This document shows, piece by piece, positions 1 through 63,974 of a stretch of 63,974 nucleotides of DNA (position 1 is its first letter; every line of letters begins with the position of its first letter). Both the position numbers and the translations under genes were made by a program. Location of the stretch: positions 1 to 63,974 of the IMG/VR virus record IMGVR_UViG_3300036785_000518. One strand, written 5' to 3'. The notes beneath the pieces were generated by a model. It had not been told where the DNA came from. It searched no databases and saw only the letters and a program-made list of their open reading frames with translations. This DNA is from a virus.

Positions 1-45
1 CGAGAGCCATGGCGAGATTTATGGTAATGATTTTTCTGGACATGG

Positions 46-104
46 TGACCGGGTCCATCGGTTGCTGCGTCAATTCCCGGTCATTTCGGCCAGAAGTGAC
101 CGGG
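46..104. repeat. TGACCGGG repeat cluster (direct plus inverted copies)
   Basis: The octamer TGACCGGG is present at 46-53 and 97-104, and its exact reverse complement CCCGGTCA at 76-83. The last two form an 8-bp perfect inverted repeat with a 13-nt spacer, just upstream of the first gene. Repeated inverted octamers upstream of an early gene could be an operator or a transcript hairpin; the function is inference. Confidence 0.4.
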
Positions 105-115
105 GCGCTTTTGCA

Positions 116-670
116 ATGTGGTCTTGCAATGTAACCTTGTCAACAGTGCCGGATATTCTCGCGCTCGACATTGCGACCAACATGGGCTGGGCCCGCGGCC
201 CGCTGGGTGCGGACGCGCCCGAGTTCGGGACGGTGCGACTGGGCAAGAAGAGCGCCAGCAACCCCTATCGCTTTGCCGCCGCGCTGCGCTGGACGGTCGA
301 GGCCTTCGCCAAGGACCCGCCGGGCATCGTCGCCATCGAGTCGCCGATTTCCGTCCGGGGCTTCACCTCACAGCAGACCGCCCGACTGCTGTTCGGGATT
401 CCGGCCTGCATCATGGGCATGGCGATCGAGTGCGGCGTCTATGATCTGCGCGAGCACGACGTGCGCGACGTGCGCAACCTCTTCATCGGAAGAAAGAACC
501 TATCGACCGACGCGGCCAAGGAAGCCGTTGTGAGACGCTGCCTGCAGCTCGGTTGGCATGTCCGGGACCACAATGCCGGCGACGCCTGCGCGCTGTGGGC
601 TCACCAGTGCGCCAAAATTCGGCCAGGGCCAATACTGCAGCGTCTATCGCGGGTGGGGGTGTGCTGCTGA
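116..670 (+). CDS. RuvC-like Holliday junction resolvase / RNase H-fold nuclease
   Basis: This probably resolves branched DNA during phage replication or packaging. From the ATG at 116 the protein is 184 aa. The RNase H-fold landmarks are visible: a first strand LALDIATNMGWA carrying the first acidic residue, a second strand IVAIESP with the catalytic Glu, and a C-terminal block DHNAGDACALWAH with two acidic residues before a helix. Spacing and length suit phage and Rhizobiales RuvC-like proteins. The start is uncertain: an in-frame TTG at 62 and a GTG near 146 are alternatives, and none has a strong ribosome site. It stands ahead of the helicase-primase block, which fits a DNA-processing role. 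Fold assignment is confident; substrate is inferred. Confidence 0.75.
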   Translation: MWSCNVTLSTVPDILALDIATNMGWARGPLGADAPEFGTVRLGKKSASNPYRFAAALRWTVEAFAKDPPGIVAIESPISVRGFTSQQTARLLFGIPACIMGMAIECGVYDLREHDVRDVRNLFIGRKNLSTDAAKEAVVRRCLQLGWHVRDHNAGDACALWAHQCAKIRPGPILQRLSRVGVCC

Positions 671-826
671 TCAACAGTCACCCAAATGACACTCTTGATT
701 GTAACAGCGACTCAGGCATAGGCTGTCGCCTCGAATCCAAAGCCCCCCGCCATTTTCGAGATGACGAGGGGCTTCTTTGAGACGGGTAAATCCGACTCGA
801 AGGCCAAAGATGGGCTTCGGCCCGCC

Positions 827-857
827 GACGATCGAGGTTTGCGGTCCTCAGATCGTC
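827..857. repeat. Hairpin in the leader between the nuclease gene and the helicase block
   Basis: GACGATCGAGG (827-837) pairs with CCTC-A-GATCGTC (846-857), giving an 11-bp stem with one bulged A and an 8-nt loop. There is no T-run, so it is not a canonical terminator. It lies in the roughly 220-bp stretch 671-891, where no convincing gene was seen. Confidence 0.5.
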
Positions 858-891
858 GACTTACACGACACCCTGAGTCAGTCAGGACGCC

Positions 892-1110
892 ATGTCTTCT
901 CAACGAAATAAGCCAGATTTGTTTCCTGCGCAACACGCGCGGAATGCTGCTGCGCATATTTCGTCGCTCGCTCCCATCAAGTCACAAGCTCTAGCGCACG
1001 CCTGCCAACACGATTGGGTCGTGGTTGGCAGGCGTTGCTGGTGCGTGACGCCCTACGCCGATGGCGGCTGCGGCGCGTTCGAGATCGTCAAGGGAGACGC
1101 TATGAAATGA
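892..1110 (+). CDS. Small Cys/Trp-rich hypothetical protein
   Basis: 72 aa and not recognised. The C-terminal half reads like a real protein (DWVVVGRRCWC, then PYADGGCGAFEIV, with three Cys), while the N-terminal half is low in character. A start inside the ORF is therefore possible. A very strong hairpin (998-1035) lies inside the coding sequence, so the stretch could be structured RNA instead. Its stop is followed two bases later by an ATG. Confidence 0.4.
   Translation: MSSQRNKPDLFPAQHARNAAAHISSLAPIKSQALAHACQHDWVVVGRRCWCVTPYADGGCGAFEIVKGDAMK
998..1035. repeat. Strong imperfect hairpin, 16-bp stem
   Basis: ACGCCTGCCAACACGA (998-1013) pairs with TCGT (1019-1022), a bulged G, and GTTGGCAGGCGT (1024-1035), leaving a 5-nt loop. 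This is the most stable simple hairpin in the left intergenic zone. It has no T-tract. It could be a structured RNA element or a processing site. Confidence 0.6.
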
Positions 1111-1216
1111 AATGGCCGACCAGGGTGACGACCCTGATCGGCCTCAAGTTTTTGTCACTGACCAACCAGAAACCCCGATGCGGCACACCCAATGCTGCAA
1201 CGAGAAGGAGGACTCT

Positions 1217-1411
1217 ATGCCATTGATCACCGATGGAACGCAACCCCTCACGCGCGCGCGGGCACGCGGGTTAAAGATTCCTTCCACCCAGAAGAAGGAC
1301 TCTTTCTTCCTTCCTTCCTTTCTTTCTTTCTTAGAAGAGGAGTCTTTAGGTTGTGATAGCGCGCGCGAGGGCCGCGTCGCATTGTCGCAGGGGAGGGTCG
1401 CATGGCGCTGA
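1217..1411 (+). CDS. Short ORF with strong ribosome site ahead of the helicase gene
   Basis: 64 aa, overlapping the helicase start by 10 bases. It was chosen because an AAGGAGG Shine-Dalgarno sits 5 bases before the ATG at 1217, one of the best ribosome sites here. The protein has low complexity (a basic stretch, then Phe/Leu/Ser encoded by a polypyrimidine tract) and resembles no family I know. It may serve mainly for translational coupling into the helicase. Confidence 0.35.
   Translation: MPLITDGTQPLTRARARGLKIPSTQKKDSFFLPSFLSFLEEESLGCDSAREGRVALSQGRVAWR
1300..1332 (+). repeat. 33-nt homopyrimidine tract inside a weak hairpin
   Basis: Uninterrupted C/T from 1300 to 1332, made of CTTT and CTTC units. 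It is flanked by AAGGACTC (1295-1302) and GAGTCTTT (1340-1347), which can pair with one G-U. It lies about 70 bases before the helicase start. Confidence 0.6.
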
Positions 1412-4098
1412 CCCGCGAGATGTGGCGGCACAATGCCGAGGCGATCGACGCGATGCGCGAGAGCTTCAAGGGCGGCATTCGCCGGATGGTGATCTCTGGT
1501 CCGACCGGATCGGGCAAGACGCATCTGGCGGCGGGGATCACCGACTTCGCGCTGCGCAAGGGGCGCAAGGTGGCGTTCGTGGTGCCCTACCTTTCGCTGA
1601 TCGATCAGACGGTGGAAGGCTTCTACGCCGAGGGGATCACCGAGGTGGGCGTGATCCAGGCCGACCATCACATGACGGATTGGTCCAAGCCGGTGCAGGT
1701 CTGCTCGATCCAGACCGTCGGCAGGCGGAATGCGTTTCCCGACGCCGACGTGACCGTGATCGACGAGTGCCACATCATCCACAAAACGCATCGCCACTGG
1801 ATGACGCTGCACGGCCCGAAGCGCGACGAGGCGGGCAATGTGATCTCGGGTGGTCGGGTGTTCGTTGGGCTCTCGGCGACGCCGTATGCGAAGGGGCTGG
1901 GCGATCTGTTCGAGACGCTGATCCCGACCGGCACGACGCAGGGCATGATCGACGCCGGATTTCTGTCGCCGTTCCGGGTGTTCGCGACCGGCCACCCCGA
2001 CATGCGTGGCGTGAAGACCCTGGCCGGCGATTACCACGAAGGCGAGACCGCTGAGCGCATGCAGCAGGGCACGCTGACTGCGGACATCATCGCCACCTAT
2101 CGCAAGCAGTGGGGCCGCGGCAAGACGCTGGTGTTCGCGGTCGATTGCGCTCACGCGAAGACGTTGGCGGCGCGTTTCAACGAGGCCGGGATCAAGGCCG
2201 CGTATCAAGACGCCGACACTGCCGGCTGCGATCGTCGCGAGATCAAGCGCGCGTTTCATGCGTGCGAGGTCGAGGTCGTGTGCAACGTCGGAACGCTTTG
2301 TCTTGATCAAGAAACAGAGATTTTGACGGATGCCGGATGGGTCGGCATCGGTGATATGTCCTACGAGCATTGTGTTGCGGCATGGTCAGAGGATGGGGTT
2401 GAGTTCACGCATCCATTGCACATTGTCCGCCGGCAGCGAGAATCTCACGAAACAATGGTTTCGTTGGAGGGCAGAGTTCATAATATCAGGATTACCAGCA
2501 ATCATAGGATGCTGTGGTCGAAATCACCACGCAATTTTAAGATCGTCACTGCCGAGAAACTTGTCGGGTTGAGTGGGTTTCTACCAGTGACTGGGCAGGC
2601 TGCGCCTCGTCAGTTTCAGAGGCCGCCAAGCGATGATGAACGTCTGCTACGTCATCGTCGCATAAGCATGCGATCCGCATATCGTTTGAGTGGGATGACC
2701 GCTTTACAGGCGGTTGAAGCTGAGCAGGCGCATCGTGATCACATTGAACAAAATTGCGAGCTGCGCTTGCCGCATGAATTATCTTTGGACGAGTGTTGCT
2801 TCATAGGTTTTTGGATTGGTGACGGCACGCGATCCGGTGGCCGAATTACGGTGTCGCAATCAAAGGCCTATCCAAGAATCATTGCGTGGTTTGATGCGCT
2901 TGTCGAGCGTATTGGGCTGCACGTCACAAGATCGGTTTATCCACCAGCCGCAAAATCCACACATGAAAGCATCCGCTGGAATTTTTCGACTGGTCGGGGT
3001 GGGCGAGATCAGAGGCGTCTTGGTGGGGTAGCGCCATTGTTGCCGTACATGGACAAGAGCGGGGCGGCCTTGTTGTGGGGTTTGAATGCTGAGCAGTTTG
3101 GCTCACTGCTTCATGGGTACTGGCTTGCGGACGGCAATCACGGTGAGGGCAGCGGCGAGGGACGCGGCAAGAGCATTGGTGGGAATGATCGAGGTTTATT
3201 TGACCTTTTACAAGCTGTCGGGGCTTGCCGTGGTTATCGTATCTCGGTCAGACGGGATCACAGCAAGCATCGAAAGACTCCGTTCTATTGGATGTCGTGG
3301 TTACGTCAGAGCGCCTCCAGACTTGTGCGTGAGCGTTTCAGGTTGGAGACCGATCACAAGTTCGAGCGTGTATGGTGTGTCACATCCACGACTGGAAATA
3401 TTATTACGCGCCGCAGGGGAAAGGTCGCGGTAGTTGGCAACACCACGGGCACCGACTGGGACGTGCGTTGCCTGGTGCTGGCGCGGCCGACCAAGAGCGA
3501 GATTCTGTACAAGCAGATCGTCGGCCGTGCGCTGCGCATCGCTGACGGCAAAGACCATGCGCTGATCCTCGATCACAGCGACACCACCTCGCGGCTCGGC
3601 TTCGTGACCGACATCGAGCACGACAATCTGGATTCCACCGAGCGCCGAATCAATCACGCTGAGCGCAAGAAGCCGCTGCCGAAGCTGTGCAGCAAGTGCG
3701 AGGCGCTGCTCACCAAGCTGGCCGACAAATGCTGGAATTGCGGCCACGTGTTTGCCGTGCTGTCGACGATCCAGGAAGCCGACGGTGATCTGGTTGAAGT
3801 CAGGCGTGGCGCGATCCCGAAGTTCACGAGGGGCGGCAAGCGCGAATACAGCATGGACGATAAGCGCGCGTGGTTCTCGCAGATCAAGCGGCTTCGGATC
3901 GATCGCAACAAGTCGGAAAAGTGGGCGGCTGGTACCTACAAGGCGAAGTTCGGGGTGTGGCCGAACGATCCCAGCATTCGCAATGTCGAAATCGCCGACT
4001 TTGTCGGCACCGAGGTGCGCGCGTTCGTCCAGTTCTGCAACATCCAATACGCGAAGAGGATGGAAAAAGAGCGGATGATGGGGGGCGCCAATGTCTGA
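1402..4098 (+). CDS. Superfamily II DEAD/DEAH helicase containing an intein
   Basis: Phage DNA helicase, probably acting with the primase in the next gene, which overlaps it by 8 bases. Of 898 residues, 381 are an intein (residues 300-680), leaving a 517-aa helicase. Helicase landmarks: Walker A SGPTGSGKT (32-40), DECH box (121-124), SAT (158-160), and motif VI QIVGRALR (705-712). The protein ends with a CxxC...CxxC zinc ribbon after motif VI (CSKC, CWNC) and a basic C-terminal region. The intein splits the protein between the helicase lobes: removing it joins VVCNVGTL to TTGTDWDV, restoring a sensible lobe-2 strand. The ATG at 1402 follows GGGGAGGGTCGC. Family assignment is firm; the precise role (fork helicase or annealing/restart) is inference. 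Confidence 0.92.
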   Translation: MALTREMWRHNAEAIDAMRESFKGGIRRMVISGPTGSGKTHLAAGITDFALRKGRKVAFVVPYLSLIDQTVEGFYAEGITEVGVIQADHHMTDWSKPVQVCSIQTVGRRNAFPDADVTVIDECHIIHKTHRHWMTLHGPKRDEAGNVISGGRVFVGLSATPYAKGLGDLFETLIPTGTTQGMIDAGFLSPFRVFATGHPDMRGVKTLAGDYHEGETAERMQQGTLTADIIATYRKQWGRGKTLVFAVDCAHAKTLAARFNEAGIKAAYQDADTAGCDRREIKRAFHACEVEVVCNVGTLCLDQETEILTDAGWVGIGDMSYEHCVAAWSEDGVEFTHPLHIVRRQRESHETMVSLEGRVHNIRITSNHRMLWSKSPRNFKIVTAEKLVGLSGFLPVTGQAAPRQFQRPPSDDERLLRHRRISMRSAYRLSGMTALQAVEAEQAHRDHIEQNCELRLPHELSLDECCFIGFWIGDGTRSGGRITVSQSKAYPRIIAWFDALVERIGLHVTRSVYPPAAKSTHESIRWNFSTGRGGRDQRRLGGVAPLLPYMDKSGAALLWGLNAEQFGSLLHGYWLADGNHGEGSGEGRGKSIGGNDRGLFDLLQAVGACRGYRISVRRDHSKHRKTPFYWMSWLRQSASRLVRERFRLETDHKFERVWCVTSTTGNIITRRRGKVAVVGNTTGTDWDVRCLVLARPTKSEILYKQIVGRALRIADGKDHALILDHSDTTSRLGFVTDIEHDNLDSTERRINHAERKKPLPKLCSKCEALLTKLADKCWNCGHVFAVLSTIQEADGDLVEVRRGAIPKFTRGGKREYSMDDKRAWFSQIKRLRIDRNKSEKWAAGTYKAKFGVWPNDPSIRNVEIADFVGTEVRAFVQFCNIQYAKRMEKERMMGGANV
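2299..3441 (+). mobile_element. Intein with LAGLIDADG homing endonuclease in the helicase
   Basis: 381-aa in-frame insertion beginning at Cys300 (CLDQETEILT, block A) and ending at VAVVGN (680), followed by Thr681 as the +1 nucleophile. Block B is present as ITSNH (T-x-x-H). Two dodecapeptide motifs of a LAGLIDADG endonuclease are visible, FIGFWIGDG (467-475) and LLHGYWLADG (569-578), each with the catalytic Asp. The usual penultimate His is Gly (VVGN). Base composition is visibly more A+T-rich than the flanking helicase sequence, a sign of separate origin. Autocatalytic splicing is expected but unproven. Confidence 0.92.
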
Positions 4099-5011
4099 GA
4101 TCGGCGATCGCTGTGTCGGCCGCTGGCCGGACATTCTTATGCACCTCGGCATCGATTCGAGGTTTCTGCGCAATCGGCACGGACCGTGCCCGGTGTGCGG
4201 CGGTAAGGATCGCTACCGGTTCAGCAACAAGAACGGCTGTGGCATGTTTTTCTGCAATCAGTGCGGTGCGGGCGACGGCTTCAAGCTGATCATGCTGACA
4301 AAGCGGATCGCGTTTGCCGAGGCGGTGAGGCTGGTCGAGCCGCTGGTCGGCATGGCGCGTCGCGAGCTACCGAAATCGCCCGCGCGCACATCGCTCAACG
4401 AGCTGCGCCGGATGTGGCGAGACTCGTGGCCGGTGAAGACCGACAACACAGCCGGGCGCTACCTCATGCGCCGCTGCAAGATCGATCGCTTCCCGAAGGC
4501 GCTGCGCCACATCGATACGCTGCCCTATTGGGAAGGCGGCGAGCCGCGTTACTTTCCCGGCATGCTCGCCTGCGTCACGGCGCCGGATGATAGGGCGATC
4601 CAGCTCTATCGCACCTATCTCGCCGATCCCGATCAGAAGGCGCCAGTCGAATGTCCGCGCCGCATGATGCCTGGTGAGGTCGTCCGCGGCTCGGCGGTGC
4701 GGCTCGCCGAGCTGGACGGGGCGACGCTCGGCATTGCCGAGGGCATCGAGACCGCGCTCAGCGCGTCGCTGCTGCACCAGCTTCCGGTGTGGGCGGCGAT
4801 CGGCACGGCTGGGCTAGAGAGCTGGTGGCCTCCGGCGGGGATCGAGCGAGTGGTGATCTTCGCCGACAATGATCGCAATGGTGCAGGCGAGGCCGCCGCC
4901 TACACGCTGAAACATAGGCTACTGATCAAGGGCATCGAGGCCAAGGTGCAGTCGCCGCCCGAGGGCGATTGGAACGACTATCATCAGTCTTCGCCGGCAA
5001 AGGTGGCGTGA
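4091..5011 (+). CDS. DNA primase: zinc finger plus Toprim (P4 alpha / gp4-like)
   Basis: Synthesises primers for phage replication. The N-terminus has a zinc-binding primase finger (CPVC at 33-36, CNQC at 55-58, with GGKDRYRF between). The C-terminal half carries a Toprim fold: IAEGIETALSA with the catalytic Glu near residue 216, and ADNDRNGAGE (258-267) with the metal-binding DxD. At 306 aa it has no helicase domain; that activity is in the preceding gene, which it overlaps (ATGTCTGA). The pair is probably a split primase-helicase. High confidence in family. Confidence 0.9.
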   Translation: MSEIGDRCVGRWPDILMHLGIDSRFLRNRHGPCPVCGGKDRYRFSNKNGCGMFFCNQCGAGDGFKLIMLTKRIAFAEAVRLVEPLVGMARRELPKSPARTSLNELRRMWRDSWPVKTDNTAGRYLMRRCKIDRFPKALRHIDTLPYWEGGEPRYFPGMLACVTAPDDRAIQLYRTYLADPDQKAPVECPRRMMPGEVVRGSAVRLAELDGATLGIAEGIETALSASLLHQLPVWAAIGTAGLESWWPPAGIERVVIFADNDRNGAGEAAAYTLKHRLLIKGIEAKVQSPPEGDWNDYHQSSPAKVA

Positions 5012-5205
5012 TGCATGTGCGCGAGATGCGGGACAGCGAGGGCGATTTCAGCGAGTGGGCGCCGAGCGCCAGCAGCTGCAAGCAGTGCGGCAGTGACCGG
5101 GTATCGTATCGCAGCTGGGACTCGCACTGCGGCGGCTACACCGATCTGCAGTACCGTTGCGACAGTTGCGGTCGGCAGTGGTGGATCGAAGGGCCCGACG
5201 CATGA
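5011..5205 (+). CDS. Small zinc-ribbon protein
   Basis: 64 aa. The ATG at 5011 is chosen because it shares a base with the primase stop (TGATG). Four cysteines form CKQCGS...CDSCGRQWW, a typical zinc ribbon with an aromatic end. First of a chain of six small translationally coupled genes between primase and SSB. Probably nucleic-acid or protein binding; no specific family recognised. Confidence 0.7.
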   Translation: MHVREMRDSEGDFSEWAPSASSCKQCGSDRVSYRSWDSHCGGYTDLQYRCDSCGRQWWIEGPDA

Positions 5206-5432
5206 AAAAGCCTCGACGCATTCAGCGTGAGTGGCCGCGCGAGGGCGTGCGGGAATGGCGCTGGTCGAACGACGAGAGGTCGTGGACGAATTGGCAGCAG
5301 ATACCGCACGCGCAGTGCGGTTCGCTGCATGAGTGCCTGTCGGCGTGCTTCGTGCAGTCGCGCATGTGGACGGAACGGTATGGCTGGGAGATCGGGGCCG
5401 TGAGTGTCGATCGAGAGTGGATGATAAAATGA
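5202..5432 (+). CDS. Hypothetical protein, Trp-rich
   Basis: 76 aa from the ATG at 5202, which overlaps the previous stop (ATGA). It is rich in Trp and Arg (REWRW, SWTNWQQ) with two Cys. No family recognised. Tight coupling on both sides supports it being a gene. Confidence 0.6.
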   Translation: MKKPRRIQREWPREGVREWRWSNDERSWTNWQQIPHAQCGSLHECLSACFVQSRMWTERYGWEIGAVSVDREWMIK

Positions 5433-5653
5433 AGCACAGCATCGATGCTCAGATCGAGGAAGTCGAACACGAGCTGACGCAGCGCCGGAATGTTTATGCG
5501 CGGATAGCCACTACCAAGCCATCGCAGAAGAGCGTCCTTGATATGCACGATGACCGCATGCGCGCGGTGCTTGGGACGCTGCGCTGGGTAAAGGATCATC
5601 AGGTTCAACTTCGCGAGGTTGGTCGTGTCGCCGAGGATGAGGGGGCCGCGTGA
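5429..5653 (+). CDS. Hypothetical small coiled-coil protein
   Basis: 74 aa from the ATG at 5429 (ATGA overlap). It is predicted mostly helical, with heptad-like charge spacing (IDAQIEEVEHELTQRR, then RAVLGTLRWVKDHQVQL). No family recognised. It couples to the next gene through TGATG. Confidence 0.6.
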   Translation: MKHSIDAQIEEVEHELTQRRNVYARIATTKPSQKSVLDMHDDRMRAVLGTLRWVKDHQVQLREVGRVAEDEGAA

Positions 5654-5985
5654 TGCGCCTGATCCGCAATTACAGCAGGGATGGCCGTGGCAAGTACGCT
5701 GTCCTCAAGATGCAGAAGCTACCTGACGATCCTGGCCGCCGCGCCGATGTCGATCATGCGCTGCGGCTGCTCGAAGACAACGGCATGGTCGAGTGGGGCC
5801 TGCCGCAAACGGCGGGCGAGTTCTTCGTCATCATGCTCAAGGATCAATTCTCTCAGGCTGCGCTTCGCGCCTATGTGCGCGCCGTGCTCGACGCCACCGA
5901 CAGCGACGAGACTTATGCCGACGATGTGCTTGAGCTGGCGCAGCGCGCGGGCCCGGACTCGCCGTTCTGCAAGAGGCCGGACTGA
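5653..5985 (+). CDS. Hypothetical protein
   Basis: 110 aa from the ATG at 5653, which shares its A with the preceding TGA; a GTG at 5650 is possible. Sequence is mixed alpha/beta with an acidic C-terminal half and no Cys cluster. I do not recognise it. An effect on host or replication proteins is only implied by position. Confidence 0.65.
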   Translation: MRLIRNYSRDGRGKYAVLKMQKLPDDPGRRADVDHALRLLEDNGMVEWGLPQTAGEFFVIMLKDQFSQAALRAYVRAVLDATDSDETYADDVLELAQRAGPDSPFCKRPD

Positions 5986-6239
5986 TGGGCATCGTGATCC
6001 ATACAGTCGACGACAACAAGGTCTATCCGCGCGCCAGCGTGATCACGATCACCTGCGATCGTTGCGGTGCCGAGATCAGTGGCCAGGAATCCTATCCGAC
6101 ATTCATGACTCGCGCTGTGAAGGCCGGGTGGACCGAGCGCCGACTACCCGACGGCGAGCGGCAATTTCTTTGTCCGCGTTGCAAGAAAAAAGGAAGGCAC
6201 ACCCATGTCGTATCTCAATCGCGTTTGTCTGATCGGTAA
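5985..6239 (+). CDS. Zinc-ribbon protein upstream of SSB
   Basis: 84 aa. CDRCGAEI and CPRCKKKG form a two-knuckle zinc ribbon separated by about 35 residues. The ATG at 5985 overlaps the previous stop (TGATG). The last 35 bases overlap the ssb start, so its translation likely feeds that of SSB. Probable nucleic-acid-binding early protein. Confidence 0.7.
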   Translation: MGIVIHTVDDNKVYPRASVITITCDRCGAEISGQESYPTFMTRAVKAGWTERRLPDGERQFLCPRCKKKGRHTHVVSQSRLSDR

Positions 6240-6765
6240 TCTAGGTGCTGATCCCGAGGTGAGGCACACACAAGCTGGTGCCATGATCGTCAACATGCGC
6301 ATAGCAACTACCGAAAAATGGAACGATAAAAACAGCGGCGAAAAACGCGAGAGGACCGAGTGGCACCAGATCGTCATCTTCAGCGAAGGTCTTGGCAAGG
6401 TCGTCGAGCGCTACCTGCGCAAAGGGTCCAAGGTCTACGTCGAAGGCAAGCTGCAGACCGAAAAGTGGACCGACAAGAACAACGTCGACCGCTACACCAC
6501 TAAGGTCATAATGGACGGCTATCAGGGCAGGCTGGTGATGCTCGGCGAGGGGAAGGGTGGTGGCCGTGAAGGTGACTACGGTCACGACGATGAGCGGCCG
6601 GCGAAGCAGGTCGATCGTGGCGGCAACGGCGCCGCCAATGGCAACGGCAGCTATGGCGAGCACCGCGGCGGCGGCGGAAGATCGTCACTGCAAGACGAAC
6701 TCAACGACGACATACCCTTTGCTTATCCGCTGCAATTTCAGCGCGTGAGAATCCAAGATGCCTGA
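6205..6765 (+). CDS. ssb: Single-stranded DNA-binding protein
   Basis: Coats single-stranded DNA at the phage fork. The N-terminal OB fold is clear: MSYLNRVCLIGNLGADPEVR, WHQIVIFSEGLGKVVERYLRKGSKVYVEG and the GRLVMLG strand near residue 110. A Gly/Asn-rich linker follows. The partner-binding acidic tip NDDIPF, normally the extreme C-terminus, sits at about 167-172 and is followed by 14 more residues ending IQDA. That may alter or mask interaction with host partners. The start has AGGAAGGCACACCC upstream. Confidence 0.95.
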   Translation: MSYLNRVCLIGNLGADPEVRHTQAGAMIVNMRIATTEKWNDKNSGEKRERTEWHQIVIFSEGLGKVVERYLRKGSKVYVEGKLQTEKWTDKNNVDRYTTKVIMDGYQGRLVMLGEGKGGGREGDYGHDDERPAKQVDRGGNGAANGNGSYGEHRGGGGRSSLQDELNDDIPFAYPLQFQRVRIQDA

Positions 6766-6946
6766 GAAATACCAGGAACGCATTGCGACGCCGTCGCTCG
6801 ATCGCGCCAAGGTCGACGAGTGGGTGACCAGGCGGCGCATCGCCGAGCGCATGAACATGGCCAAGCGCGCCAAGCAGATCGAGGACGGGCTGCGCCATCT
6901 GACGCCGTCGATGGAAGAGGATATGCGCAGCAAGGGTGAGCTATGA
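6758..6946 (+). CDS. Hypothetical helical protein
   Basis: 62 aa starting inside the end of ssb (8-base overlap). Highly charged and helical (RAKVDEWVTRRRIAERMNMAKRAKQIEDG). It could be a small DNA-binding or regulatory protein; no family recognised. It overlaps the next start by ATGA. Confidence 0.6.
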   Translation: MPEKYQERIATPSLDRAKVDEWVTRRRIAERMNMAKRAKQIEDGLRHLTPSMEEDMRSKGEL

Positions 6947-7155
6947 GCGATGATGTGCGAGCTGGCCAGGTGTGGCGTCGCAGTAAGGACGGCAAGGACT
7001 TCTTCGTGGTTGGCGTGTTCGAGCTGGTCGGTGATGTTGGTGACGTGAAGAGCGGCACCATGATGGTCGGGTTTCGCCTGCACATGTCGGCCAAAAAATT
7101 CTGGGCGTCGACGCTGGAATCTTTCCGCGTCACGATGAATGAAAGGGTGAAGTGA
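6943..7155 (+). CDS. Hypothetical beta-rich protein
   Basis: 70 aa, coupled by ATGA at both ends. The opening pattern VRAGQVWRRSKDGKDFFVVG resembles small phage beta-barrel proteins that begin with a G-x-x-W strand, but I cannot name a family. Confidence 0.6.
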   Translation: MSDDVRAGQVWRRSKDGKDFFVVGVFELVGDVGDVKSGTMMVGFRLHMSAKKFWASTLESFRVTMNERVK

Positions 7156-7703
7156 TGGCGCGGCTGCTTGCATCGTCGTTGGCTGGCCAGATCATCGATC
7201 CCGACTGGTCGCCGCTCGATACTGCCGAGGCACCCGAGTATGTGCCGGTCGCGTGGTATGGCTGGCACGTCGGCGTGCGGCTGATCGAGGCGTTTCGCAT
7301 CCTGGCGCGCATGCCGATGCAGTCGCCGAGCGGTCACAAGACGATCTGGCCGCTGTATCAGTACGACGTGCGGGAATACTACGCCGCGCTGGTCGGCGCC
7401 TCGGGCGAGATTGCCGAAGATTTGCAGGCGGATCGCAATCGCGTGCGGCTGCAGGCTGGCGCGGCTGACATTCAGCGAATGGAGACCGCGCTGGTATGGC
7501 CAGCGCATTTTCTCGGTACGGATCGTTTGCTGTGCGTCGTCGTCAACGAGGTTGCGTTTTTCCGTGCGCGCGGGTTTGATCTCGACCGAATCGCCCATAA
7601 GACGAAACCGCGGTGCTCGACCAATCTGTTACGGCACCGTAATCAGCATGGGCTAGACTTGATCGCCGATGGGCTTCGGCGAGAGCAAGTGCCGGTATTC
7701 TAA
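7155..7703 (+). CDS. Hypothetical protein
   Basis: 182 aa from the ATG at 7155, which shares a base with the preceding TGA. Aromatic-rich (VAWYGWHVGVRLIEAF, IWPLYQYDVREYYAALV) without signal peptide or metal motif. The region around 7560-7700 is less convincing and reads past a natural end. Not recognised. Confidence 0.6.
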   Translation: MARLLASSLAGQIIDPDWSPLDTAEAPEYVPVAWYGWHVGVRLIEAFRILARMPMQSPSGHKTIWPLYQYDVREYYAALVGASGEIAEDLQADRNRVRLQAGAADIQRMETALVWPAHFLGTDRLLCVVVNEVAFFRARGFDLDRIAHKTKPRCSTNLLRHRNQHGLDLIADGLRREQVPVF

Positions 7704-7737
7704 GAAAACAACATGCGTGCAACACGCGGGGGAACCG

Positions 7738-7992
7738 ATGTTAGCGGCGAGAGGACTCTCACCGAAGGCATGGAACGGAAATAAGGCAGACTTTAATCTA
7801 AAGTATAAGCAGCTGCGGAAGGCGGCCGTTGCCGCCGGTCGGCCATTTCCTAATTATAAGACGGCATGCGAGCAACTGGACCTTGCGGTGCGGATTGCCA
7901 ATGAGCAAGGTGAGGTCACGGGCATTAATGAATTTTGGGACTTTGTCTTCAGACCGCCCGAAAAGGTGCCAAAGAAAGCACGTCCGAGATGA
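7738..7992 (+). CDS. Hypothetical protein
   Basis: 84 aa from the ATG at 7738, preceded by GGGGGAAC; an upstream ATG at 7669 lacks a ribosome site. Local G+C is lower than in its neighbours. Basic, helical sequence (FNLKYKQLRKAAVAAG) and a basic C-terminus. Unknown function. Confidence 0.55.
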   Translation: MLAARGLSPKAWNGNKADFNLKYKQLRKAAVAAGRPFPNYKTACEQLDLAVRIANEQGEVTGINEFWDFVFRPPEKVPKKARPR

Positions 7993-8018
7993 AAAATGGT
8001 TGACGGACGAATTTGTGC

Positions 8019-8393
8019 ATGGTTTCTTCGCGCAGGCGCGTGCCCGTGTTAAGCCGTGCTTCGCCCTTTCCTGACAATCCTGACACATTCCGACACATTT
8101 CGTGTGTGGTGTCCGGTTGCGAGTGCACCCGCCCGGCGCCGCCTGGCCTGGACGTTTCCGAGTTCATCTGCCGCGAGCATTGGCGATTGATCCCGCGCCG
8201 GCGGCGGCGTCGCTGGGGCAGGCTCGCAGGGCACTGGCGGCGGTTTGGGCCTGTCAGGGTGCCCGGAGATAGCAAAAACGCGCCAGGGGGCTTCCGGCGG
8301 GCGTGGCGGGCTATCCGGCGGGCTGCGATCGATGCGGCAGCGGCGGATGCTGCCACTCGCCAAACCGGTGCACCGGCCGCCGTGCAACCTTAA
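8019..8393 (+). CDS. Arg-rich hypothetical protein with Cys/His cluster
   Basis: Up to 124 aa; the true start is unclear (ATG 8019, or in-frame GTGs at 8040 and 8106). The conserved-looking core is CVVSGCEC...ICREHW, a possible zinc site, followed by an Arg-rich helix and AWRAIRRAAIDAAA. I have the impression this layout recurs in alphaproteobacterial phages, but I cannot name a family. It converges end-to-end with the leftward operon three bases later. Confidence 0.55.
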   Translation: MVSSRRRVPVLSRASPFPDNPDTFRHISCVVSGCECTRPAPPGLDVSEFICREHWRLIPRRRRRRWGRLAGHWRRFGPVRVPGDSKNAPGGFRRAWRAIRRAAIDAAAADAATRQTGAPAAVQP

Positions 8394-8396
8394 GGA

Positions 8397-8600
8397 TCAT
8401 GTCCACCATCGCTTGAGGCAGTCGTCGCAGAATCGGGCCGAGCCACCGTCCTCTCGCCATAGGATCAGCGGCACGCAATCCCGGCCGATTCCGGCGCTGC
8501 AGTACGAGCAAAGCGCGCTGGGCGGCGCTTCGGGTGCGCTCCAAGCGACGTGATCCCAGTCGAAGCCTGGGCGCGGTTGCAGCGTTCCTTGTGTTTTCAT
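8397..8600 (-). CDS. Small Cys-rich protein, last gene of leftward operon
   Basis: 67 aa. CSYCSAGIGRDC and FCDDCLKRWW give a zinc-ribbon-like arrangement around the strand VPLILWREDGGSARF. The start has TGAGG nine bases upstream. It ends the leftward operon facing the rightward early genes. Function unknown. Confidence 0.65.
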   Translation of the reverse strand: MKTQGTLQPRPGFDWDHVAWSAPEAPPSALCSYCSAGIGRDCVPLILWREDGGSARFCDDCLKRWWT

Positions 8601-8609
8601 AATAGTGCC

Positions 8610-8822
8610 TCACAACTTGTCGATCATCGATTGCAGATCGGTGTGTATATCGGCCAGCATTGCACTGGCGCGGTCGAGCGCGCCGCGCGCCGCGGTGATT
8701 AATTCGCGTATCGTGGCGTCGCGGCCATGGTCTTGTAAATCGCCGAGCAGGCTATCGAGCACCGCAATTGCGGCGTCGGCCTCGGCGAGCGTGAAGCCCA
8801 AGCGGTTGGTATGTTTGGCCAT
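8610..8822 (-). CDS. Hypothetical helical protein
   Basis: 70 aa from the ATG at 8822, which has GGGAG at good spacing. An alternative ATG six bases upstream sits directly on that site. Entirely helical (EADAAIAVLDSLLGDLQ, then ALDRASAMLADIHTDLQSMI), likely a coiled coil or oligomer. Not recognised. Confidence 0.6.
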   Translation of the reverse strand: MAKHTNRLGFTLAEADAAIAVLDSLLGDLQDHGRDATIRELITAARGALDRASAMLADIHTDLQSMIDKL

Positions 8823-8824
8823 GG

Positions 8825-9181
8825 TCATCTCCCGTTGTGCCACTCGAACGGCGGTGGGAATCCGGTTTGGCCGATGCACGGCCACTTGGCCTTGAGCGCG
8901 AGCACGATCATTCGCACCGGTGTTTCATTGCGGGCGATGCGCAGTGCATAGTCGATGGCGAAGTCGGCGATCTCGGGTGGCTGCACCTGGGGCGGGATGC
9001 AGAATTGCTGGGCCGGGATGTAGGCGTCGACCACACCAGCGATGAAGGCGACGCAGGCGATGTGACGCTCGCGTTCCTTTGCTGTGCAGTTGTTCAAGAA
9101 TTCGGGGCCGCTGATGTACAGGGCGGCCGTTGGCGCTGGCGCCATGGTCAGCGCCACCGCCAGAATGAGGGCGCGGATCAT
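8825..9181 (-). CDS. Secreted Rap1a/Tai-like protein
   Basis: 118 aa with a signal peptide (MIRALILAVALTMAPAPTAA). The mature part fits the Rap1a/Tai immunity-protein pattern: YISGPEFLNNC, then CVAFIAGVVDAY, FCIPP and a final WPC, giving several paired Cys in the periplasm. Members of this family neutralise type VI peptidoglycan amidase effectors, but many phage and Rhizobiales homologues are untested. The start overlaps the upstream gene's stop by four bases. A protective or anti-competition role in the infected cell is inference. Confidence 0.75.
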   Translation of the reverse strand: MIRALILAVALTMAPAPTAALYISGPEFLNNCTAKERERHIACVAFIAGVVDAYIPAQQFCIPPQVQPPEIADFAIDYALRIARNETPVRMIVLALKAKWPCIGQTGFPPPFEWHNGR

Positions 9182-9582
9182 TGCTCGGCCTCCATGGCCT
9201 CGACATGCTCTTGATGCAGGCGTTGGCCACAGTGGTCGTCGTGGCAGTACAGATGATTGTTGAGCCATAAGGCGCGCTCGCCGGTCTTGATGACGCGACC
9301 GCATTCGTGGCAGTCAGAAGGGTAGCGGGCTTCGATCCAGCGAAAGTCGCGGATCGACTTGCCGAGGTCGGCGAGAGTTTTATCGAGCGCCTCGTTGAAC
9401 CATATGCGCATCTGTTGGCTGTCACCGCTGCCGAGCAGCGTCGGTGCGAGCAGCGCGGCGAGCACGTAGACCACCTCGTAGACTCTATTGTGGTCGCGCT
9501 TGTCGGATTCGATATACACTTTGATGATAGCGGCTAGGCTTTCCATCAGGTGGCCGGCGCGCATCCCGTCGAGTTCGTTCAT
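9178..9582 (-). CDS. Hypothetical protein with C-terminal zinc-ribbon
   Basis: 134 aa. The N-terminal half is helical and hydrophobic (YEVVYVLAALLAPTLL). The C-terminal half has CHECGRVIKTGERALWLNNHLYCHDDHC, a treble-clef or PARP-type zinc pattern. The start overlaps the HTH gene stop (ATGA). Function unknown. Confidence 0.65.
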   Translation of the reverse strand: MNELDGMRAGHLMESLAAIIKVYIESDKRDHNRVYEVVYVLAALLAPTLLGSGDSQQMRIWFNEALDKTLADLGKSIRDFRWIEARYPSDCHECGRVIKTGERALWLNNHLYCHDDHCGQRLHQEHVEAMEAEQ

Positions 9583-9836
9583 GGCGATTCTTCCTCTCCC
9601 GTGATCTGGCGCACCTGCTCTGGCGTCAGCTCGAAGTGGCGCATGAGTTCGAGTGTCATCACCACGGCGACCGGCGGCGGCCGCGCGCCGCTGAACCAAT
9701 GCCGCACTGTTGAGTCCTTGATGCCGAAGAACGCGGCGATCTGACGTGACGACATGCCGACGGCGGCGGCGAGCGCAGCCAATTCATCGTTGGTGATGCC
9801 GCTATATTCGCGTTTGATCTCCGGTCGGTTTCTCAT
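9579..9836 (-). CDS. HTH transcriptional regulator (Cro/XRE-like)
   Basis: 85 aa DNA-binding protein. The helix-turn-helix is ELAALAAAVGMSSRQIAAFFGIKDSTVRHWFSG, with the recognition helix around residues 33-45, followed by a hydrophobic helix. It probably controls this leftward operon or the early/late switch; a direct target is not visible. Start ATG 9836 overlaps the upstream stop. Confidence 0.75.
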   Translation of the reverse strand: MRNRPEIKREYSGITNDELAALAAAVGMSSRQIAAFFGIKDSTVRHWFSGARPPPVAVVMTLELMRHFELTPEQVRQITGEEESP

Positions 9837-10393
9837 TTGTGCCGCCCTTTTGCTTTGATCGCGTCGCGCAGCGGCTCGTAGACCATAGTGCAAGCGGTGA
9901 GCGGGCGATTCGGTAGGCCATCGCTTCGTAGAGGGCGGACGGTGGATGCCGTGTTGCGAAAGTCCATGGCCTTCTGCAGGCTGCCGAATCGCTGCGCCTG
10001 TGTCGGATCGTCGGTGAAGTCGCCGTCACCGCGGCCGTCGTTGGCGTTGAAGTCGAACATTTTCATCCACATGCCTGCGATCGGGCACGGCGCGCCGTTG
10101 GCGAATCCGATGACGCGGACGACATGATCGATTGGTGCGTTCGCGGCCATGATCGAAGTGATGATGCCGGTGGGGCCGATGATCGCGAAGTTGCAGCCGC
10201 GTCGCTTCAGATCGGTGACGTGGCCGCACTCTTCGCACTTGCCTTCGGCGAAGAACTTGTCCTGCTCTTCGATGGTCTGGCGCGAGCCGCATCCGGCGCA
10301 CGTGAACTTTTGGTGGAAATGGCAGCCGTTATCGAGATATGGCTTTACGCTTTTCATGCAGATTTCGATCGGATAGTCGCTAGGTTGGGTCAT
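9833..10393 (-). CDS. Hypothetical zinc-ribbon protein
   Basis: 186 aa. N-terminal zinc ribbon CAGCGSRQTI...CEECGHVTDL, then a central beta-rich segment (FAIIGPTGIITSIM) and a basic C-terminal tail. No enzyme motif recognised. The start overlaps the end of the preceding interrupted reading frame by 14 bases. Confidence 0.65.
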   Translation of the reverse strand: MTQPSDYPIEICMKSVKPYLDNGCHFHQKFTCAGCGSRQTIEEQDKFFAEGKCEECGHVTDLKRRGCNFAIIGPTGIITSIMAANAPIDHVVRVIGFANGAPCPIAGMWMKMFDFNANDGRGDGDFTDDPTQAQRFGSLQKAMDFRNTASTVRPLRSDGLPNRPLTACTMVYEPLRDAIKAKGRHK

Positions 10394-10574
10394 TGGCTTT
10401 CTTCCTCGCTGCGAGCTGGCGCTGGACCTCGCGCCGCTGTTCCAGATTCAGCAGCTCGTCGATTTCGTGCTTGTAATGTTTTGGTCAGACCAGTTTGCCG
10501 TCGACCGTCCCGTACCAGTACACGGCGGCTTTGAAGCGCTTGATCACGACCTTCGGTTTTTCGTCGTCGGTCAT
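10380..10574 (-). pseudogene. Small gene interrupted by an in-frame TGA
   Basis: Reading leftward from the ATG at 10574 gives 29 codons (MTDDEKPKVVIKRFKAAVYW... GKLV), a TGA at 10487-10485, then 34 more open codons in the same frame (PKHYKHEIDELLNLEQRR...) up to a TAG. Both halves look like protein, and W in place of TGA would read GKLVWPKHYK naturally. So this is a gene broken by a single point change, a recoded gene, or two tiny ORFs. The start has no strong ribosome site. Confidence 0.45.
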
Positions 10575-10649
10575 CTGCTGGCTGATGCTATCGTGCGTTT
10601 GTGGCTGGGATAGCCGTTCAGCGCCGCCGCGGCGGACGACGCTGGGCTG

Positions 10650-11243
10650 CTATCTTGCCGTGAAGTAAACGAAGCCGATGTCGGGTATTGACTTTGCGGT
10701 GTAAGTCACATCGCCCAGCTGGCGCGTGATTTCTTTGTTTTTGGCCACAGCGTCGAGCAGGTCCGACACCAGCTTGCCTCTGACGCTTGCATTAGCCTGT
10801 GGGCTTGTTACCTCGACAAGGACGAGCGCCGCCGACATGGCGTTCGCTACGGTTATGGGGGTGTCTTCGGCCAAGCCTGCCACGACGGTGAACTCTTCGT
10901 AGCTATTGTCGTTCTTGGACTGAATTTCCAGCATCATGAGGTCGGTCACATTGAACAGGCAGTTGGTGACGCCTCTGTCGACGAGCGGGTAGCAGCTTGA
11001 TTTCTTCGCATCGAATTTGAAGCCGTGATCTTTGGCCGACTGCTTGAACGCGGCCGCCAGTCGAGCGCTGCCAGCGGGCGTTTCCACGTTTGGAATCTTC
11101 GTCGGCACCGGTGGCGTCTCCGGTACGACGTGAGCGACCTCTTGGGTTGCTGCTTGCGTGGTGGTCTTTGGGTTGCTGCTACCGACGACGACGGCGATCG
11201 TCGCGAGAACAGCAAGACCGAGGACAGTTGACTTTGTGCTCAT
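10650..11243 (-). CDS. Exported or membrane-anchored hypothetical protein
   Basis: 197 aa with an N-terminal hydrophobic segment (TVLGLAVLATIAVVVG) acting as signal peptide or anchor, then a Pro/Thr-rich linker and a globular domain with two Cys (SSCYPLVDRGVTNC) that could form a disulfide. No family recognised. It overlaps the upstream gene by four bases. Likely periplasmic. Confidence 0.65.
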   Translation of the reverse strand: MSTKSTVLGLAVLATIAVVVGSSNPKTTTQAATQEVAHVVPETPPVPTKIPNVETPAGSARLAAAFKQSAKDHGFKFDAKKSSCYPLVDRGVTNCLFNVTDLMMLEIQSKNDNSYEEFTVVAGLAEDTPITVANAMSAALVLVEVTSPQANASVRGKLVSDLLDAVAKNKEITRQLGDVTYTAKSIPDIGFVYFTAR

Positions 11244-11542
11244 GTGTTGGTTTCCTTTTTCTTGGCTTCGAGCGCTTCGATCCGCGCTTCCATTTCCTTG
11301 AGTCCGCTTTCGAGGTTGGCGACACGCAATTTGATGCGATGGATTGCCGAGATGGCGCGGTCCTCGAAGGGGCGTTCGTCCTCGGGTGGCAGGTTCATTG
11401 GGTTTCCTTTCTTGACGATCTCGGTGAGCATGATTTTTGCGATGTCGTGGAGGTCTGCGTTTGCGAGGTGTTCGTTGCCAGGCGCTTCGCGGAGGATTCT
11501 CGCCATTTCGTAGAGTCTGTTGAGGTCGGTGATTTTGGACAT
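11240..11542 (-). CDS. Coiled-coil hypothetical protein
   Basis: 100 aa from the ATG at 11542. The last 45 residues form a strong coiled coil (AIHRIKLRVANLESGLKEMEARIEALEAKKKE). The N-terminal part is helical and acidic. Function unknown. Confidence 0.65.
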   Translation of the reverse strand: MSKITDLNRLYEMARILREAPGNEHLANADLHDIAKIMLTEIVKKGNPMNLPPEDERPFEDRAISAIHRIKLRVANLESGLKEMEARIEALEAKKKETNT

Positions 11543-11633
11543 TGGATCAGCCCTTGCTGTGCCAGCTGGCGCTGCCGTCGCGGCGCTCAGTCGCATTGGG
11601 TGATGGGGAGGGCGTTACCCCTCCCGTGAATGA

Positions 11634-12728
11634 TCAGGCTGCCTCGGCGATCTCGCGCCACTCGGCTTTCGGCAGTTCGATCACCTTGGCGCCGACGCGC
11701 TCCAGCTCGGTGGCCCTGTCGTAGCTATCGACGTCCGCGGACATGCGGGTGACGGCATTGTACAAACCGAAGCGCGACAGCTCGCCGCCCTCGATCAGGT
11801 GCTTTAGGACGCTCTTGCCTTCGGTCTCATTGAGGCCGAGCTTGACGGTTGCGACCTTGACGACCTTTACGACGTCGTCGGAAACGATGTGCTCCTGGCG
11901 GGTGCCCTCGATCTTGTTCACCAGCGCATCGAACTTGACCTGATCGAAGATGCCGCGCACGACGTCGCGGACCTTTGACCACAACGCGGCCTGATCGAGC
12001 CGCTTGGTCTTGTCGGAAAGCATCGCGTAGAGCGCGCCCTCTTCGATCGTGTGCTTCTGGCCGACGTGGGCGCGGCGCATCGACCGCTCGCCGAACGAGG
12101 CGAGGTTGCTGCAGAAGCCGTCATAGGTGCCGCCCTGGACGGAGAGCGCGCCGAGGCCGACCTCGGAGTTGCTGATCGTGATCGCTGGCGACACGATCCG
12201 CACGATGGTATGGCCGCCATCGCCGAACCGCGCGCCGTGCTTGGCCAACTCGCGCGTGACCTTCTTGTCGACCGCCTTGATGTAGAGCCGGCGATCGGTG
12301 ACGTCGCACGACATCACGTCGAGCCCGAGATCGCCGATCACGGGCAGCACCGCGGCGGCGAGGTCCTCGTTTTCCATGTCCGGCGAGAACTTGTCGGACA
12401 GAAAAGCGCGAGCGGTGTTATCGAGCGTGCGCACCATGCGCGGTGCCGGATATTTGCGGAACCACTCATTGACGTTGTTGGCGAGCAGCGCAGGGGCTTC
12501 CGCCAGCATTTTGTCGTAATACTTCGCCGGGATTTCGAGGTGCGTGCCGATCTGGTCGTGGGCGACGCCATTGACTCCGAAGGTGTGTTCGTCGCCGACG
12601 CGGATCGCCGCACCGTTGCCGACTGGCACGAGTTCCATGTGCCGCGTGTCAGCGACGAGGTCGGACTTCGCATTGGCGCGACGCTCGATCTCTTGCGCAA
12701 GTTGGATGAGGGATTTGCCGGTTTTCAT
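11634..12728 (-). CDS. DUF932-family phage/plasmid protein
   Basis: 364 aa matching the DUF932 (TIGR03299-like) pattern: HTFGVNGVAHDQIGTHLEIPAKYYDKML near the start, RAFLSDKF, a central NSEVGLGALSVQGG, and CSN followed by a helical C-terminus. The family is widespread in phages and plasmids and remains without a settled biochemical function. It is the largest gene of the leftward operon. The start is preceded by GGAGACAACACC. Confidence 0.85.
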   Translation of the reverse strand: MKTGKSLIQLAQEIERRANAKSDLVADTRHMELVPVGNGAAIRVGDEHTFGVNGVAHDQIGTHLEIPAKYYDKMLAEAPALLANNVNEWFRKYPAPRMVRTLDNTARAFLSDKFSPDMENEDLAAAVLPVIGDLGLDVMSCDVTDRRLYIKAVDKKVTRELAKHGARFGDGGHTIVRIVSPAITISNSEVGLGALSVQGGTYDGFCSNLASFGERSMRRAHVGQKHTIEEGALYAMLSDKTKRLDQAALWSKVRDVVRGIFDQVKFDALVNKIEGTRQEHIVSDDVVKVVKVATVKLGLNETEGKSVLKHLIEGGELSRFGLYNAVTRMSADVDSYDRATELERVGAKVIELPKAEWREIAEAA

Positions 12729-12831
12729 GGTGTTGTCTCCGTTGGGGTGTCCGGTTGGGTCCGGTCGGCTGGTCGCCGATCAGTGCCGCGGTCTCACGCG
12801 TGGCACGGGGCTGCGATCAATCGCCGTAGGT

Positions 12832-12876
12832 GGAGAGCGGCCCGTGAGGTTTGGGGGCGCCGTTGAGCCGCTCTCC
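12832..12876. repeat. Inverted repeat between two leftward genes
   Basis: GGAGAGCGGC (12832-12841) and GCCGCTCTCC (12867-12876) form a perfect 10-bp stem around a 25-nt loop in the 12729-12912 gap. No T-run is seen on either strand. It could attenuate or stabilise the leftward transcript. No gene was seen in this gap. Confidence 0.5.
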
Positions 12877-12912
12877 GAGACGCTCGCCGGTAGGGAACGG
12901 CGGGCGCCCTAA

Positions 12913-13080
12913 TCACGGACGCGGTTTGGCGTTGTCGTTCTGCGCCAGACGCTCGACTTCTTTTCGCGTCTTTGGCGAGAGCAAATCGAGCATCTGCTCG
13001 GCGTAGGATTTGCGAGGTGCCTTGGTGAGGTGCGGGCTGGCGAGAGCCATCTGGCAGGTCTTTCTCGGTTGCATGAGCAT
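12913..13080 (-). CDS. Small hypothetical protein, first gene of leftward operon
   Basis: 55 aa (or 53 from the ATG at 13074). Basic and helical: AEQMLDLLSPKTRKEVERLAQNDNAKPRP. It lies directly downstream of the promoter at 13117-13145, so it should be the first leftward product. No ribosome site is obvious, so translation could start close to the 5' end of the transcript. Confidence 0.55.
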   Translation of the reverse strand: MLMQPRKTCQMALASPHLTKAPRKSYAEQMLDLLSPKTRKEVERLAQNDNAKPRP

Positions 13081-13116
13081 CCGGTTGAAGGTCGGGGCTG
13101 CGCCACCGACAGGACT

Positions 13117-13145
13117 AATATAGTGGGTTAGTCAGAAAAATGCAA
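13117..13145 (-). promoter_or_regulatory. Sigma70-like promoter for the leftward operon
   Basis: On the minus strand the hexamer TTGCAT (13145-13140) is separated by exactly 17 bases from TATATT (13122-13117). The expected start is about 40 bases before the first leftward gene. It is the best promoter match I found in the window. Confidence 0.6.
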
Positions 13146-13150
13146 GTCGT

Positions 13151-13161
13151 CCTTGTCAAGG
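13151..13161. promoter_or_regulatory. Palindromic candidate operator CCTTGTCAAGG
   Basis: An 11-nt palindrome around a central T, six bases upstream of the leftward -35 element and between the divergent leftward and rightward genes. Its position suits a repressor or activator site, perhaps for the HTH protein at 9579-9836. The link is inference. Confidence 0.35.
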
Positions 13162-13192
13162 TATTAAAGGCTAGCGTTTTCAACGTTTTGCT

Positions 13193-13411
13193 ATGGGGAT
13201 AATCTGGCGCTGCGCGCGCTGCGGTGAGCCTTCCACGGTGATGTTCGAGGCGGCTGGCGGCGCGATTTGCGGCCGCTGTCACCAAAAGGCCAGCGTGCCG
13301 AGGTCCCGGGCACCGCGGCTGCCGCGGCGGCGTAAGCCGGTAAAGCCGCGACGCCGCGCGGGTGCCACGGTGGCGTCTTGCAGTTGCCGTGATCCTGGGC
13401 CAGGGTGCTGA
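13193..13411 (+). CDS. Small zinc-ribbon protein
   Basis: 72 aa. CARC...CGRCHQK forms a zinc ribbon in the first 30 residues, and the rest is very basic (RLPRRRKPVKPRRRAG), suggesting nucleic-acid binding. No ribosome site is clear before the ATG. It is followed 34 bases later by a strong terminator, which supports a real rightward transcript. Confidence 0.5.
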   Translation: MGIIWRCARCGEPSTVMFEAAGGAICGRCHQKASVPRSRAPRLPRRRKPVKPRRRAGATVASCSCRDPGPGC

Positions 13412-13444
13412 GGTACGAAGGATATTGTTACCCCATCGTTTTCA

Positions 13445-13480
13445 AGCCCGCCGGAGAATGCCCCCGGCGGGCTGCTTTTT
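13445..13480 (+). terminator. Rho-independent terminator
   Basis: AGCCCGCCGG (13445-13454) pairs perfectly with CCGGCGGGCT (13464-13473) and is followed by GC and five T's (13476-13480). It ends the rightward transcript of the zinc-ribbon gene. Confidence 0.85.
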
Positions 13481-13492
13481 GGGGATCGCTCG

Positions 13493-13855
13493 TCATGGTT
13501 CCTTTTTGTGGCAGGCTTCGTCTTTCGGGTATTTCCCGCAAAATCCCTGTGCCTGCTGCGTGATCCATTCGCGCGCACCATCCTGGTCGAAATCGCGCCA
13601 AGATTTCTCGTGGCGCACCACTACGGTGCGAGTCTGAAATTTAGGCCCGGAACGGGGGGCCGATGCCCTAGTCATCCCGCCAGAACCCGTGACTAGGCGC
13701 TCGGGCCTGGGCCGCTCGCGTTTTGGCTGATGGCGTTGCACCGCCGGCTGATCGAACTGAGGCCAGTAGGGTTGCGACCATGGCTGCGAATATTGCCATT
13801 GTGCACATGCGGGCGCTGAGATCAGAGTCAGGGTTATGGCGAAGGCGAGCCTCAT
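13493..13855 (-). CDS. Secreted small hypothetical protein
   Basis: 120 aa with a clear signal peptide (MRLAFAITLTLISAPACAQ, cleavage after ACA). The mature part is Gln/Pro/Trp-rich at first, then basic, ending with two Cys (GFCGKYPKDEACHKK) likely forming a disulfide. Probably periplasmic. It is coupled to the membrane miniprotein upstream by an ATGA overlap. No family recognised. Confidence 0.65.
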   Translation of the reverse strand: MRLAFAITLTLISAPACAQWQYSQPWSQPYWPQFDQPAVQRHQPKRERPRPERLVTGSGGMTRASAPRSGPKFQTRTVVVRHEKSWRDFDQDGAREWITQQAQGFCGKYPKDEACHKKEP

Positions 13856-13989
13856 TTACTTATCCATTTCAAGACGATAACGGTTGGCGCTTGTGGCGCC
13901 TGGCCGATCTTGAAGCCGAGCATAGCACCAACTACTGCGGCAAGTGCCGCTGCCAGCAACACGCCTTTTGGTGTGTCCCAGAATGTCAT
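13852..13989 (-). CDS. Single-span membrane miniprotein
   Basis: 45 aa from the ATG at 13989, which has GAGG upstream. One transmembrane helix (VLLAAALAAVVGAMLGFKIG) flanked by short polar ends. A longer version from an ATG at 14043 is possible. Paired with the secreted protein downstream in a two-gene leftward unit; a lysis or envelope role is speculative. Confidence 0.6.
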   Translation of the reverse strand: MTFWDTPKGVLLAAALAAVVGAMLGFKIGQAPQAPTVIVLKWISK

Positions 13990-14041
13990 AAGGTCCTCGC
14001 AGACTTGACCAACTGCCATTGACAACACCACGTTGCAAGTC

Positions 14042-14503
14042 ATGAGCGGACCAAACGAGAAAAACGCTGGACGGAAGCTGGGTCGCGGTGGCGTCACACG
14101 CTTCAAGAAAGGCCAGCAGCGGCTTCCTAACTCGGGCCGCAAGCCGGGCCAGGCCAACCACATGACGATCGCGATGCGCGACGCCGTGGTTCAGGCGATG
14201 GAATACGCTGGCGAGAAACGCTGGAATCGGAAGACAAAAGCGTGGGATAAGGCTGGGCCTGGCGGCATGCTGGGCTACATGATCCACCTCGCCCTGCACA
14301 ACGAAGCGCTGTTCACGCCGTTCGCCCAGCGGGTGCTGCCCATGCACGTGCATGCCACGGTGCAGAATGCCCGTTACAAGACCGAGGACGAGATCAGGGC
14401 GTTGTGCGTGGCCCGGGGCATTTCCTACGACGTTATGATGGAAGCCGCCGAGCCTGCCGAGGGCGAGATGATCGACATCACGCCTGAGCGGCCGGGGGAG
14501 TGA
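14042..14503 (+). CDS. Putative small terminase-like / DUF5681-like protein
   Basis: 153 aa. The N-terminus has a basic Gly-rich stretch (GGVTRFKKGQQRLPNSGRKPGQ) like DUF5681 and terminase-associated proteins. A helical domain follows (MRDAVVQAMEYAG..., GMLGYMIHLALHNEALFTPFAQRVLP). Such proteins often lie just before phage terminases. The large subunit here is 2.4 kb downstream, so a DNA-recognition role is an inference from position and shape. Confidence 0.5.
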   Translation: MSGPNEKNAGRKLGRGGVTRFKKGQQRLPNSGRKPGQANHMTIAMRDAVVQAMEYAGEKRWNRKTKAWDKAGPGGMLGYMIHLALHNEALFTPFAQRVLPMHVHATVQNARYKTEDEIRALCVARGISYDVMMEAAEPAEGEMIDITPERPGE

Positions 14504-14506
14504 GAG

Positions 14507-15043
14507 ATGACGAAGCTCACCGATAAGGAGGCTATCTCACACTTACCTCCATGGAATCGGCGCAAGATGCGGGCGCCGCAGAACAATTACTATTCGTTGC
14601 ATAGGATGGCGGACCTGATCGAGGGCAGGACAGAGACGGCACTGGCGTATATTGCGAGCCCGTCCGGGGTGCACCCTGGCCCGTGGTTCCACGCTGAGGA
14701 TTGGGGGCCGACGGGGCCGATCGCTACTGGCGAGGCTCTGGCCCGCGCGTTTGATCCGTATTCGTTTGCCAGGCGAGAGGGTTATGTGGTGAATGGCCTG
14801 ACAACCAAGCGCGAGCCGGTGCCGCCATTGCGGTCCATCAGCATGGTGGACGGGGCTGTCGTGGTTGGGGACGTGGTGAAGCTTGTCGCGTCGCCGGTGT
14901 CTAACGCGTTAGACAAGCCGCCGCCGCCCGCGTTAGACAAGCCGCCGCCCGCGTTAGACAAGCCTCGTTTCGACAAGAAGGCGTACCAGCGCGACCTGAT
15001 GCGCGCGCGCCGGGCTGCCAAGAAGGCCAAGCGTGGCAAATGA
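14507..15043 (+). CDS. Hypothetical protein with ALDKPPP repeats
   Basis: 178 aa. The N-terminal 130 residues are unrecognised and globular. They are followed by three ALDKPPP units, encoded by repeated DNA, and a basic tail (RRAAKKAKRGK). The repeats probably form an extended linker. It follows the previous gene by three bases and has its own ATG at 14507. Confidence 0.6.
   Translation: MTKLTDKEAISHLPPWNRRKMRAPQNNYYSLHRMADLIEGRTETALAYIASPSGVHPGPWFHAEDWGPTGPIATGEALARAFDPYSFARREGYVVNGLTTKREPVPPLRSISMVDGAVVVGDVVKLVASPVSNALDKPPPPALDKPPPALDKPRFDKKAYQRDLMRARRAAKKAKRGK
14899..14964. repeat. Palindrome GTCTAACGCGTTAGAC with three tandem GCGTTAGACAAGCC copies
   Basis: A perfect 16-nt palindrome at 14899-14914 opens a short repeat array. 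GCGTTAGACAAGCC starts at 14906, 14930 and 14951, so the units are 24 and 21 bases apart. It lies inside the preceding gene and codes for the ALDKPPP units. Confidence 0.75.
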
Positions 15044-15091
15044 AGCCAAAGAATTCTCGGCACAGTCCGAGGGTGAGAGGGCCGGTCCGTC

Positions 15092-15256
15092 GTGAAGCTC
15101 CCCGGCCAAGTGGCCGATCGGCCCGATCCGCAAGCGTGGTGTCGGCAAATGATAGCGTTCGGATGGATACTGTGGGGGATACTCGTGGTGCTGGTGCTTT
15201 TGCCGCCGCGGTACGATCCGGCGATACGCATGCGGGAATGGGTAGATAGAAAATGA
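15092..15256 (+). CDS. Single-span membrane miniprotein (GTG start)
   Basis: 54 aa from a GTG at 15092. One hydrophobic helix (MIAFGWILWGILVVLVLLPP) near the middle and a charged C-terminus (MREWVDRK). The stop overlaps the next ATG (ATGA), which supports the reading frame. It could be a holin- or spanin-like lysis part, but no such family is recognisable. Confidence 0.55.
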   Translation: MKLPGQVADRPDPQAWCRQMIAFGWILWGILVVLVLLPPRYDPAIRMREWVDRK

Positions 15257-15465
15257 CGAAGCGCGATGAGATGGACTTCGCCGTGGCCGAGCAGGCGCAG
15301 CGCGACCACAGCGATTTCGGGCCGCTCGTCGACTACCTGACGCAGGCGCGTCCATTGACGGCTTCCAACAAGGTCACGATCGCCAATGTGATCAGCGGAT
15401 TGATCCGCAAGCTGGCGGCTGCCAAGGTCCCTGGTGCTGGCAAGCAACCTGATCATCCGGCATGA
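15253..15465 (+). CDS. Hypothetical protein
   Basis: 70 aa, helical. The start overlaps the membrane miniprotein stop. Its central segment VTIANVISGLIRKLAAAK is amphipathic. Not recognised. Confidence 0.55.
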   Translation: MTKRDEMDFAVAEQAQRDHSDFGPLVDYLTQARPLTASNKVTIANVISGLIRKLAAAKVPGAGKQPDHPA

Positions 15466-15477
15466 CGAATAACGACG

Positions 15478-15642
15478 ATGAGCGCGCCGAGTTGGCGCGA
15501 GCAACACGAAGCCAAAGTGGCATATGATGGTTGGATAGCGAAACATCCGGAGCACTCGCGGCTTGACAAGCGTCCCTATATTCAGGACCACGATCAGGGC
15601 GACAACGCCAAGGCCATTCGGCGAAAGCTTGCGAGGGCATGA
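15478..15642 (+). CDS. Hypothetical miniprotein
   Basis: 54 aa: charged and Trp-containing (SWREQHEAKVAYDGWIAKHPEHS), with a basic C-terminus (AIRRKLARA). The ribosome site is weak. Supported by its place in a chain of overlapping small genes. Function unknown. Confidence 0.45.
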   Translation: MSAPSWREQHEAKVAYDGWIAKHPEHSRLDKRPYIQDHDQGDNAKAIRRKLARA

Positions 15643-15644
15643 CC

Positions 15645-15815
15645 ATGGATGAACTATCAGTTTTGAGCGAGATCATCAGGGGCAGCGCGGCTAGAGCCGT
15701 TGTGGATGGAGATCAGGATTATGAGAATCTATCAAAGGGGTGGGCAGAGGGTTGGGCCAGGTGGTTGGCGGCCGAACTATCGAAAAACGGGTTCATGATT
15801 GTCAGGAAGCAATGA
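15645..15815 (+). CDS. Hypothetical miniprotein
   Basis: 56 aa (58 if the ATG at 15639 is used). Acidic N-terminal half, then an amphipathic helix with four Trp/Phe (WAEGWARWLAAELSKNGF). The stop overlaps the next ATG. Unknown. Confidence 0.45.
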   Translation: MDELSVLSEIIRGSAARAVVDGDQDYENLSKGWAEGWARWLAAELSKNGFMIVRKQ

Positions 15816-15904
15816 CCCTGCGCGATACCATCAAGGCCGCGATGGGCGTCAAGATGAGCAAAGCACAGGTCCACTACGGCAACGGCCACAAGAACAAGCC
15901 ATGA
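15812..15904 (+). CDS. Hypothetical 30-residue peptide
   Basis: A very short basic ORF (MTLRDTIKAAMGVKMSKAQ...) coupled by ATGA on both sides. Kept because both junctions follow the operon's overlap rule. It could be non-functional. Confidence 0.35.
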   Translation: MTLRDTIKAAMGVKMSKAQVHYGNGHKNKP

Positions 15905-16269
15905 TGGACTCCGAGTTCAATGCGGTTGCGCATTTCATCTTGCACCCGATTCGCAAGAGTGCCCCTGATCCTGCATATCGCGAGACGTTCGAGCGTCTGG
16001 TGCGTGCGCTCAATATGCCGTTCGTCCGGATGGAATATGCCGAGATGATGCGTCGCTCGCTGGTGGCGTTGTTCGAGCCAGCGCAGATTAGCGAGCCGGT
16101 GCATATACGTGACCTGGGCGTGCCGACGCTTGGGAAGGCCAAACGCAAGCGCCTGAAAGAGCGCAAGCAGCTGTTGCTGCCACCGCCTGCGCGCGCTGCA
16201 GCTGCAGTTCGCGCGCCAGTGAAGAAGGTGCGAAAAGCGAGGCGAAAAGCAGCTACAGCGGGGTTATAA
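15901..16269 (+). CDS. Hypothetical protein with basic tail
   Basis: 122 aa from the ATG at 15901 (or 15904). Helical N-terminal part (ETFERLVRALNMPFVRMEYAEMMRRSLVALF), then a long Lys/Arg/Ala-rich tail (KKVRKARRKAA) likely binding nucleic acid. No family recognised. Confidence 0.55.
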   Translation: MMDSEFNAVAHFILHPIRKSAPDPAYRETFERLVRALNMPFVRMEYAEMMRRSLVALFEPAQISEPVHIRDLGVPTLGKAKRKRLKERKQLLLPPPARAAAAVRAPVKKVRKARRKAATAGL

Positions 16270-16271
16270 AA

Positions 16272-16592
16272 ATGGGAACGAGTAGATTGATTCATCGTCG
16301 CTCGTTACTGATTGGTCTAGGAGCGTCGCTGGCTGCTCCAGCTATTGTCAGAGCATCATCATTGATGCCTATAAAAGCATTAGCTCCAGATCTAGTTTGG
16401 ATTGCACCTAATTTTAATGTTGGTGACACTGTTTTGGTAAGTTCAGTAGATTTTACAGAGTTCAGATCGATACCAGAGTTTGTTTGCTTTGAGTATCATA
16501 CTATTAAAGCGGTCGACCACGCTACTGGTAGACTTGAATTTGAAGATTCATATATTAATAGTCATAATACGGGACCACTTGAACTTACGTAA
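16272..16592 (+). CDS. Tat-signal exported hypothetical protein
   Basis: 106 aa. The N-terminus is a twin-arginine signal: HRRSLLIGLGASLAAPAIVRASS, with the hydrophobic core and A-x-A-like cleavage site expected. The mature part is beta-rich and aromatic, with no catalytic motif seen. Base composition is clearly more A+T-rich than its neighbours. It starts three bases after the preceding stop. A folded protein exported via the Tat route is unusual for a phage; function unknown. Confidence 0.65.
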   Translation: MGTSRLIHRRSLLIGLGASLAAPAIVRASSLMPIKALAPDLVWIAPNFNVGDTVLVSSVDFTEFRSIPEFVCFEYHTIKAVDHATGRLEFEDSYINSHNTGPLELT

Positions 16593-16641
16593 GTTACTTC
16601 TGCTAGGAAGAAGGATGACAAACAAAGAGGAGGGAGTTCTT

Positions 16642-16830
16642 ATGCAACAGGAAACCAAAGTAGCGCTTCAAGAGATTAGTGCCAAGCTCCACTCAGCATT
16701 GCAGGGTGTCACGCTGACGCCTGAGCAGCAGACCAAGATCGACGAGGTCAAGGCCAAGATCGAAGAGTTCAAGGCGCAGCACCAGGAGCACGAGGCAGGC
16801 ACTCAGCCGACGCCGCCACCGCAGCGCTGA
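16642..16830 (+). CDS. Hypothetical helical protein
   Basis: 62 aa from the ATG at 16642 behind AGGAGGGAG, a very good ribosome site. Predicted as two helices (VALQEISAKLHSALQGV; QTKIDEVKAKIEEFKAQHQ) with a Pro-rich end. It is the last gene before a strong terminator. Unknown. Confidence 0.6.
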   Translation: MQQETKVALQEISAKLHSALQGVTLTPEQQTKIDEVKAKIEEFKAQHQEHEAGTQPTPPPQR

Positions 16831-16852
16831 CCGACCTCGTTTTCTAGTGCCG

Positions 16853-16882
16853 ACGCCGCAGCGATTTCGTTGCGGCGTTTTT
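16853..16882 (+). terminator. Rho-independent terminator before the large terminase
   Basis: ACGCCGCA (16853-16860) pairs perfectly with TGCGGCGT (16871-16878) across a 10-nt loop, followed by a run of T's to 16882. It separates the small-gene block from the terminase transcript. Confidence 0.85.
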
Positions 16883-16898
16883 CATTGGCGCATGGCCC

Positions 16899-18353
16899 AT
16901 GAACCTCAACGTCGCGCCGAAGCTGCGGTGGCCGTCCGAGAAGGTCGAGGCCATCCTGATCCGCGAGGCCGAGCGCGCGCGTAAAAGCTTCGCCGCCTAC
17001 CGGCGCATGATGCGCCCCACCATGAAATGGAATTGGTTCACGCAGGCGCTGAGCGACGCCCTGCAGGAATTCTACCAGGACATGGTCGACGGCAAGCGGC
17101 CGAAGCTCGCGGTCATGAGCCCTCCTCAGCATGGAAAATCGCTCGCTGCCGAAGACTTCGTGTCGTGGCTGGCTGGCAACGCTCCCGACATGAAGACGAT
17201 ATATGCGTCGCATTCTGAGGACCTCGGCCTTCGCTGCAACATCGGCATGCAGCGCATGATCGAGAGCGAGCGCTACCAGCAAGTGTTCGAGACGACGATC
17301 GGCGCCAAGGGCTGGGTGCGCAACAATGGCCTCGTCGAGTACGTCAACAAGGCTGGCAGCTTCCGCAACGTCACCGTCAACGGCGGGATCAATGGGTTAG
17401 AGCTGCACCTCGGCATCCTCGATGACCCGGTGAAAGATCGCGCCGACGCGAACAGCGTGGTGATCCGCGAGAAGATTTGGAATTGGTACACCGACGTGTT
17501 TCGTCCGCGGTTCGCCGCCAATAGCGGAATGCTATGGCTGATGACTCGTTGGCACGTCGATGACCCGCTTGGGCGTGCGCTGGAAAAAGAATCCGAGGTC
17601 AAGGTCTTCAAGTTCAAGGCCATTGCTGAACGCGACGAGCAGCATCGCAAGCGTGGCGAGGCGTTGTTTCCCGAGTTCAAGCCGCTGCCGATGCTGCGGG
17701 CCCAGCAGCGGCTGATGTCCGACGCATCGTGGGAAGCGGAGTATCAGCAAGAGCCGTACCTGGTCGGCGGTGGGATGTTTCCCATCGAAAAGCTGCACAT
17801 CATCCCGGTGTTCGATCGCAGCCAGATCGAGGCCTCGGTGCTCGCGGTCGACAAGGCTGGCACCAAGGACGGCGACGGCGCCTGCACCGCGATCGTTCTC
17901 ATGCACAAGCTCAAGAACGGGCAATTCCTGGTCGAGACCGTGCTGCGTGGACGATGGGGTGCATTGGAGCGCGAGCAGGTGATCAAGGGCGCGGCCGAGG
18001 CGGCGCGGCAGTCGCTCGGCCAGGCTAGGTGGAATCTCAAGGTGGCGATCGAGCAAGAGCCGGGATCGGGTGGCAAGGAGTCGGCCGAGGCGACGATCAG
18101 AAATCTCGCAGGCTTCGTCGTCGTCGCCGACAAGGTGACCGGCGAGAAGACGGTGCGTGCCGAGCCGTTCGCGGCGCAGGTCCAGGGCGCCAACGTGTTG
18201 CTGGTCGCGGGCCGCTGGGTCGAGGGCTACCTCGAAGAGCTGGAAGGTTGGCCGTTCAGTAAGACCCTCGATCAGGGCGACGCCTCGGCGATGGCGTTCC
18301 AGCACCTGACGATGGGACCTCTATACGACTCGACGTATGCCGGTTTCCAATGA
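16899..18353 (+). CDS. Terminase large subunit
   Basis: 484-aa ATP-driven packaging motor and nuclease. Walker A is SPPQHGKS (74-81). Walker B is LGILDDP (171-177), using DD rather than DE. A coupling-motif-like TRWH follows. The C-terminal RNase H-like nuclease shows VLAVDKAGTKDGD, AIEQEPGSGGK and DQGDASAMAFQH with the metal-binding acidic residues. Length and order are normal for the family. It begins right after a terminator, so it probably heads a late transcript. Confidence 0.92.
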   Translation: MNLNVAPKLRWPSEKVEAILIREAERARKSFAAYRRMMRPTMKWNWFTQALSDALQEFYQDMVDGKRPKLAVMSPPQHGKSLAAEDFVSWLAGNAPDMKTIYASHSEDLGLRCNIGMQRMIESERYQQVFETTIGAKGWVRNNGLVEYVNKAGSFRNVTVNGGINGLELHLGILDDPVKDRADANSVVIREKIWNWYTDVFRPRFAANSGMLWLMTRWHVDDPLGRALEKESEVKVFKFKAIAERDEQHRKRGEALFPEFKPLPMLRAQQRLMSDASWEAEYQQEPYLVGGGMFPIEKLHIIPVFDRSQIEASVLAVDKAGTKDGDGACTAIVLMHKLKNGQFLVETVLRGRWGALEREQVIKGAAEAARQSLGQARWNLKVAIEQEPGSGGKESAEATIRNLAGFVVVADKVTGEKTVRAEPFAAQVQGANVLLVAGRWVEGYLEELEGWPFSKTLDQGDASAMAFQHLTMGPLYDSTYAGFQ

Positions 18354-18362
18354 GGACTTTGC

Positions 18363-21300
18363 ATGGCGCTGACGCAATCTCAAATTGATACGGAGATCAA
18401 TACGACACTGCCGTCGGGCAAGCCTGGCGGTATTTTGGCGGCCGATGTCCGCACGGTTTTACACGACATCAATGCGGCGGTGTTTTCTGGAACGGGCACG
18501 TCCGTTTCGACGATCGCTGCGATGCAGGGCATCGTCAGTCCTCATGACGGCGACGAGGTGTATGTGACCGACCCGCTAACGGGAGGGCCCTTCGTCTTCG
18601 AAACGGTGGACCACTCCATTGATGTGCTGCACGATCCTGGAAGAGGCATCTTTGCTTCACCGCTCGCCCCAGGTGATCCGACCGGCGCGGGCGGCGCTTG
18701 GAAGCGGCGGTACAGCGGGCCTGAGCGTCTTTCATGGTGGGGCGTCAAATCGGACGCCAAGGTGATCGACCCCTTCGGTTTAGACATGTTGCAGACGAAT
18801 GTCATAGCAACATCAGTGGGGGCGACGTATGGGGCTGGTGCCGTCGTCCGGCTTCAAGTCGTCTCGACGGCTGGAATCGCTACTGGCGATTATTGCTACG
18901 TCAACAATGTTACCGGCACCACGCAGGCCAATGGATCATGGAACGTCACCGTCATAGACCCTACTCATATTGATTTAAGTCACGGGAGCGGCACGAGCAC
19001 TGGCGCTTTGTGGGGCTCTGGCCCTGTCGGGTCCGGCGGCATCGTGCAGGACGGCGCGACGGCCGGTCCGCATATTCTTCCGGGCTTTACCGATAATACC
19101 CAGATGCTTAGCAATTGGCAGGTTTGGGCAATCTATCGATCTGCCAAGCCGAGCCCGGTGTTCGGTGCCGCATCCAGCGACGGCGGCACGACGACAACGC
19201 TAACGATCGGCAACGCTTGGCCTTTGTTGTCAGGCGAAACCGTCACGGTAGTCGGTGTTGCAGGAAGCGGTGGGTTTAATCCGAACGGAACTTGGACGGC
19301 CACATTCATTGATGGCACCCACATCAAGATACCATACGCATTTCCTGGTGGTGGGGCTTGGACGTCGGGTGGCTTCGTGCATGGATCTCGGGGCGGGCAT
19401 GATATCCATGTCATGGCCGATGACGGAACGGTATGCTGGCGCAGTGGAGGCACGGTCTCAAATATCACCAACTTGCCTCAGTTCGACGGCAGCGGTCAAT
19501 TCAGTGGTCTATCAGTCGGGCTTGCCACAACTAATTATTTATGGGTGGCTGGAATACTTAATTTGACCGTCGAATGCGACAACGGCAATTGCTCCTTTCA
19601 AAACACACTTGACATGGCGCATGGGGCATCGAGCGTTGGTGTGACGGTTGCATTTCCATCCCGCGGCACTGGGGCCGCCGGATATAACACGAGCTATTTG
19701 ATTAATCAAACGGTTCCAGGAACCAGGACGTTTAGCTTCGTCAATCCGGCTGACGCGGCTCACGTGTATCTCGGTCAGCGCGTAGTTTTGACGAGTTTTG
19801 ATACGCAATATCTAGGTGGGCCGCCTAATCCACAGTATTATGAATTCCATGAGGTCTCTGGAATTGATGTCGTAAATGGCATCGTTAGGGTTGTCGACGA
19901 CATTCAATATGAGCACCGCACCGATTTCCCGGATTTCAACCTAAGCGGTCCGGGTTATGCAATCGGACGTGCCCGCATGTGGATTCCGTATGGCTATTGG
20001 GGCAGGTACATACTCAAGAATATCGGCTGTAATGCAATGGTGGGCTATTTGAATGACCCGCAGACGCCAAATGTAAATTACGCCAACGTTAGTGGGTTTT
20101 ACGTAGAAACAAATAACTGGAGAGGAGTTTCGTTTTCTGAAAGTGGCGCACAAAGCATTATTCATTACAATTCAATTGAAAATTCGATTGGAGAGACGGA
20201 TAAGACTATTGATTCATTGACGCGTATAAATTGTCAAAACAAATATTCTGGGATGAGTTTGCAGAGCCCGTGCCCGAAGCGGTTGATTCTGGATGGGGGA
20301 GATTACGCTGCGCTCGTTGGACTTGGGCAGAATGTTGTGGCCAAAAACACCTATATTGGTCTACTACAAATGAGTTGCGCCTATGGGTATTCGGCAGGCG
20401 GTATATTTTCTGGATGCAAGATAACAAAGGTCAGTTCTTCAGGCATAATTGATGGTTCTCAACTTTGCCCCATTGGCCAAAACACGGTGGTAGGAGTTGG
20501 TGCCGGTGCGATCAATCCTGCAGGCGGCAATTACGTAAGGCTCACCGTCATCAACACGAGCCAGTTTCAGGTCACCGGTGCGCAAGGATACATGGTAAAT
20601 GTGTCGGGGGTGCAGGGGACTGGTACGCTTCCGGCTGCTACGAACGGCGTATGGAGCGTGTTTATCGTAGACGGGACGCATATTGATCTGGTGGGATCGA
20701 CCTTCCCTGTAGGGCAGACGTGGACATCGGGCGGAAGCCAGCAGGTGGAGAATACTGCCCAGGTCAAAGTGACGGGTGCGAGTGTCGTCAGCTCTCATGT
20801 TCGCTTGACTGTTCCGTCCACAAAGATGGCGGTTGGGGATACGCTGACGATATTCGGAATCGTCGGTGCGGTCGAGGCCAACGGCACGCAGGTGATTTTT
20901 GCTATTCCTGATCCCACCCATGTCGACTTGGTATTGGCGACTTGCAGCACCTACGTGTCGGGCGGCGTCGTTCAAGACGCCAGTCTGATGACTATTACCG
21001 GCGCGGTCAGCAGCACCGGAGCGGCCGGTGGCTTGGTCCGTATCACAATGAGCGCAGCGGCTGTCGGGCGGTTACGGACCGGTGATTATATCCAGGTGGC
21101 CGGAGTTCAGATGACGGGATCGACCGTCATCAACGGAACCTGGCCGGTTTCAAAATTCAGCTCGACGCAAGTTGATCTCTTGGGCACCAACTTCCTTGCC
21201 GGTGATGCCTACGTCCCAGGAGGGTCATTTACAGGTTCAATCATCGGCAACACGCTGACGGTGAGTAGCAACACGGGAATTGCGCCTGGACAGGTTCTTC

Positions 21301-22262
21301 TGGGCGCCGGCATTGCCAATGGGACGACGATTCTTGCATACAATAGTGGAACTTCGTGGGCGGTCTCGATTCCGCAAACGATTGCAAGCGAGGCCATGAC
21401 GACCGCGGGAGCGGTGCAATTTTTCTCCGGGGCGACGTTCGCTGATGGCGTGATCTCACTTAGCAAAGCCGGAATGAGTTATGCGCTGTCCCTAACTTGG
21501 AGCGCTTGGGTGCCGGGGCAATTCTTCGGTGTTCAAGGTCAGGCCGGGTACAACTTTGCGGTCTCAACTTATTCTGGCCTTGGCATGGTCAGACAGATCA
21601 CCGAGGACCCGATCAATATCTACATAATCACCGATCTTCCTTACGAGACGCTGCCGTCGTGGGCTCTTGCTAATGCTATAGGATATCCACAAGTTTTTAA
21701 CTTCCGTGTTGGTGACGTGAGATTTGATAACTGCTGGGGTGGCCCTCATGCCAAGGCATTTTCTCTCGCATGCGCTCGTGGGCACGCGTATTATGAGGAT
21801 GTTGAATACACATTTTCCGATCCGGTATCGGCTAGCCTTACGTATCCAAGCGGCGAGATTACTGCGCTTGAAATAAATGTTTTTAAGCCATCGCCAACAA
21901 CTTGGAACCTTCAACTTCTGACTGCCGATGTCAGGTCTGGTCTTGTATTGGATGGGGCTGGTCAGGGATTGCAGATTAGCATCAATGGTTCGGTCACTGG
22001 CAAGCGTCGCTTGACGGAAGACGGAAGTATTCTTTTAAGTGGAGACACATTCACCGTCGCCGGCAGCGGGGCCGCCGCGATACCGCTAGGGCGTATTGTG
22101 GCCAATTCAACTATATTAGGTGGGTTGGTGTCGAATTATTATATGTCCCCAATCATGACAGTGCGTTACATAAGCGACGGCGGCATTGCCAGGAGGGGGC
22201 TCGGTTATCTAAAAGACGCCAGTGGTAACACTCTCGTCACCATGAAGGGTACGCCACCATGA
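18363..22262 (+). CDS. Large modular fibre/tailspike-like protein with E1-FCCH-like repeats
   Basis: 1299 aa. After an N-terminal segment of about 150 residues it contains at least six beta modules with the recurring pattern GDxxxVxxVxG...NGxWxVxxIDxTHIDLxGS...SGG (for example near residues 185-210, 290-330, 760-800, 840-880, 900-960). These recall the repeats annotated in phages as 'ubiquitin-activating E1 FCCH-like'. Between them are stretches resembling right-handed beta-helix spike sequence, with many Asn, Gly and aromatics. Such proteins usually bind host surface polysaccharide. Its place between terminase and portal, away from the tail genes, is unusual. Family-level call; receptor unknown. 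Confidence 0.65.
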   Translation: MALTQSQIDTEINTTLPSGKPGGILAADVRTVLHDINAAVFSGTGTSVSTIAAMQGIVSPHDGDEVYVTDPLTGGPFVFETVDHSIDVLHDPGRGIFASPLAPGDPTGAGGAWKRRYSGPERLSWWGVKSDAKVIDPFGLDMLQTNVIATSVGATYGAGAVVRLQVVSTAGIATGDYCYVNNVTGTTQANGSWNVTVIDPTHIDLSHGSGTSTGALWGSGPVGSGGIVQDGATAGPHILPGFTDNTQMLSNWQVWAIYRSAKPSPVFGAASSDGGTTTTLTIGNAWPLLSGETVTVVGVAGSGGFNPNGTWTATFIDGTHIKIPYAFPGGGAWTSGGFVHGSRGGHDIHVMADDGTVCWRSGGTVSNITNLPQFDGSGQFSGLSVGLATTNYLWVAGILNLTVECDNGNCSFQNTLDMAHGASSVGVTVAFPSRGTGAAGYNTSYLINQTVPGTRTFSFVNPADAAHVYLGQRVVLTSFDTQYLGGPPNPQYYEFHEVSGIDVVNGIVRVVDDIQYEHRTDFPDFNLSGPGYAIGRARMWIPYGYWGRYILKNIGCNAMVGYLNDPQTPNVNYANVSGFYVETNNWRGVSFSESGAQSIIHYNSIENSIGETDKTIDSLTRINCQNKYSGMSLQSPCPKRLILDGGDYAALVGLGQNVVAKNTYIGLLQMSCAYGYSAGGIFSGCKITKVSSSGIIDGSQLCPIGQNTVVGVGAGAINPAGGNYVRLTVINTSQFQVTGAQGYMVNVSGVQGTGTLPAATNGVWSVFIVDGTHIDLVGSTFPVGQTWTSGGSQQVENTAQVKVTGASVVSSHVRLTVPSTKMAVGDTLTIFGIVGAVEANGTQVIFAIPDPTHVDLVLATCSTYVSGGVVQDASLMTITGAVSSTGAAGGLVRITMSAAAVGRLRTGDYIQVAGVQMTGSTVINGTWPVSKFSSTQVDLLGTNFLAGDAYVPGGSFTGSIIGNTLTVSSNTGIAPGQVLLGAGIANGTTILAYNSGTSWAVSIPQTIASEAMTTAGAVQFFSGATFADGVISLSKAGMSYALSLTWSAWVPGQFFGVQGQAGYNFAVSTYSGLGMVRQITEDPINIYIITDLPYETLPSWALANAIGYPQVFNFRVGDVRFDNCWGGPHAKAFSLACARGHAYYEDVEYTFSDPVSASLTYPSGEITALEINVFKPSPTTWNLQLLTADVRSGLVLDGAGQGLQISINGSVTGKRRLTEDGSILLSGDTFTVAGSGAAAIPLGRIVANSTILGGLVSNYYMSPIMTVRYISDGGIARRGLGYLKDASGNTLVTMKGTPP

Positions 22263-22483
22263 TCGATCTCGATGCAATAGAGCTTCGCAGGCTGGTGCTG
22301 CGGCAAGCCGTAGCCGGTCCAAGAGCGTCGTTTGCGATTCGCCCTTGCGGGTCGATGTGTGATCACAAGCCGATCGACCAAATGCCAGATCTCTTTATTT
22401 GTCGTGAGTGCAAATACGCAATGCGTTGGAAAGACTGGATATATTCGCCGCAAGTATGTCGTCGTCAGGCGGTACCGAAATGA
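22259..22483 (+). CDS. Small Cys/Trp protein, copy 1
   Basis: 74 aa. The C-terminal core LFICRECKYAMRWKDW followed by C is a likely zinc knuckle and is nearly the same as the core of the next gene. The start overlaps the fibre-gene stop (ATGA). Function unknown. Confidence 0.6.
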   Translation: MIDLDAIELRRLVLRQAVAGPRASFAIRPCGSMCDHKPIDQMPDLFICRECKYAMRWKDWIYSPQVCRRQAVPK

Positions 22484-22602
22484 CCATCAATGATCCGCTT
22501 GACGTGCTTGATGATCTGTATACCTGCCGCGACTGCAACATGAAAATGACGTGGAAGGAGTGGAATTATTTTTCGGCTCTCTGCTACCGAAAGCAACCGT
22601 GA
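22480..22602 (+). CDS. Small Cys/Trp protein, copy 2
   Basis: 40 aa. Core LYTCRDCNMKMTWKEWNYF matches the preceding protein in spacing (CRxCxxxMxWKxW). It looks like a shortened tandem duplicate. Coupled by ATGA upstream and by TGATG to the next gene. Confidence 0.55.
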   Translation: MTINDPLDVLDDLYTCRDCNMKMTWKEWNYFSALCYRKQP

Positions 22603-23705
22603 TGGCCACTAAATTTGCCTCCGACTTGGACGTGACCCTGAGTGGGCCAGTCACGCTCGGAAAGCCATCGAGCGGCACGGGCTTGCTACAACTGGCTCAT
22701 GCGAGCAGTTCGTTTCTGACGACGATCAAGGCGGGCAACGCCGCTGCGGCCGCGTCTTATACCTGGCCGACAAATGTCGGCGCTGCTGGAAGCACACTCA
22801 CGGACGCAGCTGGGACTGGTGTGCTCAGTTGGGTGGTACCCACTGGCGGCGGCGGTGGCATTTCAAATTTCGGCACGCCAGCGCTGGGTCAGGCCGGAGT
22901 CTGGCATGATGCTACGCATCTTTCCGGTACCGATACTCCAACGTGGGCTGGTCTTCATACATTCAATGCCGGTCTGATGACCGCGCTGGATGTCAAGATC
23001 GGCATCGGCAATCCTTCGCCCCAACAAGCTCTTGAGATTTCAGCGTCTGGTGCAGGAACGACAACCGGCGCTGCTAATATAAGAATGTCGTATAGCGGTG
23101 GGCCAACAACTTATTATAGCGAGATAACGAACTTTTTTTCAGGCACTCTCGGTAGCGGGAATATGATTTTCAATGTTCATGGTGTCGGTGGGATTGTCAA
23201 CCCATTGACGCTAAGCGACGACAACAAGGTTTATATTAACGGCACTCCTATTTTCAAAACACATTTCACACTTAGCTCGGCTACTGTACCTGCGGCTCCG
23301 AACGCATATATTAGAATGGACGAGTGGACTACGTTTAGTGCCGTTCCGATGCTGAGCTTCAGCGCATCTGGTGGGACTGGCCATTTTATTCTATCGACAT
23401 GGGACGGTAGTTTTGACGAAAGGAATAACATACAGCTATCCGTGTATGGGGTCATCAGTGCGGTGAATAAGATCGCTCTGACGGCTCAAGGTGATGGATC
23501 GGTGGTGATTCCAAAGTTGGGGGTAGGCACGACGATCGGAACATCGCCAGCACAAGCTCTTCAGATAGCAAGCGGCGGCCATCTGCAATTGGGCAACGCG
23601 GCAGCCACCGGATTGACGGCGGGCGCGCTTGCCGGAACGACGAACGCTTCGATCGTGATAAAGGACAGCACCGGCCAATCGTATAGGATTCCGTGCATCA
23701 TATGA
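22602..23705 (+). CDS. Tail-fibre-like structural protein
   Basis: 367 aa from the ATG at 22602, which shares its A with the preceding TGA. Ser/Thr/Gly/Ala-rich and low in charge, with beta-repeat character. The C-terminus GTTNASIVIKDSTGQSYRIPC closely resembles the end of other phage fibre or virion proteins. Two segments (IGNPSPQQALEISASG and IGTSPAQALQIASGG) are internal repeats. Probably a fibre or head appendage working with the large modular protein upstream. Confidence 0.65.
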   Translation: MATKFASDLDVTLSGPVTLGKPSSGTGLLQLAHASSSFLTTIKAGNAAAAASYTWPTNVGAAGSTLTDAAGTGVLSWVVPTGGGGGISNFGTPALGQAGVWHDATHLSGTDTPTWAGLHTFNAGLMTALDVKIGIGNPSPQQALEISASGAGTTTGAANIRMSYSGGPTTYYSEITNFFSGTLGSGNMIFNVHGVGGIVNPLTLSDDNKVYINGTPIFKTHFTLSSATVPAAPNAYIRMDEWTTFSAVPMLSFSASGGTGHFILSTWDGSFDERNNIQLSVYGVISAVNKIALTAQGDGSVVIPKLGVGTTIGTSPAQALQIASGGHLQLGNAAATGLTAGALAGTTNASIVIKDSTGQSYRIPCII

Positions 23706-23884
23706 CGAAAGAACAGTTTATCATCAGGGCTCTTGTCGAGCAGCGGAACAGACTGGCGGACGAGTTGGTCGAGTTTGCCGCGCAGGCGAACCTGAAAGTC
23801 GCAGAGCTAGAAGCAAAGCTCAAAGAGCTTGAAACGAAGCCAGTGGACGCGTTAGTCGCAAACGACACGCCACGAGTGGAGTAA
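23702..23884 (+). CDS. Coiled-coil miniprotein
   Basis: 60 aa from the ATG at 23702 (ATGA overlap). Almost entirely heptad repeats (LADELVEFAAQANLKVAELEAKLKELE). Likely an oligomerising accessory protein. Not recognised. Confidence 0.55.
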   Translation: MTKEQFIIRALVEQRNRLADELVEFAAQANLKVAELEAKLKELETKPVDALVANDTPRVE

Positions 23885-23919
23885 AGGCGCTGGCGAGCTA
23901 CAGCCACGACCTTCATGCG

Positions 23920-24108
23920 TTGGCGATCAGCTTGGCGCAGGTAATCGACGCGCTTTACGACGATCCGCAGATACCGCTGCGCACGCGTGAGCGCCGGGTG
24001 GCGCTGGTGTCTGAGCACATGGAGGAGCTGCTGCGGGCCCACCGCAAAGAGATCGCGCAACTGCGTGCCGAGATTGCTATCCTGCGGAAGGAGGAAACCA
24101 ATGCGTAA
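23920..24108 (+). CDS. Helical hypothetical protein
   Basis: At least 62 aa. No ATG fits: TTG at 23920 is used here, and an upstream CTG at 23890 would also preserve protein-like sequence. The core is DPQIPLRTRERRVALVSEHMEELLRAHRKEIAQLRAEIAIL, an extended helix. It ends overlapping the lipoprotein gene start. Unknown. Confidence 0.5.
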   Translation: MAISLAQVIDALYDDPQIPLRTRERRVALVSEHMEELLRAHRKEIAQLRAEIAILRKEETNA

Positions 24109-24454
24109 CATTCGTGCGACTCTGTTGGCGTTGGCGCTGGCGGCCTGTAGCGGCGGCAGCACCATCAATGTCGGTGACATCGTCACTAAGGTTCAGCAGG
24201 CCTGCGGTTTCGTCACCAAGTGGCAGGACATTGCCAAGGTGATCTCGACCATCGTCGCGGGCTTCAATCCAGATGCGGGCGACAAGGCGAGCGTTCCCAT
24301 CGGTATCGCCAACACGGTGATCGACGCCGTGTGCGGGGCGCTGAAGAACAAGGCCGCCACCGCGACGCAGCAGTCGATCACGCCGACCAGCGCCTCGGTT
24401 GTCGTCAACGGCGTTCCGGTGAGTGGGCACATGGTGGACGCCAGCGGGAAATAA
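24101..24454 (+). CDS. Putative phage lipoprotein
   Basis: 117 aa. The short signal MRNIRATLLALALAACSGG contains a lipobox (L-A-A-C), so the mature protein should be lipid-anchored at Cys16. The remainder is a helical domain with two further Cys and a Thr/Ser/Val-rich end. The start sits behind AAGGAGGAAACC. A role in superinfection exclusion or lysis is possible but not shown by motif. A terminator follows 42 bases later. Confidence 0.65.
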   Translation: MRNIRATLLALALAACSGGSTINVGDIVTKVQQACGFVTKWQDIAKVISTIVAGFNPDAGDKASVPIGIANTVIDAVCGALKNKAATATQQSITPTSASVVVNGVPVSGHMVDASGK

Positions 24455-24496
24455 AGGACGCCTCCCGGACTTACGCTCGTTTGGCCGGGATTGACT

Positions 24497-24534
24497 GGCG
24501 GCCGACCACGGCTTCCACCGCGGCCGCCTTTTTT
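24497..24534 (+). terminator. Rho-independent terminator
   Basis: GGCGGCCG (24497-24504) pairs perfectly with CGGCCGCC (24521-24528), followed by six T's (24529-24534). It ends the terminase-fibre-lipoprotein transcript. Confidence 0.85.
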
Positions 24535-24593
24535 ATCCGCCGCAAAGGGCCACATGGCTGTTGCTGCCAGCAGCGATAAGAAGGTGAGCGAGC

Positions 24594-24740
24594 ATGACTG
24601 TGGCGACCGTGCCGATCTGCGACAGCTGCTGGCGCTTGCAGGAAGGCGAGCGTGAGGCGGTTCGGTTCAACTATCAGGGCGACATCTGGTGCACCTCGGT
24701 TAGTTCCAACAACGTCATCACTTTCTTTGAGTTATACTAA
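24594..24740 (+). CDS. Hypothetical Cys-containing miniprotein
   Basis: 48 aa from the ATG at 24594 behind AAGGTGAGCG. CDSC near the start, then WRLQEGEREAVRFNYQGDIWC gives three Cys of a possible incomplete zinc ribbon. The stop and the next start share a base (TAATG). Confidence 0.5.
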   Translation: MTVATVPICDSCWRLQEGEREAVRFNYQGDIWCTSVSSNNVITFFELY

Positions 24741-24991
24741 TGTTCACGACATTGATTGCTGGCCTGTGCGCCGTGGTGATCGATCACGCAGGCTTTGCGC
24801 TGGTCGGTATCGGCACCATCAAAGGGCAAACATGTGAGTTCGTGCTCATGCTGCAGGATAACATGACGACTCCGGTGATCGAGGACGAGCGCCTCGGGCA
24901 CCACCGATTCGGCGTGCGCATCGGCACCTACGCGGCGATCGTCAACGTCGACGAGCTGGAGTTTCGCGTGCCGCGTGGCGAGGCGCTGTGA
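24740..24991 (+). CDS. Hypothetical beta-rich protein
   Basis: 83 aa. Alternating hydrophobic strands (LVGIGTIKGQTCEFVLML; FGVRIGTYAAIVNVDELEFRV). No signal peptide cleavage site or metal motif. Not recognised. Tightly coupled to both neighbours. Confidence 0.5.
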   Translation: MFTTLIAGLCAVVIDHAGFALVGIGTIKGQTCEFVLMLQDNMTTPVIEDERLGHHRFGVRIGTYAAIVNVDELEFRVPRGEAL

Positions 24992-24993
24992 CC

Positions 24994-25305
24994 ATGCATG
25001 AGCTGAAGGTCTGGCCCGAGTTTTTCGAGCCGCTGCAGAGCGGCGTGAAGACATTCGATCTGCGCAGAAACGACCGCGGCTTCAAGCTCGGCGACATGCT
25101 GCACTTGCGGGAGTGGTCGCCTGATTCTCCGGGCGGTTATACCGGTCGCGAGTTGCACAAGCGCATTTGTTACAAGCTCGATGGTGTTGGCACTGGTGCA
25201 ATCAGTCCGCTGATCGGACTGCTGCGCGGCTACTGCATTCTCGGGCTGATGGACGTGACTTCAGGTTACCCACGCACGCCGCCGACCAGCGAGCAGCGGT
25301 CGTAA
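24994..25305 (+). CDS. DUF3850 / ASCH-like RNA-binding protein
   Basis: 103 aa. The signature HELKVWPEFFEPLQSGVKTFDLRRNDRGFKLGDMLHLREW is the DUF3850 motif (Lys-x-x-Phe-x-x-hydrophobic, K-T-F-D-hydrophobic-R-x-N-D-R-x-F), ending in a strand YCILGL. DUF3850 belongs to the ASCH/PUA superfamily, thought to bind RNA. The start is ATG 24994; a GTG six bases earlier overlaps the previous stop. Confidence 0.8.
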   Translation: MHELKVWPEFFEPLQSGVKTFDLRRNDRGFKLGDMLHLREWSPDSPGGYTGRELHKRICYKLDGVGTGAISPLIGLLRGYCILGLMDVTSGYPRTPPTSEQRS

Positions 25306-25306
25306 C

Positions 25307-25660
25307 ATGGTCTCCTATGTTTCGGTCGGGGCCATCCTGATCATTTTCAACATTTGCGTGGCCGCGTTTTGCAGCAGCCATAGTAGCGATCATAAGAAGT
25401 TTGCGTTGCGCCGCCTGCGTGAAGCAGCTCGGCGCAAGCGCCGTATGCGCAAGGCGGCAGATTCGCCGCGGCTGCCGAGGCATTTGGTGATGGCGACCCA
25501 ACCGCCTGCTGACGACGGCTACGACCCTACCGACGATCTGCGCAAGAGCATCGAGTTCGCCTATACGGCCATCCGCGAGCGCGTCGCCGCTGGTGGCAAG
25601 GGTTGGAGTGGTTGGCCCGCACCGGATGATCATGTGAAAGGGACTGCGGAGGATGGTTGA
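25307..25660 (+). CDS. Membrane-anchored hypothetical protein
   Basis: 117 aa. One N-terminal transmembrane helix (VGAILIIFNICVAAFC) followed by a very basic cytoplasmic stretch (RRLREAARRKRRMRK) and an acidic/Trp-rich end. It overlaps the portal start by eight bases. Function unknown. Confidence 0.55.
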   Translation: MVSYVSVGAILIIFNICVAAFCSSHSSDHKKFALRRLREAARRKRRMRKAADSPRLPRHLVMATQPPADDGYDPTDDLRKSIEFAYTAIRERVAAGGKGWSGWPAPDDHVKGTAEDG

Positions 25661-27227
25661 TCTGTCTAACATTGTCCGCTTCCCGCGCGCCTTCTTCAGC
25701 GGGCTGACATCCGACAGCTTCCAAAATTTCCTCGCCGGCTTTGGTGTGCCCGGCCGCGACAAAGCAACAGCTCAAACATGGTGGTTATGCCCGCTCGGCA
25801 CCGACCAGTTGGAGGCCGCGTATCGCGGCGACTGGGCGGCGCGCAAGATCATCGACATTCCCGCTTTCGACATGACGCGCGCGTGGCGCCAGTGGCAGGC
25901 GAGCAAGGAGCAGGTCACGAAGATCGAAGACACCGAGCGGATGTTCAACATCCCCGGCAAGATGATGGACGCCCTGGTGAAGGCGCGCCTCTATGGTGGC
26001 GCCGCGATGATCATGGGCGTCGACTGCGGATCGTTCCAGGATGAGCTGGACCTCGACGCGATCAAGCAGGGCGATCTCAAGTTCGTGCACGTTGTCAGCA
26101 AAAACTTCCTCGCCGCTGGCCCGATGGTGCGCGAGATCACATCGACGTGGTACGGCGAGCCGACTTGGTACATGCGGGCCAACACCGTCACCACCGATCC
26201 GCCCGACCCGCGCATTGCCAATGTCGGTCTGCCGACGCTGGGGCAAGCGCCAGGCGATGCGATCTACATTCATCCATCGCGGGTGATTCGTCTGGTCGGC
26301 GCCGCCTATCCAGACCTTGAGACCGCGCAGGACGCGTGGGGCGACAGCGTGTTGCAGGTGGTGCAGGACGCGCTCAAGTTCGCTGGCATGGCGTCGTCCT
26401 CGATCGCGGCGATGATCGCCGAGGCCAAGCTCGATATCTTCAAGGTGCCGAACCTCACCGCCAAGATGATGACGGCGGAAGGCACGCAAGAGCTGTTCAA
26501 TCGGTTCAGCCAGGGCAACGTCGGCAAGAGCACGATCAATGCGCTGCTGGTCGATCTGGCCGAAGAGTTCGAGCGCATCACGCCGCAGCTATCGAACTAC
26601 GACAAGGTGATCTCGATCTATTACATGCTGGCGTGTGCCGCGGCGGACATCCCGGCGACGCGCTTCATGGGTAAGTCGCCTGACGGCATGAATGCGACCG
26701 GCGAGAGCGACATCAGAAATTACTACGATCGTCTGTCGTCCGATCAAAAAGTTAAATACACGCCGCTACTCACGCGGCTCGACGAGGTGCTGATCAGGAC
26801 GACGTTCGGCTCGCGCGACAAGACCATTCGCTACGATTGGAATCCGCTGTGGCAACTGTCGGCGGTTGAGAAGGCCGACATGAACCTGAAAGCGTCGCAA
26901 GCGCATCAGATCGACGTCAACGCAGGGATCATCTCACCCCACGTATTGCAGACCGGGCGGCAGAATTTCTTGATGGAGGATGGCTTTCTCTATCCTGGAA
27001 TTGAGCAGGCGATCGACGAAGAGGACGAGTGGGACGCCGAAGAGGGCATGCAGCTCGGCATGTCTGGCGGCATGCTCGATCCCAACGATCCCAATGTTAT
27101 CGAGCACAAGGCGTCGACCGGAGCAAAGTACGCGCCGCCACCACCGCAAGAGCCACCAAAAGGGCAGGGGCAGCCTCCGCAAGGGCAGCCGCCGCCACCA
27201 AAAGATAACGGCGGAAATGGCCGTTAG
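25653..27227 (+). CDS. Portal protein (DUF1073)
   Basis: Forms the dodecameric DNA channel of the head. 524 aa with DUF1073 features: an N-terminal GTDQLEAAYRGDWAARKIIDIPAFDMTR, a central clip/stem region, and the hallmark TRFMGKSPDGMNATGESDIRNYYD near residues 338-360. The C-terminus is acidic and then Pro/Gln-rich. Length is typical. It precedes the head morphogenesis gene as in many phages, though a homing-type gene intervenes. Confidence 0.9.
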   Translation: MVDLSNIVRFPRAFFSGLTSDSFQNFLAGFGVPGRDKATAQTWWLCPLGTDQLEAAYRGDWAARKIIDIPAFDMTRAWRQWQASKEQVTKIEDTERMFNIPGKMMDALVKARLYGGAAMIMGVDCGSFQDELDLDAIKQGDLKFVHVVSKNFLAAGPMVREITSTWYGEPTWYMRANTVTTDPPDPRIANVGLPTLGQAPGDAIYIHPSRVIRLVGAAYPDLETAQDAWGDSVLQVVQDALKFAGMASSSIAAMIAEAKLDIFKVPNLTAKMMTAEGTQELFNRFSQGNVGKSTINALLVDLAEEFERITPQLSNYDKVISIYYMLACAAADIPATRFMGKSPDGMNATGESDIRNYYDRLSSDQKVKYTPLLTRLDEVLIRTTFGSRDKTIRYDWNPLWQLSAVEKADMNLKASQAHQIDVNAGIISPHVLQTGRQNFLMEDGFLYPGIEQAIDEEDEWDAEEGMQLGMSGGMLDPNDPNVIEHKASTGAKYAPPPPQEPPKGQGQPPQGQPPPPKDNGGNGR

Positions 27228-27274
27228 CGGCTCGGCGTCCTGCTCATGGGGCGCCGGGGTTTCCTCCCATGACT

Positions 27275-27305
27275 TAGGAGGTGTTGACGCATCTCCTACT
27301 TTTTT
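27275..27305 (+). terminator. Rho-independent terminator after the portal gene
   Basis: TAGGAGGTG (27275-27283) pairs with CATCTCCTA (27290-27298), with one G-U, and is followed by C and six T's. An adjacent upstream stem TCATGGG/CCCATGA lies at about 27244-27272. Transcription of the next head genes must read through it or restart. Confidence 0.75.
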
Positions 27306-27320
27306 CTTCTATAGAAGAAA
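27303..27320. repeat. 18-nt perfect palindrome TTTCTTCTATAGAAGAAA
   Basis: Completely self-complementary, overlapping the T-run of the terminator. It lies in the leader of the A+T-rich homing-type gene. It could be a second hairpin or a DNA-binding site. Confidence 0.6.
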
Positions 27321-27390
27321 TCGAAGCTTGTGAGGACCGAGAAAAAATACGACTACACGTCTTCAACCGATTCCAAGAAAGTTCTCAGAT

Positions 27391-27909
27391 ATGACGTATA
27401 CAAAACATCATTATTATATGTACTTTAGAAACATGATAACGAGGTCTATAAGGGACGGACTTCCTTGTAAATACAATAGAGGTGCAGAAATGTTTTATCA
27501 ATTTTTAGAAGATGTAGGACAAATACAAAAAGGCATGGAGACTCCGACAATTGGCAGAAAAGATCACAACAAAGGATATATCTTCGATACAAAGAGTAAT
27601 AGACTGAATTTCGCATGGCAATCAATGATTGATAACAAAAGAGAGTCGGCACTTAGAGCGGCTGCGCTTGGAAAGACACCTTTGCAAACCGCGACTAAAG
27701 AACAGCGTTCAGAACGTGGACGTAAATCAGCTGAACATCACAATCATGTTAATAAGCAAGAGTATACTCGTTATTCGTGTGGACTTACTGGTAAAGGGGC
27801 TAATATGCTTCGCTACCATTTTGATAATTGTAAAAGAAGGTATATTCATATGATTGAATATATGAAGCCTATTGAACATCCTCAGATGATGTTGTCCTTC
27901 GGTAGTTGA
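27391..27909 (+). CDS. Divergent HNH-type homing endonuclease, A+T-rich insertion
   Basis: 172 aa. The layout follows phage HNH homing enzymes: an aromatic N-terminal stretch with YMYFRNMITR, then FYQFLEDVGQIQKGMETPTIGRKDHNKGY, NRLNFAWQ and DNKRES, in place of the usual L-x-R-x-D-N-x-G-x-Y...N-x-R-W. The C-terminus YSCGLTGKGANMLRYHFDNCK resembles the DNA-binding zinc knuckle found at the end of T4-like homing enzymes. Codon use is strikingly A+T-rich compared with both flanking genes. Catalytic residues are not all obvious, so it may be degenerate. Confidence 0.65.
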   Translation: MTYTKHHYYMYFRNMITRSIRDGLPCKYNRGAEMFYQFLEDVGQIQKGMETPTIGRKDHNKGYIFDTKSNRLNFAWQSMIDNKRESALRAAALGKTPLQTATKEQRSERGRKSAEHHNHVNKQEYTRYSCGLTGKGANMLRYHFDNCKRRYIHMIEYMKPIEHPQMMLSFGS

Positions 27910-27910
27910 A

Positions 27911-29455
27911 ATGTCTGACGTGACCGTGTCAAAGCGGTCCCGTTTTTTGGAGGACGCAAGCAGGCGCAGCAGCGATCCGACCAACACCGGACGGGTCCGC
28001 CGTGCTTTCCGGGCCGAGGCGGCGATGCGGCTGCGCAGGCTCAGTGCCGAGATCAGGAAGCTTGTGATCGACCACGACGTTCTGGCGCTGGGCCAGAACA
28101 GCGTGCTCGGGTTTCATCCCGCCCAAGTTCGGCTAGACGCATTCGGCCATTCGGTACACGCCGCCATGATGGGCATGGTGGGTGGCGATTGGACGCGCGT
28201 TTTTCTTCAGCGAGCTTGGCAGGATGGCGTGGCGGCGGCGGTTTCCGAGACGGGGGCCGCCGCCGCTGGCGCCGAGGGCGACGACGAGTTCGAAGGCCTC
28301 ATGGCTCTGACGCGGCGCGAGGTGGACGGTATCGGCGCCGCCATCGAGCAGCGGCTGGCGCGCGTTGCCGACGTGATCATCGCCGCCAGCGCGCACCAGC
28401 GGATTACGCCGGTGCGAGCGTTCCGGCGCATCCAGGCAGAGCTTACCAAGGTGGCAGGTCAGCGTCTGCCGCTTTTGGCCGATACGGCGCCGGTGCTGGC
28501 ATGCACCCGCGCTCTGATCAACGTCTACCGTCAGACCGGCATCGAAGCGGTAGGCGTTGAACCCGAATCCGGTGCGGTTCGTGTCATGGCAGACGCCGCA
28601 CCGGTTCGGCGTAATCCGCCGACGCCGATGGAGCGCTACGGGGAGCTGCGCGAAAAGGCGGTGCCCAAGGCGTACGCCAAGGTGGAGTTCGTTGGCGTGC
28701 GGACTGCGGGCGATAATTTTGTATGTGAGCGTTGTGAAGATGCCGCCGATGACGCACCCTATACGCTAGCTGAGTACATCGGGCTATTCCCGATGCACCC
28801 GCGCTGTAGGTGCCGTCCTCGGCCATGGTTCGACAAGCGCTACGCGGGCGATCGCGCGCCGCGGCTGACGCGCAATCAGCATACGCACGACTTTCACCGC
28901 TGGTGGCAAGCAGGCGACGCCTTCGGTGCGTTTGATCCGCAAAAGCATCCACATGCTCCAAGCGGTCAGGGCGGCGGACAGTTTCAGCCGACCGGCGGCG
29001 GGCGCAGCGCGACACGGCAGCGTGATCCCGGCGCTCGCGTCCGCGGCGGCGCTCTGCACTCGAAGGCGCAGGAAGCCCGGCACGCCGTTGGCGAGTTCAT
29101 GAAGACGCACGGCAAGCAGGCCATTCACGAGGTGGGGCATGCGCTGCATGAGCACCAGCGCGAAATCCTGGCTGGCGCGATCACGTTCGCGCTGTACCAC
29201 GTCGCTGGCGCCGACTTTCCCGAGGATGTCGCCGATGGGCTGCGCGATCAGATCATTCACTTCTCAGAGAACGCGCAAGTGAGTCGTGCTATTGCCAAGG
29301 ATTACTTCCACAAGGCCACCGACGCATTGATCAAATTGCACGGCAAGATCAGCGGGACCAAGGACGCCGCCGACGATGATCCGGTGCGGAAAGCGTTGCA
29401 GCTGATGAAGCGGGCGCTCGATGATCCGAAAATCAAGCAACTCAACGAGGAGTGA
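27911..29455 (+). CDS. Head morphogenesis / minor capsid protein (Mu gpF / SPP1 gp7-like)
   Basis: 514 aa head assembly protein. The C-terminal signature FVCERCEDAADDAPYTLAEYIGLFPMHPRCRCRPRPW around residues 273-308 is the conserved Mu F-like domain, with Cys pairs and HPRCRC. The N-terminal 200 residues are helical, and beyond the signature there is an extra helical extension of about 200 residues. It begins one base after the homing-type gene stop, in the usual position after the portal. Confidence 0.85.
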   Translation: MSDVTVSKRSRFLEDASRRSSDPTNTGRVRRAFRAEAAMRLRRLSAEIRKLVIDHDVLALGQNSVLGFHPAQVRLDAFGHSVHAAMMGMVGGDWTRVFLQRAWQDGVAAAVSETGAAAAGAEGDDEFEGLMALTRREVDGIGAAIEQRLARVADVIIAASAHQRITPVRAFRRIQAELTKVAGQRLPLLADTAPVLACTRALINVYRQTGIEAVGVEPESGAVRVMADAAPVRRNPPTPMERYGELREKAVPKAYAKVEFVGVRTAGDNFVCERCEDAADDAPYTLAEYIGLFPMHPRCRCRPRPWFDKRYAGDRAPRLTRNQHTHDFHRWWQAGDAFGAFDPQKHPHAPSGQGGGQFQPTGGGRSATRQRDPGARVRGGALHSKAQEARHAVGEFMKTHGKQAIHEVGHALHEHQREILAGAITFALYHVAGADFPEDVADGLRDQIIHFSENAQVSRAIAKDYFHKATDALIKLHGKISGTKDAADDDPVRKALQLMKRALDDPKIKQLNEE

Positions 29456-29457
29456 CA

Positions 29458-29814
29458 ATGGCCACCAACATTGGCGACACGTTTGGGTTTGCGCTGCGCC
29501 TGTTTCAAAACCGCGACAAGATCATGGAGCTGGTGCGCGACTTCACCGACCTTTGGAAGGTGCTGAAGCCGCCTATTGATATCATCGGCACCACTACGCC
29601 AGCCGCACCACCGCCGAAGTACGACGTGAAGTGGGTGCAGGAAAGTCTGAATAAGCTCGGCGCCAATCCGCAGCTTAATGTCGATGGCAATATGGGACCG
29701 ACGACACACGATGCGATCAAACAGTTTCAGGCCGCATATGGTCTTGAGGCCGACGGCTGGATGGGACCGCTGACTGCTGCCGCGCTCGACGAAGCGATGA
29801 AGAAACTTAGTTAA
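29458..29814 (+). CDS. Peptidoglycan-binding domain protein
   Basis: 118 aa. The C-terminal 65 residues are a PG_binding_1 fold: VQESLNKLGANPQLNVDGNMGPTTHDAIKQFQAAYGLEADGWMGPLTAAALDEA. No catalytic domain is attached. It may anchor a virion hydrolase or target cell wall at entry or lysis. The start chosen is the ATG at 29458; a GTG at 29452 overlaps the preceding stop. Confidence 0.85.
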   Translation: MATNIGDTFGFALRLFQNRDKIMELVRDFTDLWKVLKPPIDIIGTTTPAAPPPKYDVKWVQESLNKLGANPQLNVDGNMGPTTHDAIKQFQAAYGLEADGWMGPLTAAALDEAMKKLS

Positions 29815-29879
29815 TCCGGCTCCCATGCCCAGAGTAGCTTTCACAAAGCCTAATCTTCACACAACTTTGGGACCATGGC

Positions 29880-29917
29880 GGGTAGAGGAACATTTCAGAC
29901 GAAAGATTCCTCTACCC
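29880..29917. repeat. 11-bp inverted repeat between converging genes
   Basis: GGGTAGAGGAA (29880-29890) and TTCCTCTACCC (29907-29917) form a perfect stem with a 16-nt loop, where the rightward peptidoglycan-binding gene meets the leftward membrane gene. No T-run is present. Likely a two-way terminator-like hairpin. Confidence 0.6.
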
Positions 29918-30118
29918 GAGATAAGAGCCGCCAATATAGAAGCCTAAGCCGAAGATCGCGGCGCCGAATGCGAGCCCGAGAAGGGCCGCAAGCCACGGCC
30001 GGTAGAGCCACGTATAGACCAGCCACCCGTGCCGCTTGCGCGTGTCCAGCTCTCTTTGCTGTTGACGCCGTTCGTGCTCTTTTCGCGTCCATTGCCACGG
30101 ATCGTGTTTAGTTTCCAT
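29912..30118 (-). CDS. Tail-anchored membrane miniprotein
   Basis: 68 aa on the opposite strand. A hydrophilic, basic N-terminal part (WTRKEHERRQQQRELDTRKRHGW) and one C-terminal transmembrane helix (LAALLGLAFGAAIFGLGFYIGG). It lies head-to-head with the DUF2213 gene. It could be a holin-like or superinfection protein; no family recognised. Confidence 0.6.
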   Translation of the reverse strand: METKHDPWQWTRKEHERRQQQRELDTRKRHGWLVYTWLYRPWLAALLGLAFGAAIFGLGFYIGGSYLG

Positions 30119-30129
30119 TGGAGACTCTC

Positions 30130-31722
30130 ATGCCGCTGACAGCCAAAGGCGAACGTATCATGGCGGCGTACCGGGAACAGTACGGGGAGCGCGCCGAGGA
30201 AATGTTCTACAAGTCCAAAAACGCCGGGACCATTACCGGCGTCGACTCGCTTGGAGAAGATCATATGCCGATCGAGCTGACGACGCGCAACGCGCGGCTA
30301 ATCGACCTTCTCTACTACGACCCGATCACCGGATCACAGGACCCGCGCAACAAGCGTTACGGCGGCAGTCGCAAGGTTACACAGCGCGATCCGATGGGCC
30401 GTTTGATATCCGAATTCGAGGAGGAGGACGCCATGCCATTGTTTAGCGTCATTGGCGATGCAGCGCCCGTTGGTGCGGCCACGGTCACCTTGATCGATGC
30501 GGTCGACCTCGATGACGCTGCCAAGGTTACCTACACCGAGGACGGCGTGATGAAGGCGATGCCGCGCATAGCTCGTGCGGGAGTCCAAATTTATGCCGGC
30601 GACGAATGCGGCATCGTCGATCGAGAGTGGGTGAAGGTGTATCGCCCGGCCGACAGTGTATTTCACAAGGACGCGTGGAAAACCTACACGCATTTGCCGG
30701 TGACGCTCGATCATCCGCCGGTGCCGGTAACGACCGACAACTGGAAGAAGTTCGCGGTCGGTGACACCGGCGAGGACGTGTTGCGCGATGGTGAGAGTGT
30801 CCGCGTTCCGATGATGCTGCGCGACGCGGCCGCCATCAACGCGTTCAAGGCTGGCACCAATCAGCTCTCCGTCGGCTACACCTGCGACCTCGAATGGTCG
30901 CCTGGCGTCACCGAGAGCGGCGAGACCTATGACGCGATCCAGCGAAACATCAGGGCAAACCACTTGGCCGTCGTCGCCGCGGCCCGAGGCGGCCCCAGCT
31001 TGACGATCGGCGACGACAACAAACAGGAGAGCACGATGAATTTGAAGACCGTGATGGTTGACGGCATCGAATGCCAGATGACCGACACCGCCGCCGCGCT
31101 GGTCGCGCGCACGATTCAAACGCTGCGTGACCAGATCGAGAATCTGGAGAAGAAGAAAAAGGACGACAACGAGGACAAGGATAAGGATAAGAAGGACTCG
31201 GCGGTCAAGATCACCGAGTTGACCACTGCAGCCGCTACGCGGGACGCCGAGATCGTCACGCTCAAGAAGCAGCTCGCCGACGCAAAGCTCACGCCAGCGG
31301 CGCTCGATGCGCTGGTGAAGGATCGCCAGAGCGTCGTCGACAAGGCGCGCAAGGTGCTCGGCGACAAGCTGGTTATCGACGGCGCCACGATCGAGGCGAT
31401 GCGCAAGCAGGTCGTCGACGCCAAGCTCGGCGCAGCCGCACAGGGGTGGAACGACGAGCAGATCAAAGCGAGTTTCGACACGCTCACTGCGGGCGTCGCT
31501 GGCAATGGCGGCTCGACCGTGAGCGACGCCGTGCGCGTGTTCGCTGGCCGGACGTCACCTGGCTGGGCCCAGCCGCAGCAGAGCGCGCCGGTATTCGACA
31601 GCAGCAATCCACAGCACATCCGCGATGCGGCATACGCCATGAGCGTCTTTGACATGGAGACCGCGTGGATGAATCCCGAGCAGCGCAAGGCCGCTGCCGC
31701 CGCGCGTGGCATCAATCTCTGA
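30130..31722 (+). CDS. DUF2213 capsid maturation protease / scaffold fusion
   Basis: 530 aa from the ATG at 30130. The N-terminal 280 residues fit DUF2213 (TYTHLPVTLDHPP, RDGESVRVPMMLRDAAAINAFKAG, QLSVGY, NIRANHLAVVAAARGG), a prohead-protease-like family with His and Ser candidates. A Lys/Asp-rich coiled coil (about residues 330-390) and a helical scaffold-like C-terminus follow. Fusion of protease and scaffold is common in this group. It sits directly before the cement and capsid genes. Confidence 0.82.
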   Translation: MPLTAKGERIMAAYREQYGERAEEMFYKSKNAGTITGVDSLGEDHMPIELTTRNARLIDLLYYDPITGSQDPRNKRYGGSRKVTQRDPMGRLISEFEEEDAMPLFSVIGDAAPVGAATVTLIDAVDLDDAAKVTYTEDGVMKAMPRIARAGVQIYAGDECGIVDREWVKVYRPADSVFHKDAWKTYTHLPVTLDHPPVPVTTDNWKKFAVGDTGEDVLRDGESVRVPMMLRDAAAINAFKAGTNQLSVGYTCDLEWSPGVTESGETYDAIQRNIRANHLAVVAAARGGPSLTIGDDNKQESTMNLKTVMVDGIECQMTDTAAALVARTIQTLRDQIENLEKKKKDDNEDKDKDKKDSAVKITELTTAAATRDAEIVTLKKQLADAKLTPAALDALVKDRQSVVDKARKVLGDKLVIDGATIEAMRKQVVDAKLGAAAQGWNDEQIKASFDTLTAGVAGNGGSTVSDAVRVFAGRTSPGWAQPQQSAPVFDSSNPQHIRDAAYAMSVFDMETAWMNPEQRKAAAAARGINL

Positions 31723-31771
31723 CGGCCAACGCGGCTAACCATCAGGGCGCATCAACTGAGAGGACACCAAC

Positions 31772-32641
31772 ATGACTGTTGTTTTGCAGAAAACCTATGC
31801 TCCGCAGCAACGCCCTGCCCTGATTGGCATGGTTTGCGATATGACAGAAGCTGCGATCGCCACGTGGGTCAACGAGACCGCGGCCGGGATTCCGTTCGGC
31901 ATGGCCGTTGGCCAAGGCACCATCATTGATGCATTCGGCCGTGGTCGCGGCTGCGTGCTCGGTGGCACTTCGTTCCTCGGTATTAGCGTTCGCGACGACA
32001 CGCTGTCGCTGTCACCGGTCGATCCATACAGCAGCACGCCCAATCCGCTTGATGCTTACGGACTGCGCACCAACGTCGGCGTGATGACGCGCGGCCGCAT
32101 CTGGGTGGGTGCGGGCGTGAGCGCCAATGCTGGTGATCCGCTGTTCTTCGGCTCGACTGGTGTGTTTTCCAATAGCGCGTCCGGCACCGCGGCGACCGGC
32201 TGGGTGCAGTTCAGTAGGCAGCCCAACGCTGGCGACACGCTGGTGATCAACGGCGCGACGTTCACCTTCGTGGCCTCGGGCGCGACCGGCGATCAGGCCA
32301 ATATCGGTCCGACGCTGGGCGATACCGTCGCCGCGGCCGCGGCCGTTCTCGAAGGCTCGGCGACCGCTGGCTTTGCAGCGCTGCACTTCAATGCTTACCC
32401 ACCGTCGCCCGGCGGTTCAGCGCAAGGCTCTGGCGCTGACACCATCATGATCAGCGCGGCGGCCCCCGGCACCGCTGGCAATGCGCTCGCCATCACCACG
32501 ATCCCCGCTGGCGCAACCAAGTCGGCGGGCACTCTGCTCGGCGGCACTGCGGCTGCGACCGCCGTTCCCGGTGGCCGTTGGCTCGACACTGTCAATGCTG
32601 CTGGCGGTATCGCCCGCGTGTCGCTCGCGCTGCAGATTTGA
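31772..32641 (+). CDS. Structural cement/decoration protein (Gp24-like) with inserted beta module
   Basis: 289 aa. The N-terminal half fits capsid cement proteins: IGMVCDMTEAAIATWVNETAAGIPFGMAVGQGT, GGTSFLGISVRD and GDPLFFG. From about residue 150 an extra domain starts GWVQFSRQPNAGDTLVINGATFTFV and ends PGTAGNALAITT...LLGGTA. The same module occurs inside the tail sheath protein. It is expected to decorate or stabilise the capsid next to the major capsid protein. GAGAGGACACC precedes the ATG. Confidence 0.8.
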   Translation: MTVVLQKTYAPQQRPALIGMVCDMTEAAIATWVNETAAGIPFGMAVGQGTIIDAFGRGRGCVLGGTSFLGISVRDDTLSLSPVDPYSSTPNPLDAYGLRTNVGVMTRGRIWVGAGVSANAGDPLFFGSTGVFSNSASGTAATGWVQFSRQPNAGDTLVINGATFTFVASGATGDQANIGPTLGDTVAAAAAVLEGSATAGFAALHFNAYPPSPGGSAQGSGADTIMISAAAPGTAGNALAITTIPAGATKSAGTLLGGTAAATAVPGGRWLDTVNAAGGIARVSLALQI

Positions 32642-32728
32642 CCGCCTTGCCTTCCCTGTTCCGTTCTCGCCGCGTTTCAGGGCCGCGGCTGTGAGCGATC
32701 CACCGTCATCGCAATAGGAGAGTTTCCG

Positions 32729-33676
32729 ATGTTTTTCCGCGATATGCCTAACGAACAAGCCGCCCTGAGCTTCTTGGTAAGTCAGATCACTTACATAGAG
32801 CCGGTCGTTTACCGCATAAAATATCCAGATTTGGTTTGGCGGGATTTGATTCCGGTCGACAGCTCTGGAAGCGAGTGGGTTAAATCGATCACGTTCTTCT
32901 CGATCGATCACGTCGGCGCTGCGGATTGGTTCCACGCGCAAGCGCAAGATGTGCCTCTGGCAGATGTCGTTCGCGCGAAGGGCGAGGTCGCCATCGAAAT
33001 GGGTGCCATCGGTTACAGATATAATACCGAGGAATTGGCACAATCGATGATGATACCTAACTTCAGCCTCTCGACCGAGCGAGCAAGTGCTGCTCGTCGT
33101 GCGGCAGAAGAGTTTCTCCACAATTGCTCCATGTATGGCAATACTGCCAAAAACTGGCTCGGCCTTACTAATCATAATCTGCCTGCGGTTATTAACACCG
33201 CACATACTTGGGCGTACGATCTCGCGCAAGCGCCTCCGCTGATTCAAGCGATGCTCAACGACGTCAACCTCGCGCTGACGAACATCTGGCAAGCGTCTCT
33301 CGGCATCGAAATGGCCGACACGCTCCTATTGCCGTTCTCCGCGATGTCGACGATCAACATGGCCCAGCTGCCGAACACCACGATGAACGTGTACGACTGG
33401 CTGCTGAAGAACAACATCTACACGCAGCAAACCGGGCAAGCGCTCACCGTGCGCGCGGTGCGCGGCCTCGATACCGCGGGCACCGCTGGCGGCGGCCGCA
33501 TCATCGCGTACCGGAAGGACCCCGAGATCGTCAAAGTGCACGTGCCGATGCCGCATCGCTTCCTGCCGGTTTGGCAAAGGGGGCCATTGACCTATGATGT
33601 CCCGGGGGTGTTTCGCACAGGAGGCCTGGAGATCAGGCGGCCTGGCGCGATAAGGTATGTAGACGGCGTTTGTTGA
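32729..33676 (+). CDS. Major capsid protein (DUF2184)
   Basis: 315 aa forming the icosahedral shell (HK97 fold). DUF2184 features: FLVSQITYIEPVVYRIKYPDLVWRDLIPVDSSG near the start, EMGAIGYRYNTEEL, and a C-terminal PHRFLPVWQRGPLTYDVPGVFRTGGLEIRRPGAIRYVDG. TAGGAGAG gives a strong ribosome site. Size and position after the cement protein are as expected. Confidence 0.9.
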   Translation: MFFRDMPNEQAALSFLVSQITYIEPVVYRIKYPDLVWRDLIPVDSSGSEWVKSITFFSIDHVGAADWFHAQAQDVPLADVVRAKGEVAIEMGAIGYRYNTEELAQSMMIPNFSLSTERASAARRAAEEFLHNCSMYGNTAKNWLGLTNHNLPAVINTAHTWAYDLAQAPPLIQAMLNDVNLALTNIWQASLGIEMADTLLLPFSAMSTINMAQLPNTTMNVYDWLLKNNIYTQQTGQALTVRAVRGLDTAGTAGGGRIIAYRKDPEIVKVHVPMPHRFLPVWQRGPLTYDVPGVFRTGGLEIRRPGAIRYVDGVC

Positions 33677-33719
33677 TGTGTGTTAATAATCGATGGACAG
33701 TATTAGTTGTTTGTCATAG

Positions 33720-33751
33720 GCTTTCATTGGGGGCTTAACACCAATGAAAGC
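33720..33751. repeat. Hairpin between the capsid gene and the HNH gene
   Basis: GCTTTCATTGG and CCAATGAAAGC form a perfect 11-bp stem with a 10-nt loop. No T-tract follows. It directly precedes the homing-type gene, like the other hairpins at 45548, 53620 and 61512. Confidence 0.65.
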
Positions 33752-33759
33752 TGAATCTG

Positions 33760-34326
33760 ATGAAATGCTGCTCTGTCGATGGTTGCCCAGCAACCTACTA
33801 CGCTAAAGGCCTTTGTCGCGCCCACTATGCGAGGGCGCAGCGCGGCGCCGATTTGTCCAAGCCGTTTCAGGAGCACATCCCTGATCGTGGGTGCTTGGTC
33901 GATGACTGCGATCGTCCGCATGATGCTCACGGCTATTGCAGTCTTCACCGTCAGCGGTGGGAGCGGTTTGGTGATCCGTTACGTGAGAACGTAATTGCCA
34001 GTCCAGGGAATCCTGAAGCGTTCTTTCAGCAAGCCTTGAAGTGTACGTCTGATGAATGTCTGATCTGGCCCTACGGTCGTGATAACAGGGGCTACGCTCA
34101 GATGTCGTGGCGGAAGCGCGGGAAAGCGATCAAAAAAGTGTACTGCGCTGTTTGCGAAGAAGTGCATGGCACTCCACCGACACCAAAGCATGAGGCTGCC
34201 CATTCCTGCGGGAACGGCCACCTTGGCTGCATCAATCCGCGTCACCTTCGTTGGCTGACGCATAAGGAAAATCTGGCTGAGATGCGCGCACATGGCCGCG
34301 GTGCTAACGGCTACGGCCCGTACTGA
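33760..34326 (+). CDS. HNH homing endonuclease
   Basis: 188 aa. Two zinc-knuckle repeats at the start (CSVDGCPATYYAKGLCRAHYARAQRG and CLVDDCDRPHDAHGYCSLHRQRWERFGDPL) likely recognise DNA. They are followed by an HNH core, EVHGTPPTPKHEAAHSCGNGHLGCINPRHLRWLTHKENLAEM. This is a free-standing mobile gene inserted after the major capsid gene. Confidence 0.85.
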   Translation: MKCCSVDGCPATYYAKGLCRAHYARAQRGADLSKPFQEHIPDRGCLVDDCDRPHDAHGYCSLHRQRWERFGDPLRENVIASPGNPEAFFQQALKCTSDECLIWPYGRDNRGYAQMSWRKRGKAIKKVYCAVCEEVHGTPPTPKHEAAHSCGNGHLGCINPRHLRWLTHKENLAEMRAHGRGANGYGPY

Positions 34327-34342
34327 ATAAGGAGATACGATC

Positions 34343-34666
34343 ATGAAAAACGCAGTTCTCATTACCGACGTTGATGGCAAGCCGCACGTTCTCATTCTGT
34401 CGAAAGTGACCGGGTGTGATGTCGAGCCGGGCGAACCTGGCGAACCCGCGGTGCCAGCGCAGGAAGCGGTGGAAGGTGAGCCCGGCGAGCCAGCCAGCGA
34501 GGGCAATCCCGGCAAGCCGCCGGTCGAGGCCAAGCCCGCGGTGGAAGCCAAGGAAGCGACGCCAGGGAAGCCCGAGACGGTGACGATCCACCGCGAGGGC
34601 GGCGAGGACATCAAGCTGCAAACCACTCGCGCTGCCGTCGTCGAACTGCTGAATGGCGGCCTGTGA
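34343..34666 (+). CDS. Pro/Gly/Glu-repeat hypothetical protein
   Basis: 107 aa. A short globular start (AVLITDVDGKPHVLILSKVTG) and end (VTIHREGGEDIKLQTTRAAVVELLNGG) flank a central low-complexity stretch of PGEPGEP and KPPVEAKPAVEAKEA units. AAGGAGATACGATC is a strong ribosome site, implying high expression with the capsid genes. A head-decoration or assembly accessory is plausible. Confidence 0.65.
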   Translation: MKNAVLITDVDGKPHVLILSKVTGCDVEPGEPGEPAVPAQEAVEGEPGEPASEGNPGKPPVEAKPAVEAKEATPGKPETVTIHREGGEDIKLQTTRAAVVELLNGGL

Positions 34667-34686
34667 CGGGTGCGCGACAGCAGCGG

Positions 34687-35715
34687 CTAGTTGCCGTCTC
34701 TCACCTGTGCAAACAGCGGCGCATCATCGACCATTCTGGAATGTGCCATCTTCGCATCGGCGGGATTGAGTTCGATCAAGATGGCGTCGCGCTGCAACCG
34801 ATCGGCAACAAGCCCAGTAGTGCCAGCGCCGCCGAATGGGTCGAGAACGGTGCCTCCTTTTGGGCAGCCGGCAAGGATGCACGGCTCGATCAGCGCGGGC
34901 GGGAAGGTGGCGAAGTGGGCACCGTGGAACGGCTGCGTGGCGACTTCCCAGACCGAGCGCTTGTTACGCTTCGGGTAAGCGGTTTGTGAAATTTTGAGCA
35001 AACCAGCCTTGGTGCGGTGTTCCTCAGAATCTGAGGACTCATATTTTGTCACCGCCTTATGAGATTTGTTGCCACTAGCACGACCTCGATTGCCATTCTG
35101 TCGTGTTTGTCCGGGTGCCGACGCACCGCATCCAGTAAGATCGTGCTCCGTTGTGCCGACAGCGGATTCCTTTATTGCTTCCGCATTGAAATAATACCGT
35201 TCGCTTTTACTCAGCAGGAACAGATATTCATGTGCCTTTGTGCACCGGTCCGTGACGCTCTCAGGCATTGGGTTAGGTTTCGACCAGATAATGTCCTGGC
35301 GTAGCCACCAGCCGTCGGCTTGAATGGCGAAGGCGACGCGCCAGGGGATTCCACAGAGGTCTTTGGGCTTGAGGCCATCCGACGCGCCATGGATGCGGTG
35401 CGTGATCGCCGGGTTTTCCCAATAGCCATGCTTACTGGTCTGTGTCGGTTTGCGTGCACCGGCGGTGCCCGTCGCGTAGCTGTCCCCTAAATTAAGCCAC
35501 AGCGTTCCATCTGCCCGCAGCACCCGCCGCACTTCGCGGAACACCAGCACCATCTGCTCGATGTAGTTTTTATAGGTGGGTTCAAGCCCGATCTGTCCGG
35601 CAACCCCGTAATCCCGCAGCCTCCAGTAGGGTGGCGACGTCACCACGCAATGCACCGAGGCATCTGGCAGCGTACGAAGGACATCCCGGCAATCACCGCA
35701 TAACAAACGAATCAT
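34687..35715 (-). CDS. DNA methyltransferase, beta-class N4-cytosine/N6-adenine type
   Basis: 342 aa on the strand opposite the structural genes. The catalytic motif SPPY (27-30) comes first and the AdoMet-binding motif LDPFGGAGTTG (about 291-301) near the C-terminus, the order of beta-class enzymes. SPPY is more usual for N4-cytosine enzymes but N6-adenine members exist. The central variable part (about 150-270) should hold the target-recognition region. No cognate nuclease is nearby, so it probably protects phage DNA from host restriction. Start ATG 35715; a GTG nine bases upstream is possible. Confidence 0.88.
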   Translation of the reverse strand: MIRLLCGDCRDVLRTLPDASVHCVVTSPPYWRLRDYGVAGQIGLEPTYKNYIEQMVLVFREVRRVLRADGTLWLNLGDSYATGTAGARKPTQTSKHGYWENPAITHRIHGASDGLKPKDLCGIPWRVAFAIQADGWWLRQDIIWSKPNPMPESVTDRCTKAHEYLFLLSKSERYYFNAEAIKESAVGTTEHDLTGCGASAPGQTRQNGNRGRASGNKSHKAVTKYESSDSEEHRTKAGLLKISQTAYPKRNKRSVWEVATQPFHGAHFATFPPALIEPCILAGCPKGGTVLDPFGGAGTTGLVADRLQRDAILIELNPADAKMAHSRMVDDAPLFAQVRDGN

Positions 35716-35746
35716 TCCATTCACCCGCGTTGCAGGAGACAAGACA

Positions 35747-36259
35747 ATGCTTGAAGGCCCCGTTGATCTCGAAGCCATGGCCGCGAAGTCGGCGGCCGGC
35801 CGCCAACCGCAAGCGCCCGACAATCTGGCGCTGATGCCGACGCTCGACGTGCCACGGCCGCAGCCGCGCGGCATTCCGCAGCATACCATCTTGGCATCGC
35901 CTGATCGGCTGCGGGAATCCTCGCAGTGGGTGACGATGAAGAACTTCCACCCAGTGCAGACTCACATCATGATCGATCGGTATTACCAGACCCAGGCGCT
36001 TGCCCCTGGCGAGACCAAGCGCTTCGAGATGACGATGAGCGATATCGAGTCGCATCGTGAGAAGACACAGGCCGATCGCGGGTATTATTCATCGGGACAT
36101 CTGGTCGGCCAGCCGCTGCCGATGCATCCGGTGCGGTTTCTTGACATTGATCCGTTGCCGTCGGCGCGCCAGGACAACGGGACTGACGCAGCGGCTGCTG
36201 CTGCCGCAGTGGTGGCCGCAGCGCGGGCAACGGCGCCTGCGTCGCGCGGCCGGGGCTGA
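35747..36259 (+). CDS. Head-associated hypothetical protein
   Basis: 170 aa behind GCAGGAGACAAGACA. Pro-rich N-terminal half, then a conserved-looking core (VTMKNFHPVQTHIMIDRYYQTQALAPGETKRFEM) and an Ala-rich tail. It is placed between capsid and connector genes. A virion or assembly role is likely, but no family is recognised. Confidence 0.6.
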   Translation: MLEGPVDLEAMAAKSAAGRQPQAPDNLALMPTLDVPRPQPRGIPQHTILASPDRLRESSQWVTMKNFHPVQTHIMIDRYYQTQALAPGETKRFEMTMSDIESHREKTQADRGYYSSGHLVGQPLPMHPVRFLDIDPLPSARQDNGTDAAAAAAAVVAAARATAPASRGRG

Positions 36260-36260
36260 T

Positions 36261-36671
36261 ATGGCCGCGACGACGCAGGACGTCTTTTCTCTGAAGGCGC
36301 GCTTCGGCGAGTTCAGCACCCTGCCAGATGCGGCGCTGACCTCGGCATTCAACGTCGTCGACATGCTGCTCGATCCGACTGTGTGGCCGAACCAGATCGA
36401 CTTCGCCAATGCGCGGTTGCTCTATGCCGCACATCTGGCGACGATTCAGCAAATGCAGCTGGCGAATTCGGCCAACGGCATCGGCACCGCCGATCTCTAC
36501 ATGTCGAGCATTACCTTCGGCGAGCGCTCGGTGGCGTTCGGGCGGCGGCTTAATTTTGGTGAGCAGAAAGGCCTCGCCGGCTCGGGCGAGGAAATGCTGT
36601 CGATGACGAGCTACGGCCAGCTTTTTCTTCAGCTCCGGAATCGCAACATCATTCCAATTATGGTGGTGTGA
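36261..36671 (+). CDS. Head-tail connector (DUF4054)
   Basis: 136 aa from the ATG at 36261. Pattern of DUF4054 adaptor proteins: FSTLPDAALTSAFNVVDMLLD, then NARLLYAAHLATIQQ, a short beta segment SSITFGERSVAFGR, and a final MTSYGQLFLQLRNRN. These proteins join the portal to the neck. Stop and next start share a base (TGATG). Confidence 0.8.
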   Translation: MAATTQDVFSLKARFGEFSTLPDAALTSAFNVVDMLLDPTVWPNQIDFANARLLYAAHLATIQQMQLANSANGIGTADLYMSSITFGERSVAFGRRLNFGEQKGLAGSGEEMLSMTSYGQLFLQLRNRNIIPIMVV

Positions 36672-37114
36672 TGCTCGACTGGCGCATCCTGCAGGGATGG
36701 ATGGACGGCATTGTCGACGATCAGTTCGCCGAGCCGGTGCATCTGATTCCATGGGGCGGCGGTCAGCGCGTTTCCGACGAGGGCACACAGGACCCGGCGC
36801 GAAGCGTCATCATCACGATCGGCGTCTATCGCACCTCGGGGTCTGCGACCGGCGATGTCATGGCGCCGGGCGTTACCGTGCAGACGCAAGTTGCGCAGGA
36901 GTGGATCGAGATCACCGAGCAGAACATGGGCGATCCCGCCAACTGGCACGCCTACGACCGGGTCTTTCTGCCCGATCAACTGCCGAACCAGCAGTGGCAT
37001 ACAATCTTGAAAGTCAATCCGTCGGCGACCAAGCGCTATCAGGTTATGCTGGCCCGGCTGCAGCAGGGGCCTGGCTGGGTGGCTCCGCAAGAGACCTGGA
37101 CACGACCGCCATGA
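36671..37114 (+). CDS. Putative head-closure / neck protein
   Basis: 147 aa from the ATG at 36671. It begins with a Trp-rich helix (LDWRILQGWMDGIVDD) followed by a beta domain. Position after the DUF4054 connector suggests a head-completion or stopper protein. No family recognised by sequence. Confidence 0.6.
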   Translation: MLDWRILQGWMDGIVDDQFAEPVHLIPWGGGQRVSDEGTQDPARSVIITIGVYRTSGSATGDVMAPGVTVQTQVAQEWIEITEQNMGDPANWHAYDRVFLPDQLPNQQWHTILKVNPSATKRYQVMLARLQQGPGWVAPQETWTRPP

Positions 37115-37980
37115 GTCTTCTTCGAGCGGTCCTGCGCGCGTGTGCCGTCGGCGCGCTCCGCGATCAGACATGGGCGGAAGAGCGCGTCTATGACAGCGAT
37201 CTAACGCCTCTGGCGCAGGCGGTTTATGGCGGTCCGGCAAAACCGTATGTCGTAATTTATACCGATCAAGACGATGTTGTTCCGGTGATGGGCGTCGGCG
37301 AGATTTACTCCGGCGAGAATCGATCGCTGTCGCTCGCCATCGAGATCGGCATTGCAGGCGCGGTGCGCTCGACGCCGGGCGACCCTTTATCGCCGTTGAC
37401 GATCAAGTTTGCAGCGACCGACATGGGCATGGAGTGGGCGTGCGATGTGGTGTCGGCGCAGGTGCTGGCGGCGTTGTCGGGCGAGGCGAAGAGCGAATGG
37501 GGCGAGCTGTTCAAAAAGATGGTCGCAGGTATCCGTCGCATGCCGTCGCGGCGCGGCGGTCAGGCGTCGAGCGGCGTGCGTTTCGCGTCGCGGCGCATCA
37601 TCTTCGTGCTGCAGCCGATGTACGACTTCTCGCCAGGCATCGTACCGTCGCCGAAGCATCCGGTGTGGGAGTTCATCGCGCTGGCCCGATCGCAGCCGGC
37701 AATCGGGCAGGTCGACATCGCCACCATCGTCGAGGACCTCATGGTGAGCAGCCCTGCGCCTGACTGGCGCGCCATCCAGGGCCAGCTCGGTCTGACCCAG
37801 CCAGGCATCGAGGCGATCAACGCAGGCGTGCCGCTGCCCTGGCCTGGCGTCGAAGAGCCGCCGCTCGACTACAGCGACCCCGACGAGTTCGTGCCGCCTC
37901 TCACCGACATCACGGTGGCCGACGCCGACGCGTCGACCTCGACCACGCCGCCGGCGAATCCGCCACCACCGCCGCCATAA
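37111..37980 (+). CDS. Putative neck/tail-completion protein
   Basis: 289 aa; the start overlaps the previous stop (ATGA). Around residues 10-200 there is a mixed fold (YVVIYTDQDDVVPVMGVGEIYSGENRSLSLAIEIGIAG...) of the kind seen in tail terminator proteins. The C-terminus is a long Pro/Thr/Asp tail ending in eight prolines. Function is inferred from order. Confidence 0.6.
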   Translation: MSLLRAVLRACAVGALRDQTWAEERVYDSDLTPLAQAVYGGPAKPYVVIYTDQDDVVPVMGVGEIYSGENRSLSLAIEIGIAGAVRSTPGDPLSPLTIKFAATDMGMEWACDVVSAQVLAALSGEAKSEWGELFKKMVAGIRRMPSRRGGQASSGVRFASRRIIFVLQPMYDFSPGIVPSPKHPVWEFIALARSQPAIGQVDIATIVEDLMVSSPAPDWRAIQGQLGLTQPGIEAINAGVPLPWPGVEEPPLDYSDPDEFVPPLTDITVADADASTSTTPPANPPPPPP

Positions 37981-37997
37981 AACTGGGAGGCACCATC

Positions 37998-38153
37998 GTG
38001 CAGAACATCGGACTTGTTTTGTTAGTGTTCGCTTTCGTGTTTGCCTGTATCGCGACACGGTGGGATTTCCCGCCATGGCACTTCCTGCCTTTGGCGATAG
38101 CCTTCTGGATCGCGTCGGAATTACTAGGTGGATTGGCGAGGGTCTTTCACTGA
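37998..38153 (+). CDS. Two-span membrane miniprotein (GTG start)
   Basis: 51 aa from a GTG at 37998 behind GGGAGGCACCATC. Two hydrophobic segments (IGLVLLVFAFVFACIA and FLPLAIAFWIASELLGGLA) separated by a short loop (TRWDFPPWH), a holin-like hairpin. Its stop overlaps a CTG (CTGA) that could start the next protein. The lysis role is inference. Confidence 0.6.
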   Translation: MQNIGLVLLVFAFVFACIATRWDFPPWHFLPLAIAFWIASELLGGLARVFH

Positions 38154-38740
38154 GAATTAACGTCGACACTTCTGATCTGCTGAAGTGGTCGCGCTACATG
38201 AACCGTATCCCGAAGAAGACGGGAGCGGCGATCGCTCGCGGTTTAAACACCGTCGGCGACAACATCGTCCACAACGCCGCGCAGGCGATGGCGGAAACCA
38301 CCGGTCTCGATCCCAACGACATCATCGAGCTTATCGAGGTGAAGAAGGCGACCGCCGACGATCTCAAATGGTCGATGGACGCGAGCAAAGTGGCTCCGCC
38401 GTCATTGGATTGGTCGCGGCCGTGGGATAAGAGAACCGGATTCGACGATCGCACACTGGTGAAGGTGGTCACCAGCTTTGACAAGCTGGTCTGCGACAGG
38501 TGCCTGGCTGTCGAAAAGAACTCGCCCTATACGCTCGAAGAAGTCAATTCGATGAATCCGTATGGCAACGGCATAGTGCATCCGAATTGCCGTTGCATGG
38601 TGCAGGCGTGGTACGCGACCCGCCAGCTGCCGGTGACGTTCGGCCGTGGCGCCAAGTCGCAGCTTTTCACGATGCGAGAGCTTGGCGAGAAGGTGGCAGA
38701 AGAGTTGAAGCTCACCATCAGAGCGATCGACAACAGCTGA
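38075..38740 (+). CDS. HK97 gp10-like tail protein fused to a Mu F-like Cys domain
   Basis: Up to 221 aa. A gp10-like N-terminal half (RINVDTSDLLKWSRYMNRIPKKTGAAIARGLNTVGDNIVHNAAQAM) is followed by VCDRCLAVEKNSPYTLEEVN...HPNCRCMVQAW, the Cys/His domain normally seen in head morphogenesis proteins. The start is ambiguous. ATG 38075 has GGTGGGA upstream. A CTG at 38150 has GGCGAGGG, gives a natural N-terminus and avoids a 79-base overlap with the membrane gene. Confidence 0.7.
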   Translation: MALPAFGDSLLDRVGITRWIGEGLSLRINVDTSDLLKWSRYMNRIPKKTGAAIARGLNTVGDNIVHNAAQAMAETTGLDPNDIIELIEVKKATADDLKWSMDASKVAPPSLDWSRPWDKRTGFDDRTLVKVVTSFDKLVCDRCLAVEKNSPYTLEEVNSMNPYGNGIVHPNCRCMVQAWYATRQLPVTFGRGAKSQLFTMRELGEKVAEELKLTIRAIDNS

Positions 38741-38754
38741 TACGGGGAAACACC

Positions 38755-39384
38755 ATGCTTGATCCGATGCAGAAGGTCCTGTTCGAGCTGGCCGAGCACC
38801 GCAGAAAGGCCGCAACCAGCGACCGCATGGGCACCGTGCATGAGGTCTACAAGGACAAGATGCGGATCAACATGGGGCTGCAGGCCGACGGCACGCCGTG
38901 GCTCTCCCCGTGGCTGCACACTACCGATCACCGCGGCGGCACCACCGAGCGTGACTTTTACCGCAAGGGGCAGAACGTGAGACTCGCCGCGGTTGGCGCC
39001 GACTTCCGGCAGGCGACGGTGTCGGCCTATGCCCCCAACGACGCCAATCCGCCACCGGCGCAAGCCGACAGCGCGGGCCCGAACTCCAAGACTTTGCAGG
39101 CGGGCCCGGTGCGCACGACGGTCGACGCCGACGGATCGCACAACGTGTGGATCGCCGACGGCGACAAACCTTCGATGATCTATCGCGCCGATCAGTCTGG
39201 CTTTCTCACCGGCCGGGTCGGCGAGGGTAGCAAGTCGTTCCGCTTTGCAGCGACTGACAAGGGCGTCCACATCAGCCACGGCAATGGCGACAAGTCGATC
39301 TGGGTCACTGAGGACGGCTGCTTCTGTAGTGAGCCGCTGAAGATCAGCAAGAACCCGCTGAAGTTCGACGACGATCATAAGTGA
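38755..39384 (+). CDS. Baseplate spike protein V (P2 gpV / gp45-like)
   Basis: 209 aa. The N-terminal OB fold is visible: GTVHEVYKDKMRINMGLQADGTPWLSPWLHTTD, then GQNVRLAAVG. The C-terminal part is beta-prism-like (TVDADGSHNVWIADG; FRFAATDKGVHISHGNGDKSIWV) and forms the trimeric membrane-piercing spike. It heads the P2-like V-W-J-I baseplate order, interrupted here by small genes. Confidence 0.82.
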   Translation: MLDPMQKVLFELAEHRRKAATSDRMGTVHEVYKDKMRINMGLQADGTPWLSPWLHTTDHRGGTTERDFYRKGQNVRLAAVGADFRQATVSAYAPNDANPPPAQADSAGPNSKTLQAGPVRTTVDADGSHNVWIADGDKPSMIYRADQSGFLTGRVGEGSKSFRFAATDKGVHISHGNGDKSIWVTEDGCFCSEPLKISKNPLKFDDDHK

Positions 39385-39399
39385 AAAGGAAAGAGCACC

Positions 39400-39618
39400 A
39401 TGGCAATGGATTTTGGTGGCGCGCTCGACCACCTCATGAACGGCGGTTCGGTCTATCGCGAGAACAAGGGCGAAGACACCTTCCTGACGCTTCTTGACCC
39501 TGGCCCCAACAGCCAGATGACCGAGCCATACATCTACGTCACCTATTCCGACAACAGCGTCGTGCCGTGGTGCCCGCGGCATGGCGACATCCTCGCAACA
39601 GACTGGAAGAAAAAGTAG
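39400..39618 (+). CDS. Tad2-like anti-Thoeris protein (DUF2829)
   Basis: 72 aa. The whole length fits DUF2829: MDFGGALDHLMNGGSVYR (opening helix and strand), a central strand TFLTLLDPG, EPYIYVTYSDNSVVPW (43-57) and the terminal DILATDW (63-69). Tad2 proteins of this family sequester the cyclic ADP-ribose-type signal of Thoeris defence and so block abortive infection. Its position inside the baseplate operon is unusual for an early-acting inhibitor. Family call is strong; activity not shown. Confidence 0.82.
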   Translation: MAMDFGGALDHLMNGGSVYRENKGEDTFLTLLDPGPNSQMTEPYIYVTYSDNSVVPWCPRHGDILATDWKKK

Positions 39619-39627
39619 GAGGGTCAT

Positions 39628-39882
39628 ATGCCGAAGTCGCCACGTCATACTCGCGCCGCCATGAAGGCGGGCAAGGCTGCGCCCGAGATCAAAGCGTATG
39701 TCATTACTGATCCGCATCATCGTCCCGACATGCGCGGCGAGTTCGCTGGCGTGAAGGTGCGCAAGATGGGCATGCAGCAGCTCGTCGACCTCACCGACAA
39801 GCAGGCCAAGTTCTATCTCGATAGCGGTGCGATCAGGCCGCTGCTGGCGCCGTCCGAATCTGAAGACAAGCCGGCGGCATAG
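39628..39882 (+). CDS. Hypothetical small protein
   Basis: 84 aa behind AGGAGGGTCAT. Basic start (SPRHTRAAMKAGK), a short beta/helix region (KMGMQQLVDLTDKQAKFYLDSGAIRPL) and an acidic end. Similar short proteins flank tail genes in other phages, possibly an assembly accessory. Not recognised. Confidence 0.6.
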   Translation: MPKSPRHTRAAMKAGKAAPEIKAYVITDPHHRPDMRGEFAGVKVRKMGMQQLVDLTDKQAKFYLDSGAIRPLLAPSESEDKPAA

Positions 39883-39884
39883 CC

Positions 39885-40670
39885 GTGAGCAACGGCACGA
39901 AACGTTTCTACGTCTACGCCATCATGGTCGACGGCGTGGTCAAGTACATCGGAAAGGGTACTGGGCCACGCGCACGCTTTCACCGTTGGTTCGCCGTAAA
40001 TGTAAACAGGAGGCGAAAACGCGGTGAAAAGGTCAGAACGACAAAGTTCTATAATCGACTGGCGAAGGCGCTGTTAAAGGGGGCAGTAGTTAACTATGAG
40101 ATTCTAGCCTGGTTTGAGACGGACGACGAAGCTTTCGCTGCGGAGATTGCGGAAATCGCATCGCGTCGAGGGCTATGGAATAAGCACGAGGGTGGCTGGG
40201 GGTTCAATTCTGCAAACAGCAAAAGGCTCAGTGCTGACCCAAGGATTAAAGCGATGCGCCGCGAGGTTGGTGGCCGGATAATGAGCGCTCCAGGTCACAT
40301 CGAAAAGATGCAGGCTGGCCGTCTTCGGCCAGAAGCAAAGGAAAAATTCAAGGCGTCGATGGCGCCATTTTGGGGAAGTGAGCGACATCGTCAGATAGCT
40401 GTAGCCAATGGCACCAAGCATATGGCTGATGCTGAAAATCGTAAGGCCGCATCCGAGAGATTAACGAAACTGATGGCTGGCCGCGGTAAAGAAATCATTG
40501 CCGCCTCCAACCGGCGGCGAATGCTTGACCCAGTACAGGCGGAAAGAACGAGAGCTGTCTTAGCCGCAGCGAGAGATCGCAACAACAAAGACCCGAAATT
40601 CCAAGCCAAACAGCGAGCTGGGGTGCAAGCGTACTGGTTGAAGAAACGGGAGGAACGCGGCCATGAGTAA
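39885..40670 (+). CDS. GIY-YIG homing endonuclease
   Basis: 261 aa from a GTG at 39885. The N-terminus FYVYAIMVDGVVKYIGKGTGPRARFHRW is a GIY-YIG catalytic fold (Y-V-Y...Y-I-G-x-G-x-x-x-R). The long C-terminal half is basic with repeated helices (NRKAASERLTKLMAGRG..., RTRAVLAAARDRNN) that should bind DNA. It is a mobile gene inserted in front of baseplate W and overlaps it by eight bases. Confidence 0.82.
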   Translation: MSNGTKRFYVYAIMVDGVVKYIGKGTGPRARFHRWFAVNVNRRRKRGEKVRTTKFYNRLAKALLKGAVVNYEILAWFETDDEAFAAEIAEIASRRGLWNKHEGGWGFNSANSKRLSADPRIKAMRREVGGRIMSAPGHIEKMQAGRLRPEAKEKFKASMAPFWGSERHRQIAVANGTKHMADAENRKAASERLTKLMAGRGKEIIAASNRRRMLDPVQAERTRAVLAAARDRNNKDPKFQAKQRAGVQAYWLKKREERGHE

Positions 40671-41250
40671 CGGCGATCCGCTCGCTGCGAATCAAGTTAT
40701 CATTAGGTCAGGTGTAGATTTTCCAGTTGTTGATAATAACTTTTTTCGGAGTGTGAACGGAATCTGGCCCGATCTTCTCAGCGGCAAGGCGATCATCTCG
40801 CCTGCCCGCAACGGCATGGATCGCAAGACCGGCAAGCTGCTGCAGGGCTGGGATCATGTCTCGCAAAGCATGGAAGTGATCTTTGCGACGCCGTTCCACG
40901 AGCGGGTGCTGCGGCGCTGGGTCGGCAGTTTCGTTCCAATCCTGCTCGGCGAGACATTCGTCGCGCGCGTGGTGACGAGGTTTTACTGGGCGATTGTCGC
41001 GGCGATCGACTTGTGGGAACCGAATTACCGCATCAAGCAGATTTACTTCATGGGCGATGCACTCACCCAGTGGTCGCCGCTCACTACGACCAGCGCTGCC
41101 GATATGATCCAGCTCGGCGAAGCGATCTTCCGCAACGAGGGTGTCTATCGGCCGCGCGCCCACCTCGGCGACTTCACCCAGTACATGCAGAAGCAGAGTG
41201 GCTTGATCGGGCGTGGCGACCTGCTGTGGGACGTGCAGCCGTTTCCATGA
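40663..41250 (+). CDS. Baseplate wedge protein W / gp25-like
   Basis: 195 aa. The gp25/W signature is PARNGMDRKTGKLLQGWDHVSQSMEVIFATPFHERVLRRWVGSFVP, near residues 47-92; gp25 family members join the wedge to the sheath. The N-terminal 40 and C-terminal 50 residues are longer than in P2 W. The start overlaps the GIY-YIG gene. Confidence 0.82.
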   Translation: MSNGDPLAANQVIIRSGVDFPVVDNNFFRSVNGIWPDLLSGKAIISPARNGMDRKTGKLLQGWDHVSQSMEVIFATPFHERVLRRWVGSFVPILLGETFVARVVTRFYWAIVAAIDLWEPNYRIKQIYFMGDALTQWSPLTTTSAADMIQLGEAIFRNEGVYRPRAHLGDFTQYMQKQSGLIGRGDLLWDVQPFP

Positions 41251-41489
41251 CGATCAATCCTGATTTTTCGCTCTGTCGCAACTGTGGAAATATGACCATG
41301 GCGATGGAGAATGGCCGCTGCGAGGTGTGCGGCATGCCTAAGCCGGTGCTGCGCCAGCATCCGCCGCTGCAGCACCCGGCGCATTACCGCGGCATGGTCA
41401 AGGCGCTGCAGCTCGCGGCCTTCGCGGTGGTGGTGATGCTGATCCTGCTCTTCGTCGAGTGGATCACGAAAGGGACCGAGTTGAGGTGA
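41247..41489 (+). CDS. Zinc-ribbon membrane protein
   Basis: 80 aa; the ATG overlaps the previous stop. N-terminal zinc ribbon (CRNCGNMTMAMENGRCEVCG) and a C-terminal transmembrane helix (ALQLAAFAVVVMLILLFVEWI). An odd mixture for a baseplate operon; function unknown. Confidence 0.6.
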   Translation: MTINPDFSLCRNCGNMTMAMENGRCEVCGMPKPVLRQHPPLQHPAHYRGMVKALQLAAFAVVVMLILLFVEWITKGTELR

Positions 41490-41704
41490 GTTGGGTTGTC
41501 CTCACGGCGCCGAACGGCGTACCGCTCCTGGTCAACATGGCTGGCGTATTTTTGGTGCGACCGCCATTACCGAGCGAAGAGCACGAAGACAATGAAGCTG
41601 TTGGCGCGGCCATATTCACCGCGGGCCAAAGGTGGCTGATCAAAGAGACCTTTGACGATGTGCTGGAGATTATGGCCCAGATGGGCCTGAAGGTCCTCAG
41701 GTGA
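41486..41704 (+). CDS. Hypothetical small protein (GTG start)
   Basis: 72 aa from a GTG that overlaps the preceding stop (GTGA). Contains VVLTAPNGVPLLVNMAGVFLVRPP, then an acidic segment and a helix (DDVLEIMAQMGL). It resembles short 'flagellar FlbD-like' phage proteins in layout, but the match is too weak to name. Confidence 0.5.
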   Translation: MSWVVLTAPNGVPLLVNMAGVFLVRPPLPSEEHEDNEAVGAAIFTAGQRWLIKETFDDVLEIMAQMGLKVLR

Positions 41705-41745
41705 GTCGCCGCAAGTCCATGAGGCCATTATAGGAGAGCATACGA

Positions 41746-42759
41746 ATGCCGTCGAACCTCGTCTCAACAAACCCGTCGAGGTTCAATGTGATTCGCCCCG
41801 AGCTGCTTAGCCCCATGGCGGTGCTCGAAAAGATCGACACCGAGGCGCTGATCACACAGCGCATGAACAAGGTGATCGAGATATGGGCGTCGTACGATCC
41901 GCCCAATGCGGCGCAGTACGACGTCGGCGCACTTGAGTTCGATCCGATCCGGATCAATCAGGAACTCAATGCCTACTTCGAGCTGTTGGTGCGCGACCGC
42001 GTCAATCAGGCGTGCCGTTCTGTTACGCTGGCGTTCGCGGTCGGCAGCGACCTCGATGCGATCGGCTCGCGCTATCCCTATGGAATGCCGCGGATGGCTG
42101 GCGAGAACGACGACACTTATCGTCGCCGCATTTGGTTGTCGCCCAATATCCTGAGCTTGTCCGGCACCGGCCAGGGCACCTTCGAGAGCTACGTCTTCTG
42201 GGCGCTGTCGGCGCCGATGTTTCCCGGCGATGTCCCGCTCAAGCATGCCTCGGCGCTGACCAAGCCATACACCGGCAACGTCTACCTGCCGATCCTGTCG
42301 TCGGCGATCGCCAACCCGGATTACAATTGGACGGTCTCGATCGACGGCAAGATATGGACGCTTATTCCTGGCACGCAGCCGGTGCCGACATCGACGCAGG
42401 TGGAGGCGGTGTTCGAGTACATCACTGCGCCGGACACCGCGCGCAAGGGGTTGACCGACGTCATTAACGTTCTGCCGCCCAAGGTGGCGCCGGTTCTGAT
42501 CGATGTTCAAATCTGGCTGTTCAACGGTATTGATCGCGACACGCTGATGGCGGTGGTGACGCAGGCAGTCGCTGATCTGATCGAGGGGTTGCGCTGGCTC
42601 GGCGCCGATCTCACGCTGCTAACGTTGTCGGGCGCGCTGGCGCAGGCGGGTGTCTATAACACCAAGATCATGTCACCGGCAGCCGACGTGATTGTCGACA
42701 TCGACGGCGTTGTCAACGTTATTTCGGCAACCTTGCGGTATATGGGCCAAGGAGAGTGA
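41746..42759 (+). CDS. Baseplate protein J
   Basis: 337 aa. The gpJ layout is clear: an N-terminal helix region (DTEALITQRMNKVIEIWASYDPPNAAQYDVGALEFDPIRINQELNAY), the central AVGSDLDAIGSRYPYGMPRMAGENDDTYRRRI, and a C-terminal FEYITAPDTARKGLTDVINVLPPKVAPVLIDVQIWLF. It forms the outer baseplate together with W and I. Start preceded by TAGGAGAGC. Confidence 0.88.
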   Translation: MPSNLVSTNPSRFNVIRPELLSPMAVLEKIDTEALITQRMNKVIEIWASYDPPNAAQYDVGALEFDPIRINQELNAYFELLVRDRVNQACRSVTLAFAVGSDLDAIGSRYPYGMPRMAGENDDTYRRRIWLSPNILSLSGTGQGTFESYVFWALSAPMFPGDVPLKHASALTKPYTGNVYLPILSSAIANPDYNWTVSIDGKIWTLIPGTQPVPTSTQVEAVFEYITAPDTARKGLTDVINVLPPKVAPVLIDVQIWLFNGIDRDTLMAVVTQAVADLIEGLRWLGADLTLLTLSGALAQAGVYNTKIMSPAADVIVDIDGVVNVISATLRYMGQGE

Positions 42760-43010
42760 AGGTGGGTGTCTCCGGTCCCGACTTTGATGATGATTACCAT
42801 CCTGGCGATTTCGAAGTTTTCATCAACGCCGTCAAAGTCGTTAATTTGCAGGCACAAGGACTGACGATTGGGACGCCTGTTTCTATCGCTTTGCAAGCGC
42901 AAGGATTGGTTGTCGGCTTACCTGTTTTCGGTCCAGCATCGGTCAAGCTAAAATATAATTTCCAGGCATTTGGCCTGACGATCGGCTTGCCGAGGCCTGT
43001 AAATGGCTGA
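42756..43010 (+). CDS. Short protein with LTIG-P repeats
   Basis: 84 aa from a GTG that overlaps the J stop (GTGA). After an acidic start (DFDDDYHPGDFEVFINAV) it has three repeats like those of the next protein (LQAQGLTIGTPV, LQAQGLVVGLPV, FQAFGLTIGLP). Probably a baseplate partner or a split-off part of protein I. Confidence 0.65.
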   Translation: MKVGVSGPDFDDDYHPGDFEVFINAVKVVNLQAQGLTIGTPVSIALQAQGLVVGLPVFGPASVKLKYNFQAFGLTIGLPRPVNG

Positions 43011-45540
43011 CTTCTCTCATGGCGATTTCGGTTCCCAAGACTTTTTTGTCAACATCGATCTAGGGACGTCGCCGGGCCTAACGGTCGGATCGCCTGTCAT
43101 TCCTGTACTGACGATTGGCGCCAAAAGCATTTTGCAGGCGCTGAGCTTGGCGGTTGGATCACCGGTCCTCGATGTGCCGATCGTTGGCGCCAAAAACAAT
43201 TTGCAGGCGTCGAGTTTGGCGGTCGGCTCACCGGTCATCGGTGTGGCGACGCTCGTCGCCACGGGCGGTGCGCAGAGTTTGACGGTCGGGTCACCGACAT
43301 TCGGTGTGGTGACTCTCACCGTCAAATACAATCTGCAGACGTTGGGTTTGACGGTTGGCTCACCTGCCATTCCTGTGCCAACGATTGCCGCCATAAGCAA
43401 TTTGCAGACGTCTGGCCTGACGGTCGGTTCACCGGTTCTTGGTGCGACGACACTCAGGAAAAATCTGCAAGCGCAGAATTTGACGGTAGGTTCGCCCGTC
43501 ATCGATGCGATGACGATCGACGTTTCGCAAAAGAATTTCCAGCCGCCTGGCGTGACCGTCGGATCGCCGATCCTCGGCGCGCCAACGATTGCCGGCAATC
43601 ACTACCTGCAGGCGCTTTACCTGACGTCCGGCTCACCAGTTCTCGGTGCGCCGACGATGAATGCGGCACTGGCAAGTCTGCAGGCGCTGGGGCTGGCGGT
43701 TGGCTCGCCGGTCTTCGGTGCCCCGACGATCGGCCTCAAATACAATCTGCAGGCGCAGGGGCTTACGGTCGGGCCGTCGGCCCTCGATGCGGCGACAGTC
43801 AACGTCACAAGCAATCTGCAGTCGCAGGGGCTGAGTGTCAGTTCGCCCGTCCTTAATGCCGCGCCGGTCGGTGTTACAAGCAATCTACAGGCGCAGGGGC
43901 TGACCGTCGGTTCACCGACCATCGGCGCGGCATCGATCAACGCCGGTCACGATCTTCAGACCCAGGGGCTGACGGTCGGCTCGCCGGTCATCAATGTGGC
44001 GTCCATCAACGCCGACGTGATCAAATTACGGGCGCAGGGCTTCGCGGTCGATGTCCCGGTCCTCGGCGAGCCGGAGGGATCGACCAGGGACCTGTTCGCC
44101 GTCGGCATGTCCGCAGGCACCCCTCAGATCGACGTGCCGCTGCTTCAGCAGAACGATCCGATCACCCCGGGCATTCTGCCTACCGCTGGCGAGGACCTGC
44201 TGTACAGGCAAGCCACGGGCCTGGAGAAGGCACTGGCGACGGTCGACGGCTATCGGCTGATCGCCACCTATGCCGAGATCATTCGTGACCAGTGGGACCC
44301 CTACGCAATTCGCTACATGAATCTGCCCTATCTCGCCTGGGCAATGGGAGTGAATCTTTGGGAAGAGGATTGGGACGAAACGTTCCGGCGCTGGTGGGTC
44401 GCCAACCAATGGGAGCTGAAGAGCCAGCGCGGTAGCCTGCTCGGGACCAAGCGCTTCGTCGAAGCGGTCGGAGGCAAGGTCGTCAAGGCCATCGTGCCAC
44501 CCTCGAAGTTTTTCCCGACCACGAGCTACACCGATGCGGACCGCGCCGCCTACGTCGCCCGCTTTCCGCAGCTGCGATTGTATCCTTTCGTCGGCCGGGT
44601 GCAGCTGCCTTACCTGTGCTTCCCTGCCAAGATTTTGATCGGCGCTCCACCCAATCAGACCAAGAAGTTCACCAAGAACGGCAACTTCACCGGGCCGCTG
44701 CGAAAGTTCTATCCGACCGCGCAGGATGCTGGCGGCAACTACACACGGACCGCGACGCTATGGGATCGCGGGATCGAAACCCAGCTGACGTTCCGCACCG
44801 TCACCGACTTCAATGCGAAGTATGGCGTGACCACCTACGACGAGGTCATGCTGCCCGCTCGCCTCAACAACCATTACTACATGGGCGAGGATGGCAAGTA
44901 CCTGCTGCCGAAGGGCCATCCGACGCGGCAGAACAAGTACGGCATTTTCCTCGGCGCCGACGACGGCACCCTGGCGCGCATGATCAGAATTCCGCGCGAC
45001 GGCCGTCTCAATCTTTCGCAGGCCAAGGCGATCTATCAGACCATCGTGCCAGGCGGTCAGTTGATCAATCTCTATCCGGACTATGTCGCAGAGATACATC
45101 CGACCGCGAAGACGCGGTTGTTCGGCGGCGTCGGCAAGGTCAAGCAGTTCATGCAGGGGAAATATCTGCCGCCGACCTGCTCCTGGCAGTTTCTCTATGA
45201 GCGCTGGTATATCCTCGATCGAGATCGCGCGCCCGACTACCGCAAGGGCTGGACCTACATGGGCGTGGCGAGACTCGGGATACCTCGCTACAGCGCCGTA
45301 TTGAAGATCGAGATGTTCGGTGTGTGGCGTCCGTGGTTCCTCCGGATCGGCGGCTTCATGCGCGGCTGTACGCGCGCGCCCGACACCAGCGCGATCGACA
45401 AGCTGCGCCGCGCCGTCACTGCCTCGATGGCGATAAGGGACACCGTCGGCATAGACACAAAAGTCAAGCGCGTCATCTCAACAAACGACAGCCTGCCGAT
45501 CGATGGAACGTATACGGTCGGCGAGTATATTAATGATTAG
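43003..45540 (+). CDS. Tail protein I with N-terminal tandem repeats
   Basis: 845 aa. Residues about 22-375 are around 16 repeats of 22-24 residues with the consensus NLQAQGLTVGSPVIGAPTI. A protein I domain follows from about residue 400 (LLYRQATGLEKALATVDGYRL; WDPYAIRYMNLPYLAWAMGVNLWEEDWDETFRRWW; QRGSLLGTKRFVEAVGGKVV). A unique C-terminal region of about 330 residues completes it. Ordinary gpI proteins are about 180-250 aa, so this is a large multi-part baseplate protein. The repeats may form a beta-solenoid or fibre-like arm. Confidence 0.85.
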   Translation: MADFSHGDFGSQDFFVNIDLGTSPGLTVGSPVIPVLTIGAKSILQALSLAVGSPVLDVPIVGAKNNLQASSLAVGSPVIGVATLVATGGAQSLTVGSPTFGVVTLTVKYNLQTLGLTVGSPAIPVPTIAAISNLQTSGLTVGSPVLGATTLRKNLQAQNLTVGSPVIDAMTIDVSQKNFQPPGVTVGSPILGAPTIAGNHYLQALYLTSGSPVLGAPTMNAALASLQALGLAVGSPVFGAPTIGLKYNLQAQGLTVGPSALDAATVNVTSNLQSQGLSVSSPVLNAAPVGVTSNLQAQGLTVGSPTIGAASINAGHDLQTQGLTVGSPVINVASINADVIKLRAQGFAVDVPVLGEPEGSTRDLFAVGMSAGTPQIDVPLLQQNDPITPGILPTAGEDLLYRQATGLEKALATVDGYRLIATYAEIIRDQWDPYAIRYMNLPYLAWAMGVNLWEEDWDETFRRWWVANQWELKSQRGSLLGTKRFVEAVGGKVVKAIVPPSKFFPTTSYTDADRAAYVARFPQLRLYPFVGRVQLPYLCFPAKILIGAPPNQTKKFTKNGNFTGPLRKFYPTAQDAGGNYTRTATLWDRGIETQLTFRTVTDFNAKYGVTTYDEVMLPARLNNHYYMGEDGKYLLPKGHPTRQNKYGIFLGADDGTLARMIRIPRDGRLNLSQAKAIYQTIVPGGQLINLYPDYVAEIHPTAKTRLFGGVGKVKQFMQGKYLPPTCSWQFLYERWYILDRDRAPDYRKGWTYMGVARLGIPRYSAVLKIEMFGVWRPWFLRIGGFMRGCTRAPDTSAIDKLRRAVTASMAIRDTVGIDTKVKRVISTNDSLPIDGTYTVGEYIND
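43069..44130 (+). repeat. Tandem DNA repeats coding the protein I arm (about 16 units)
   Basis: Units of roughly 66-72 bases recur, each with the pattern AATCTGCAGGCG...GGCTGACGGTCGG(C/T)TC(A/G)CCGGTC. The most regular copies are between about 43735 and 44010, and the first and last are degenerate. Related units continue upstream at about 42840-43005 in a different reading frame. Confidence 0.85.
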
Positions 45541-45547
45541 ATAAGAC

Positions 45548-45580
45548 GGGACCGCGTCGTGTTGGAGCACGATGCGGCCC
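45548..45580. repeat. Hairpin before the endonuclease VII-like gene
   Basis: CGCGTCGTG (45553-45561) pairs with CACGATGCG (45568-45576), with one G-U, around a 6-nt loop. GGG and CCC extend the stem outside past a bulged A. It starts eight bases after the protein I stop and ends before CTAACC. Confidence 0.7.
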
Positions 45581-45609
45581 CTAACCGCGATCGAAATAGG
45601 AGTTCGACC

Positions 45610-46239
45610 ATGGCTGACATCAAGAGCTATCAGCGCGCCTACTATCAGCGCAACAAGGAAAAGATTAAGCAGCAGGCCAGGGAGTGGGCGCAAGCCAATC
45701 CCGAAAAGCGCAAGGCCATCGCGCAAAAGCATCAGGCCAAAAAACCTAAGAGCCTGCGCGTCAAGCTGGATGCGGAGACGCTGGCAGCAAATCGGAAAAA
45801 GACGAACAATCTGCGCTATGCGACGCCAGAGGCAAAGGCCAAGACCGCCGATGTGACGAAGCGCTGGGCGCATGAGAATCCCGAGCGTTACGCCGAGATC
45901 AGACATCTTGCGTCGATCAAATTCCGGCTGCGCAAGCGCGGACTGACGATCGAGCAATTCGAGAAGATGCTCGCTGACCAGGGCTACTGCTGTGCGATCT
46001 GCAAAAGCCCGACGACTGGCAACAAGCGCAATGGCCATGGCGCGAAGCCTCGGCTTGAGGTGGGCTGGCCGACAACGGCGCAGCAAGGCGACTTTACGTG
46101 GCATGTCGACCACGATCACAAAACTGGGAAGGTGCGCGGCCTTCTCTGCCACCCATGCAATGCGGCGCTCGGCCTCACTCGCGATGATCCAAGTATCTTG
46201 CGAGCCATGATCGAGTATCTTGAAGCAAAGGATAAGTAG
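45610..46239 (+). CDS. Endonuclease VII-like HNH homing nuclease
   Basis: 209 aa from the ATG at 45610, behind ATAGGAGTTCGACC. The N-terminus is basic and helical with repeated RNK/KQQAREWAQANPEKRK units. The C-terminal nuclease is a recombination endonuclease VII type: GYCCAICKSP, then FTWHVDHDHKTGKVRGLLCHPCNAALGLTRDDP, with four zinc Cys and the HVDHDH active site. Most likely a mobile gene between baseplate genes; a DNA-resolving role is also possible. Confidence 0.85.
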   Translation: MADIKSYQRAYYQRNKEKIKQQAREWAQANPEKRKAIAQKHQAKKPKSLRVKLDAETLAANRKKTNNLRYATPEAKAKTADVTKRWAHENPERYAEIRHLASIKFRLRKRGLTIEQFEKMLADQGYCCAICKSPTTGNKRNGHGAKPRLEVGWPTTAQQGDFTWHVDHDHKTGKVRGLLCHPCNAALGLTRDDPSILRAMIEYLEAKDK

Positions 46240-46240
46240 A

Positions 46241-48697
46241 ATGGCCGAGAACGCAGTAATATACAGAGACAATCAAGAAACGCAGGCAGCAGACTTCAAT
46301 AACCTCCAAGACTATCTCGGCGGCTCGCTTGACCATATCGTCGGTGATGCCATTGAGCCGAAGATGTCTTATTGGGGCTTCACCATTTCGAAGGTGGCGC
46401 CGACGCAGATCAATGTTTCGCCGGGGCGGTTTTACAGTGCAGGGTCGGTTTATGCGCGCAACGAGGTCGTGACGATCGATCTCTTCAATGTGCTGCCGGT
46501 CACGCAGAAGAAGCAGATCGCGGTGGTGTGCTGGGGGTCGACCATCACGCAGGACATTCAGCCGCGCGATTTCATCATTGATGCGGACACCGGGCAATCG
46601 CAGCCGCAGTCGGTGGCGATGACGACGACGCGGTACTGTAACGTCGACGTGGTGCCCGGCGTCGAAGGTCCATCGCCGCAATATCCAGCGACCGACGCCA
46701 CCGATCTAGTCATTGGTTATGTGCTGGTCGATCCCACCGGCATTGTTTCGGTGCAGCAGCTCACTGCCAACGCGATCGACAATCTGCGCGACCTCACCGA
46801 TCGCGTCACCACGATCGAGGTGTTCGACGCCCAGATTGCAGGACAGGTGGCGACGCTAACGACCGCGCTCGCGGCGCTGGCCGATCAGCTGCGCAACTAT
46901 GTGCTGCTGACCGAGTATCAGAAGCTCGTTACCCTGGTGAAGGAAATCTGGGACCTCATTCATCAGCCGGCGGCATACATCTTTTATGGCACCGACAATT
47001 TTCTCGACACCGCGCAGAGCTACACGACCGGCAACGTTGATGGCGCCTACAACGCTCAGATCAACGAGGGGCTGCGTTTCCCCGGGACCAACGCGGCGGC
47101 GACGACCACGCTGCAGCTGCTCAATCCGTCTGATCCGACCGCCACCATTTCCTTGGATGGATTCATGCTGCCGACGCCGTCCGGCGCGCGCGTGCGGCTC
47201 GACTGCTCGTTCAATGCGCTGCCGTGGATCGAAGAGCGCATTCTGCAGTACGTCTTCATCAACTTCACGATCCGCCATCTGCGGCCGGCGCGATATCGTC
47301 ATCGTTGCGGCTACCCGTGGCTGCCGTGCCCGGCGTCGCAGGTCTGGTGGTATCAGGCTCAGCTCGATCCGACGACGCATATTCTTTCATTTGTCGGTGA
47401 AACCTGGGAGATCGTACAGTGGCGCGATATCGCCCAGCACCCCGAGGACACACCTGACTGGCCGCAGCACAGGTTCGATCGACTGCGGTTCTTCTGGCGT
47501 GACCGTGTCGACATCTACTACTGGGCGAAGCTGTTCGATAATTTCGACCATTCCGGCCAACACATCTGCCAGACCTTCCTCAATGGGCAGGACGGTTGGC
47601 TATCGGGCGTCACGGTCTTCATGAACTCGCCCTTGGCGCAGCCTCTTGCGGTTCTGATTGCTGGGACGCAGAGCGATGGTACGCCTGATCATCTGAAGCA
47701 AACGATCCGGCGCGTCACTCTTGATGGACCCGGCGTGCAGGCGTGCTTCGACAATCCGATTCTGATTGGTGACATCGAGTCGATCCGCACCTTTAGGCTT
47801 GGCCTATTTACCACGAGCATTGTAAGAAGCGGTCCGCCGATCTACGTCTATCCGTGCCGCATCAATTTCCCGCCGGTGTTTCTCGAAAGCGGGAAGCGCT
47901 ATGGATTGCATTTCCTCACGACCTACGATCACCGCTTTTGCATCAGCGACCAGTGGGACCTGTTTGCGGTGCACCAGGGTGCCTACTGGGTGAGCGGCAG
48001 CACCGGGCTGTATTTGTGGCCGTCAACGACGAATCCGAAGTCGCTGCGCTTCATGCTGCACTATGCGACCTGGGGCCAGTGGCAGGGCAACACGCAGGCC
48101 GCGGGCGGCGCGGTGCGTGCCGAGGTCCAGATGCAGCCGCTGCAGCTTGCAGGCGGCATCGGTGGCATCGATATTCTCGCCGATGCTGTCGAGCCGCCCG
48201 CCACCGATCTCTCCTACCAGGTTCAGATTGGCGGCAACTGGCAGAAGTTCGACGCCGATCCAAACATGCCAGCGTTTGCAGGCGGCCCGGCGATACTGCC
48301 GTTCAAGATCGTGTTCAGCGGCACCACCGACCTGATGCCGGGCGTGTCGCTGCAGCAATCGCAGGTGACGGTGCACGGCGTGCGCGCCACGCTGTTCCAT
48401 CACATCAGCACCTTCATTCCGGTCGCTTCGGCGATCACCCATATCAAGGTGATCTGCAAGCTCTACTCGTTCGTTACCGCGCACCACACCTGCACCGCGT
48501 CGCTGCACTATTCGACCACTCACAAGTCAGCCGACGTCATCGCCGACATGACGCTCGACGACGGAAGCATCGAGCGCACCTGGACGTTCAACACCGCATC
48601 GATTGCCGACGGCTTTTATGTCGAGATCGACGGCACCACCGACGGCGTCGGCGACAACTACCTCGTCGGCCAGCGCATCGCCTACGCGTCGCCATAA
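46241..48697 (+). CDS. Large baseplate/tail structural protein
   Basis: 818 aa from the ATG at 46241. The N-terminal about 180 residues (AVIYRDNQETQAADFNNLQDYLGG; VSPGRFYSAGSVYARNEVVTIDLFN) look like a baseplate attachment module. The middle is Trp/Tyr-rich and beta-structured, and the C-terminal part is jelly-roll-like. It takes the place of P2 H in the gene order, so it may anchor or form the tail fibre. No family named with confidence. Confidence 0.7.
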   Translation: MAENAVIYRDNQETQAADFNNLQDYLGGSLDHIVGDAIEPKMSYWGFTISKVAPTQINVSPGRFYSAGSVYARNEVVTIDLFNVLPVTQKKQIAVVCWGSTITQDIQPRDFIIDADTGQSQPQSVAMTTTRYCNVDVVPGVEGPSPQYPATDATDLVIGYVLVDPTGIVSVQQLTANAIDNLRDLTDRVTTIEVFDAQIAGQVATLTTALAALADQLRNYVLLTEYQKLVTLVKEIWDLIHQPAAYIFYGTDNFLDTAQSYTTGNVDGAYNAQINEGLRFPGTNAAATTTLQLLNPSDPTATISLDGFMLPTPSGARVRLDCSFNALPWIEERILQYVFINFTIRHLRPARYRHRCGYPWLPCPASQVWWYQAQLDPTTHILSFVGETWEIVQWRDIAQHPEDTPDWPQHRFDRLRFFWRDRVDIYYWAKLFDNFDHSGQHICQTFLNGQDGWLSGVTVFMNSPLAQPLAVLIAGTQSDGTPDHLKQTIRRVTLDGPGVQACFDNPILIGDIESIRTFRLGLFTTSIVRSGPPIYVYPCRINFPPVFLESGKRYGLHFLTTYDHRFCISDQWDLFAVHQGAYWVSGSTGLYLWPSTTNPKSLRFMLHYATWGQWQGNTQAAGGAVRAEVQMQPLQLAGGIGGIDILADAVEPPATDLSYQVQIGGNWQKFDADPNMPAFAGGPAILPFKIVFSGTTDLMPGVSLQQSQVTVHGVRATLFHHISTFIPVASAITHIKVICKLYSFVTAHHTCTASLHYSTTHKSADVIADMTLDDGSIERTWTFNTASIADGFYVEIDGTTDGVGDNYLVGQRIAYASP

Positions 48698-48712
48698 CGG
48701 GGAAACAAACAA

Positions 48713-48892
48713 ATGGCTGATCCGACCTATTACCAGGTGACGGTGAACGTTGCCTTCACCACCGCCAACGAAGTCTTTCTGCCGGGAAAAACTTACTACG
48801 TCTCGCAGGAGGTCTACGACAGCACGCTGAGCGACGATTCGAAGTTTTCCGATCGTTGCGCGACTGCCGTTCCGATTTACAATCACCCGTGA
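48713..48892 (+). CDS. Small hypothetical protein between tail genes
   Basis: 59 aa. A short beta protein (YYQVTVNVAFTTANEVFLPGKTYYVSQEVYDS) resembling the small head/tail accessory proteins with a V-x-x-F-x-x-G-K-x-Y pattern. AACGGGGAAAC precedes it. Function unknown; likely a virion component. Confidence 0.65.
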   Translation: MADPTYYQVTVNVAFTTANEVFLPGKTYYVSQEVYDSTLSDDSKFSDRCATAVPIYNHP

Positions 48893-48907
48893 GGGAGCGA
48901 AGCTTCG

Positions 48908-50263
48908 ATGGCTGGCGACGTTATCCAGTTCAAGGATTTGCAAGTAGCGCCAAGAGGTGAGGACCTCGATTACCTGTTCTTCAATACGCGCTTTCTGAAT
49001 ATCAGCACGGCCATCAACGGCATTGCTGCGCGCCAGGACACCTTCGACGAGAGTGAGGCGCAGCTGGTGGCGGTCGGTCTGCAGCGCATCAACGATGTGC
49101 TCGGGCCGATGCTGGCGGTGCTGCAGCAGGCGGCGGAGCTTGGCTTCCTCGTCGCCGAGGCGATCGGCGCTAGCGCCAGCCTTACCTTCGGACTCGACAT
49201 CCAGTTCACGGTCACCAGCGACGGCAAGAGCCTGTTCACGCCGACGCCCTATGTGCTGGCAATTGACATTACCGATTCCACCAATTGGGGAATCCTGTCG
49301 CTGACAAGTTATGATGACGTCGGCGGCATTTTGGCGGGTCACTGCGTCTATGCGACCAAGACCAAGACCTCGACGCAATGGTCGCTGTCGTGCAACAGCG
49401 CCCTGCCGTCGGCAATGATGGCCCTGCTGTCACAGGCGCAGACGGCAGCCACCAGCGCCAGCAATTCGGCGGCCACCGTCGCCAGCGAGATGGGTGATCT
49501 GCAGTCGCTGGTCAATGCGGTGCAATCGGGTCCGGTGGCGAGTGTTGCTGGCCGGACCGGTGTCGTTGTGCTCTCGATTCCTGACATTACCGGGCTGGTA
49601 TCCGCGCTCGCCGCCAAGGTTGAAACGGCAACATTCAACAGCCAGCTTGGCACCAAGCAGGCCGTTAGCGCACTGCTCACGGCATTCGCCGCGTTGCCAT
49701 CTGCCGCCGACAAGAACATCTACTTCACCGGCGTTGGCACCATGTCGGTGGCGACCTACACTGCCTTTGCGCGCAGCATGGATGCGGCTGCTGATGCCAC
49801 GACGGCGCGCGGCGTGCTCGGGCTGGGCGACGCCGCAACCCATCCCGCCAGCGACTTTGCCACGTCAGCGAGCATTGCGGCGGCGGGCTATCAGACCGCA
49901 GCGCAGGTCAATGCCGCGATCAGCGCAGCCTTGATCAGCTCGTCGCAGATCGGTGCCGTGTTCGACGATCAGACTGGGACCACTTACGCTTTTGTTCCTG
50001 CCGACAACGGCAAGGCGGTGACGCTCACCAATGCCGCGGCGATCACCGCGACGCTTCCCAACAATCTGGCCAAGGGCTGGAATGCGATCGTTTACCAGGG
50101 TGGCGCGGGGCAGATCACCTTCACGACTGGCACCGGTGCGACGCTGCGCAACCGCCAGAACCAGACCAAGAGCGCGGGCCAATACGCCATGGTGAGCTTG
50201 ATGTGTGTGAGCAACAGCGACGGCGCGAGCGCTGTGGTTGCCCTTGGCGGCGATGCCGCGTGA
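48908..50263 (+). CDS. Tail fibre protein
   Basis: 451 aa. After a helical N-terminal attachment part it becomes Ala/Ser/Thr-rich (LSQAQTAATSASNSAATVASEMGDLQ), then VASVAGRTGVVVLSIPDITGLVSAL, a motif common in phage tail fibres. The C-terminal beta region contains DDQTGTTYAFVPADNGKAVTLTNAAAITATLP. Probably a receptor-recognition fibre. Start has GAGGGAGCGAAGC. Confidence 0.75.
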   Translation: MAGDVIQFKDLQVAPRGEDLDYLFFNTRFLNISTAINGIAARQDTFDESEAQLVAVGLQRINDVLGPMLAVLQQAAELGFLVAEAIGASASLTFGLDIQFTVTSDGKSLFTPTPYVLAIDITDSTNWGILSLTSYDDVGGILAGHCVYATKTKTSTQWSLSCNSALPSAMMALLSQAQTAATSASNSAATVASEMGDLQSLVNAVQSGPVASVAGRTGVVVLSIPDITGLVSALAAKVETATFNSQLGTKQAVSALLTAFAALPSAADKNIYFTGVGTMSVATYTAFARSMDAAADATTARGVLGLGDAATHPASDFATSASIAAAGYQTAAQVNAAISAALISSSQIGAVFDDQTGTTYAFVPADNGKAVTLTNAAAITATLPNNLAKGWNAIVYQGGAGQITFTTGTGATLRNRQNQTKSAGQYAMVSLMCVSNSDGASAVVALGGDAA

Positions 50264-50925
50264 TCATCGTTCCGGCGGTGCGCGGCTTCCTCGGCGCGGC
50301 GAAGCAATGGGGGCCGCGCAACAGCCTCGTGGCGAAAAACGGCACCGGCACGGTGCTGTTTACCGGGCTGACGATTCCGGCAGGCGCCTTGGTGGTGCTC
50401 GGCGTCTCCGACGTGAGCGCCACATCGACGCTGGGCACCGTTACCGACAGCGCTGGCAACGCCTGGAGCAATACCGGCTGGACCGACAACGCCGCTGGCG
50501 GCGCTTCGATCTTCTGGTCACGCCTCACCAATCCACTCAATGCCGGGACGATCACCGTTACGTCGCGCTCAGGGGCTGGCACGATCGCCGCTGGCGGTAT
50601 GTGGGCCACCGGCCCCGCAGCGGCGCCCTACGACGCCGCCGCCTTCGGCACCACAGGCGTGACCTCTGCCGCGCCAACCTGCATCAGCGGCGCGCCTTCG
50701 GCGGCTGGTGAGCTGTTCTTCGGGATGTGGGCAGCCGGGGCGGTAGCGAGGACCGTTACCAACGATCCGGGCTGGACCAGCCATGGCGTCGTCAATCCGA
50801 CCGCCGCCCTCTATGGGCTGGCTGTTGCGAGCAGAATCAACACCGGAACGGGCGCACTCACCTATGCGCCGACGCTCAACACTAGCGGCCTTTGCCGACT
50901 CAACATTGCCGCCTTCCACCAATAA
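50260..50925 (+). CDS. Fibre-associated beta protein (GTG start)
   Basis: 221 aa from a GTG overlapping the fibre stop (GTGA). It has repeated beta elements (TVLFTGLTIPAGALVVLGVSDVSATSTLGTVTDSAGNAWSN...), the jelly-roll-like pattern seen in tail tip and fibre proteins. Likely a fibre tip or a fibre chaperone. Receptor unknown. Confidence 0.6.
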   Translation: MIIVPAVRGFLGAAKQWGPRNSLVAKNGTGTVLFTGLTIPAGALVVLGVSDVSATSTLGTVTDSAGNAWSNTGWTDNAAGGASIFWSRLTNPLNAGTITVTSRSGAGTIAAGGMWATGPAAAPYDAAAFGTTGVTSAAPTCISGAPSAAGELFFGMWAAGAVARTVTNDPGWTSHGVVNPTAALYGLAVASRINTGTGALTYAPTLNTSGLCRLNIAAFHQ

Positions 50926-50934
50926 GGGGACCGC

Positions 50935-51171
50935 ATGTTCACATTCGACCGCAGCAATCTGCGCATCGACGGGGTGCAGAGCGTCGAGATTTCACCGATC
51001 CAGCCGGACACCAGCTCAACGCAATACGTGCGGCTGATCCAAATCTACACCGATCCATCGACGACGACGAACCGGCGCCCGGTGCTGGAGATCGCCGTAT
51101 ATGGCGGAGATCAAACTGTCAACTCAACAGCCGAACTTGAAATACTTATACCGTCGGGTTTGGAATTTTGA
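50935..51171 (+). CDS. Small virion-associated protein
   Basis: 78 aa behind AGGGGACCGC. Beta-rich start (FTFDRSNLRIDGVQSVEISPI) and a possible truncated end: its last 61 bases run over the 3' end of the opposite-strand GIY-YIG gene. The native C-terminus may have been replaced when that gene inserted. Unknown function. Confidence 0.55.
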   Translation: MFTFDRSNLRIDGVQSVEISPIQPDTSSTQYVRLIQIYTDPSTTTNRRPVLEIAVYGGDQTVNSTAELEILIPSGLEF

Positions 51172-51707
51172 CGCGCTGCAACGGTCGCTTTCATTTTGGC
51201 GATGGCTTCTTTGCTGCGTTTTGTGCCCTTCAGGTGATGGCCGTTGATGCGAATGCGTTCGCGCGTTGCTGCACCGACCTTTGCGCGCGCTTGGACTGAC
51301 AATGGTTTTCCTAATCGAGATTGACGGATTACCTCGATCTGTTCTGGCGTTCGCACCTTGCCCTTGTTGCCAAGGCCAGTTTTGCGCTTGTGCTCTTCTG
51401 TCTTCGGCTTGCGCATTTTCTCACGCGTGGCCTCGCAGTGTGTTCGCGTGTACCCGGCAGGACCACCAGCGGTGAGGTTCCAGCCAATGCCAGCGTGCGG
51501 ACGCAGCTCGCGTTCGAGCGCGTAGCATTGGTCCTCTGTGCCCGTGAAAAGAACCTCGGCTTCAAACAACGAAGTGCGGCGCTTCCGATGCCGTCGCACC
51601 CGATCATCGAAACGACAGGTAACACCAACGTAACCATGCTGCCGATGGTCGGTACACGATGTGTCGAAAAGCCAGTAGACAATCCACAACGAAGGAGATA
51701 TACTCAT
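51111..51707 (-). CDS. GIY-YIG homing endonuclease with NUMOD3-like tail, antisense
   Basis: 198 aa from the ATG at 51707. The catalytic half shows WIVYWLFDTSCTDHRQHGYVGVTCRFDDRVRRH, with Y-V-G and an Arg as in GIY-YIG nucleases, and AEVLFTGTEDQCYALERELRP. The C-terminal basic repeats (TEEHKRKTGLGNKGK, SVQARAKVGAATRERI, RSKEAIAKMKAT) are NUMOD3-like DNA-binding motifs. It lies antisense between fibre and sheath genes; its start codon overlaps the sheath start. Confidence 0.8.
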   Translation of the reverse strand: MSISPSLWIVYWLFDTSCTDHRQHGYVGVTCRFDDRVRRHRKRRTSLFEAEVLFTGTEDQCYALERELRPHAGIGWNLTAGGPAGYTRTHCEATREKMRKPKTEEHKRKTGLGNKGKVRTPEQIEVIRQSRLGKPLSVQARAKVGAATRERIRINGHHLKGTKRSKEAIAKMKATVAARQNSKPDGISISSSAVELTV

Positions 51708-53616
51708 GAGTAATCCCACCTTTGGGTTGCAATTTATTCAGGTCGACGACCAACCGCAACCTATAGTAGGTGCCAACATGGACGTTGTTGGCATCATCGG
51801 CCCGGCCGCTTTGGCCGATCCGAACATCTTTCCGTTCGACACCCCAGTCCTCGTCTTCTCCAACGACACGGTCACCCTCGCGAAGCTCGGCACCGACGGT
51901 TATATTCCGGACGCGATCAATGGAATCAATAACCAACTGGCGGACTTTGAGATCGCAGCTCAGATGGTGATCGTGCGCACCGACTATGGTTCGCAGAGCG
52001 ACGCCAATCTGAAGCTGCAGCAGACCATCGCCAAGATTATGGGCAACTCGACCGCGGGCACCGGCGTGCACGCGTTTCTCAAGGCGCCGAACCTGCTCTA
52101 TTGCACGCCGCGCATTATCGTTGCGCCCGGTTATACCGGCCAGATGGCGAACTCGCTCGACACCCTGGTCGCCAACATCGTCGGCGTCGGCTACATCCCC
52201 GGTCAAACTTATCAGGTGACGTTCACCCCCGGCATCGGCGAGACCAATGGCGCCAACCTCGTGTTGCCGCAGGCGCACGCGGTGGCCGACGTGAACGGCG
52301 AGATCGATGATGCGCAAATCTTTATCGACAGCTGGGGCGCGTGGTTCACGGTAGCGCCGACGGCGACGCTGCCGCCCTATGACGGCACGCCGATGGCGGC
52401 GCAGCAGGCGACCGGCCAGATCGTGTTCTCGGGCCAGCCCGGCGTCGGTTCGAAGATCACGTTCAATTCTCAGGACGTGACCTTCATCGCCAAGGCGACC
52501 ACGGCGGCCGCGTTCCAGGTCAACCTCGGCGACAACCTCGATGCGACGCTCACCAATCTCGTCACCTATCTCACGGGCGTCGCCGCGCAGGCCAACGCCA
52601 ATCTCGGGCTGTGTAATTACCAGAAGACGCTCGGCGATCTACTCGCGCTCAACATCACCTACAAGGCGGCGGGTGTTGCGGGCAATAGCTTCACCCTCAA
52701 CTCGACGGTGACTGGCGCGTCGTGGCCGCCGCATCTTTCCGGCGGTGTCGCCGCTCAGATCGCGGCCAATGGCACCCTCACCGCCACCATGGCGCTCGGC
52801 GCGAACCCGGTATGTGCCGAGCTGACCGGCGTGCTCGACACTCTGATCGCTCACGCCATTGTCGAGAGCGCTGGCAGCTCGACGATCGCCGATGAGAACT
52901 GGCGCGATACTCTCAACAGCCAGCGCCTGATCGGCCTTTCCGGCGGCTGCAAGGTGATCGATCCGGCAAGCGGCAACATCATCGTGATGCCGCTGGCGCC
53001 GCGGGCTGCGGGCGCGATGGTCGCTGAGGACTTCCGCACCGGCTATCCGTTCCACTCGTTCGCCAATCGCGCGGTGCAAGGCATTGTCGGCCCAGCGCGC
53101 ACCATCGCGTTCTCGCTCACCGACGGCGCCACCGAGGGGCAGCTGCTGCTCGCGGCAAACCTCGGGATCATGGTGCGCGGGCTGGTGGGGGTCGAGACCG
53201 CGATCAGCTCGGGCGGCTTCATCCTGATCGCCACCGACAATATGGGCGACGATGAATTATGGAGGATGTACAACGTAAAAAGAGGTAGGGATTACATACA
53301 CTTGTCACTGATGCCTGCGCTGCGGGTTTACCTTGGCAGAACCAACATCGATCGTCAAACCGTCGCCAACATCGAAGAGACGATCGCCAACTTCCTGTCC
53401 CAGCTCACCGCGTTGCAGCAAATCCTGGGCTATCAGGTCAGGTTCCAGGGCAACCTCAACTCAGCCGACGAAATCAGGCTCGGCCATCTCACGGTGAGCT
53501 TCGCTGCCGAAGAGCCGCCGGTCCTGAAGCGTATCACCACCATGAGCGCGCGATACAAGCCGGCCATCGATGCCCTCGTATCCCAACTGGCTGAACAGCT
53601 TACGTTTACTGGCTGA
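51706..53616 (+). CDS. Contractile tail sheath protein (gpFI-like)
   Basis: 636 aa subunit of the contractile sheath. The first about 200 residues (VDDQPQPIVGANMDVVGIIGPA; AAQMVIVRTDYG) and last about 250 residues (NGIVGPARTIAFSLTDGATEGQ-type region, then NIEETIANFLSQLTALQQILGYQVRF) match the gpFI family. A domain of about 130 residues inserted near 245-370 is the same beta module as in the cement protein. AAGGAGATATACTC is an excellent ribosome site. It defines the virus as a myovirus. Confidence 0.88.
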   Translation: MSNPTFGLQFIQVDDQPQPIVGANMDVVGIIGPAALADPNIFPFDTPVLVFSNDTVTLAKLGTDGYIPDAINGINNQLADFEIAAQMVIVRTDYGSQSDANLKLQQTIAKIMGNSTAGTGVHAFLKAPNLLYCTPRIIVAPGYTGQMANSLDTLVANIVGVGYIPGQTYQVTFTPGIGETNGANLVLPQAHAVADVNGEIDDAQIFIDSWGAWFTVAPTATLPPYDGTPMAAQQATGQIVFSGQPGVGSKITFNSQDVTFIAKATTAAAFQVNLGDNLDATLTNLVTYLTGVAAQANANLGLCNYQKTLGDLLALNITYKAAGVAGNSFTLNSTVTGASWPPHLSGGVAAQIAANGTLTATMALGANPVCAELTGVLDTLIAHAIVESAGSSTIADENWRDTLNSQRLIGLSGGCKVIDPASGNIIVMPLAPRAAGAMVAEDFRTGYPFHSFANRAVQGIVGPARTIAFSLTDGATEGQLLLAANLGIMVRGLVGVETAISSGGFILIATDNMGDDELWRMYNVKRGRDYIHLSLMPALRVYLGRTNIDRQTVANIEETIANFLSQLTALQQILGYQVRFQGNLNSADEIRLGHLTVSFAAEEPPVLKRITTMSARYKPAIDALVSQLAEQLTFTG

Positions 53617-53619
53617 CTT

Positions 53620-53645
53620 GCACAACGAAGTAAAGAGTGTTGTGC
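53620..53645. repeat. Hairpin between the sheath gene and the HNH gene
   Basis: GCACAAC (53620-53626) and GTTGTGC (53639-53645) form a perfect 7-bp stem with a 12-nt loop, starting four bases after the sheath stop and eight bases before the HNH start. Confidence 0.6.
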
Positions 53646-53652
53646 TGGGTTT

Positions 53653-54192
53653 ATGACCCAGCCAAACGATCTCATTGGAATGAAGTTCGGCCTTCTGACG
53701 GTTCTCAAGAGGGCCGGCGCGACCGGCAGCGGCAATGCCAAGTGGCGCTGCCGCTGTGAATGCGGCAAGTCGACTACCGTTATAGGGTCCGCCCTGAAGA
53801 GTGGGAGGACGCGCTCGTGCGGCCACCTCCGTGTCGAAGTCATTGGGCACTTAAAGACCCGCCACGGCGCCAGGATCGATCGCCGCGAGACACCTGAGTA
53901 CCGAGCCTGGACCGAGATTAAGCGGCGTTGCTACAACCCTAAACTGGCGCAGTTTTCTGACTGGGGCGGCCGCGGCATCACTATGTGCGATCGCTGGCGG
54001 TTCGGTGAGAACGGCAAGCATGGCTTCGAATGCTTCCTCGAAGATGTCGGGCCTAAGCCGCATCCTAAGCTCACGATCGAGCGCCTTGATAATGACGGCA
54101 ATTACGAGCCGAACAATGTGGCATGGGTTACGCGCAAACAGCAAGCCAACAATCGAAGACCACGGCGGGGCCGATCACATGCCGCAGCCTGA
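53653..54192 (+). CDS. HNH homing endonuclease (AP2/HNH type)
   Basis: 179 aa. An N-terminal zinc-knuckle (LTVLKRAGATGSGNAKWRCRCECGKSTTVIGSALKSGRTRSCGH) is followed by the HNH core YRAWTEIKRRCYNPK...DWGGRGITMCDRWR...FLEDVGPKPHPKLTIERLDNDGNYEPNNVAWVTRKQQANNRR. All conserved positions are present (ERLDNDGNY, N-x-x-W). It is a mobile gene between sheath and tube genes. Confidence 0.9.
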   Translation: MTQPNDLIGMKFGLLTVLKRAGATGSGNAKWRCRCECGKSTTVIGSALKSGRTRSCGHLRVEVIGHLKTRHGARIDRRETPEYRAWTEIKRRCYNPKLAQFSDWGGRGITMCDRWRFGENGKHGFECFLEDVGPKPHPKLTIERLDNDGNYEPNNVAWVTRKQQANNRRPRRGRSHAAA

Positions 54193-54388
54193 GTTCAAGA
54201 CCTTCATCGAGCGCGGCCCGACCCAAGCGCCCGATGACTATCAGCTGTGGGCATGCCGCGGCACCGGCCGCGGCTGCATCGCCAACATGAGATCAAGCAA
54301 TCAGACACCAGCGCCGCGCAAGCATTGCGCTGATTGCTACGGCCCGTTGCCGAAGCCGCTGCACCAGTCGACGACCTTAATCAAGTAG
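54179..54388 (+). CDS. Small Cys-containing hypothetical protein
   Basis: 69 aa from the ATG at 54179, overlapping the HNH end. Four Cys (CRGTGRGC, CADC) suggest a zinc site. Not recognised. It may belong to the homing insertion or be a short tail accessory. Confidence 0.5.
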   Translation: MPQPEFKTFIERGPTQAPDDYQLWACRGTGRGCIANMRSSNQTPAPRKHCADCYGPLPKPLHQSTTLIK

Positions 54389-54406
54389 CGAAACGGAGTA
54401 CCATCA

Positions 54407-54994
54407 ATGACGGACACGATCCTAACGCTCGACAAGGCTAATATGTTTGCAGGTCGCGAGCCGAGCGACGTAAACCAGGGTTTATACTTGGAATTAACCG
54501 AGTTCAAACTGCCGGCGATGAACGAGCAATATGTCGATCACCGCGCGGGCGGTGTGCCCATCGGTATCGAGGTCGACACGATGTTCGCCAAGATGGAAGC
54601 TACTTTCCAGTTGATCGGCTGGAATCTGCAGGTGGCTACGCTGGTCAATTCGTGGCTCGCCGAGCAAAACGTGTTCTGGATTTACGGATTGCTGCGCGAT
54701 CGCATGACCGCGGAAGCGATGCGGGTCACCGCCAAGTTGCGCGGCCGTCTCGGTCTCGCCGATCCGCAGAACTGGAATCGCGGTGCAGCCCAGCATTGGA
54801 ATTACGCCATCAAGGGCATCATCGCGTATCAGCTCTCGGTCGAGAACTCGCTAATCTATGACTGGGACTTCTTCAGTAATCGGTTCGTTGTTGGGCAGTT
54901 CGATCGTAATGCCGACGTCAATCGCATCCTCAATGTCCCGACGCCGACCGCCTCGCCAGTGGTGCCGCCGCCGCCGGCTGTGGTCACGGCATAA
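54407..54994 (+). CDS. Tail tube protein (gpFII-like)
   Basis: 195 aa. Features of P2 FII tube proteins: an early strand KANMFAGREPSDVNQGLYLELTEFKLPAMNEQYVDHRAGGVPIGIEVDTMFAKMEATFQLIGW, then RDRMTAEAMRVTAKLRGRL and a Pro-rich C-terminus. Forms the rigid inner tube within the sheath. Good match in order: sheath, tube, chaperone, tape measure. Confidence 0.85.
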   Translation: MTDTILTLDKANMFAGREPSDVNQGLYLELTEFKLPAMNEQYVDHRAGGVPIGIEVDTMFAKMEATFQLIGWNLQVATLVNSWLAEQNVFWIYGLLRDRMTAEAMRVTAKLRGRLGLADPQNWNRGAAQHWNYAIKGIIAYQLSVENSLIYDWDFFSNRFVVGQFDRNADVNRILNVPTPTASPVVPPPPAVVTA

Positions 54995-55006
54995 CGGGAA
55001 GGGCCC

Positions 55007-55489
55007 ATGTCGATCGACATCATGCGACGCACCGGCGGATGGGTGGTCGAACTGGCCGTGCCGATCAAGCACGGATCGGCGACCATCGACACCATCGAGA
55101 TCAGGCCGCCGACAATCGACACCGTGGTGCGCTGGGGCGAGGGCGGCTTCCCGTCGTCGATGGCGCTGCTCGCCGATCTGTCGGGCGTCCCGGAAAGGGT
55201 GCTGCGCCAGATCAGCTATCCCGATGCCGACCGCGTCATGATGGCGCTCTACAACATCGTGCCGCAGCAGCTCAAGACCGACTTCACCAGCGGCAATGGG
55301 CGACCACTGGCGACGCCCGCCGATGAATTGCCACCCGAGGAGCCGGGCGCCCGCCCGGTCGACCAGACCGACCCGCGCTTTCCCGCCGATCCGATGGTGC
55401 GGCCGACCGTCATTCGGCGGCCCGAGCCGGTCGACGGCCCCGGCATGTCGCTCGACATGCCTGCACCGGCAGCGCGGCAGGTGTCGTAA
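55007..55489 (+). CDS. Tail assembly chaperone (gpE-like)
   Basis: 160 aa between tube and tape measure, the usual position of the tail assembly chaperone. The first 100 residues contain VELAVPIKHGSATIDTIEIRPPTIDTVVRWGEG and LADLSGVPERVLRQISYPDADRVMMALYNI, an E-like pattern. The C-terminus is Pro-rich. In P2 the E/E' pair is made by ribosomal frameshift; I see no classic slippery heptamer here. Confidence 0.78.
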   Translation: MSIDIMRRTGGWVVELAVPIKHGSATIDTIEIRPPTIDTVVRWGEGGFPSSMALLADLSGVPERVLRQISYPDADRVMMALYNIVPQQLKTDFTSGNGRPLATPADELPPEEPGARPVDQTDPRFPADPMVRPTVIRRPEPVDGPGMSLDMPAPAARQVS

Positions 55490-58400
55490 ATGTCGGACGT
55501 TTTCAACGCCAACATCAACATCAACGCGACCGACAACACCAAGAACGCGTACGCGAGCGCCGCCAAGAACGCGAGCGACGCGGCCAAGATGACGATGGAG
55601 GAATGGAAAAAAGCGACGGGCTACGTCGACCAGCACGACAAAGCCGTCGAGAAAGTCTCGAAGCGGTATTCTGGTCAGAACAAGGACCAGCTCGTCGGCG
55701 CTTTCGAGACCGCGAAGGTGGCGGCGCGCGGCTTGAACATCGGCATGATCGACCTCGGCACCACCATGACCGCCACCGTGGTCGGGGCTGCTGCCGTCGC
55801 CTTCAGCGAATTTTCCAAGATGCAGGAAGCGATGACGCGGGTGAAGAATTCGACCCACGCGACGACTGAAGAGATGAAAGAATTCAAGGAGGAAATGGAG
55901 GACATCTCCGAGCACACCGGCGTAAACGTCAAGGTGCTCGCGGCCCAGTTCATCGACTTCAAGCGAACCACTGGTCTTGCGTTAGATGATGCCAAGAAGG
56001 CATTCAAGGCGGTCGCCGAGCAAGCCTTCGTCAGCGGCGGGGACATGAAAGCCACGCTGTCCGCAGTAGGCGTCGCTGTCAATCAGATGAAGGTGCCGAT
56101 CGAAGAGGTGCCAAAGCTGCTCGACCAGTGGCTCACAACGATGGGGCCGGTCAGGGGTGAGTTCGCCGCCTTCATGGCGACCACTGGCGCATCGATGAGT
56201 GAGTTCGGTTTCAAGGGCACCAAGAACGCCAGCGATGTTGCCATCGCGTTCCAGACCATGACGCAGGGCCTCGGCGGCAACGCTGCGGCGGCAGGGCAGG
56301 CCCTGTCGGCGATCTGGAAAGAGATCATCGACAAGAACCAGTTCGGCATGCGGGTGTTCGCCCAGCAGACCAAGGAAGCGGGCGGCACTGTTGGCGACGT
56401 GATTTTGGAGTTGGACAGAAAGATCGGTGAAATCGCTCAAGGCCGCGATCGATCGACCATATCGTGGCTGTTGTTCCCGAAGTCCGAAGAGCTGCGCAAC
56501 GGGCTGACGGCCATTCACGATCAGGCCGAAGCCTACCGCAAAATGCGTGAAGAGGCCGACAAAGCTAAAGGCGCGGTCAAAGAGGGGATGGATGCCCTTG
56601 ATAAAGATGCTGCAGCCGCATTCCGTCGCATATCCGTTGCGATCGACAAGGTCATCGATGCCACCGGCACAATGTTGGAGAAATTTCATCTCAGCGACGA
56701 GCTGAAGCTATTCGCCCGCGACATCAATAATTTTACTGAGAGCGTTGTTTTCAGCTTCCACGCGGTCGAAGGCGCCTGGAGTGACTTCACAAAGGCGGTC
56801 AAAGACGACATCGAAGTAATAAAAAAAGGGTGGGAATATCTCTTTCCTCCGAAGCCGATGGTGCCGTGGGCGGGTCCTGCCGCGCCCTCCGTGCCCGGTG
56901 GCGGCCCTGGTCTCGGTTTCGGCGGGCAGCCGCCTAAAACCAAGACACCGACCCCGGATTGGTTCAAAAAATACCAGCACGGCGGCATGGTCACCGAGCC
57001 GACGCTGGCGATGCTCGGCGAGGCCGGGCCAGAAATGGTCATGCCGATGGGCGCGGGCATGGGCGCGCCAGGCGCCGGCCAGCCGCCGCAGCAGGACATC
57101 GACCGCCCCGATCCAGCAATGGCAGGCCTGTGGCGCGCCATCATGCGCAATAGGGGATACCGGCCGGGGATTGATCCGACCGCCGTGATGGGCGGGTTAC
57201 CCGGTGCTGGCGGTGAAGGTGGATGGGGCGCGGGCGGTGGACGCGGCGGCGGTGGCGGCACTGGCTCCGGCGGCAGCGGCCGCGGCGGCAGCGGCGCTGG
57301 CAGTAGCGGCGGCGGTGACACCGGCGCTGGCGGCAGCGGCACCGATGAACGCGCGACGGACGAATGGCTACGCGGTTCTGAGACCGCCGAGCTGAAGCCG
57401 CTGGGACTCTTGACCGATGCGCTTAAGGCGGGCGGCGGCCAATTGCCGGAAGGTACCATCGGCGGTCCCGGGGGCACTGGCGCAGGTCAGGGCGGCACAG
57501 GTGCTGGCGGCAGCGTTTCTGGCGCAGCTAGGACAGGAGGCGGTGGCGCAATTTACGATAAGCTGCTCGCGGCATTCCAAGGATCGGGCATTGTAGGAAA
57601 GGTGCCTAAAGGCGGGGCTCGGTTTGGGATCACCACCGGGTCGGCAGCAGAATGGGCGCGATTTGGAACGGCCGTGGCATCTGCCGAGTCGAGTTTCAAT
57701 CCCAGAACAAAGAATACGTCCGATCCGGGCGGATCGTTTGGTGTTTTTCAGTACGCGCACGGTCAAGTTCCTGGAGGGAATGCTTATGACGTAGATGCTT
57801 CCGTCAAAGCGTTTGTCAGGGATTCCCTGAGCACTGCTCGCGGCGGCCAATTCAGCGGGAGCATATTGGCCAGGCGGTTTTCCACTATTGGCAGTCACCC
57901 AGAGCGCACAGCTTCGCGCTTGGGTGAAGCAGGGAAGATTGGGGCAGGAACGGGCTTGAGTGCAAGCGGTGGCGGCACCGTGGGCGCGGGCGGCTATACG
58001 CCGTATGCGCCACCGAGTGCGGACAGTGGCGCCACCGCTGGCGGCCCCGGCTCTGGCGGGGCCTTTGAAGGCGTTGGCGCGGCCAACTTCTTCAGCGGAG
58101 GTCGCGCCGGGCAGATGGGCATGGGCATGGGCCACGGTGACAAAAGTCAGATGGTCACCCGCCAAACGGCTCTCGGCCCGATGCAGTTCAACAAGTATGC
58201 CGCCGATGACATGGTCGGCTTCGTCAACGCCCTGCATGCAGCTGGTGTGCCCGGGTTGAAAAGTTACGCCGGGACGCTCAATGATCGCCTCAAACGCGGT
58301 GGCAAAACATGGTCCGAGCACGCTTTCGCCAATGCGATTGACTTCCAGCGCAGTCAAGCTGGCCAAAAGTTCGGCGTCGGCAATCCCGAGATGATGGCAT

Positions 58401-58843
58401 GGGCGCAGCAGCATCCGAAGGAATTTCAGGAGATGCTGTCGAAGTATCACATGTACTCTGGCGCACGTTTTGGCGATCCAGGTCATTTCGAATGGAGTCC
58501 AGCTCAGCGCGGCACTGGCCGCATCCAGACGGCGTCGAAGCCAGCGACGCCAGCGACGCTGCCGACTGATCACTTCAAGGACAAAAGCTGGCAGGGGCAT
58601 CCTACCCACGAGCAGAGCGGCAGTGCCGAAGCAGGTGGCGACCACACCACGGTCGATCTCGAACACATCCACAAGCTCAGAGAGCAGATGAGCAAGCCGA
58701 TCAAGACCAAGGTCGAGATCGAGACCCCGCAGCACATCGAGACGACACGGCGCACCGCGGCGCGCCAGACCGCGCGGTGGGACCGCATTGCAGAGGACCG
58801 CCACGATCGCCACCGCGCGTCGGCCAACCTGGGGTTTGCATAA
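55490..58843 (+). CDS. Tape measure protein with lytic transglycosylase and M15 peptidase-like domains
   Basis: 1117 aa that sets tail length. The first about 460 residues are helical tape measure sequence (FNANININATDNTKNAY; MQEAMTRVKNSTHATTEEMKEF; PKLLDQWLTTMG). A Gly-rich linker follows (about 570-620). A transglycosylase-like domain has the Glu in AESSFNP (Glu733) and GSFGVFQYAHG. A peptidase M15/VanY-like domain has SEHAFANAID (942-951) and GDPGHFEW, whose His944, Asp951 and His999 would bind zinc. Both would open peptidoglycan during DNA entry. Domain calls are by motif. Confidence 0.82.
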   Translation: MSDVFNANININATDNTKNAYASAAKNASDAAKMTMEEWKKATGYVDQHDKAVEKVSKRYSGQNKDQLVGAFETAKVAARGLNIGMIDLGTTMTATVVGAAAVAFSEFSKMQEAMTRVKNSTHATTEEMKEFKEEMEDISEHTGVNVKVLAAQFIDFKRTTGLALDDAKKAFKAVAEQAFVSGGDMKATLSAVGVAVNQMKVPIEEVPKLLDQWLTTMGPVRGEFAAFMATTGASMSEFGFKGTKNASDVAIAFQTMTQGLGGNAAAAGQALSAIWKEIIDKNQFGMRVFAQQTKEAGGTVGDVILELDRKIGEIAQGRDRSTISWLLFPKSEELRNGLTAIHDQAEAYRKMREEADKAKGAVKEGMDALDKDAAAAFRRISVAIDKVIDATGTMLEKFHLSDELKLFARDINNFTESVVFSFHAVEGAWSDFTKAVKDDIEVIKKGWEYLFPPKPMVPWAGPAAPSVPGGGPGLGFGGQPPKTKTPTPDWFKKYQHGGMVTEPTLAMLGEAGPEMVMPMGAGMGAPGAGQPPQQDIDRPDPAMAGLWRAIMRNRGYRPGIDPTAVMGGLPGAGGEGGWGAGGGRGGGGGTGSGGSGRGGSGAGSSGGGDTGAGGSGTDERATDEWLRGSETAELKPLGLLTDALKAGGGQLPEGTIGGPGGTGAGQGGTGAGGSVSGAARTGGGGAIYDKLLAAFQGSGIVGKVPKGGARFGITTGSAAEWARFGTAVASAESSFNPRTKNTSDPGGSFGVFQYAHGQVPGGNAYDVDASVKAFVRDSLSTARGGQFSGSILARRFSTIGSHPERTASRLGEAGKIGAGTGLSASGGGTVGAGGYTPYAPPSADSGATAGGPGSGGAFEGVGAANFFSGGRAGQMGMGMGHGDKSQMVTRQTALGPMQFNKYAADDMVGFVNALHAAGVPGLKSYAGTLNDRLKRGGKTWSEHAFANAIDFQRSQAGQKFGVGNPEMMAWAQQHPKEFQEMLSKYHMYSGARFGDPGHFEWSPAQRGTGRIQTASKPATPATLPTDHFKDKSWQGHPTHEQSGSAEAGGDHTTVDLEHIHKLREQMSKPIKTKVEIETPQHIETTRRTAARQTARWDRIAEDRHDRHRASANLGFA

Positions 58844-59383
58844 ATGGCGCTGATGACCACGGGCAAGACCAACTGGCGGCTAACCACGCCATCTTCCAAC
58901 AGCTGGGTGCTGCCTACTACCAATACTCAGGGCGGCGAAATCTCGACGCTCTACAGATGGGGCACGATCGAGTTTCAGATTTTCCCGCTCAACGTCCACG
59001 AGGTGGATCACGAGACGGCGAGCGATTGGGCGCACAAGGAGATTGCGGGGGCTGCGATCTATCGCGAGTGGGTCGGCGAAAATGACGAGTCGATCTTTCT
59101 GCGCGGTAAGATATTTCCCTACCGCATCGGCGGCATGACCGAGATGGAGCATTTCAACGCGATGCGCCGGGCGGGCGTCGCCAACCTTTTGATCCGCGGC
59201 AATCCTGGCGATGTGCTGGGCTGGTTCGTCTGCGAGCGGCTGGTGCGGGCGCACACGTTCTTGTCGGCCGAAGGCGTCGGTCAGCAGATCACGTTCGAGG
59301 CGGTGATGGCGCGGGTGCCGATTCCCGAAGCCGACAACTACCTCAGCCAGATATGGAAGACCTCGGGAGCGGGATCGGACTAG
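58844..59383 (+). CDS. Tail protein U (gpU-like)
   Basis: 179 aa, beginning immediately after the tape measure stop. The gpU pattern is visible: YRWGTIEFQIFPLNVHEVDHETASDWAHKEIAGAAIYREWVGENDESIFLRGKIFPYRIGGMTEMEHFNAMRRAGVANLLIRG. It helps complete the tail tip near D and X. Confidence 0.85.
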   Translation: MALMTTGKTNWRLTTPSSNSWVLPTTNTQGGEISTLYRWGTIEFQIFPLNVHEVDHETASDWAHKEIAGAAIYREWVGENDESIFLRGKIFPYRIGGMTEMEHFNAMRRAGVANLLIRGNPGDVLGWFVCERLVRAHTFLSAEGVGQQITFEAVMARVPIPEADNYLSQIWKTSGAGSD

Positions 59384-59389
59384 CCAGGC

Positions 59390-59545
59390 TCATATTCGTC
59401 CCGTGAGCATGAGCACAATGAGGATGATCAGCAACACGCCGATGATTCCGCCAGGGCCATAGCCCCAGCCGGTGCTGTACGGCCAATGAGGCATGGCGCC
59501 TACAAGCATCAGAACGAGGATAACCAGCAGGATTGTCGTGAGCAT
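59390..59545 (-). CDS. DUF3309 membrane miniprotein
   Basis: 51 aa on the opposite strand, wedged between U and X. It fits DUF3309: a hydrophobic start (MLTTILLVILVLMLVGAMPHWPYS), then GWGYGPGG and a final hydrophobic IIGVLLIILIVLMLTGRI. DUF3309 miniproteins are common in Bradyrhizobium and relatives, so this may have come from such a host. Function unknown. Confidence 0.8.
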   Translation of the reverse strand: MLTTILLVILVLMLVGAMPHWPYSTGWGYGPGGIIGVLLIILIVLMLTGRI

Positions 59546-59561
59546 TGGATGGAGTCCTTCA

Positions 59562-59834
59562 ATGGCGGTCACCAGCTTTGAAATATGGAAAGTCGAGAGC
59601 GAATACGTTACTGCCGATCTTATAACGTGGAAGAAGTATCGCAACAAAGCGCCCGGCATCGTCGAGCAGATGCTCGACCTCAATCCGCAGCTCGCCTATT
59701 GCCACCGGGTGACGCCGTTCATTCCGGTCGGCACCTTCATCCGTCTGCCGATCGATCCCGAGCTGCTGGCTGGCCGTCCGACACCGCTACCACAAGATTC
59801 CCTTTGGACGGATAAAGCGGGCTATCGCATATGA
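59562..59834 (+). CDS. Tail protein X (LysM-like)
   Basis: 90 aa from the ATG at 59562 behind TGGAGTCC. Pattern of P2 X: a short domain with ADLITWKKYRNKAPGIVEQMLDLNPQLAYCHRVTPFIPVGTFIRLP. It probably binds peptidoglycan or assembles the tail tip. It overlaps the D start by four bases. Confidence 0.8.
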   Translation: MAVTSFEIWKVESEYVTADLITWKKYRNKAPGIVEQMLDLNPQLAYCHRVTPFIPVGTFIRLPIDPELLAGRPTPLPQDSLWTDKAGYRI

Positions 59835-61057
59835 CGCTGGTCGATCCGGCGTTCGGCCGCCTGTACGATCCCTTCATCGGTGATCAGACACAAAGCAATC
59901 GCCTGCGCGCCGACTGCCGCATTATCGTCAACGGCTTGGATGTCACCTCCAAAGTCGATCCGCACCTGATCAGCGTGCGAGCGCTCACCGGCGCACATCT
60001 GGAGGATTACCAGTGCGAGATCGAGCTGGACGATCGTGACGGCCGCCTGCCGATTCCTCCGATCGGCGCCAAGCTGCAGATTTATTTCGGCTGGCGCAAT
60101 GAAGCCACGTCACTGGTGTGGGACGGCGTCATCCATGACGTCGAGCACGGCTTCGGGCGCAAGCAGGGCGGCCGCCGTATGTGGATACACGGCAATGGAG
60201 GCGAGCAGATGCGCGGCGGCAAGGAACCGCAGAACAGAAGCTCGGGCGAGGGCGCCAAGGATGGCGAGCAGGGCCCGCCGATACCGGTCTCCATACCGCT
60301 CAAGGCAGCGGCCCAAGCGGCGGGGCACACGATCACCGTTCATCCCGATCTCGATGCGCAGAGCAAGAATCGCGACTACTGGCAACAGTCAGGTGAACCT
60401 TACTACCATTATGCCACGCGCCTTGCGCAGGAGATGGGCGCGATGTTTCGGGTCAAGAGCGGCACCGTTGGCGAATTCACCATCAAGGGCGAGAACGTCG
60501 ATGGCACTCCGACGCCATCAGTCCAGGCGATATGGGGGCAGAACTTGATCGGCTGGCGGGTGCGCCCGTTGGCGGCGCGGCCGATGTGGAAGCAAACGGC
60601 GCAGCACTTCTTCGATGTCAGCGCTGGCAAGTGGAATGAGGCTATGAAGCAGACCGGCCTCTCGGCGCCGTTCAATATGGGCGATGCCAAGTTCACATTG
60701 CCAACGCCTGCTCCGAATGCACAGCAGGCTGGCGGCGACAATGAGGGCAGCGACGACGGCATGGGGCAAGCGCAAGGTCCTGGCCGCATCGTTATCAACG
60801 GCGAGCCGACCGCGCAGGGCAATTGCTACGTTCAGCTCACCGGCGCGCGCCCGGGCGTCGACGGCACTTACTGGTGTCCGGTCGCCGAGCACATCTACTC
60901 GCGCCAGGGCTACATCACTTGGCTCGACGTCAATGCGGTGCAGATCACCGGCCAGGGTGGATCAAACCCGCCATACACCGCCGACCCGAGCATAACCCAG
61001 CCGCGGCCGCAGCCGCCGGCGACGCCAACCACGCCTACTCCACCGTCGAACAATTAG
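59831..61057 (+). CDS. Baseplate hub protein D (late control D family)
   Basis: 408 aa. The gpD hub layout is seen in RIIVNGLDVTSKVDPHLISVRALTGAHLEDYQCEIELDDRDGRLPIPPIGAKLQIYFGW and in the LysM-like and second beta domains (ITVHPDLDAQSKNRDYWQQSGEPYYHYATRLAQEMGAMFRVKSG). The C-terminus is Pro-rich. It anchors the spike to the tube. The order U-X-D is as in P2. Confidence 0.85.
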   Translation: MTLVDPAFGRLYDPFIGDQTQSNRLRADCRIIVNGLDVTSKVDPHLISVRALTGAHLEDYQCEIELDDRDGRLPIPPIGAKLQIYFGWRNEATSLVWDGVIHDVEHGFGRKQGGRRMWIHGNGGEQMRGGKEPQNRSSGEGAKDGEQGPPIPVSIPLKAAAQAAGHTITVHPDLDAQSKNRDYWQQSGEPYYHYATRLAQEMGAMFRVKSGTVGEFTIKGENVDGTPTPSVQAIWGQNLIGWRVRPLAARPMWKQTAQHFFDVSAGKWNEAMKQTGLSAPFNMGDAKFTLPTPAPNAQQAGGDNEGSDDGMGQAQGPGRIVINGEPTAQGNCYVQLTGARPGVDGTYWCPVAEHIYSRQGYITWLDVNAVQITGQGGSNPPYTADPSITQPRPQPPATPTTPTPPSNN

Positions 61058-61079
61058 GTCATCCACAGGAGAGCAACAC

Positions 61080-61454
61080 ATGGCTGCTTCGCTTGAAGAT
61101 CGCGTCCTCGATTTTGGTCTCAATGTGCTCGATATCGAAAGCTCGTTTTTGAGTGTGTGCTCGGCCGAGCCGACGACGATCGCGATCGCGGCGACCACCG
61201 GCCTGCTCGGCTTCAAGAGCTGGGGCGCTGGCCTCGTATTCGCCGCGCCCGCCGCCGGATCGCCCAACGGCCGCAAGGTCACCGCCACCGCCGTCTCCGA
61301 CGGCACCATCACAACGTCTGGGACGGCGTCATGGTGGGCGGTATACGCGAGCGGCACGCTCCACGCGCACGGAACACTTTCTTCAACCCAGGTGGTTACT
61401 GCTGGAAATACCTTCACGTTGACCGCCTTTGACGTGCGTATCCCGTCTCAATGA
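61080..61454 (+). CDS. Small beta-rich tail/virion protein
   Basis: 124 aa behind CAGGAGAGCAACAC. Beta-rich with many Ala/Gly/Thr (SVCSAEPTTIAIAATTGLLGFKSWGAG...). It ends before a hairpin and the last homing-type gene. A tail tip or decoration role is plausible; no family recognised. Confidence 0.6.
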   Translation: MAASLEDRVLDFGLNVLDIESSFLSVCSAEPTTIAIAATTGLLGFKSWGAGLVFAAPAAGSPNGRKVTATAVSDGTITTSGTASWWAVYASGTLHAHGTLSSTQVVTAGNTFTLTAFDVRIPSQ

Positions 61455-61511
61455 CGTTTTGGTTGTGGTAGAAAAAAGTATTGCCAAGCAGTCCATGTGG
61501 TCATAAAAGCA

Positions 61512-61545
61512 AGCCGCCCAAAGCGTCGTAAGCGCTTGGGCGGCT
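61512..61545. repeat. Hairpin before the last HNH gene
   Basis: AGCCGCCCAA (61512-61521) and TTGGGCGGCT (61536-61545) form a perfect 10-bp stem, followed by CTAACC as at 45548. A further outer pair (GTTGTGGT near 61452 with ACCACAAC near 61549) could enlarge it. Confidence 0.7.
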
Positions 61546-61576
61546 CTAACCACAACACCCTTTCACGGAGGGCATC

Positions 61577-62374
61577 ATGGCTGCCGACGACCATCTCACC
61601 ACGACATCCACGAAGCAACAGAAGCAATCTGGTGCCGAGCGGCAACGCGCTTATCGGGCGCGCAAGGCTCGACGAGAGGCGCTTCTAGAAGAGGCAAGGG
61701 ACGATCCAAAGTTTGCTTGGGAATTGGCGGAAGCCGATATGGCACCACCGCCGAGCGCCAAGAAATGCCGCATCTGCGGCGAGGAAAGGCCGCTTGATGA
61801 AGAGCACTTCCACATCAGGGAATCGTCTCGCGATGGCTTCCGCACCGAATGCCGCGAGTGCGTTCGCAAGAGACAGGAAAAGTACAACCGTTCCGAGGGG
61901 CGCAAGCTTGCGCGTTACGAGCGTGAAAGCAAATTACGTCGCACCGATCCTGAGTGGGCCGAGCGGCAACGCATCCATGTGCGTGATTGGGTGGCACGTC
62001 GTCCAGCGGAGCAGCGACGTGAATACGACGCCCAGCCACGTGTAAAACAGCGTAAGGCAAGAGAGCATCGCGCTTGGGTTCAAGCTAATCCCGATAAGCA
62101 TCTTCAAAACTACCATAAGCGGCGCGCTCTAAAGCGCGGCGCTGAAGGCACTTATACGCCGGACGATCTCACCCGGATCATGGATGAGCAAGGTTGCATC
62201 TGCTTCTACTGCGACGAAAGCATTCTGATCGAGTGGACGATCGAACATTTCATCCCGCTATCGCGAGGCGGCACCAACTGGCCCAGCAATATCAGGCTGG
62301 CGTGCAAGGCTTGTAATTCCGCCAAGCACGACAAGCTGCCTAGCGAGTTTGAGCCAAAGGTCCGGCGTTACTAA
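61577..62374 (+). CDS. HNH homing endonuclease
   Basis: 265 aa behind GGAGGGCATC. A basic N-terminal half with a zinc ribbon (CRICGEERPLDEEHFHIRESSRDGFRTECREC) and repeated RR/KR stretches. The C-terminal HNH nuclease is CFYCDESILIEWTIEHFIPLSRGGTNWPSNIRLACKACNSAKHDKLPSEF. It is a typical free-standing mobile nuclease at the end of the tail module. Confidence 0.88.
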   Translation: MAADDHLTTTSTKQQKQSGAERQRAYRARKARREALLEEARDDPKFAWELAEADMAPPPSAKKCRICGEERPLDEEHFHIRESSRDGFRTECRECVRKRQEKYNRSEGRKLARYERESKLRRTDPEWAERQRIHVRDWVARRPAEQRREYDAQPRVKQRKAREHRAWVQANPDKHLQNYHKRRALKRGAEGTYTPDDLTRIMDEQGCICFYCDESILIEWTIEHFIPLSRGGTNWPSNIRLACKACNSAKHDKLPSEFEPKVRRY

Positions 62375-62408
62375 GTCTGCCTGTATCAAGAGTAGTCGCT
62401 TTGGTGCT

Positions 62409-62437
62409 GGCCGCCTTCCTGGCGGCCTTCATCTTTT
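62409..62437 (+). terminator. Rho-independent terminator-like hairpin
   Basis: GGCCGCC (62409-62415) pairs perfectly with GGCGGCC (62421-62427) around TTCCT and is followed by TTCATCTTTT. It separates the tail/homing transcript from the glycan-modification gene. Confidence 0.65.
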
Positions 62438-62546
62438 GGCGTGTTCGCCAACCCTTCTTCGACGCTTGGATGCTGATCGCGACTGGTCTGCTTTTGCGCG
62501 GCATCGGGCTCTCCCATCATGAAACATTGTGTTGGAAAGGTGACGC

Positions 62547-63974
62547 ATGCAGCAGGAGTACGTCAACGGGGGCGCTGTGTTCGATATTCCGAGCATGGGG
62601 GTAGTACCAGGGCCCGGGCAGAAAACCGAGCCAGCGACGCCCGTGCGGCCGCCAGCGGCCTTCTTTTCCCCACGCAAGGTCGAGACGCGCCACGGCACGT
62701 TCTCGATTTATGACGAGGACGAGCTGGTCGGCCTGTCGCTGGCGACCTATGGCGAATATTCCGAAAGCGAGGTCGTTGTTTTCCGGAAATGCCTGCGCCC
62801 TGGTCACGTCGCCATCGATGTCGGCGCTAACATCGGCGCCTTCACGGTGCCGATGGCGAGGTTGGTCGGGCCCACCGGCCAGGTGATTGCGTTCGAGGCG
62901 TCGCCGACCAACGTGCCGCTCTTGATGAGCAACCTTGCCCAGAACGGGCTGCCGCAGGCGAAGGTCATTCCGATGGCGGCGTCCGACCATGTCGGCACCA
63001 TCAAGGTATCCCGGCAGGACGCGCTGCACGCCTATTGCCGCCCCGAGATCAACGACGGCGACTTCGAGATCGGCTGCACCACGATCGACAGCCTCGAACT
63101 GCCCGCGGTGCAGTTCATTAAGATCGATGTCGATCGCCACGAGCAGCAGGTGCTGCGCGGCGCCGAGGCGACGATCAAGCGCTGCCGACCGATCATTTAC
63201 ATCGAGAACGAGGACCAAGATACGTCCGAAGCGCTGATCGCCCAGCTTGTTTCGTACGGCTATCGCATGTACTGGCATCGGCCATACCACTTCAACAGCG
63301 GCAATTTCCGCGGCGTGAAGCGCAACATCTTCGGTGTGCTGGTGTCCGTCATGATGCTGTGCGTGCCCGAAGAGGGCGCCAGCGACGGCAAGCCGTGGGG
63401 CGTGAGCAACCTCGACGAGGTCGCCGACATCCGCCAGGACGACCAGATGTTCGAGCGCGAGATCATCCGCTACCGCCGGGTGATCGAGCGCGAGCCGAAC
63501 GACCTGATGTCGCGGCTTTTGGTGGCTCATTATGAGCAGCTCATGCAGCGCACCTACAACGCCGCGACGCTGATCGAGACCAACCTGCGGATCGATCCCG
63601 AGCACAAGCCGACGCTGCATGTGCGCGCGCTGCACGATCTGCAGATGGGACGCTGGCGGAAGGGCTGGAAAGGCTACGAGCTGCGCCACGGCCAGCCGCA
63701 CCTTCATCTGATCGGTGCCGATCGCAAGCACGACTGCCCGCGGTGGGACGGCACGCCGACCAATGAGCCGGTGGCGATCTGGAGCGAGCAGGGATACGGC
63801 GACACCATCATGTTTGCCCGCTTCATGAAGCATGTTCTTGCCCGCGCGCCGAACGCGTTTCTTGAGGTGCAGCCCGAGTTGTGGGAGCTGTTCGAATATT
63901 CGCGCGGCCTGCTCGGCCTGCCGCAGAATGCAATCTACCGCCTGCGCCGCCAGCTGCCGCCCTATGCGTTCCAT
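62547..63974 (+). CDS. FkbM-type methyltransferase fused to TPR / glycosyltransferase-like region (partial)
   Basis: The 3' end is cut by the window; 476 codons are visible from the ATG at 62547 (GGAAAGGTGACGC upstream). Residues about 45-260 are a FkbM methyltransferase: IDVGANIGAFTVPMARL (AdoMet site, Asp91-Gly93), VIAFEASP, VIPMAASD, TTIDSL and FIKIDVDRHEQQVLRGAEATI. From about residue 300 there is TPR-like helix sequence and then RWDGTPTNEPVAIWSEQGYGDTIMFARFMKHVLARAP, as in TPR-linked heptosyltransferase-like proteins. It probably modifies glycans of virion or host surface. Function inferred. Confidence 0.8.
   Translation, partial: MQQEYVNGGAVFDIPSMGVVPGPGQKTEPATPVRPPAAFFSPRKVETRHGTFSIYDEDELVGLSLATYGEYSESEVVVFRKCLRPGHVAIDVGANIGAFTVPMARLVGPTGQVIAFEASPTNVPLLMSNLAQNGLPQAKVIPMAASDHVGTIKVSRQDALHAYCRPEINDGDFEIGCTTIDSLELPAVQFIKIDVDRHEQQVLRGAEATIKRCRPIIYIENEDQDTSEALIAQLVSYGYRMYWHRPYHFNSGNFRGVKRNIFGVLVSVMMLCVPEEGASDGKPWGVSNLDEVADIRQDDQMFEREIIRYRRVIEREPNDLMSRLLVAHYEQLMQRTYNAATLIETNLRIDPEHKPTLHVRALHDLQMGRWRKGWKGYELRHGQPHLHLIGADRKHDCPRWDGTPTNEPVAIWSEQGYGDTIMFARFMKHVLARAPNAFLEVQPELWELFEYSRGLLGLPQNAIYRLRRQLPPYAFH

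Follow-up and report, generated by a model that had tools for sequence, protein, structure and literature searches.

Tad2-like proteins are usually called anti-Thoeris from a domain match alone. One such protein, of 72 aa, is encoded between baseplate genes in the window analysed here, which spans the entire 63,974 bases of a virus record. The question raised by this locus is which signal, if any, the protein would capture, and why it would be made together with structural proteins.

The predicted product of 39400–39618 (+) is MAMDFGGALDHLMNGGSVYRENKGEDTFLTLLDPGPNSQMTEPYIYVTYSDNSVVPWCPRHGDILATDWKKK. Pfam-A named PF11195 Tad2-like (formerly DUF2829) as its sole family, with an E-value of 8.6e-14 and a score of 52.3 bits against a curated cut-off of 25 bits, and residues 3–70 aligned with positions 1–71 of the 73 in the profile. 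There was no match for the protein in NCBIfam and none within the window in Rfam. SPO1 Tad2 (8sme) was the top-ranked phmmer match in the PDB (E 4.8e-5). The AlphaFold (AF2) monomer model, built from 54 input sequences, had a mean pLDDT of 94.6 and an element order of helix 5–13, strands 17–20, 28–32, 44–48 and 54–56, helix 61–65 and strand 69–71. The best 24 Foldseek matches in the PDB were Tad2 or AcrIIA7 entries only (TMq 0.75–0.90), and the first match after them had an E-value of 0.5. The protein is thus certainly Tad2-like in family and fold, far beyond chance, and the DUF2829 gene proposed in the preliminary description is confirmed, including by the profile search suggested there as a check. 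Residues F5, A8, R20, G24, P34, S38, M40, T41, P43, Y44, V55, P56, W57, D63, L65, D68 and W69 were invariant scaffold positions in the first comparison set.

The V-like spike, tad2, g84, GIY-YIG, W (gp25), J and I genes form a P2/Mu-type baseplate cluster (Table 1). The placement of the gene in a baseplate operon, as originally described, is therefore borne out by the V-like spike upstream and by GPW_gp25, Baseplate_J and Tail_P2_I downstream. The window also encodes a capsid protease and a cement protein, with a tail tube protein and P2 GpU beyond the baseplate cluster; a sheath-like match at 51706–53616 was under the Pfam cut-off. No near-identical known phage was found for 25–49 kb of the window, and the closest known capsid proteins, at 43.5 %, were those of Rhizobium phages.

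Table 1. Positions of the tad2-like gene, its altered loops and the surrounding genes in the window
Feature	Position	Strand	Basis or remark
Terminase	16899–18353
Portal	25653–27227
Major capsid protein	32729–33676		PF09950
V-type spike/baseplate gene	38755–39384	+	Position and sequence, V-g84-W-J order in relatives; no library match
V-tad2 gap, 15 nt	39385–39399	+	Shine-Dalgarno-like AAAGGAAAG
tad2-like gene	39400–39618	+	72 aa, ATG start; PF11195 profile match, AF2 model, Foldseek
b1-b2 loop codons, residues R20–D26	39457–39477	+	REN-KGED replaces family R-x-G-W-N-G-K-G; alignments
b4-a3 loop codons, residues W57–D63	39568–39588	+	WCPRHGD replaces W(L/V)(A/P)SQTD; alignments
g84, small conserved gene	39628–39882	+	Directly follows V in relatives without tad2; weak phrog_2322 E 0.019
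GIY-YIG homing-endonuclease-like gene, inserted	39885–40670	+	phrog_314 E 2.4e-8
W-type baseplate wedge (gp25 family, GPW_gp25)	40663–41250	+	phrog_43 E 3.8e-18
Baseplate J (Baseplate_J)	41746–42759	+	PF04865 E 1.4e-5; phrog_6 E 3.6e-25
Tail protein I domain (Tail_P2_I) after repetitive N-terminal part	43003–45540	+	PF09684 E 2.3e-13

The stop of tad2 lies 9 nt from g84, and a Shine-Dalgarno-like stretch is present in this gap as in the one between V and tad2. It had been proposed that the gene might be expressed from its own signal, but a private promoter was rejected, as a scan of 38700–40800 with the sigma-70 consensus gave no promoter-like site; other promoter types could exist. Nothing was found in support of, or against, the further proposal that the protein may be carried in the virion. 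Judged from its position, tad2 would be translated along with the baseplate genes and would hence be a late product.

Several neighbouring features were recorded alongside. The GIY-YIG gene occupies the position between g84 and W only in the window phage and its near-identical contig; it is missing from L004, L005 and L208, its ends alone are retained in L003, and in the relatives L029 and L215 a GIY-YIG gene lies elsewhere in the baseplate cluster. The g84 gene has no clear family; at least 13 related contigs conserve it at 41–80 % identity in the interval from spike V to W, and it may be a so far unrecognised component of the baseplate module. The N-terminus of the tail protein I gene is a long array of LQAQGLTVGSP-type repeats (42756–44200), the same repeat occurs in the small gene ahead of it, and DNA self-matches across the array are 64–73 %. 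Between portal and head genes, a 172-aa ORF (27391–27909) without a PHROGs match has a GC3 of 0.31 against about 0.75 in most neighbours and looks like a recent import. Between terminase and portal, a 1299-aa ORF (18363–22262) has unusually flat codon-position GC and a sub-threshold E1_FCCH match only.

The DUF2829 pattern had initially been read over all 72 residues. This stands for MDFGGAL, PYI, VVPW and DILATDW, all of which were found, but not for R-x-G-W-N-G and SQTD, the strongest two motifs of the family, both of which are replaced. PRHGD stands where most homologues carry (A/P)SQTD, LLDPG replaces LQxPD, and the near-invariant Q32 and D35 positions are changed. The loop Trp was kept in 158/158 and 57/57 IMG/VR homologue loci, two overlapping sets in which some of the 215 loci are counted twice. 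Trp-Asn-Gly was present in the loop of 16/16 phage homologues from annotated records, nearly all of which also had SQTD, and the only two rows of a 54-row alignment without the Trp were the window protein and L003, its sister at 99 %. The Tad2s of solved structure (SPO1, SptTad2, HgmTad2/AcrIIA7 and ModTad2) all retain it.

In the published structures, the gcADPR pocket is formed by the b1-b2 loops of both protomers, the b3-b4 loop, b4, the b4-a3 loop and helix a3, whereas cyclic dinucleotides are bound via an insertion between b2 and b5, and helix a2 is used in the tetramer (PMC12043709). Loops 21–27 and 57–61 of our model were taken as b1-b2 and b4-a3, a mapping of our own from element order, and the comparison follows the loop-level description in that review rather than single contact residues. 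The two replaced loops are among the elements lining the gcADPR pocket, so the changes fall in the pocket. The model has neither an a2 helix nor the HgmTad2-type b2-b5 insertion; the insertion is likewise absent from other compact homologues.

The family and fold originally proposed thus hold, but the further step to capture of the Thoeris signal is not supported in the form proposed, both gcADPR pocket loops being replaced. The simplest version of that step is an ordinary Tad2 that sequesters 1''-3' gcADPR as SPO1 Tad2 does, the loop changes being immaterial. The shared family and fold and the retention of R20, G24, W57, D63 and D68-W69 are in keeping with it. Against it, the loop Trp, the Asn and the SQT triplet of both pocket-forming loops are absent, the Q32 and D35 positions are also altered, and Trp-Asn-Gly is retained in every gcADPR-, cADPR- or His-ADPR-associated Tad2 structure; we regard an ordinary Tad2 as quite unlikely. 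As the Trp is kept throughout the homologue loci, binding could have been lost in the window protein. An AcrIIA7-like inhibitor of type II CRISPR-Cas would also fit the family, since PF11195 includes AcrIIA7, deposited as such an inhibitor, and 8kbi–8kbm and 9kzr (AcrIIA7/HgmTad2) were among the fold and profile matches. Those fold matches were weaker than that to SPO1 Tad2, however, and the long insertion of the AcrIIA7 group is lacking, making this activity very improbable.

Loss of the best-conserved family motifs might equally mark a decaying remnant heading for loss. It was found, however, that the altered loops are common to divergent relatives: the window protein and the Tad2s of L208 and G013 (66–68 % overall identity) all carry YRENKG(E/K)D and PWCPRHGD, the sequence in both relatives being YRENKGKD and PWCPRHGD. 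Between the window and L208, 1/14 loop positions and 23/57 others differed (24 differences, Fisher P 0.015), and between the window and G013, 1/14 and 22/57 (23 differences, P 0.020), in a small test for which the loops were picked from the structural description and in which the two comparisons share much history. The reading frame is intact in seven contigs. Within the window clade, dN/dS was 0.015–0.023 at a dS of 0.25–0.39, with one amino-acid change over 10–14 synonymous changes, indicating purifying selection; it was 0.030 for L208 vs G013 and 0.25–0.33 for the window vs either. Decay, already contradicted by the selection data and the loop conservation, was rejected as extremely improbable. 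That selection appears to have kept the altered loops is well supported by their presence in divergent relatives and the low dN/dS within the clade.

In the tree, the variant formed one group with 99/97 support on a long stem, and its nearest neighbour was L047 (G009) with 97/77 support, little else being resolved by the 83 columns used. Dedicated scans found the variant in six IMG/VR contigs only, and two scans of cellular genomes found no relatives of it. The Tad2 proteins of L208 and G013 are 88.7 % identical against 48–72 % for V, W and J, which raised the suspicion of horizontal transfer; this was rejected because dS between the two tad2 genes is saturated (1.91). The pattern, with a dN/dS of 0.25–0.33 for the window against both, is therefore better read as a probable acceleration of protein change along the branch of the window.

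Five relatives have tad2 in precisely the V-g84 slot: L002, near-identical to the window; L003–L005, with about 84–92 % DNA identity over the cluster; and L208, whose W and V are 85 and 77 % identical to those of the window. Another 13 related contigs that carry V, g84 and W (L025–L030 and L209–L216, L213 and L029 being the same contig) have g84 directly after V with no tad2 between, and the junction measured 13–17 nt in the four in which it was read (L025, L026, L028 and L029). The 66-kb relative behind L029 has no tad2. G013, one of the 13, has the gene at another site, where the tad2 start and the terminase stop overlap (TAATG); the product is 67.6 % identical to the window protein. The empty V-g84 slot in related phages and the other site in G013 lend good support to tad2 being accessory cargo able to occupy more than one late slot.

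This distribution also bears on whether the Tad2 fold was repurposed for a non-immune late task, such as small-molecule binding or help with assembly in baseplate morphogenesis. The gene is always within late structural operons in the clade, the canonical ligand loops are gone, and selection is as tight as on baseplate proteins, all of which would suit such a task. A baseplate or virion structural component should, however, be required or conserved wherever the module occurs, and the gene is absent from the slot in 13 contigs and moved in G013, where it follows terminase outside the baseplate cluster. Close relatives with the V-g84-W-J module manage without tad2, and canonical Tad2s also adjoin late genes. 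A repurposed fold is accordingly considered unlikely.

The late position had been described as unusual for an inhibitor that must act early, which is not upheld by the placement of other Tad2-like genes. For Klebsiella phage IME346, the DUF2829 gene lies between, and overlaps, TerL and a DUF1073 gene, and in L047 it directly follows a portal-size gene in the head cluster (assigned by size and order); the G013 copy is a further late placement. The gene adjoins packaging or lysis genes in Curiosium, MalagasyRose, CBW1004C-Prop1, Pm86 and Louie and is found amid other genes in SPO1, PaBG, XC38 and Ahp1. About 50 compact Tad2 loci gave 110 neighbours, in which families of portal, terminase and capsid proteins come up repeatedly. 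In total, 412 phage records carry DUF2829, as counted with a hand-written consensus probe used solely for this purpose. Staphylococcal Thoeris is set off by the major head protein, which is made late (PMC12578639), so a sponge made late would appear with the trigger and there is no timing paradox. Repeated settlement of Tad2-like cargo in late operons fits defences triggered by a capsid protein.

Taken with the family, fold and selection, these patterns suggest that the product is likely a sponge for an immune nucleotide. Our preferred explanation, held with moderate confidence, is an accessory, late-made signal sponge with the Tad2 fold and a remodelled pocket. Such a sponge would appear at the same time as a capsid protein able to switch on TIR-based defence, would presumably oligomerise, and would bind and hold the immune signal and thereby counter the defence. 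As the two most conserved signal-binding loops are lost and a different conserved pair is kept, that signal would probably be a TIR product other than, or held differently from, that of canonical Tad2. Counterpoints to the sponge are the possible loss of binding along with the Trp and the lack, in the model, of the a2 helix of the published tetramer, no structure of a compact homologue having been solved; characterised Tad2 sponges are homotetramers whose two pockets are each shared by protomers. A bolder form, a late-operon Tad2 subfamily co-made with the capsid trigger whose rebuilt pocket (RENKG(E/K)D / WCPRHGD) captures a nucleotide bound by no known sponge, is conceivable but doubtful. 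The domain is certain and the loops, unlike those of any characterised member, are yet kept by selection, and the locus therefore offers a clean test of reading Tad2 specificity from two loops and might lead to an as yet undescribed TIR-derived signal.

Among known systems, SPO1 Tad2 (gp34.65; 8sme, 8smf, 8smg and 8wje) shares PF11195, the fold (TMq up to 0.90), the FG-x-AL helix, the R-strand and the W...D.LA.DW end. The window protein is 17 aa shorter, lacks a2 and the insertion, and has RENKGED and CPRHGD in place of RSGWNGKN and VPSQTD; its gene belongs to a late operon, and SPO1 tad2 to a series of small gp34.x genes. HgmTad2/AcrIIA7 and SptTad2 (8kbi–8kbm, 9kzr and 8wjd) have a similar fold (TMq 0.75–0.82) but carry between b2 and b5 a long insertion associated with cyclic dinucleotide binding (PMC12043709), which the window protein lacks. 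The closest annotated phage homologues, at 32–41 % identity, are the compact DUF2829 proteins of PaBG, Curiosium, MalagasyRose, XC38 and Ahp1, which are alike in length (71–78 aa) and in the S(K/R)MT(x)PY segment but all retain R-x-G-W-N-G and SQTD. In Aeromonas phage Ahp1_CNU-2021 (L009 7983–9911), the Tad2-like gene adjoins a nicotinamide phosphoribosyltransferase gene, plausibly as a paired counter to NAD-consuming defence. The domain also occurs fused to an uncharacterised N-terminal part, forming the C-terminal part of longer proteins in L011, L039 and L040 (Pm86 ORF47, N4 gp49 and Louie CDS0064). ModTad2 of a Myroides odoratus prophage (8v3e; 9eib with His-ADPR) is alike in fold (TMq 0.85) and, in a working sponge, departs from SQTD in its b4-a3 loop (SVSD), but at about 30 % identity it retains GWNGKG and has the insertion. 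The solved ligands already differ, being gcADPR for SPO1 Tad2 and His-ADPR for ModTad2, so that variation in the b4-a3 loop is already seen among Tad2s that differ in specificity. The Tad2 of L047 comes nearest to the variant, with SPRQSD, a shortened b1-b2 loop and a similarly late site, but its loop Trp is still there (REGWVDT).
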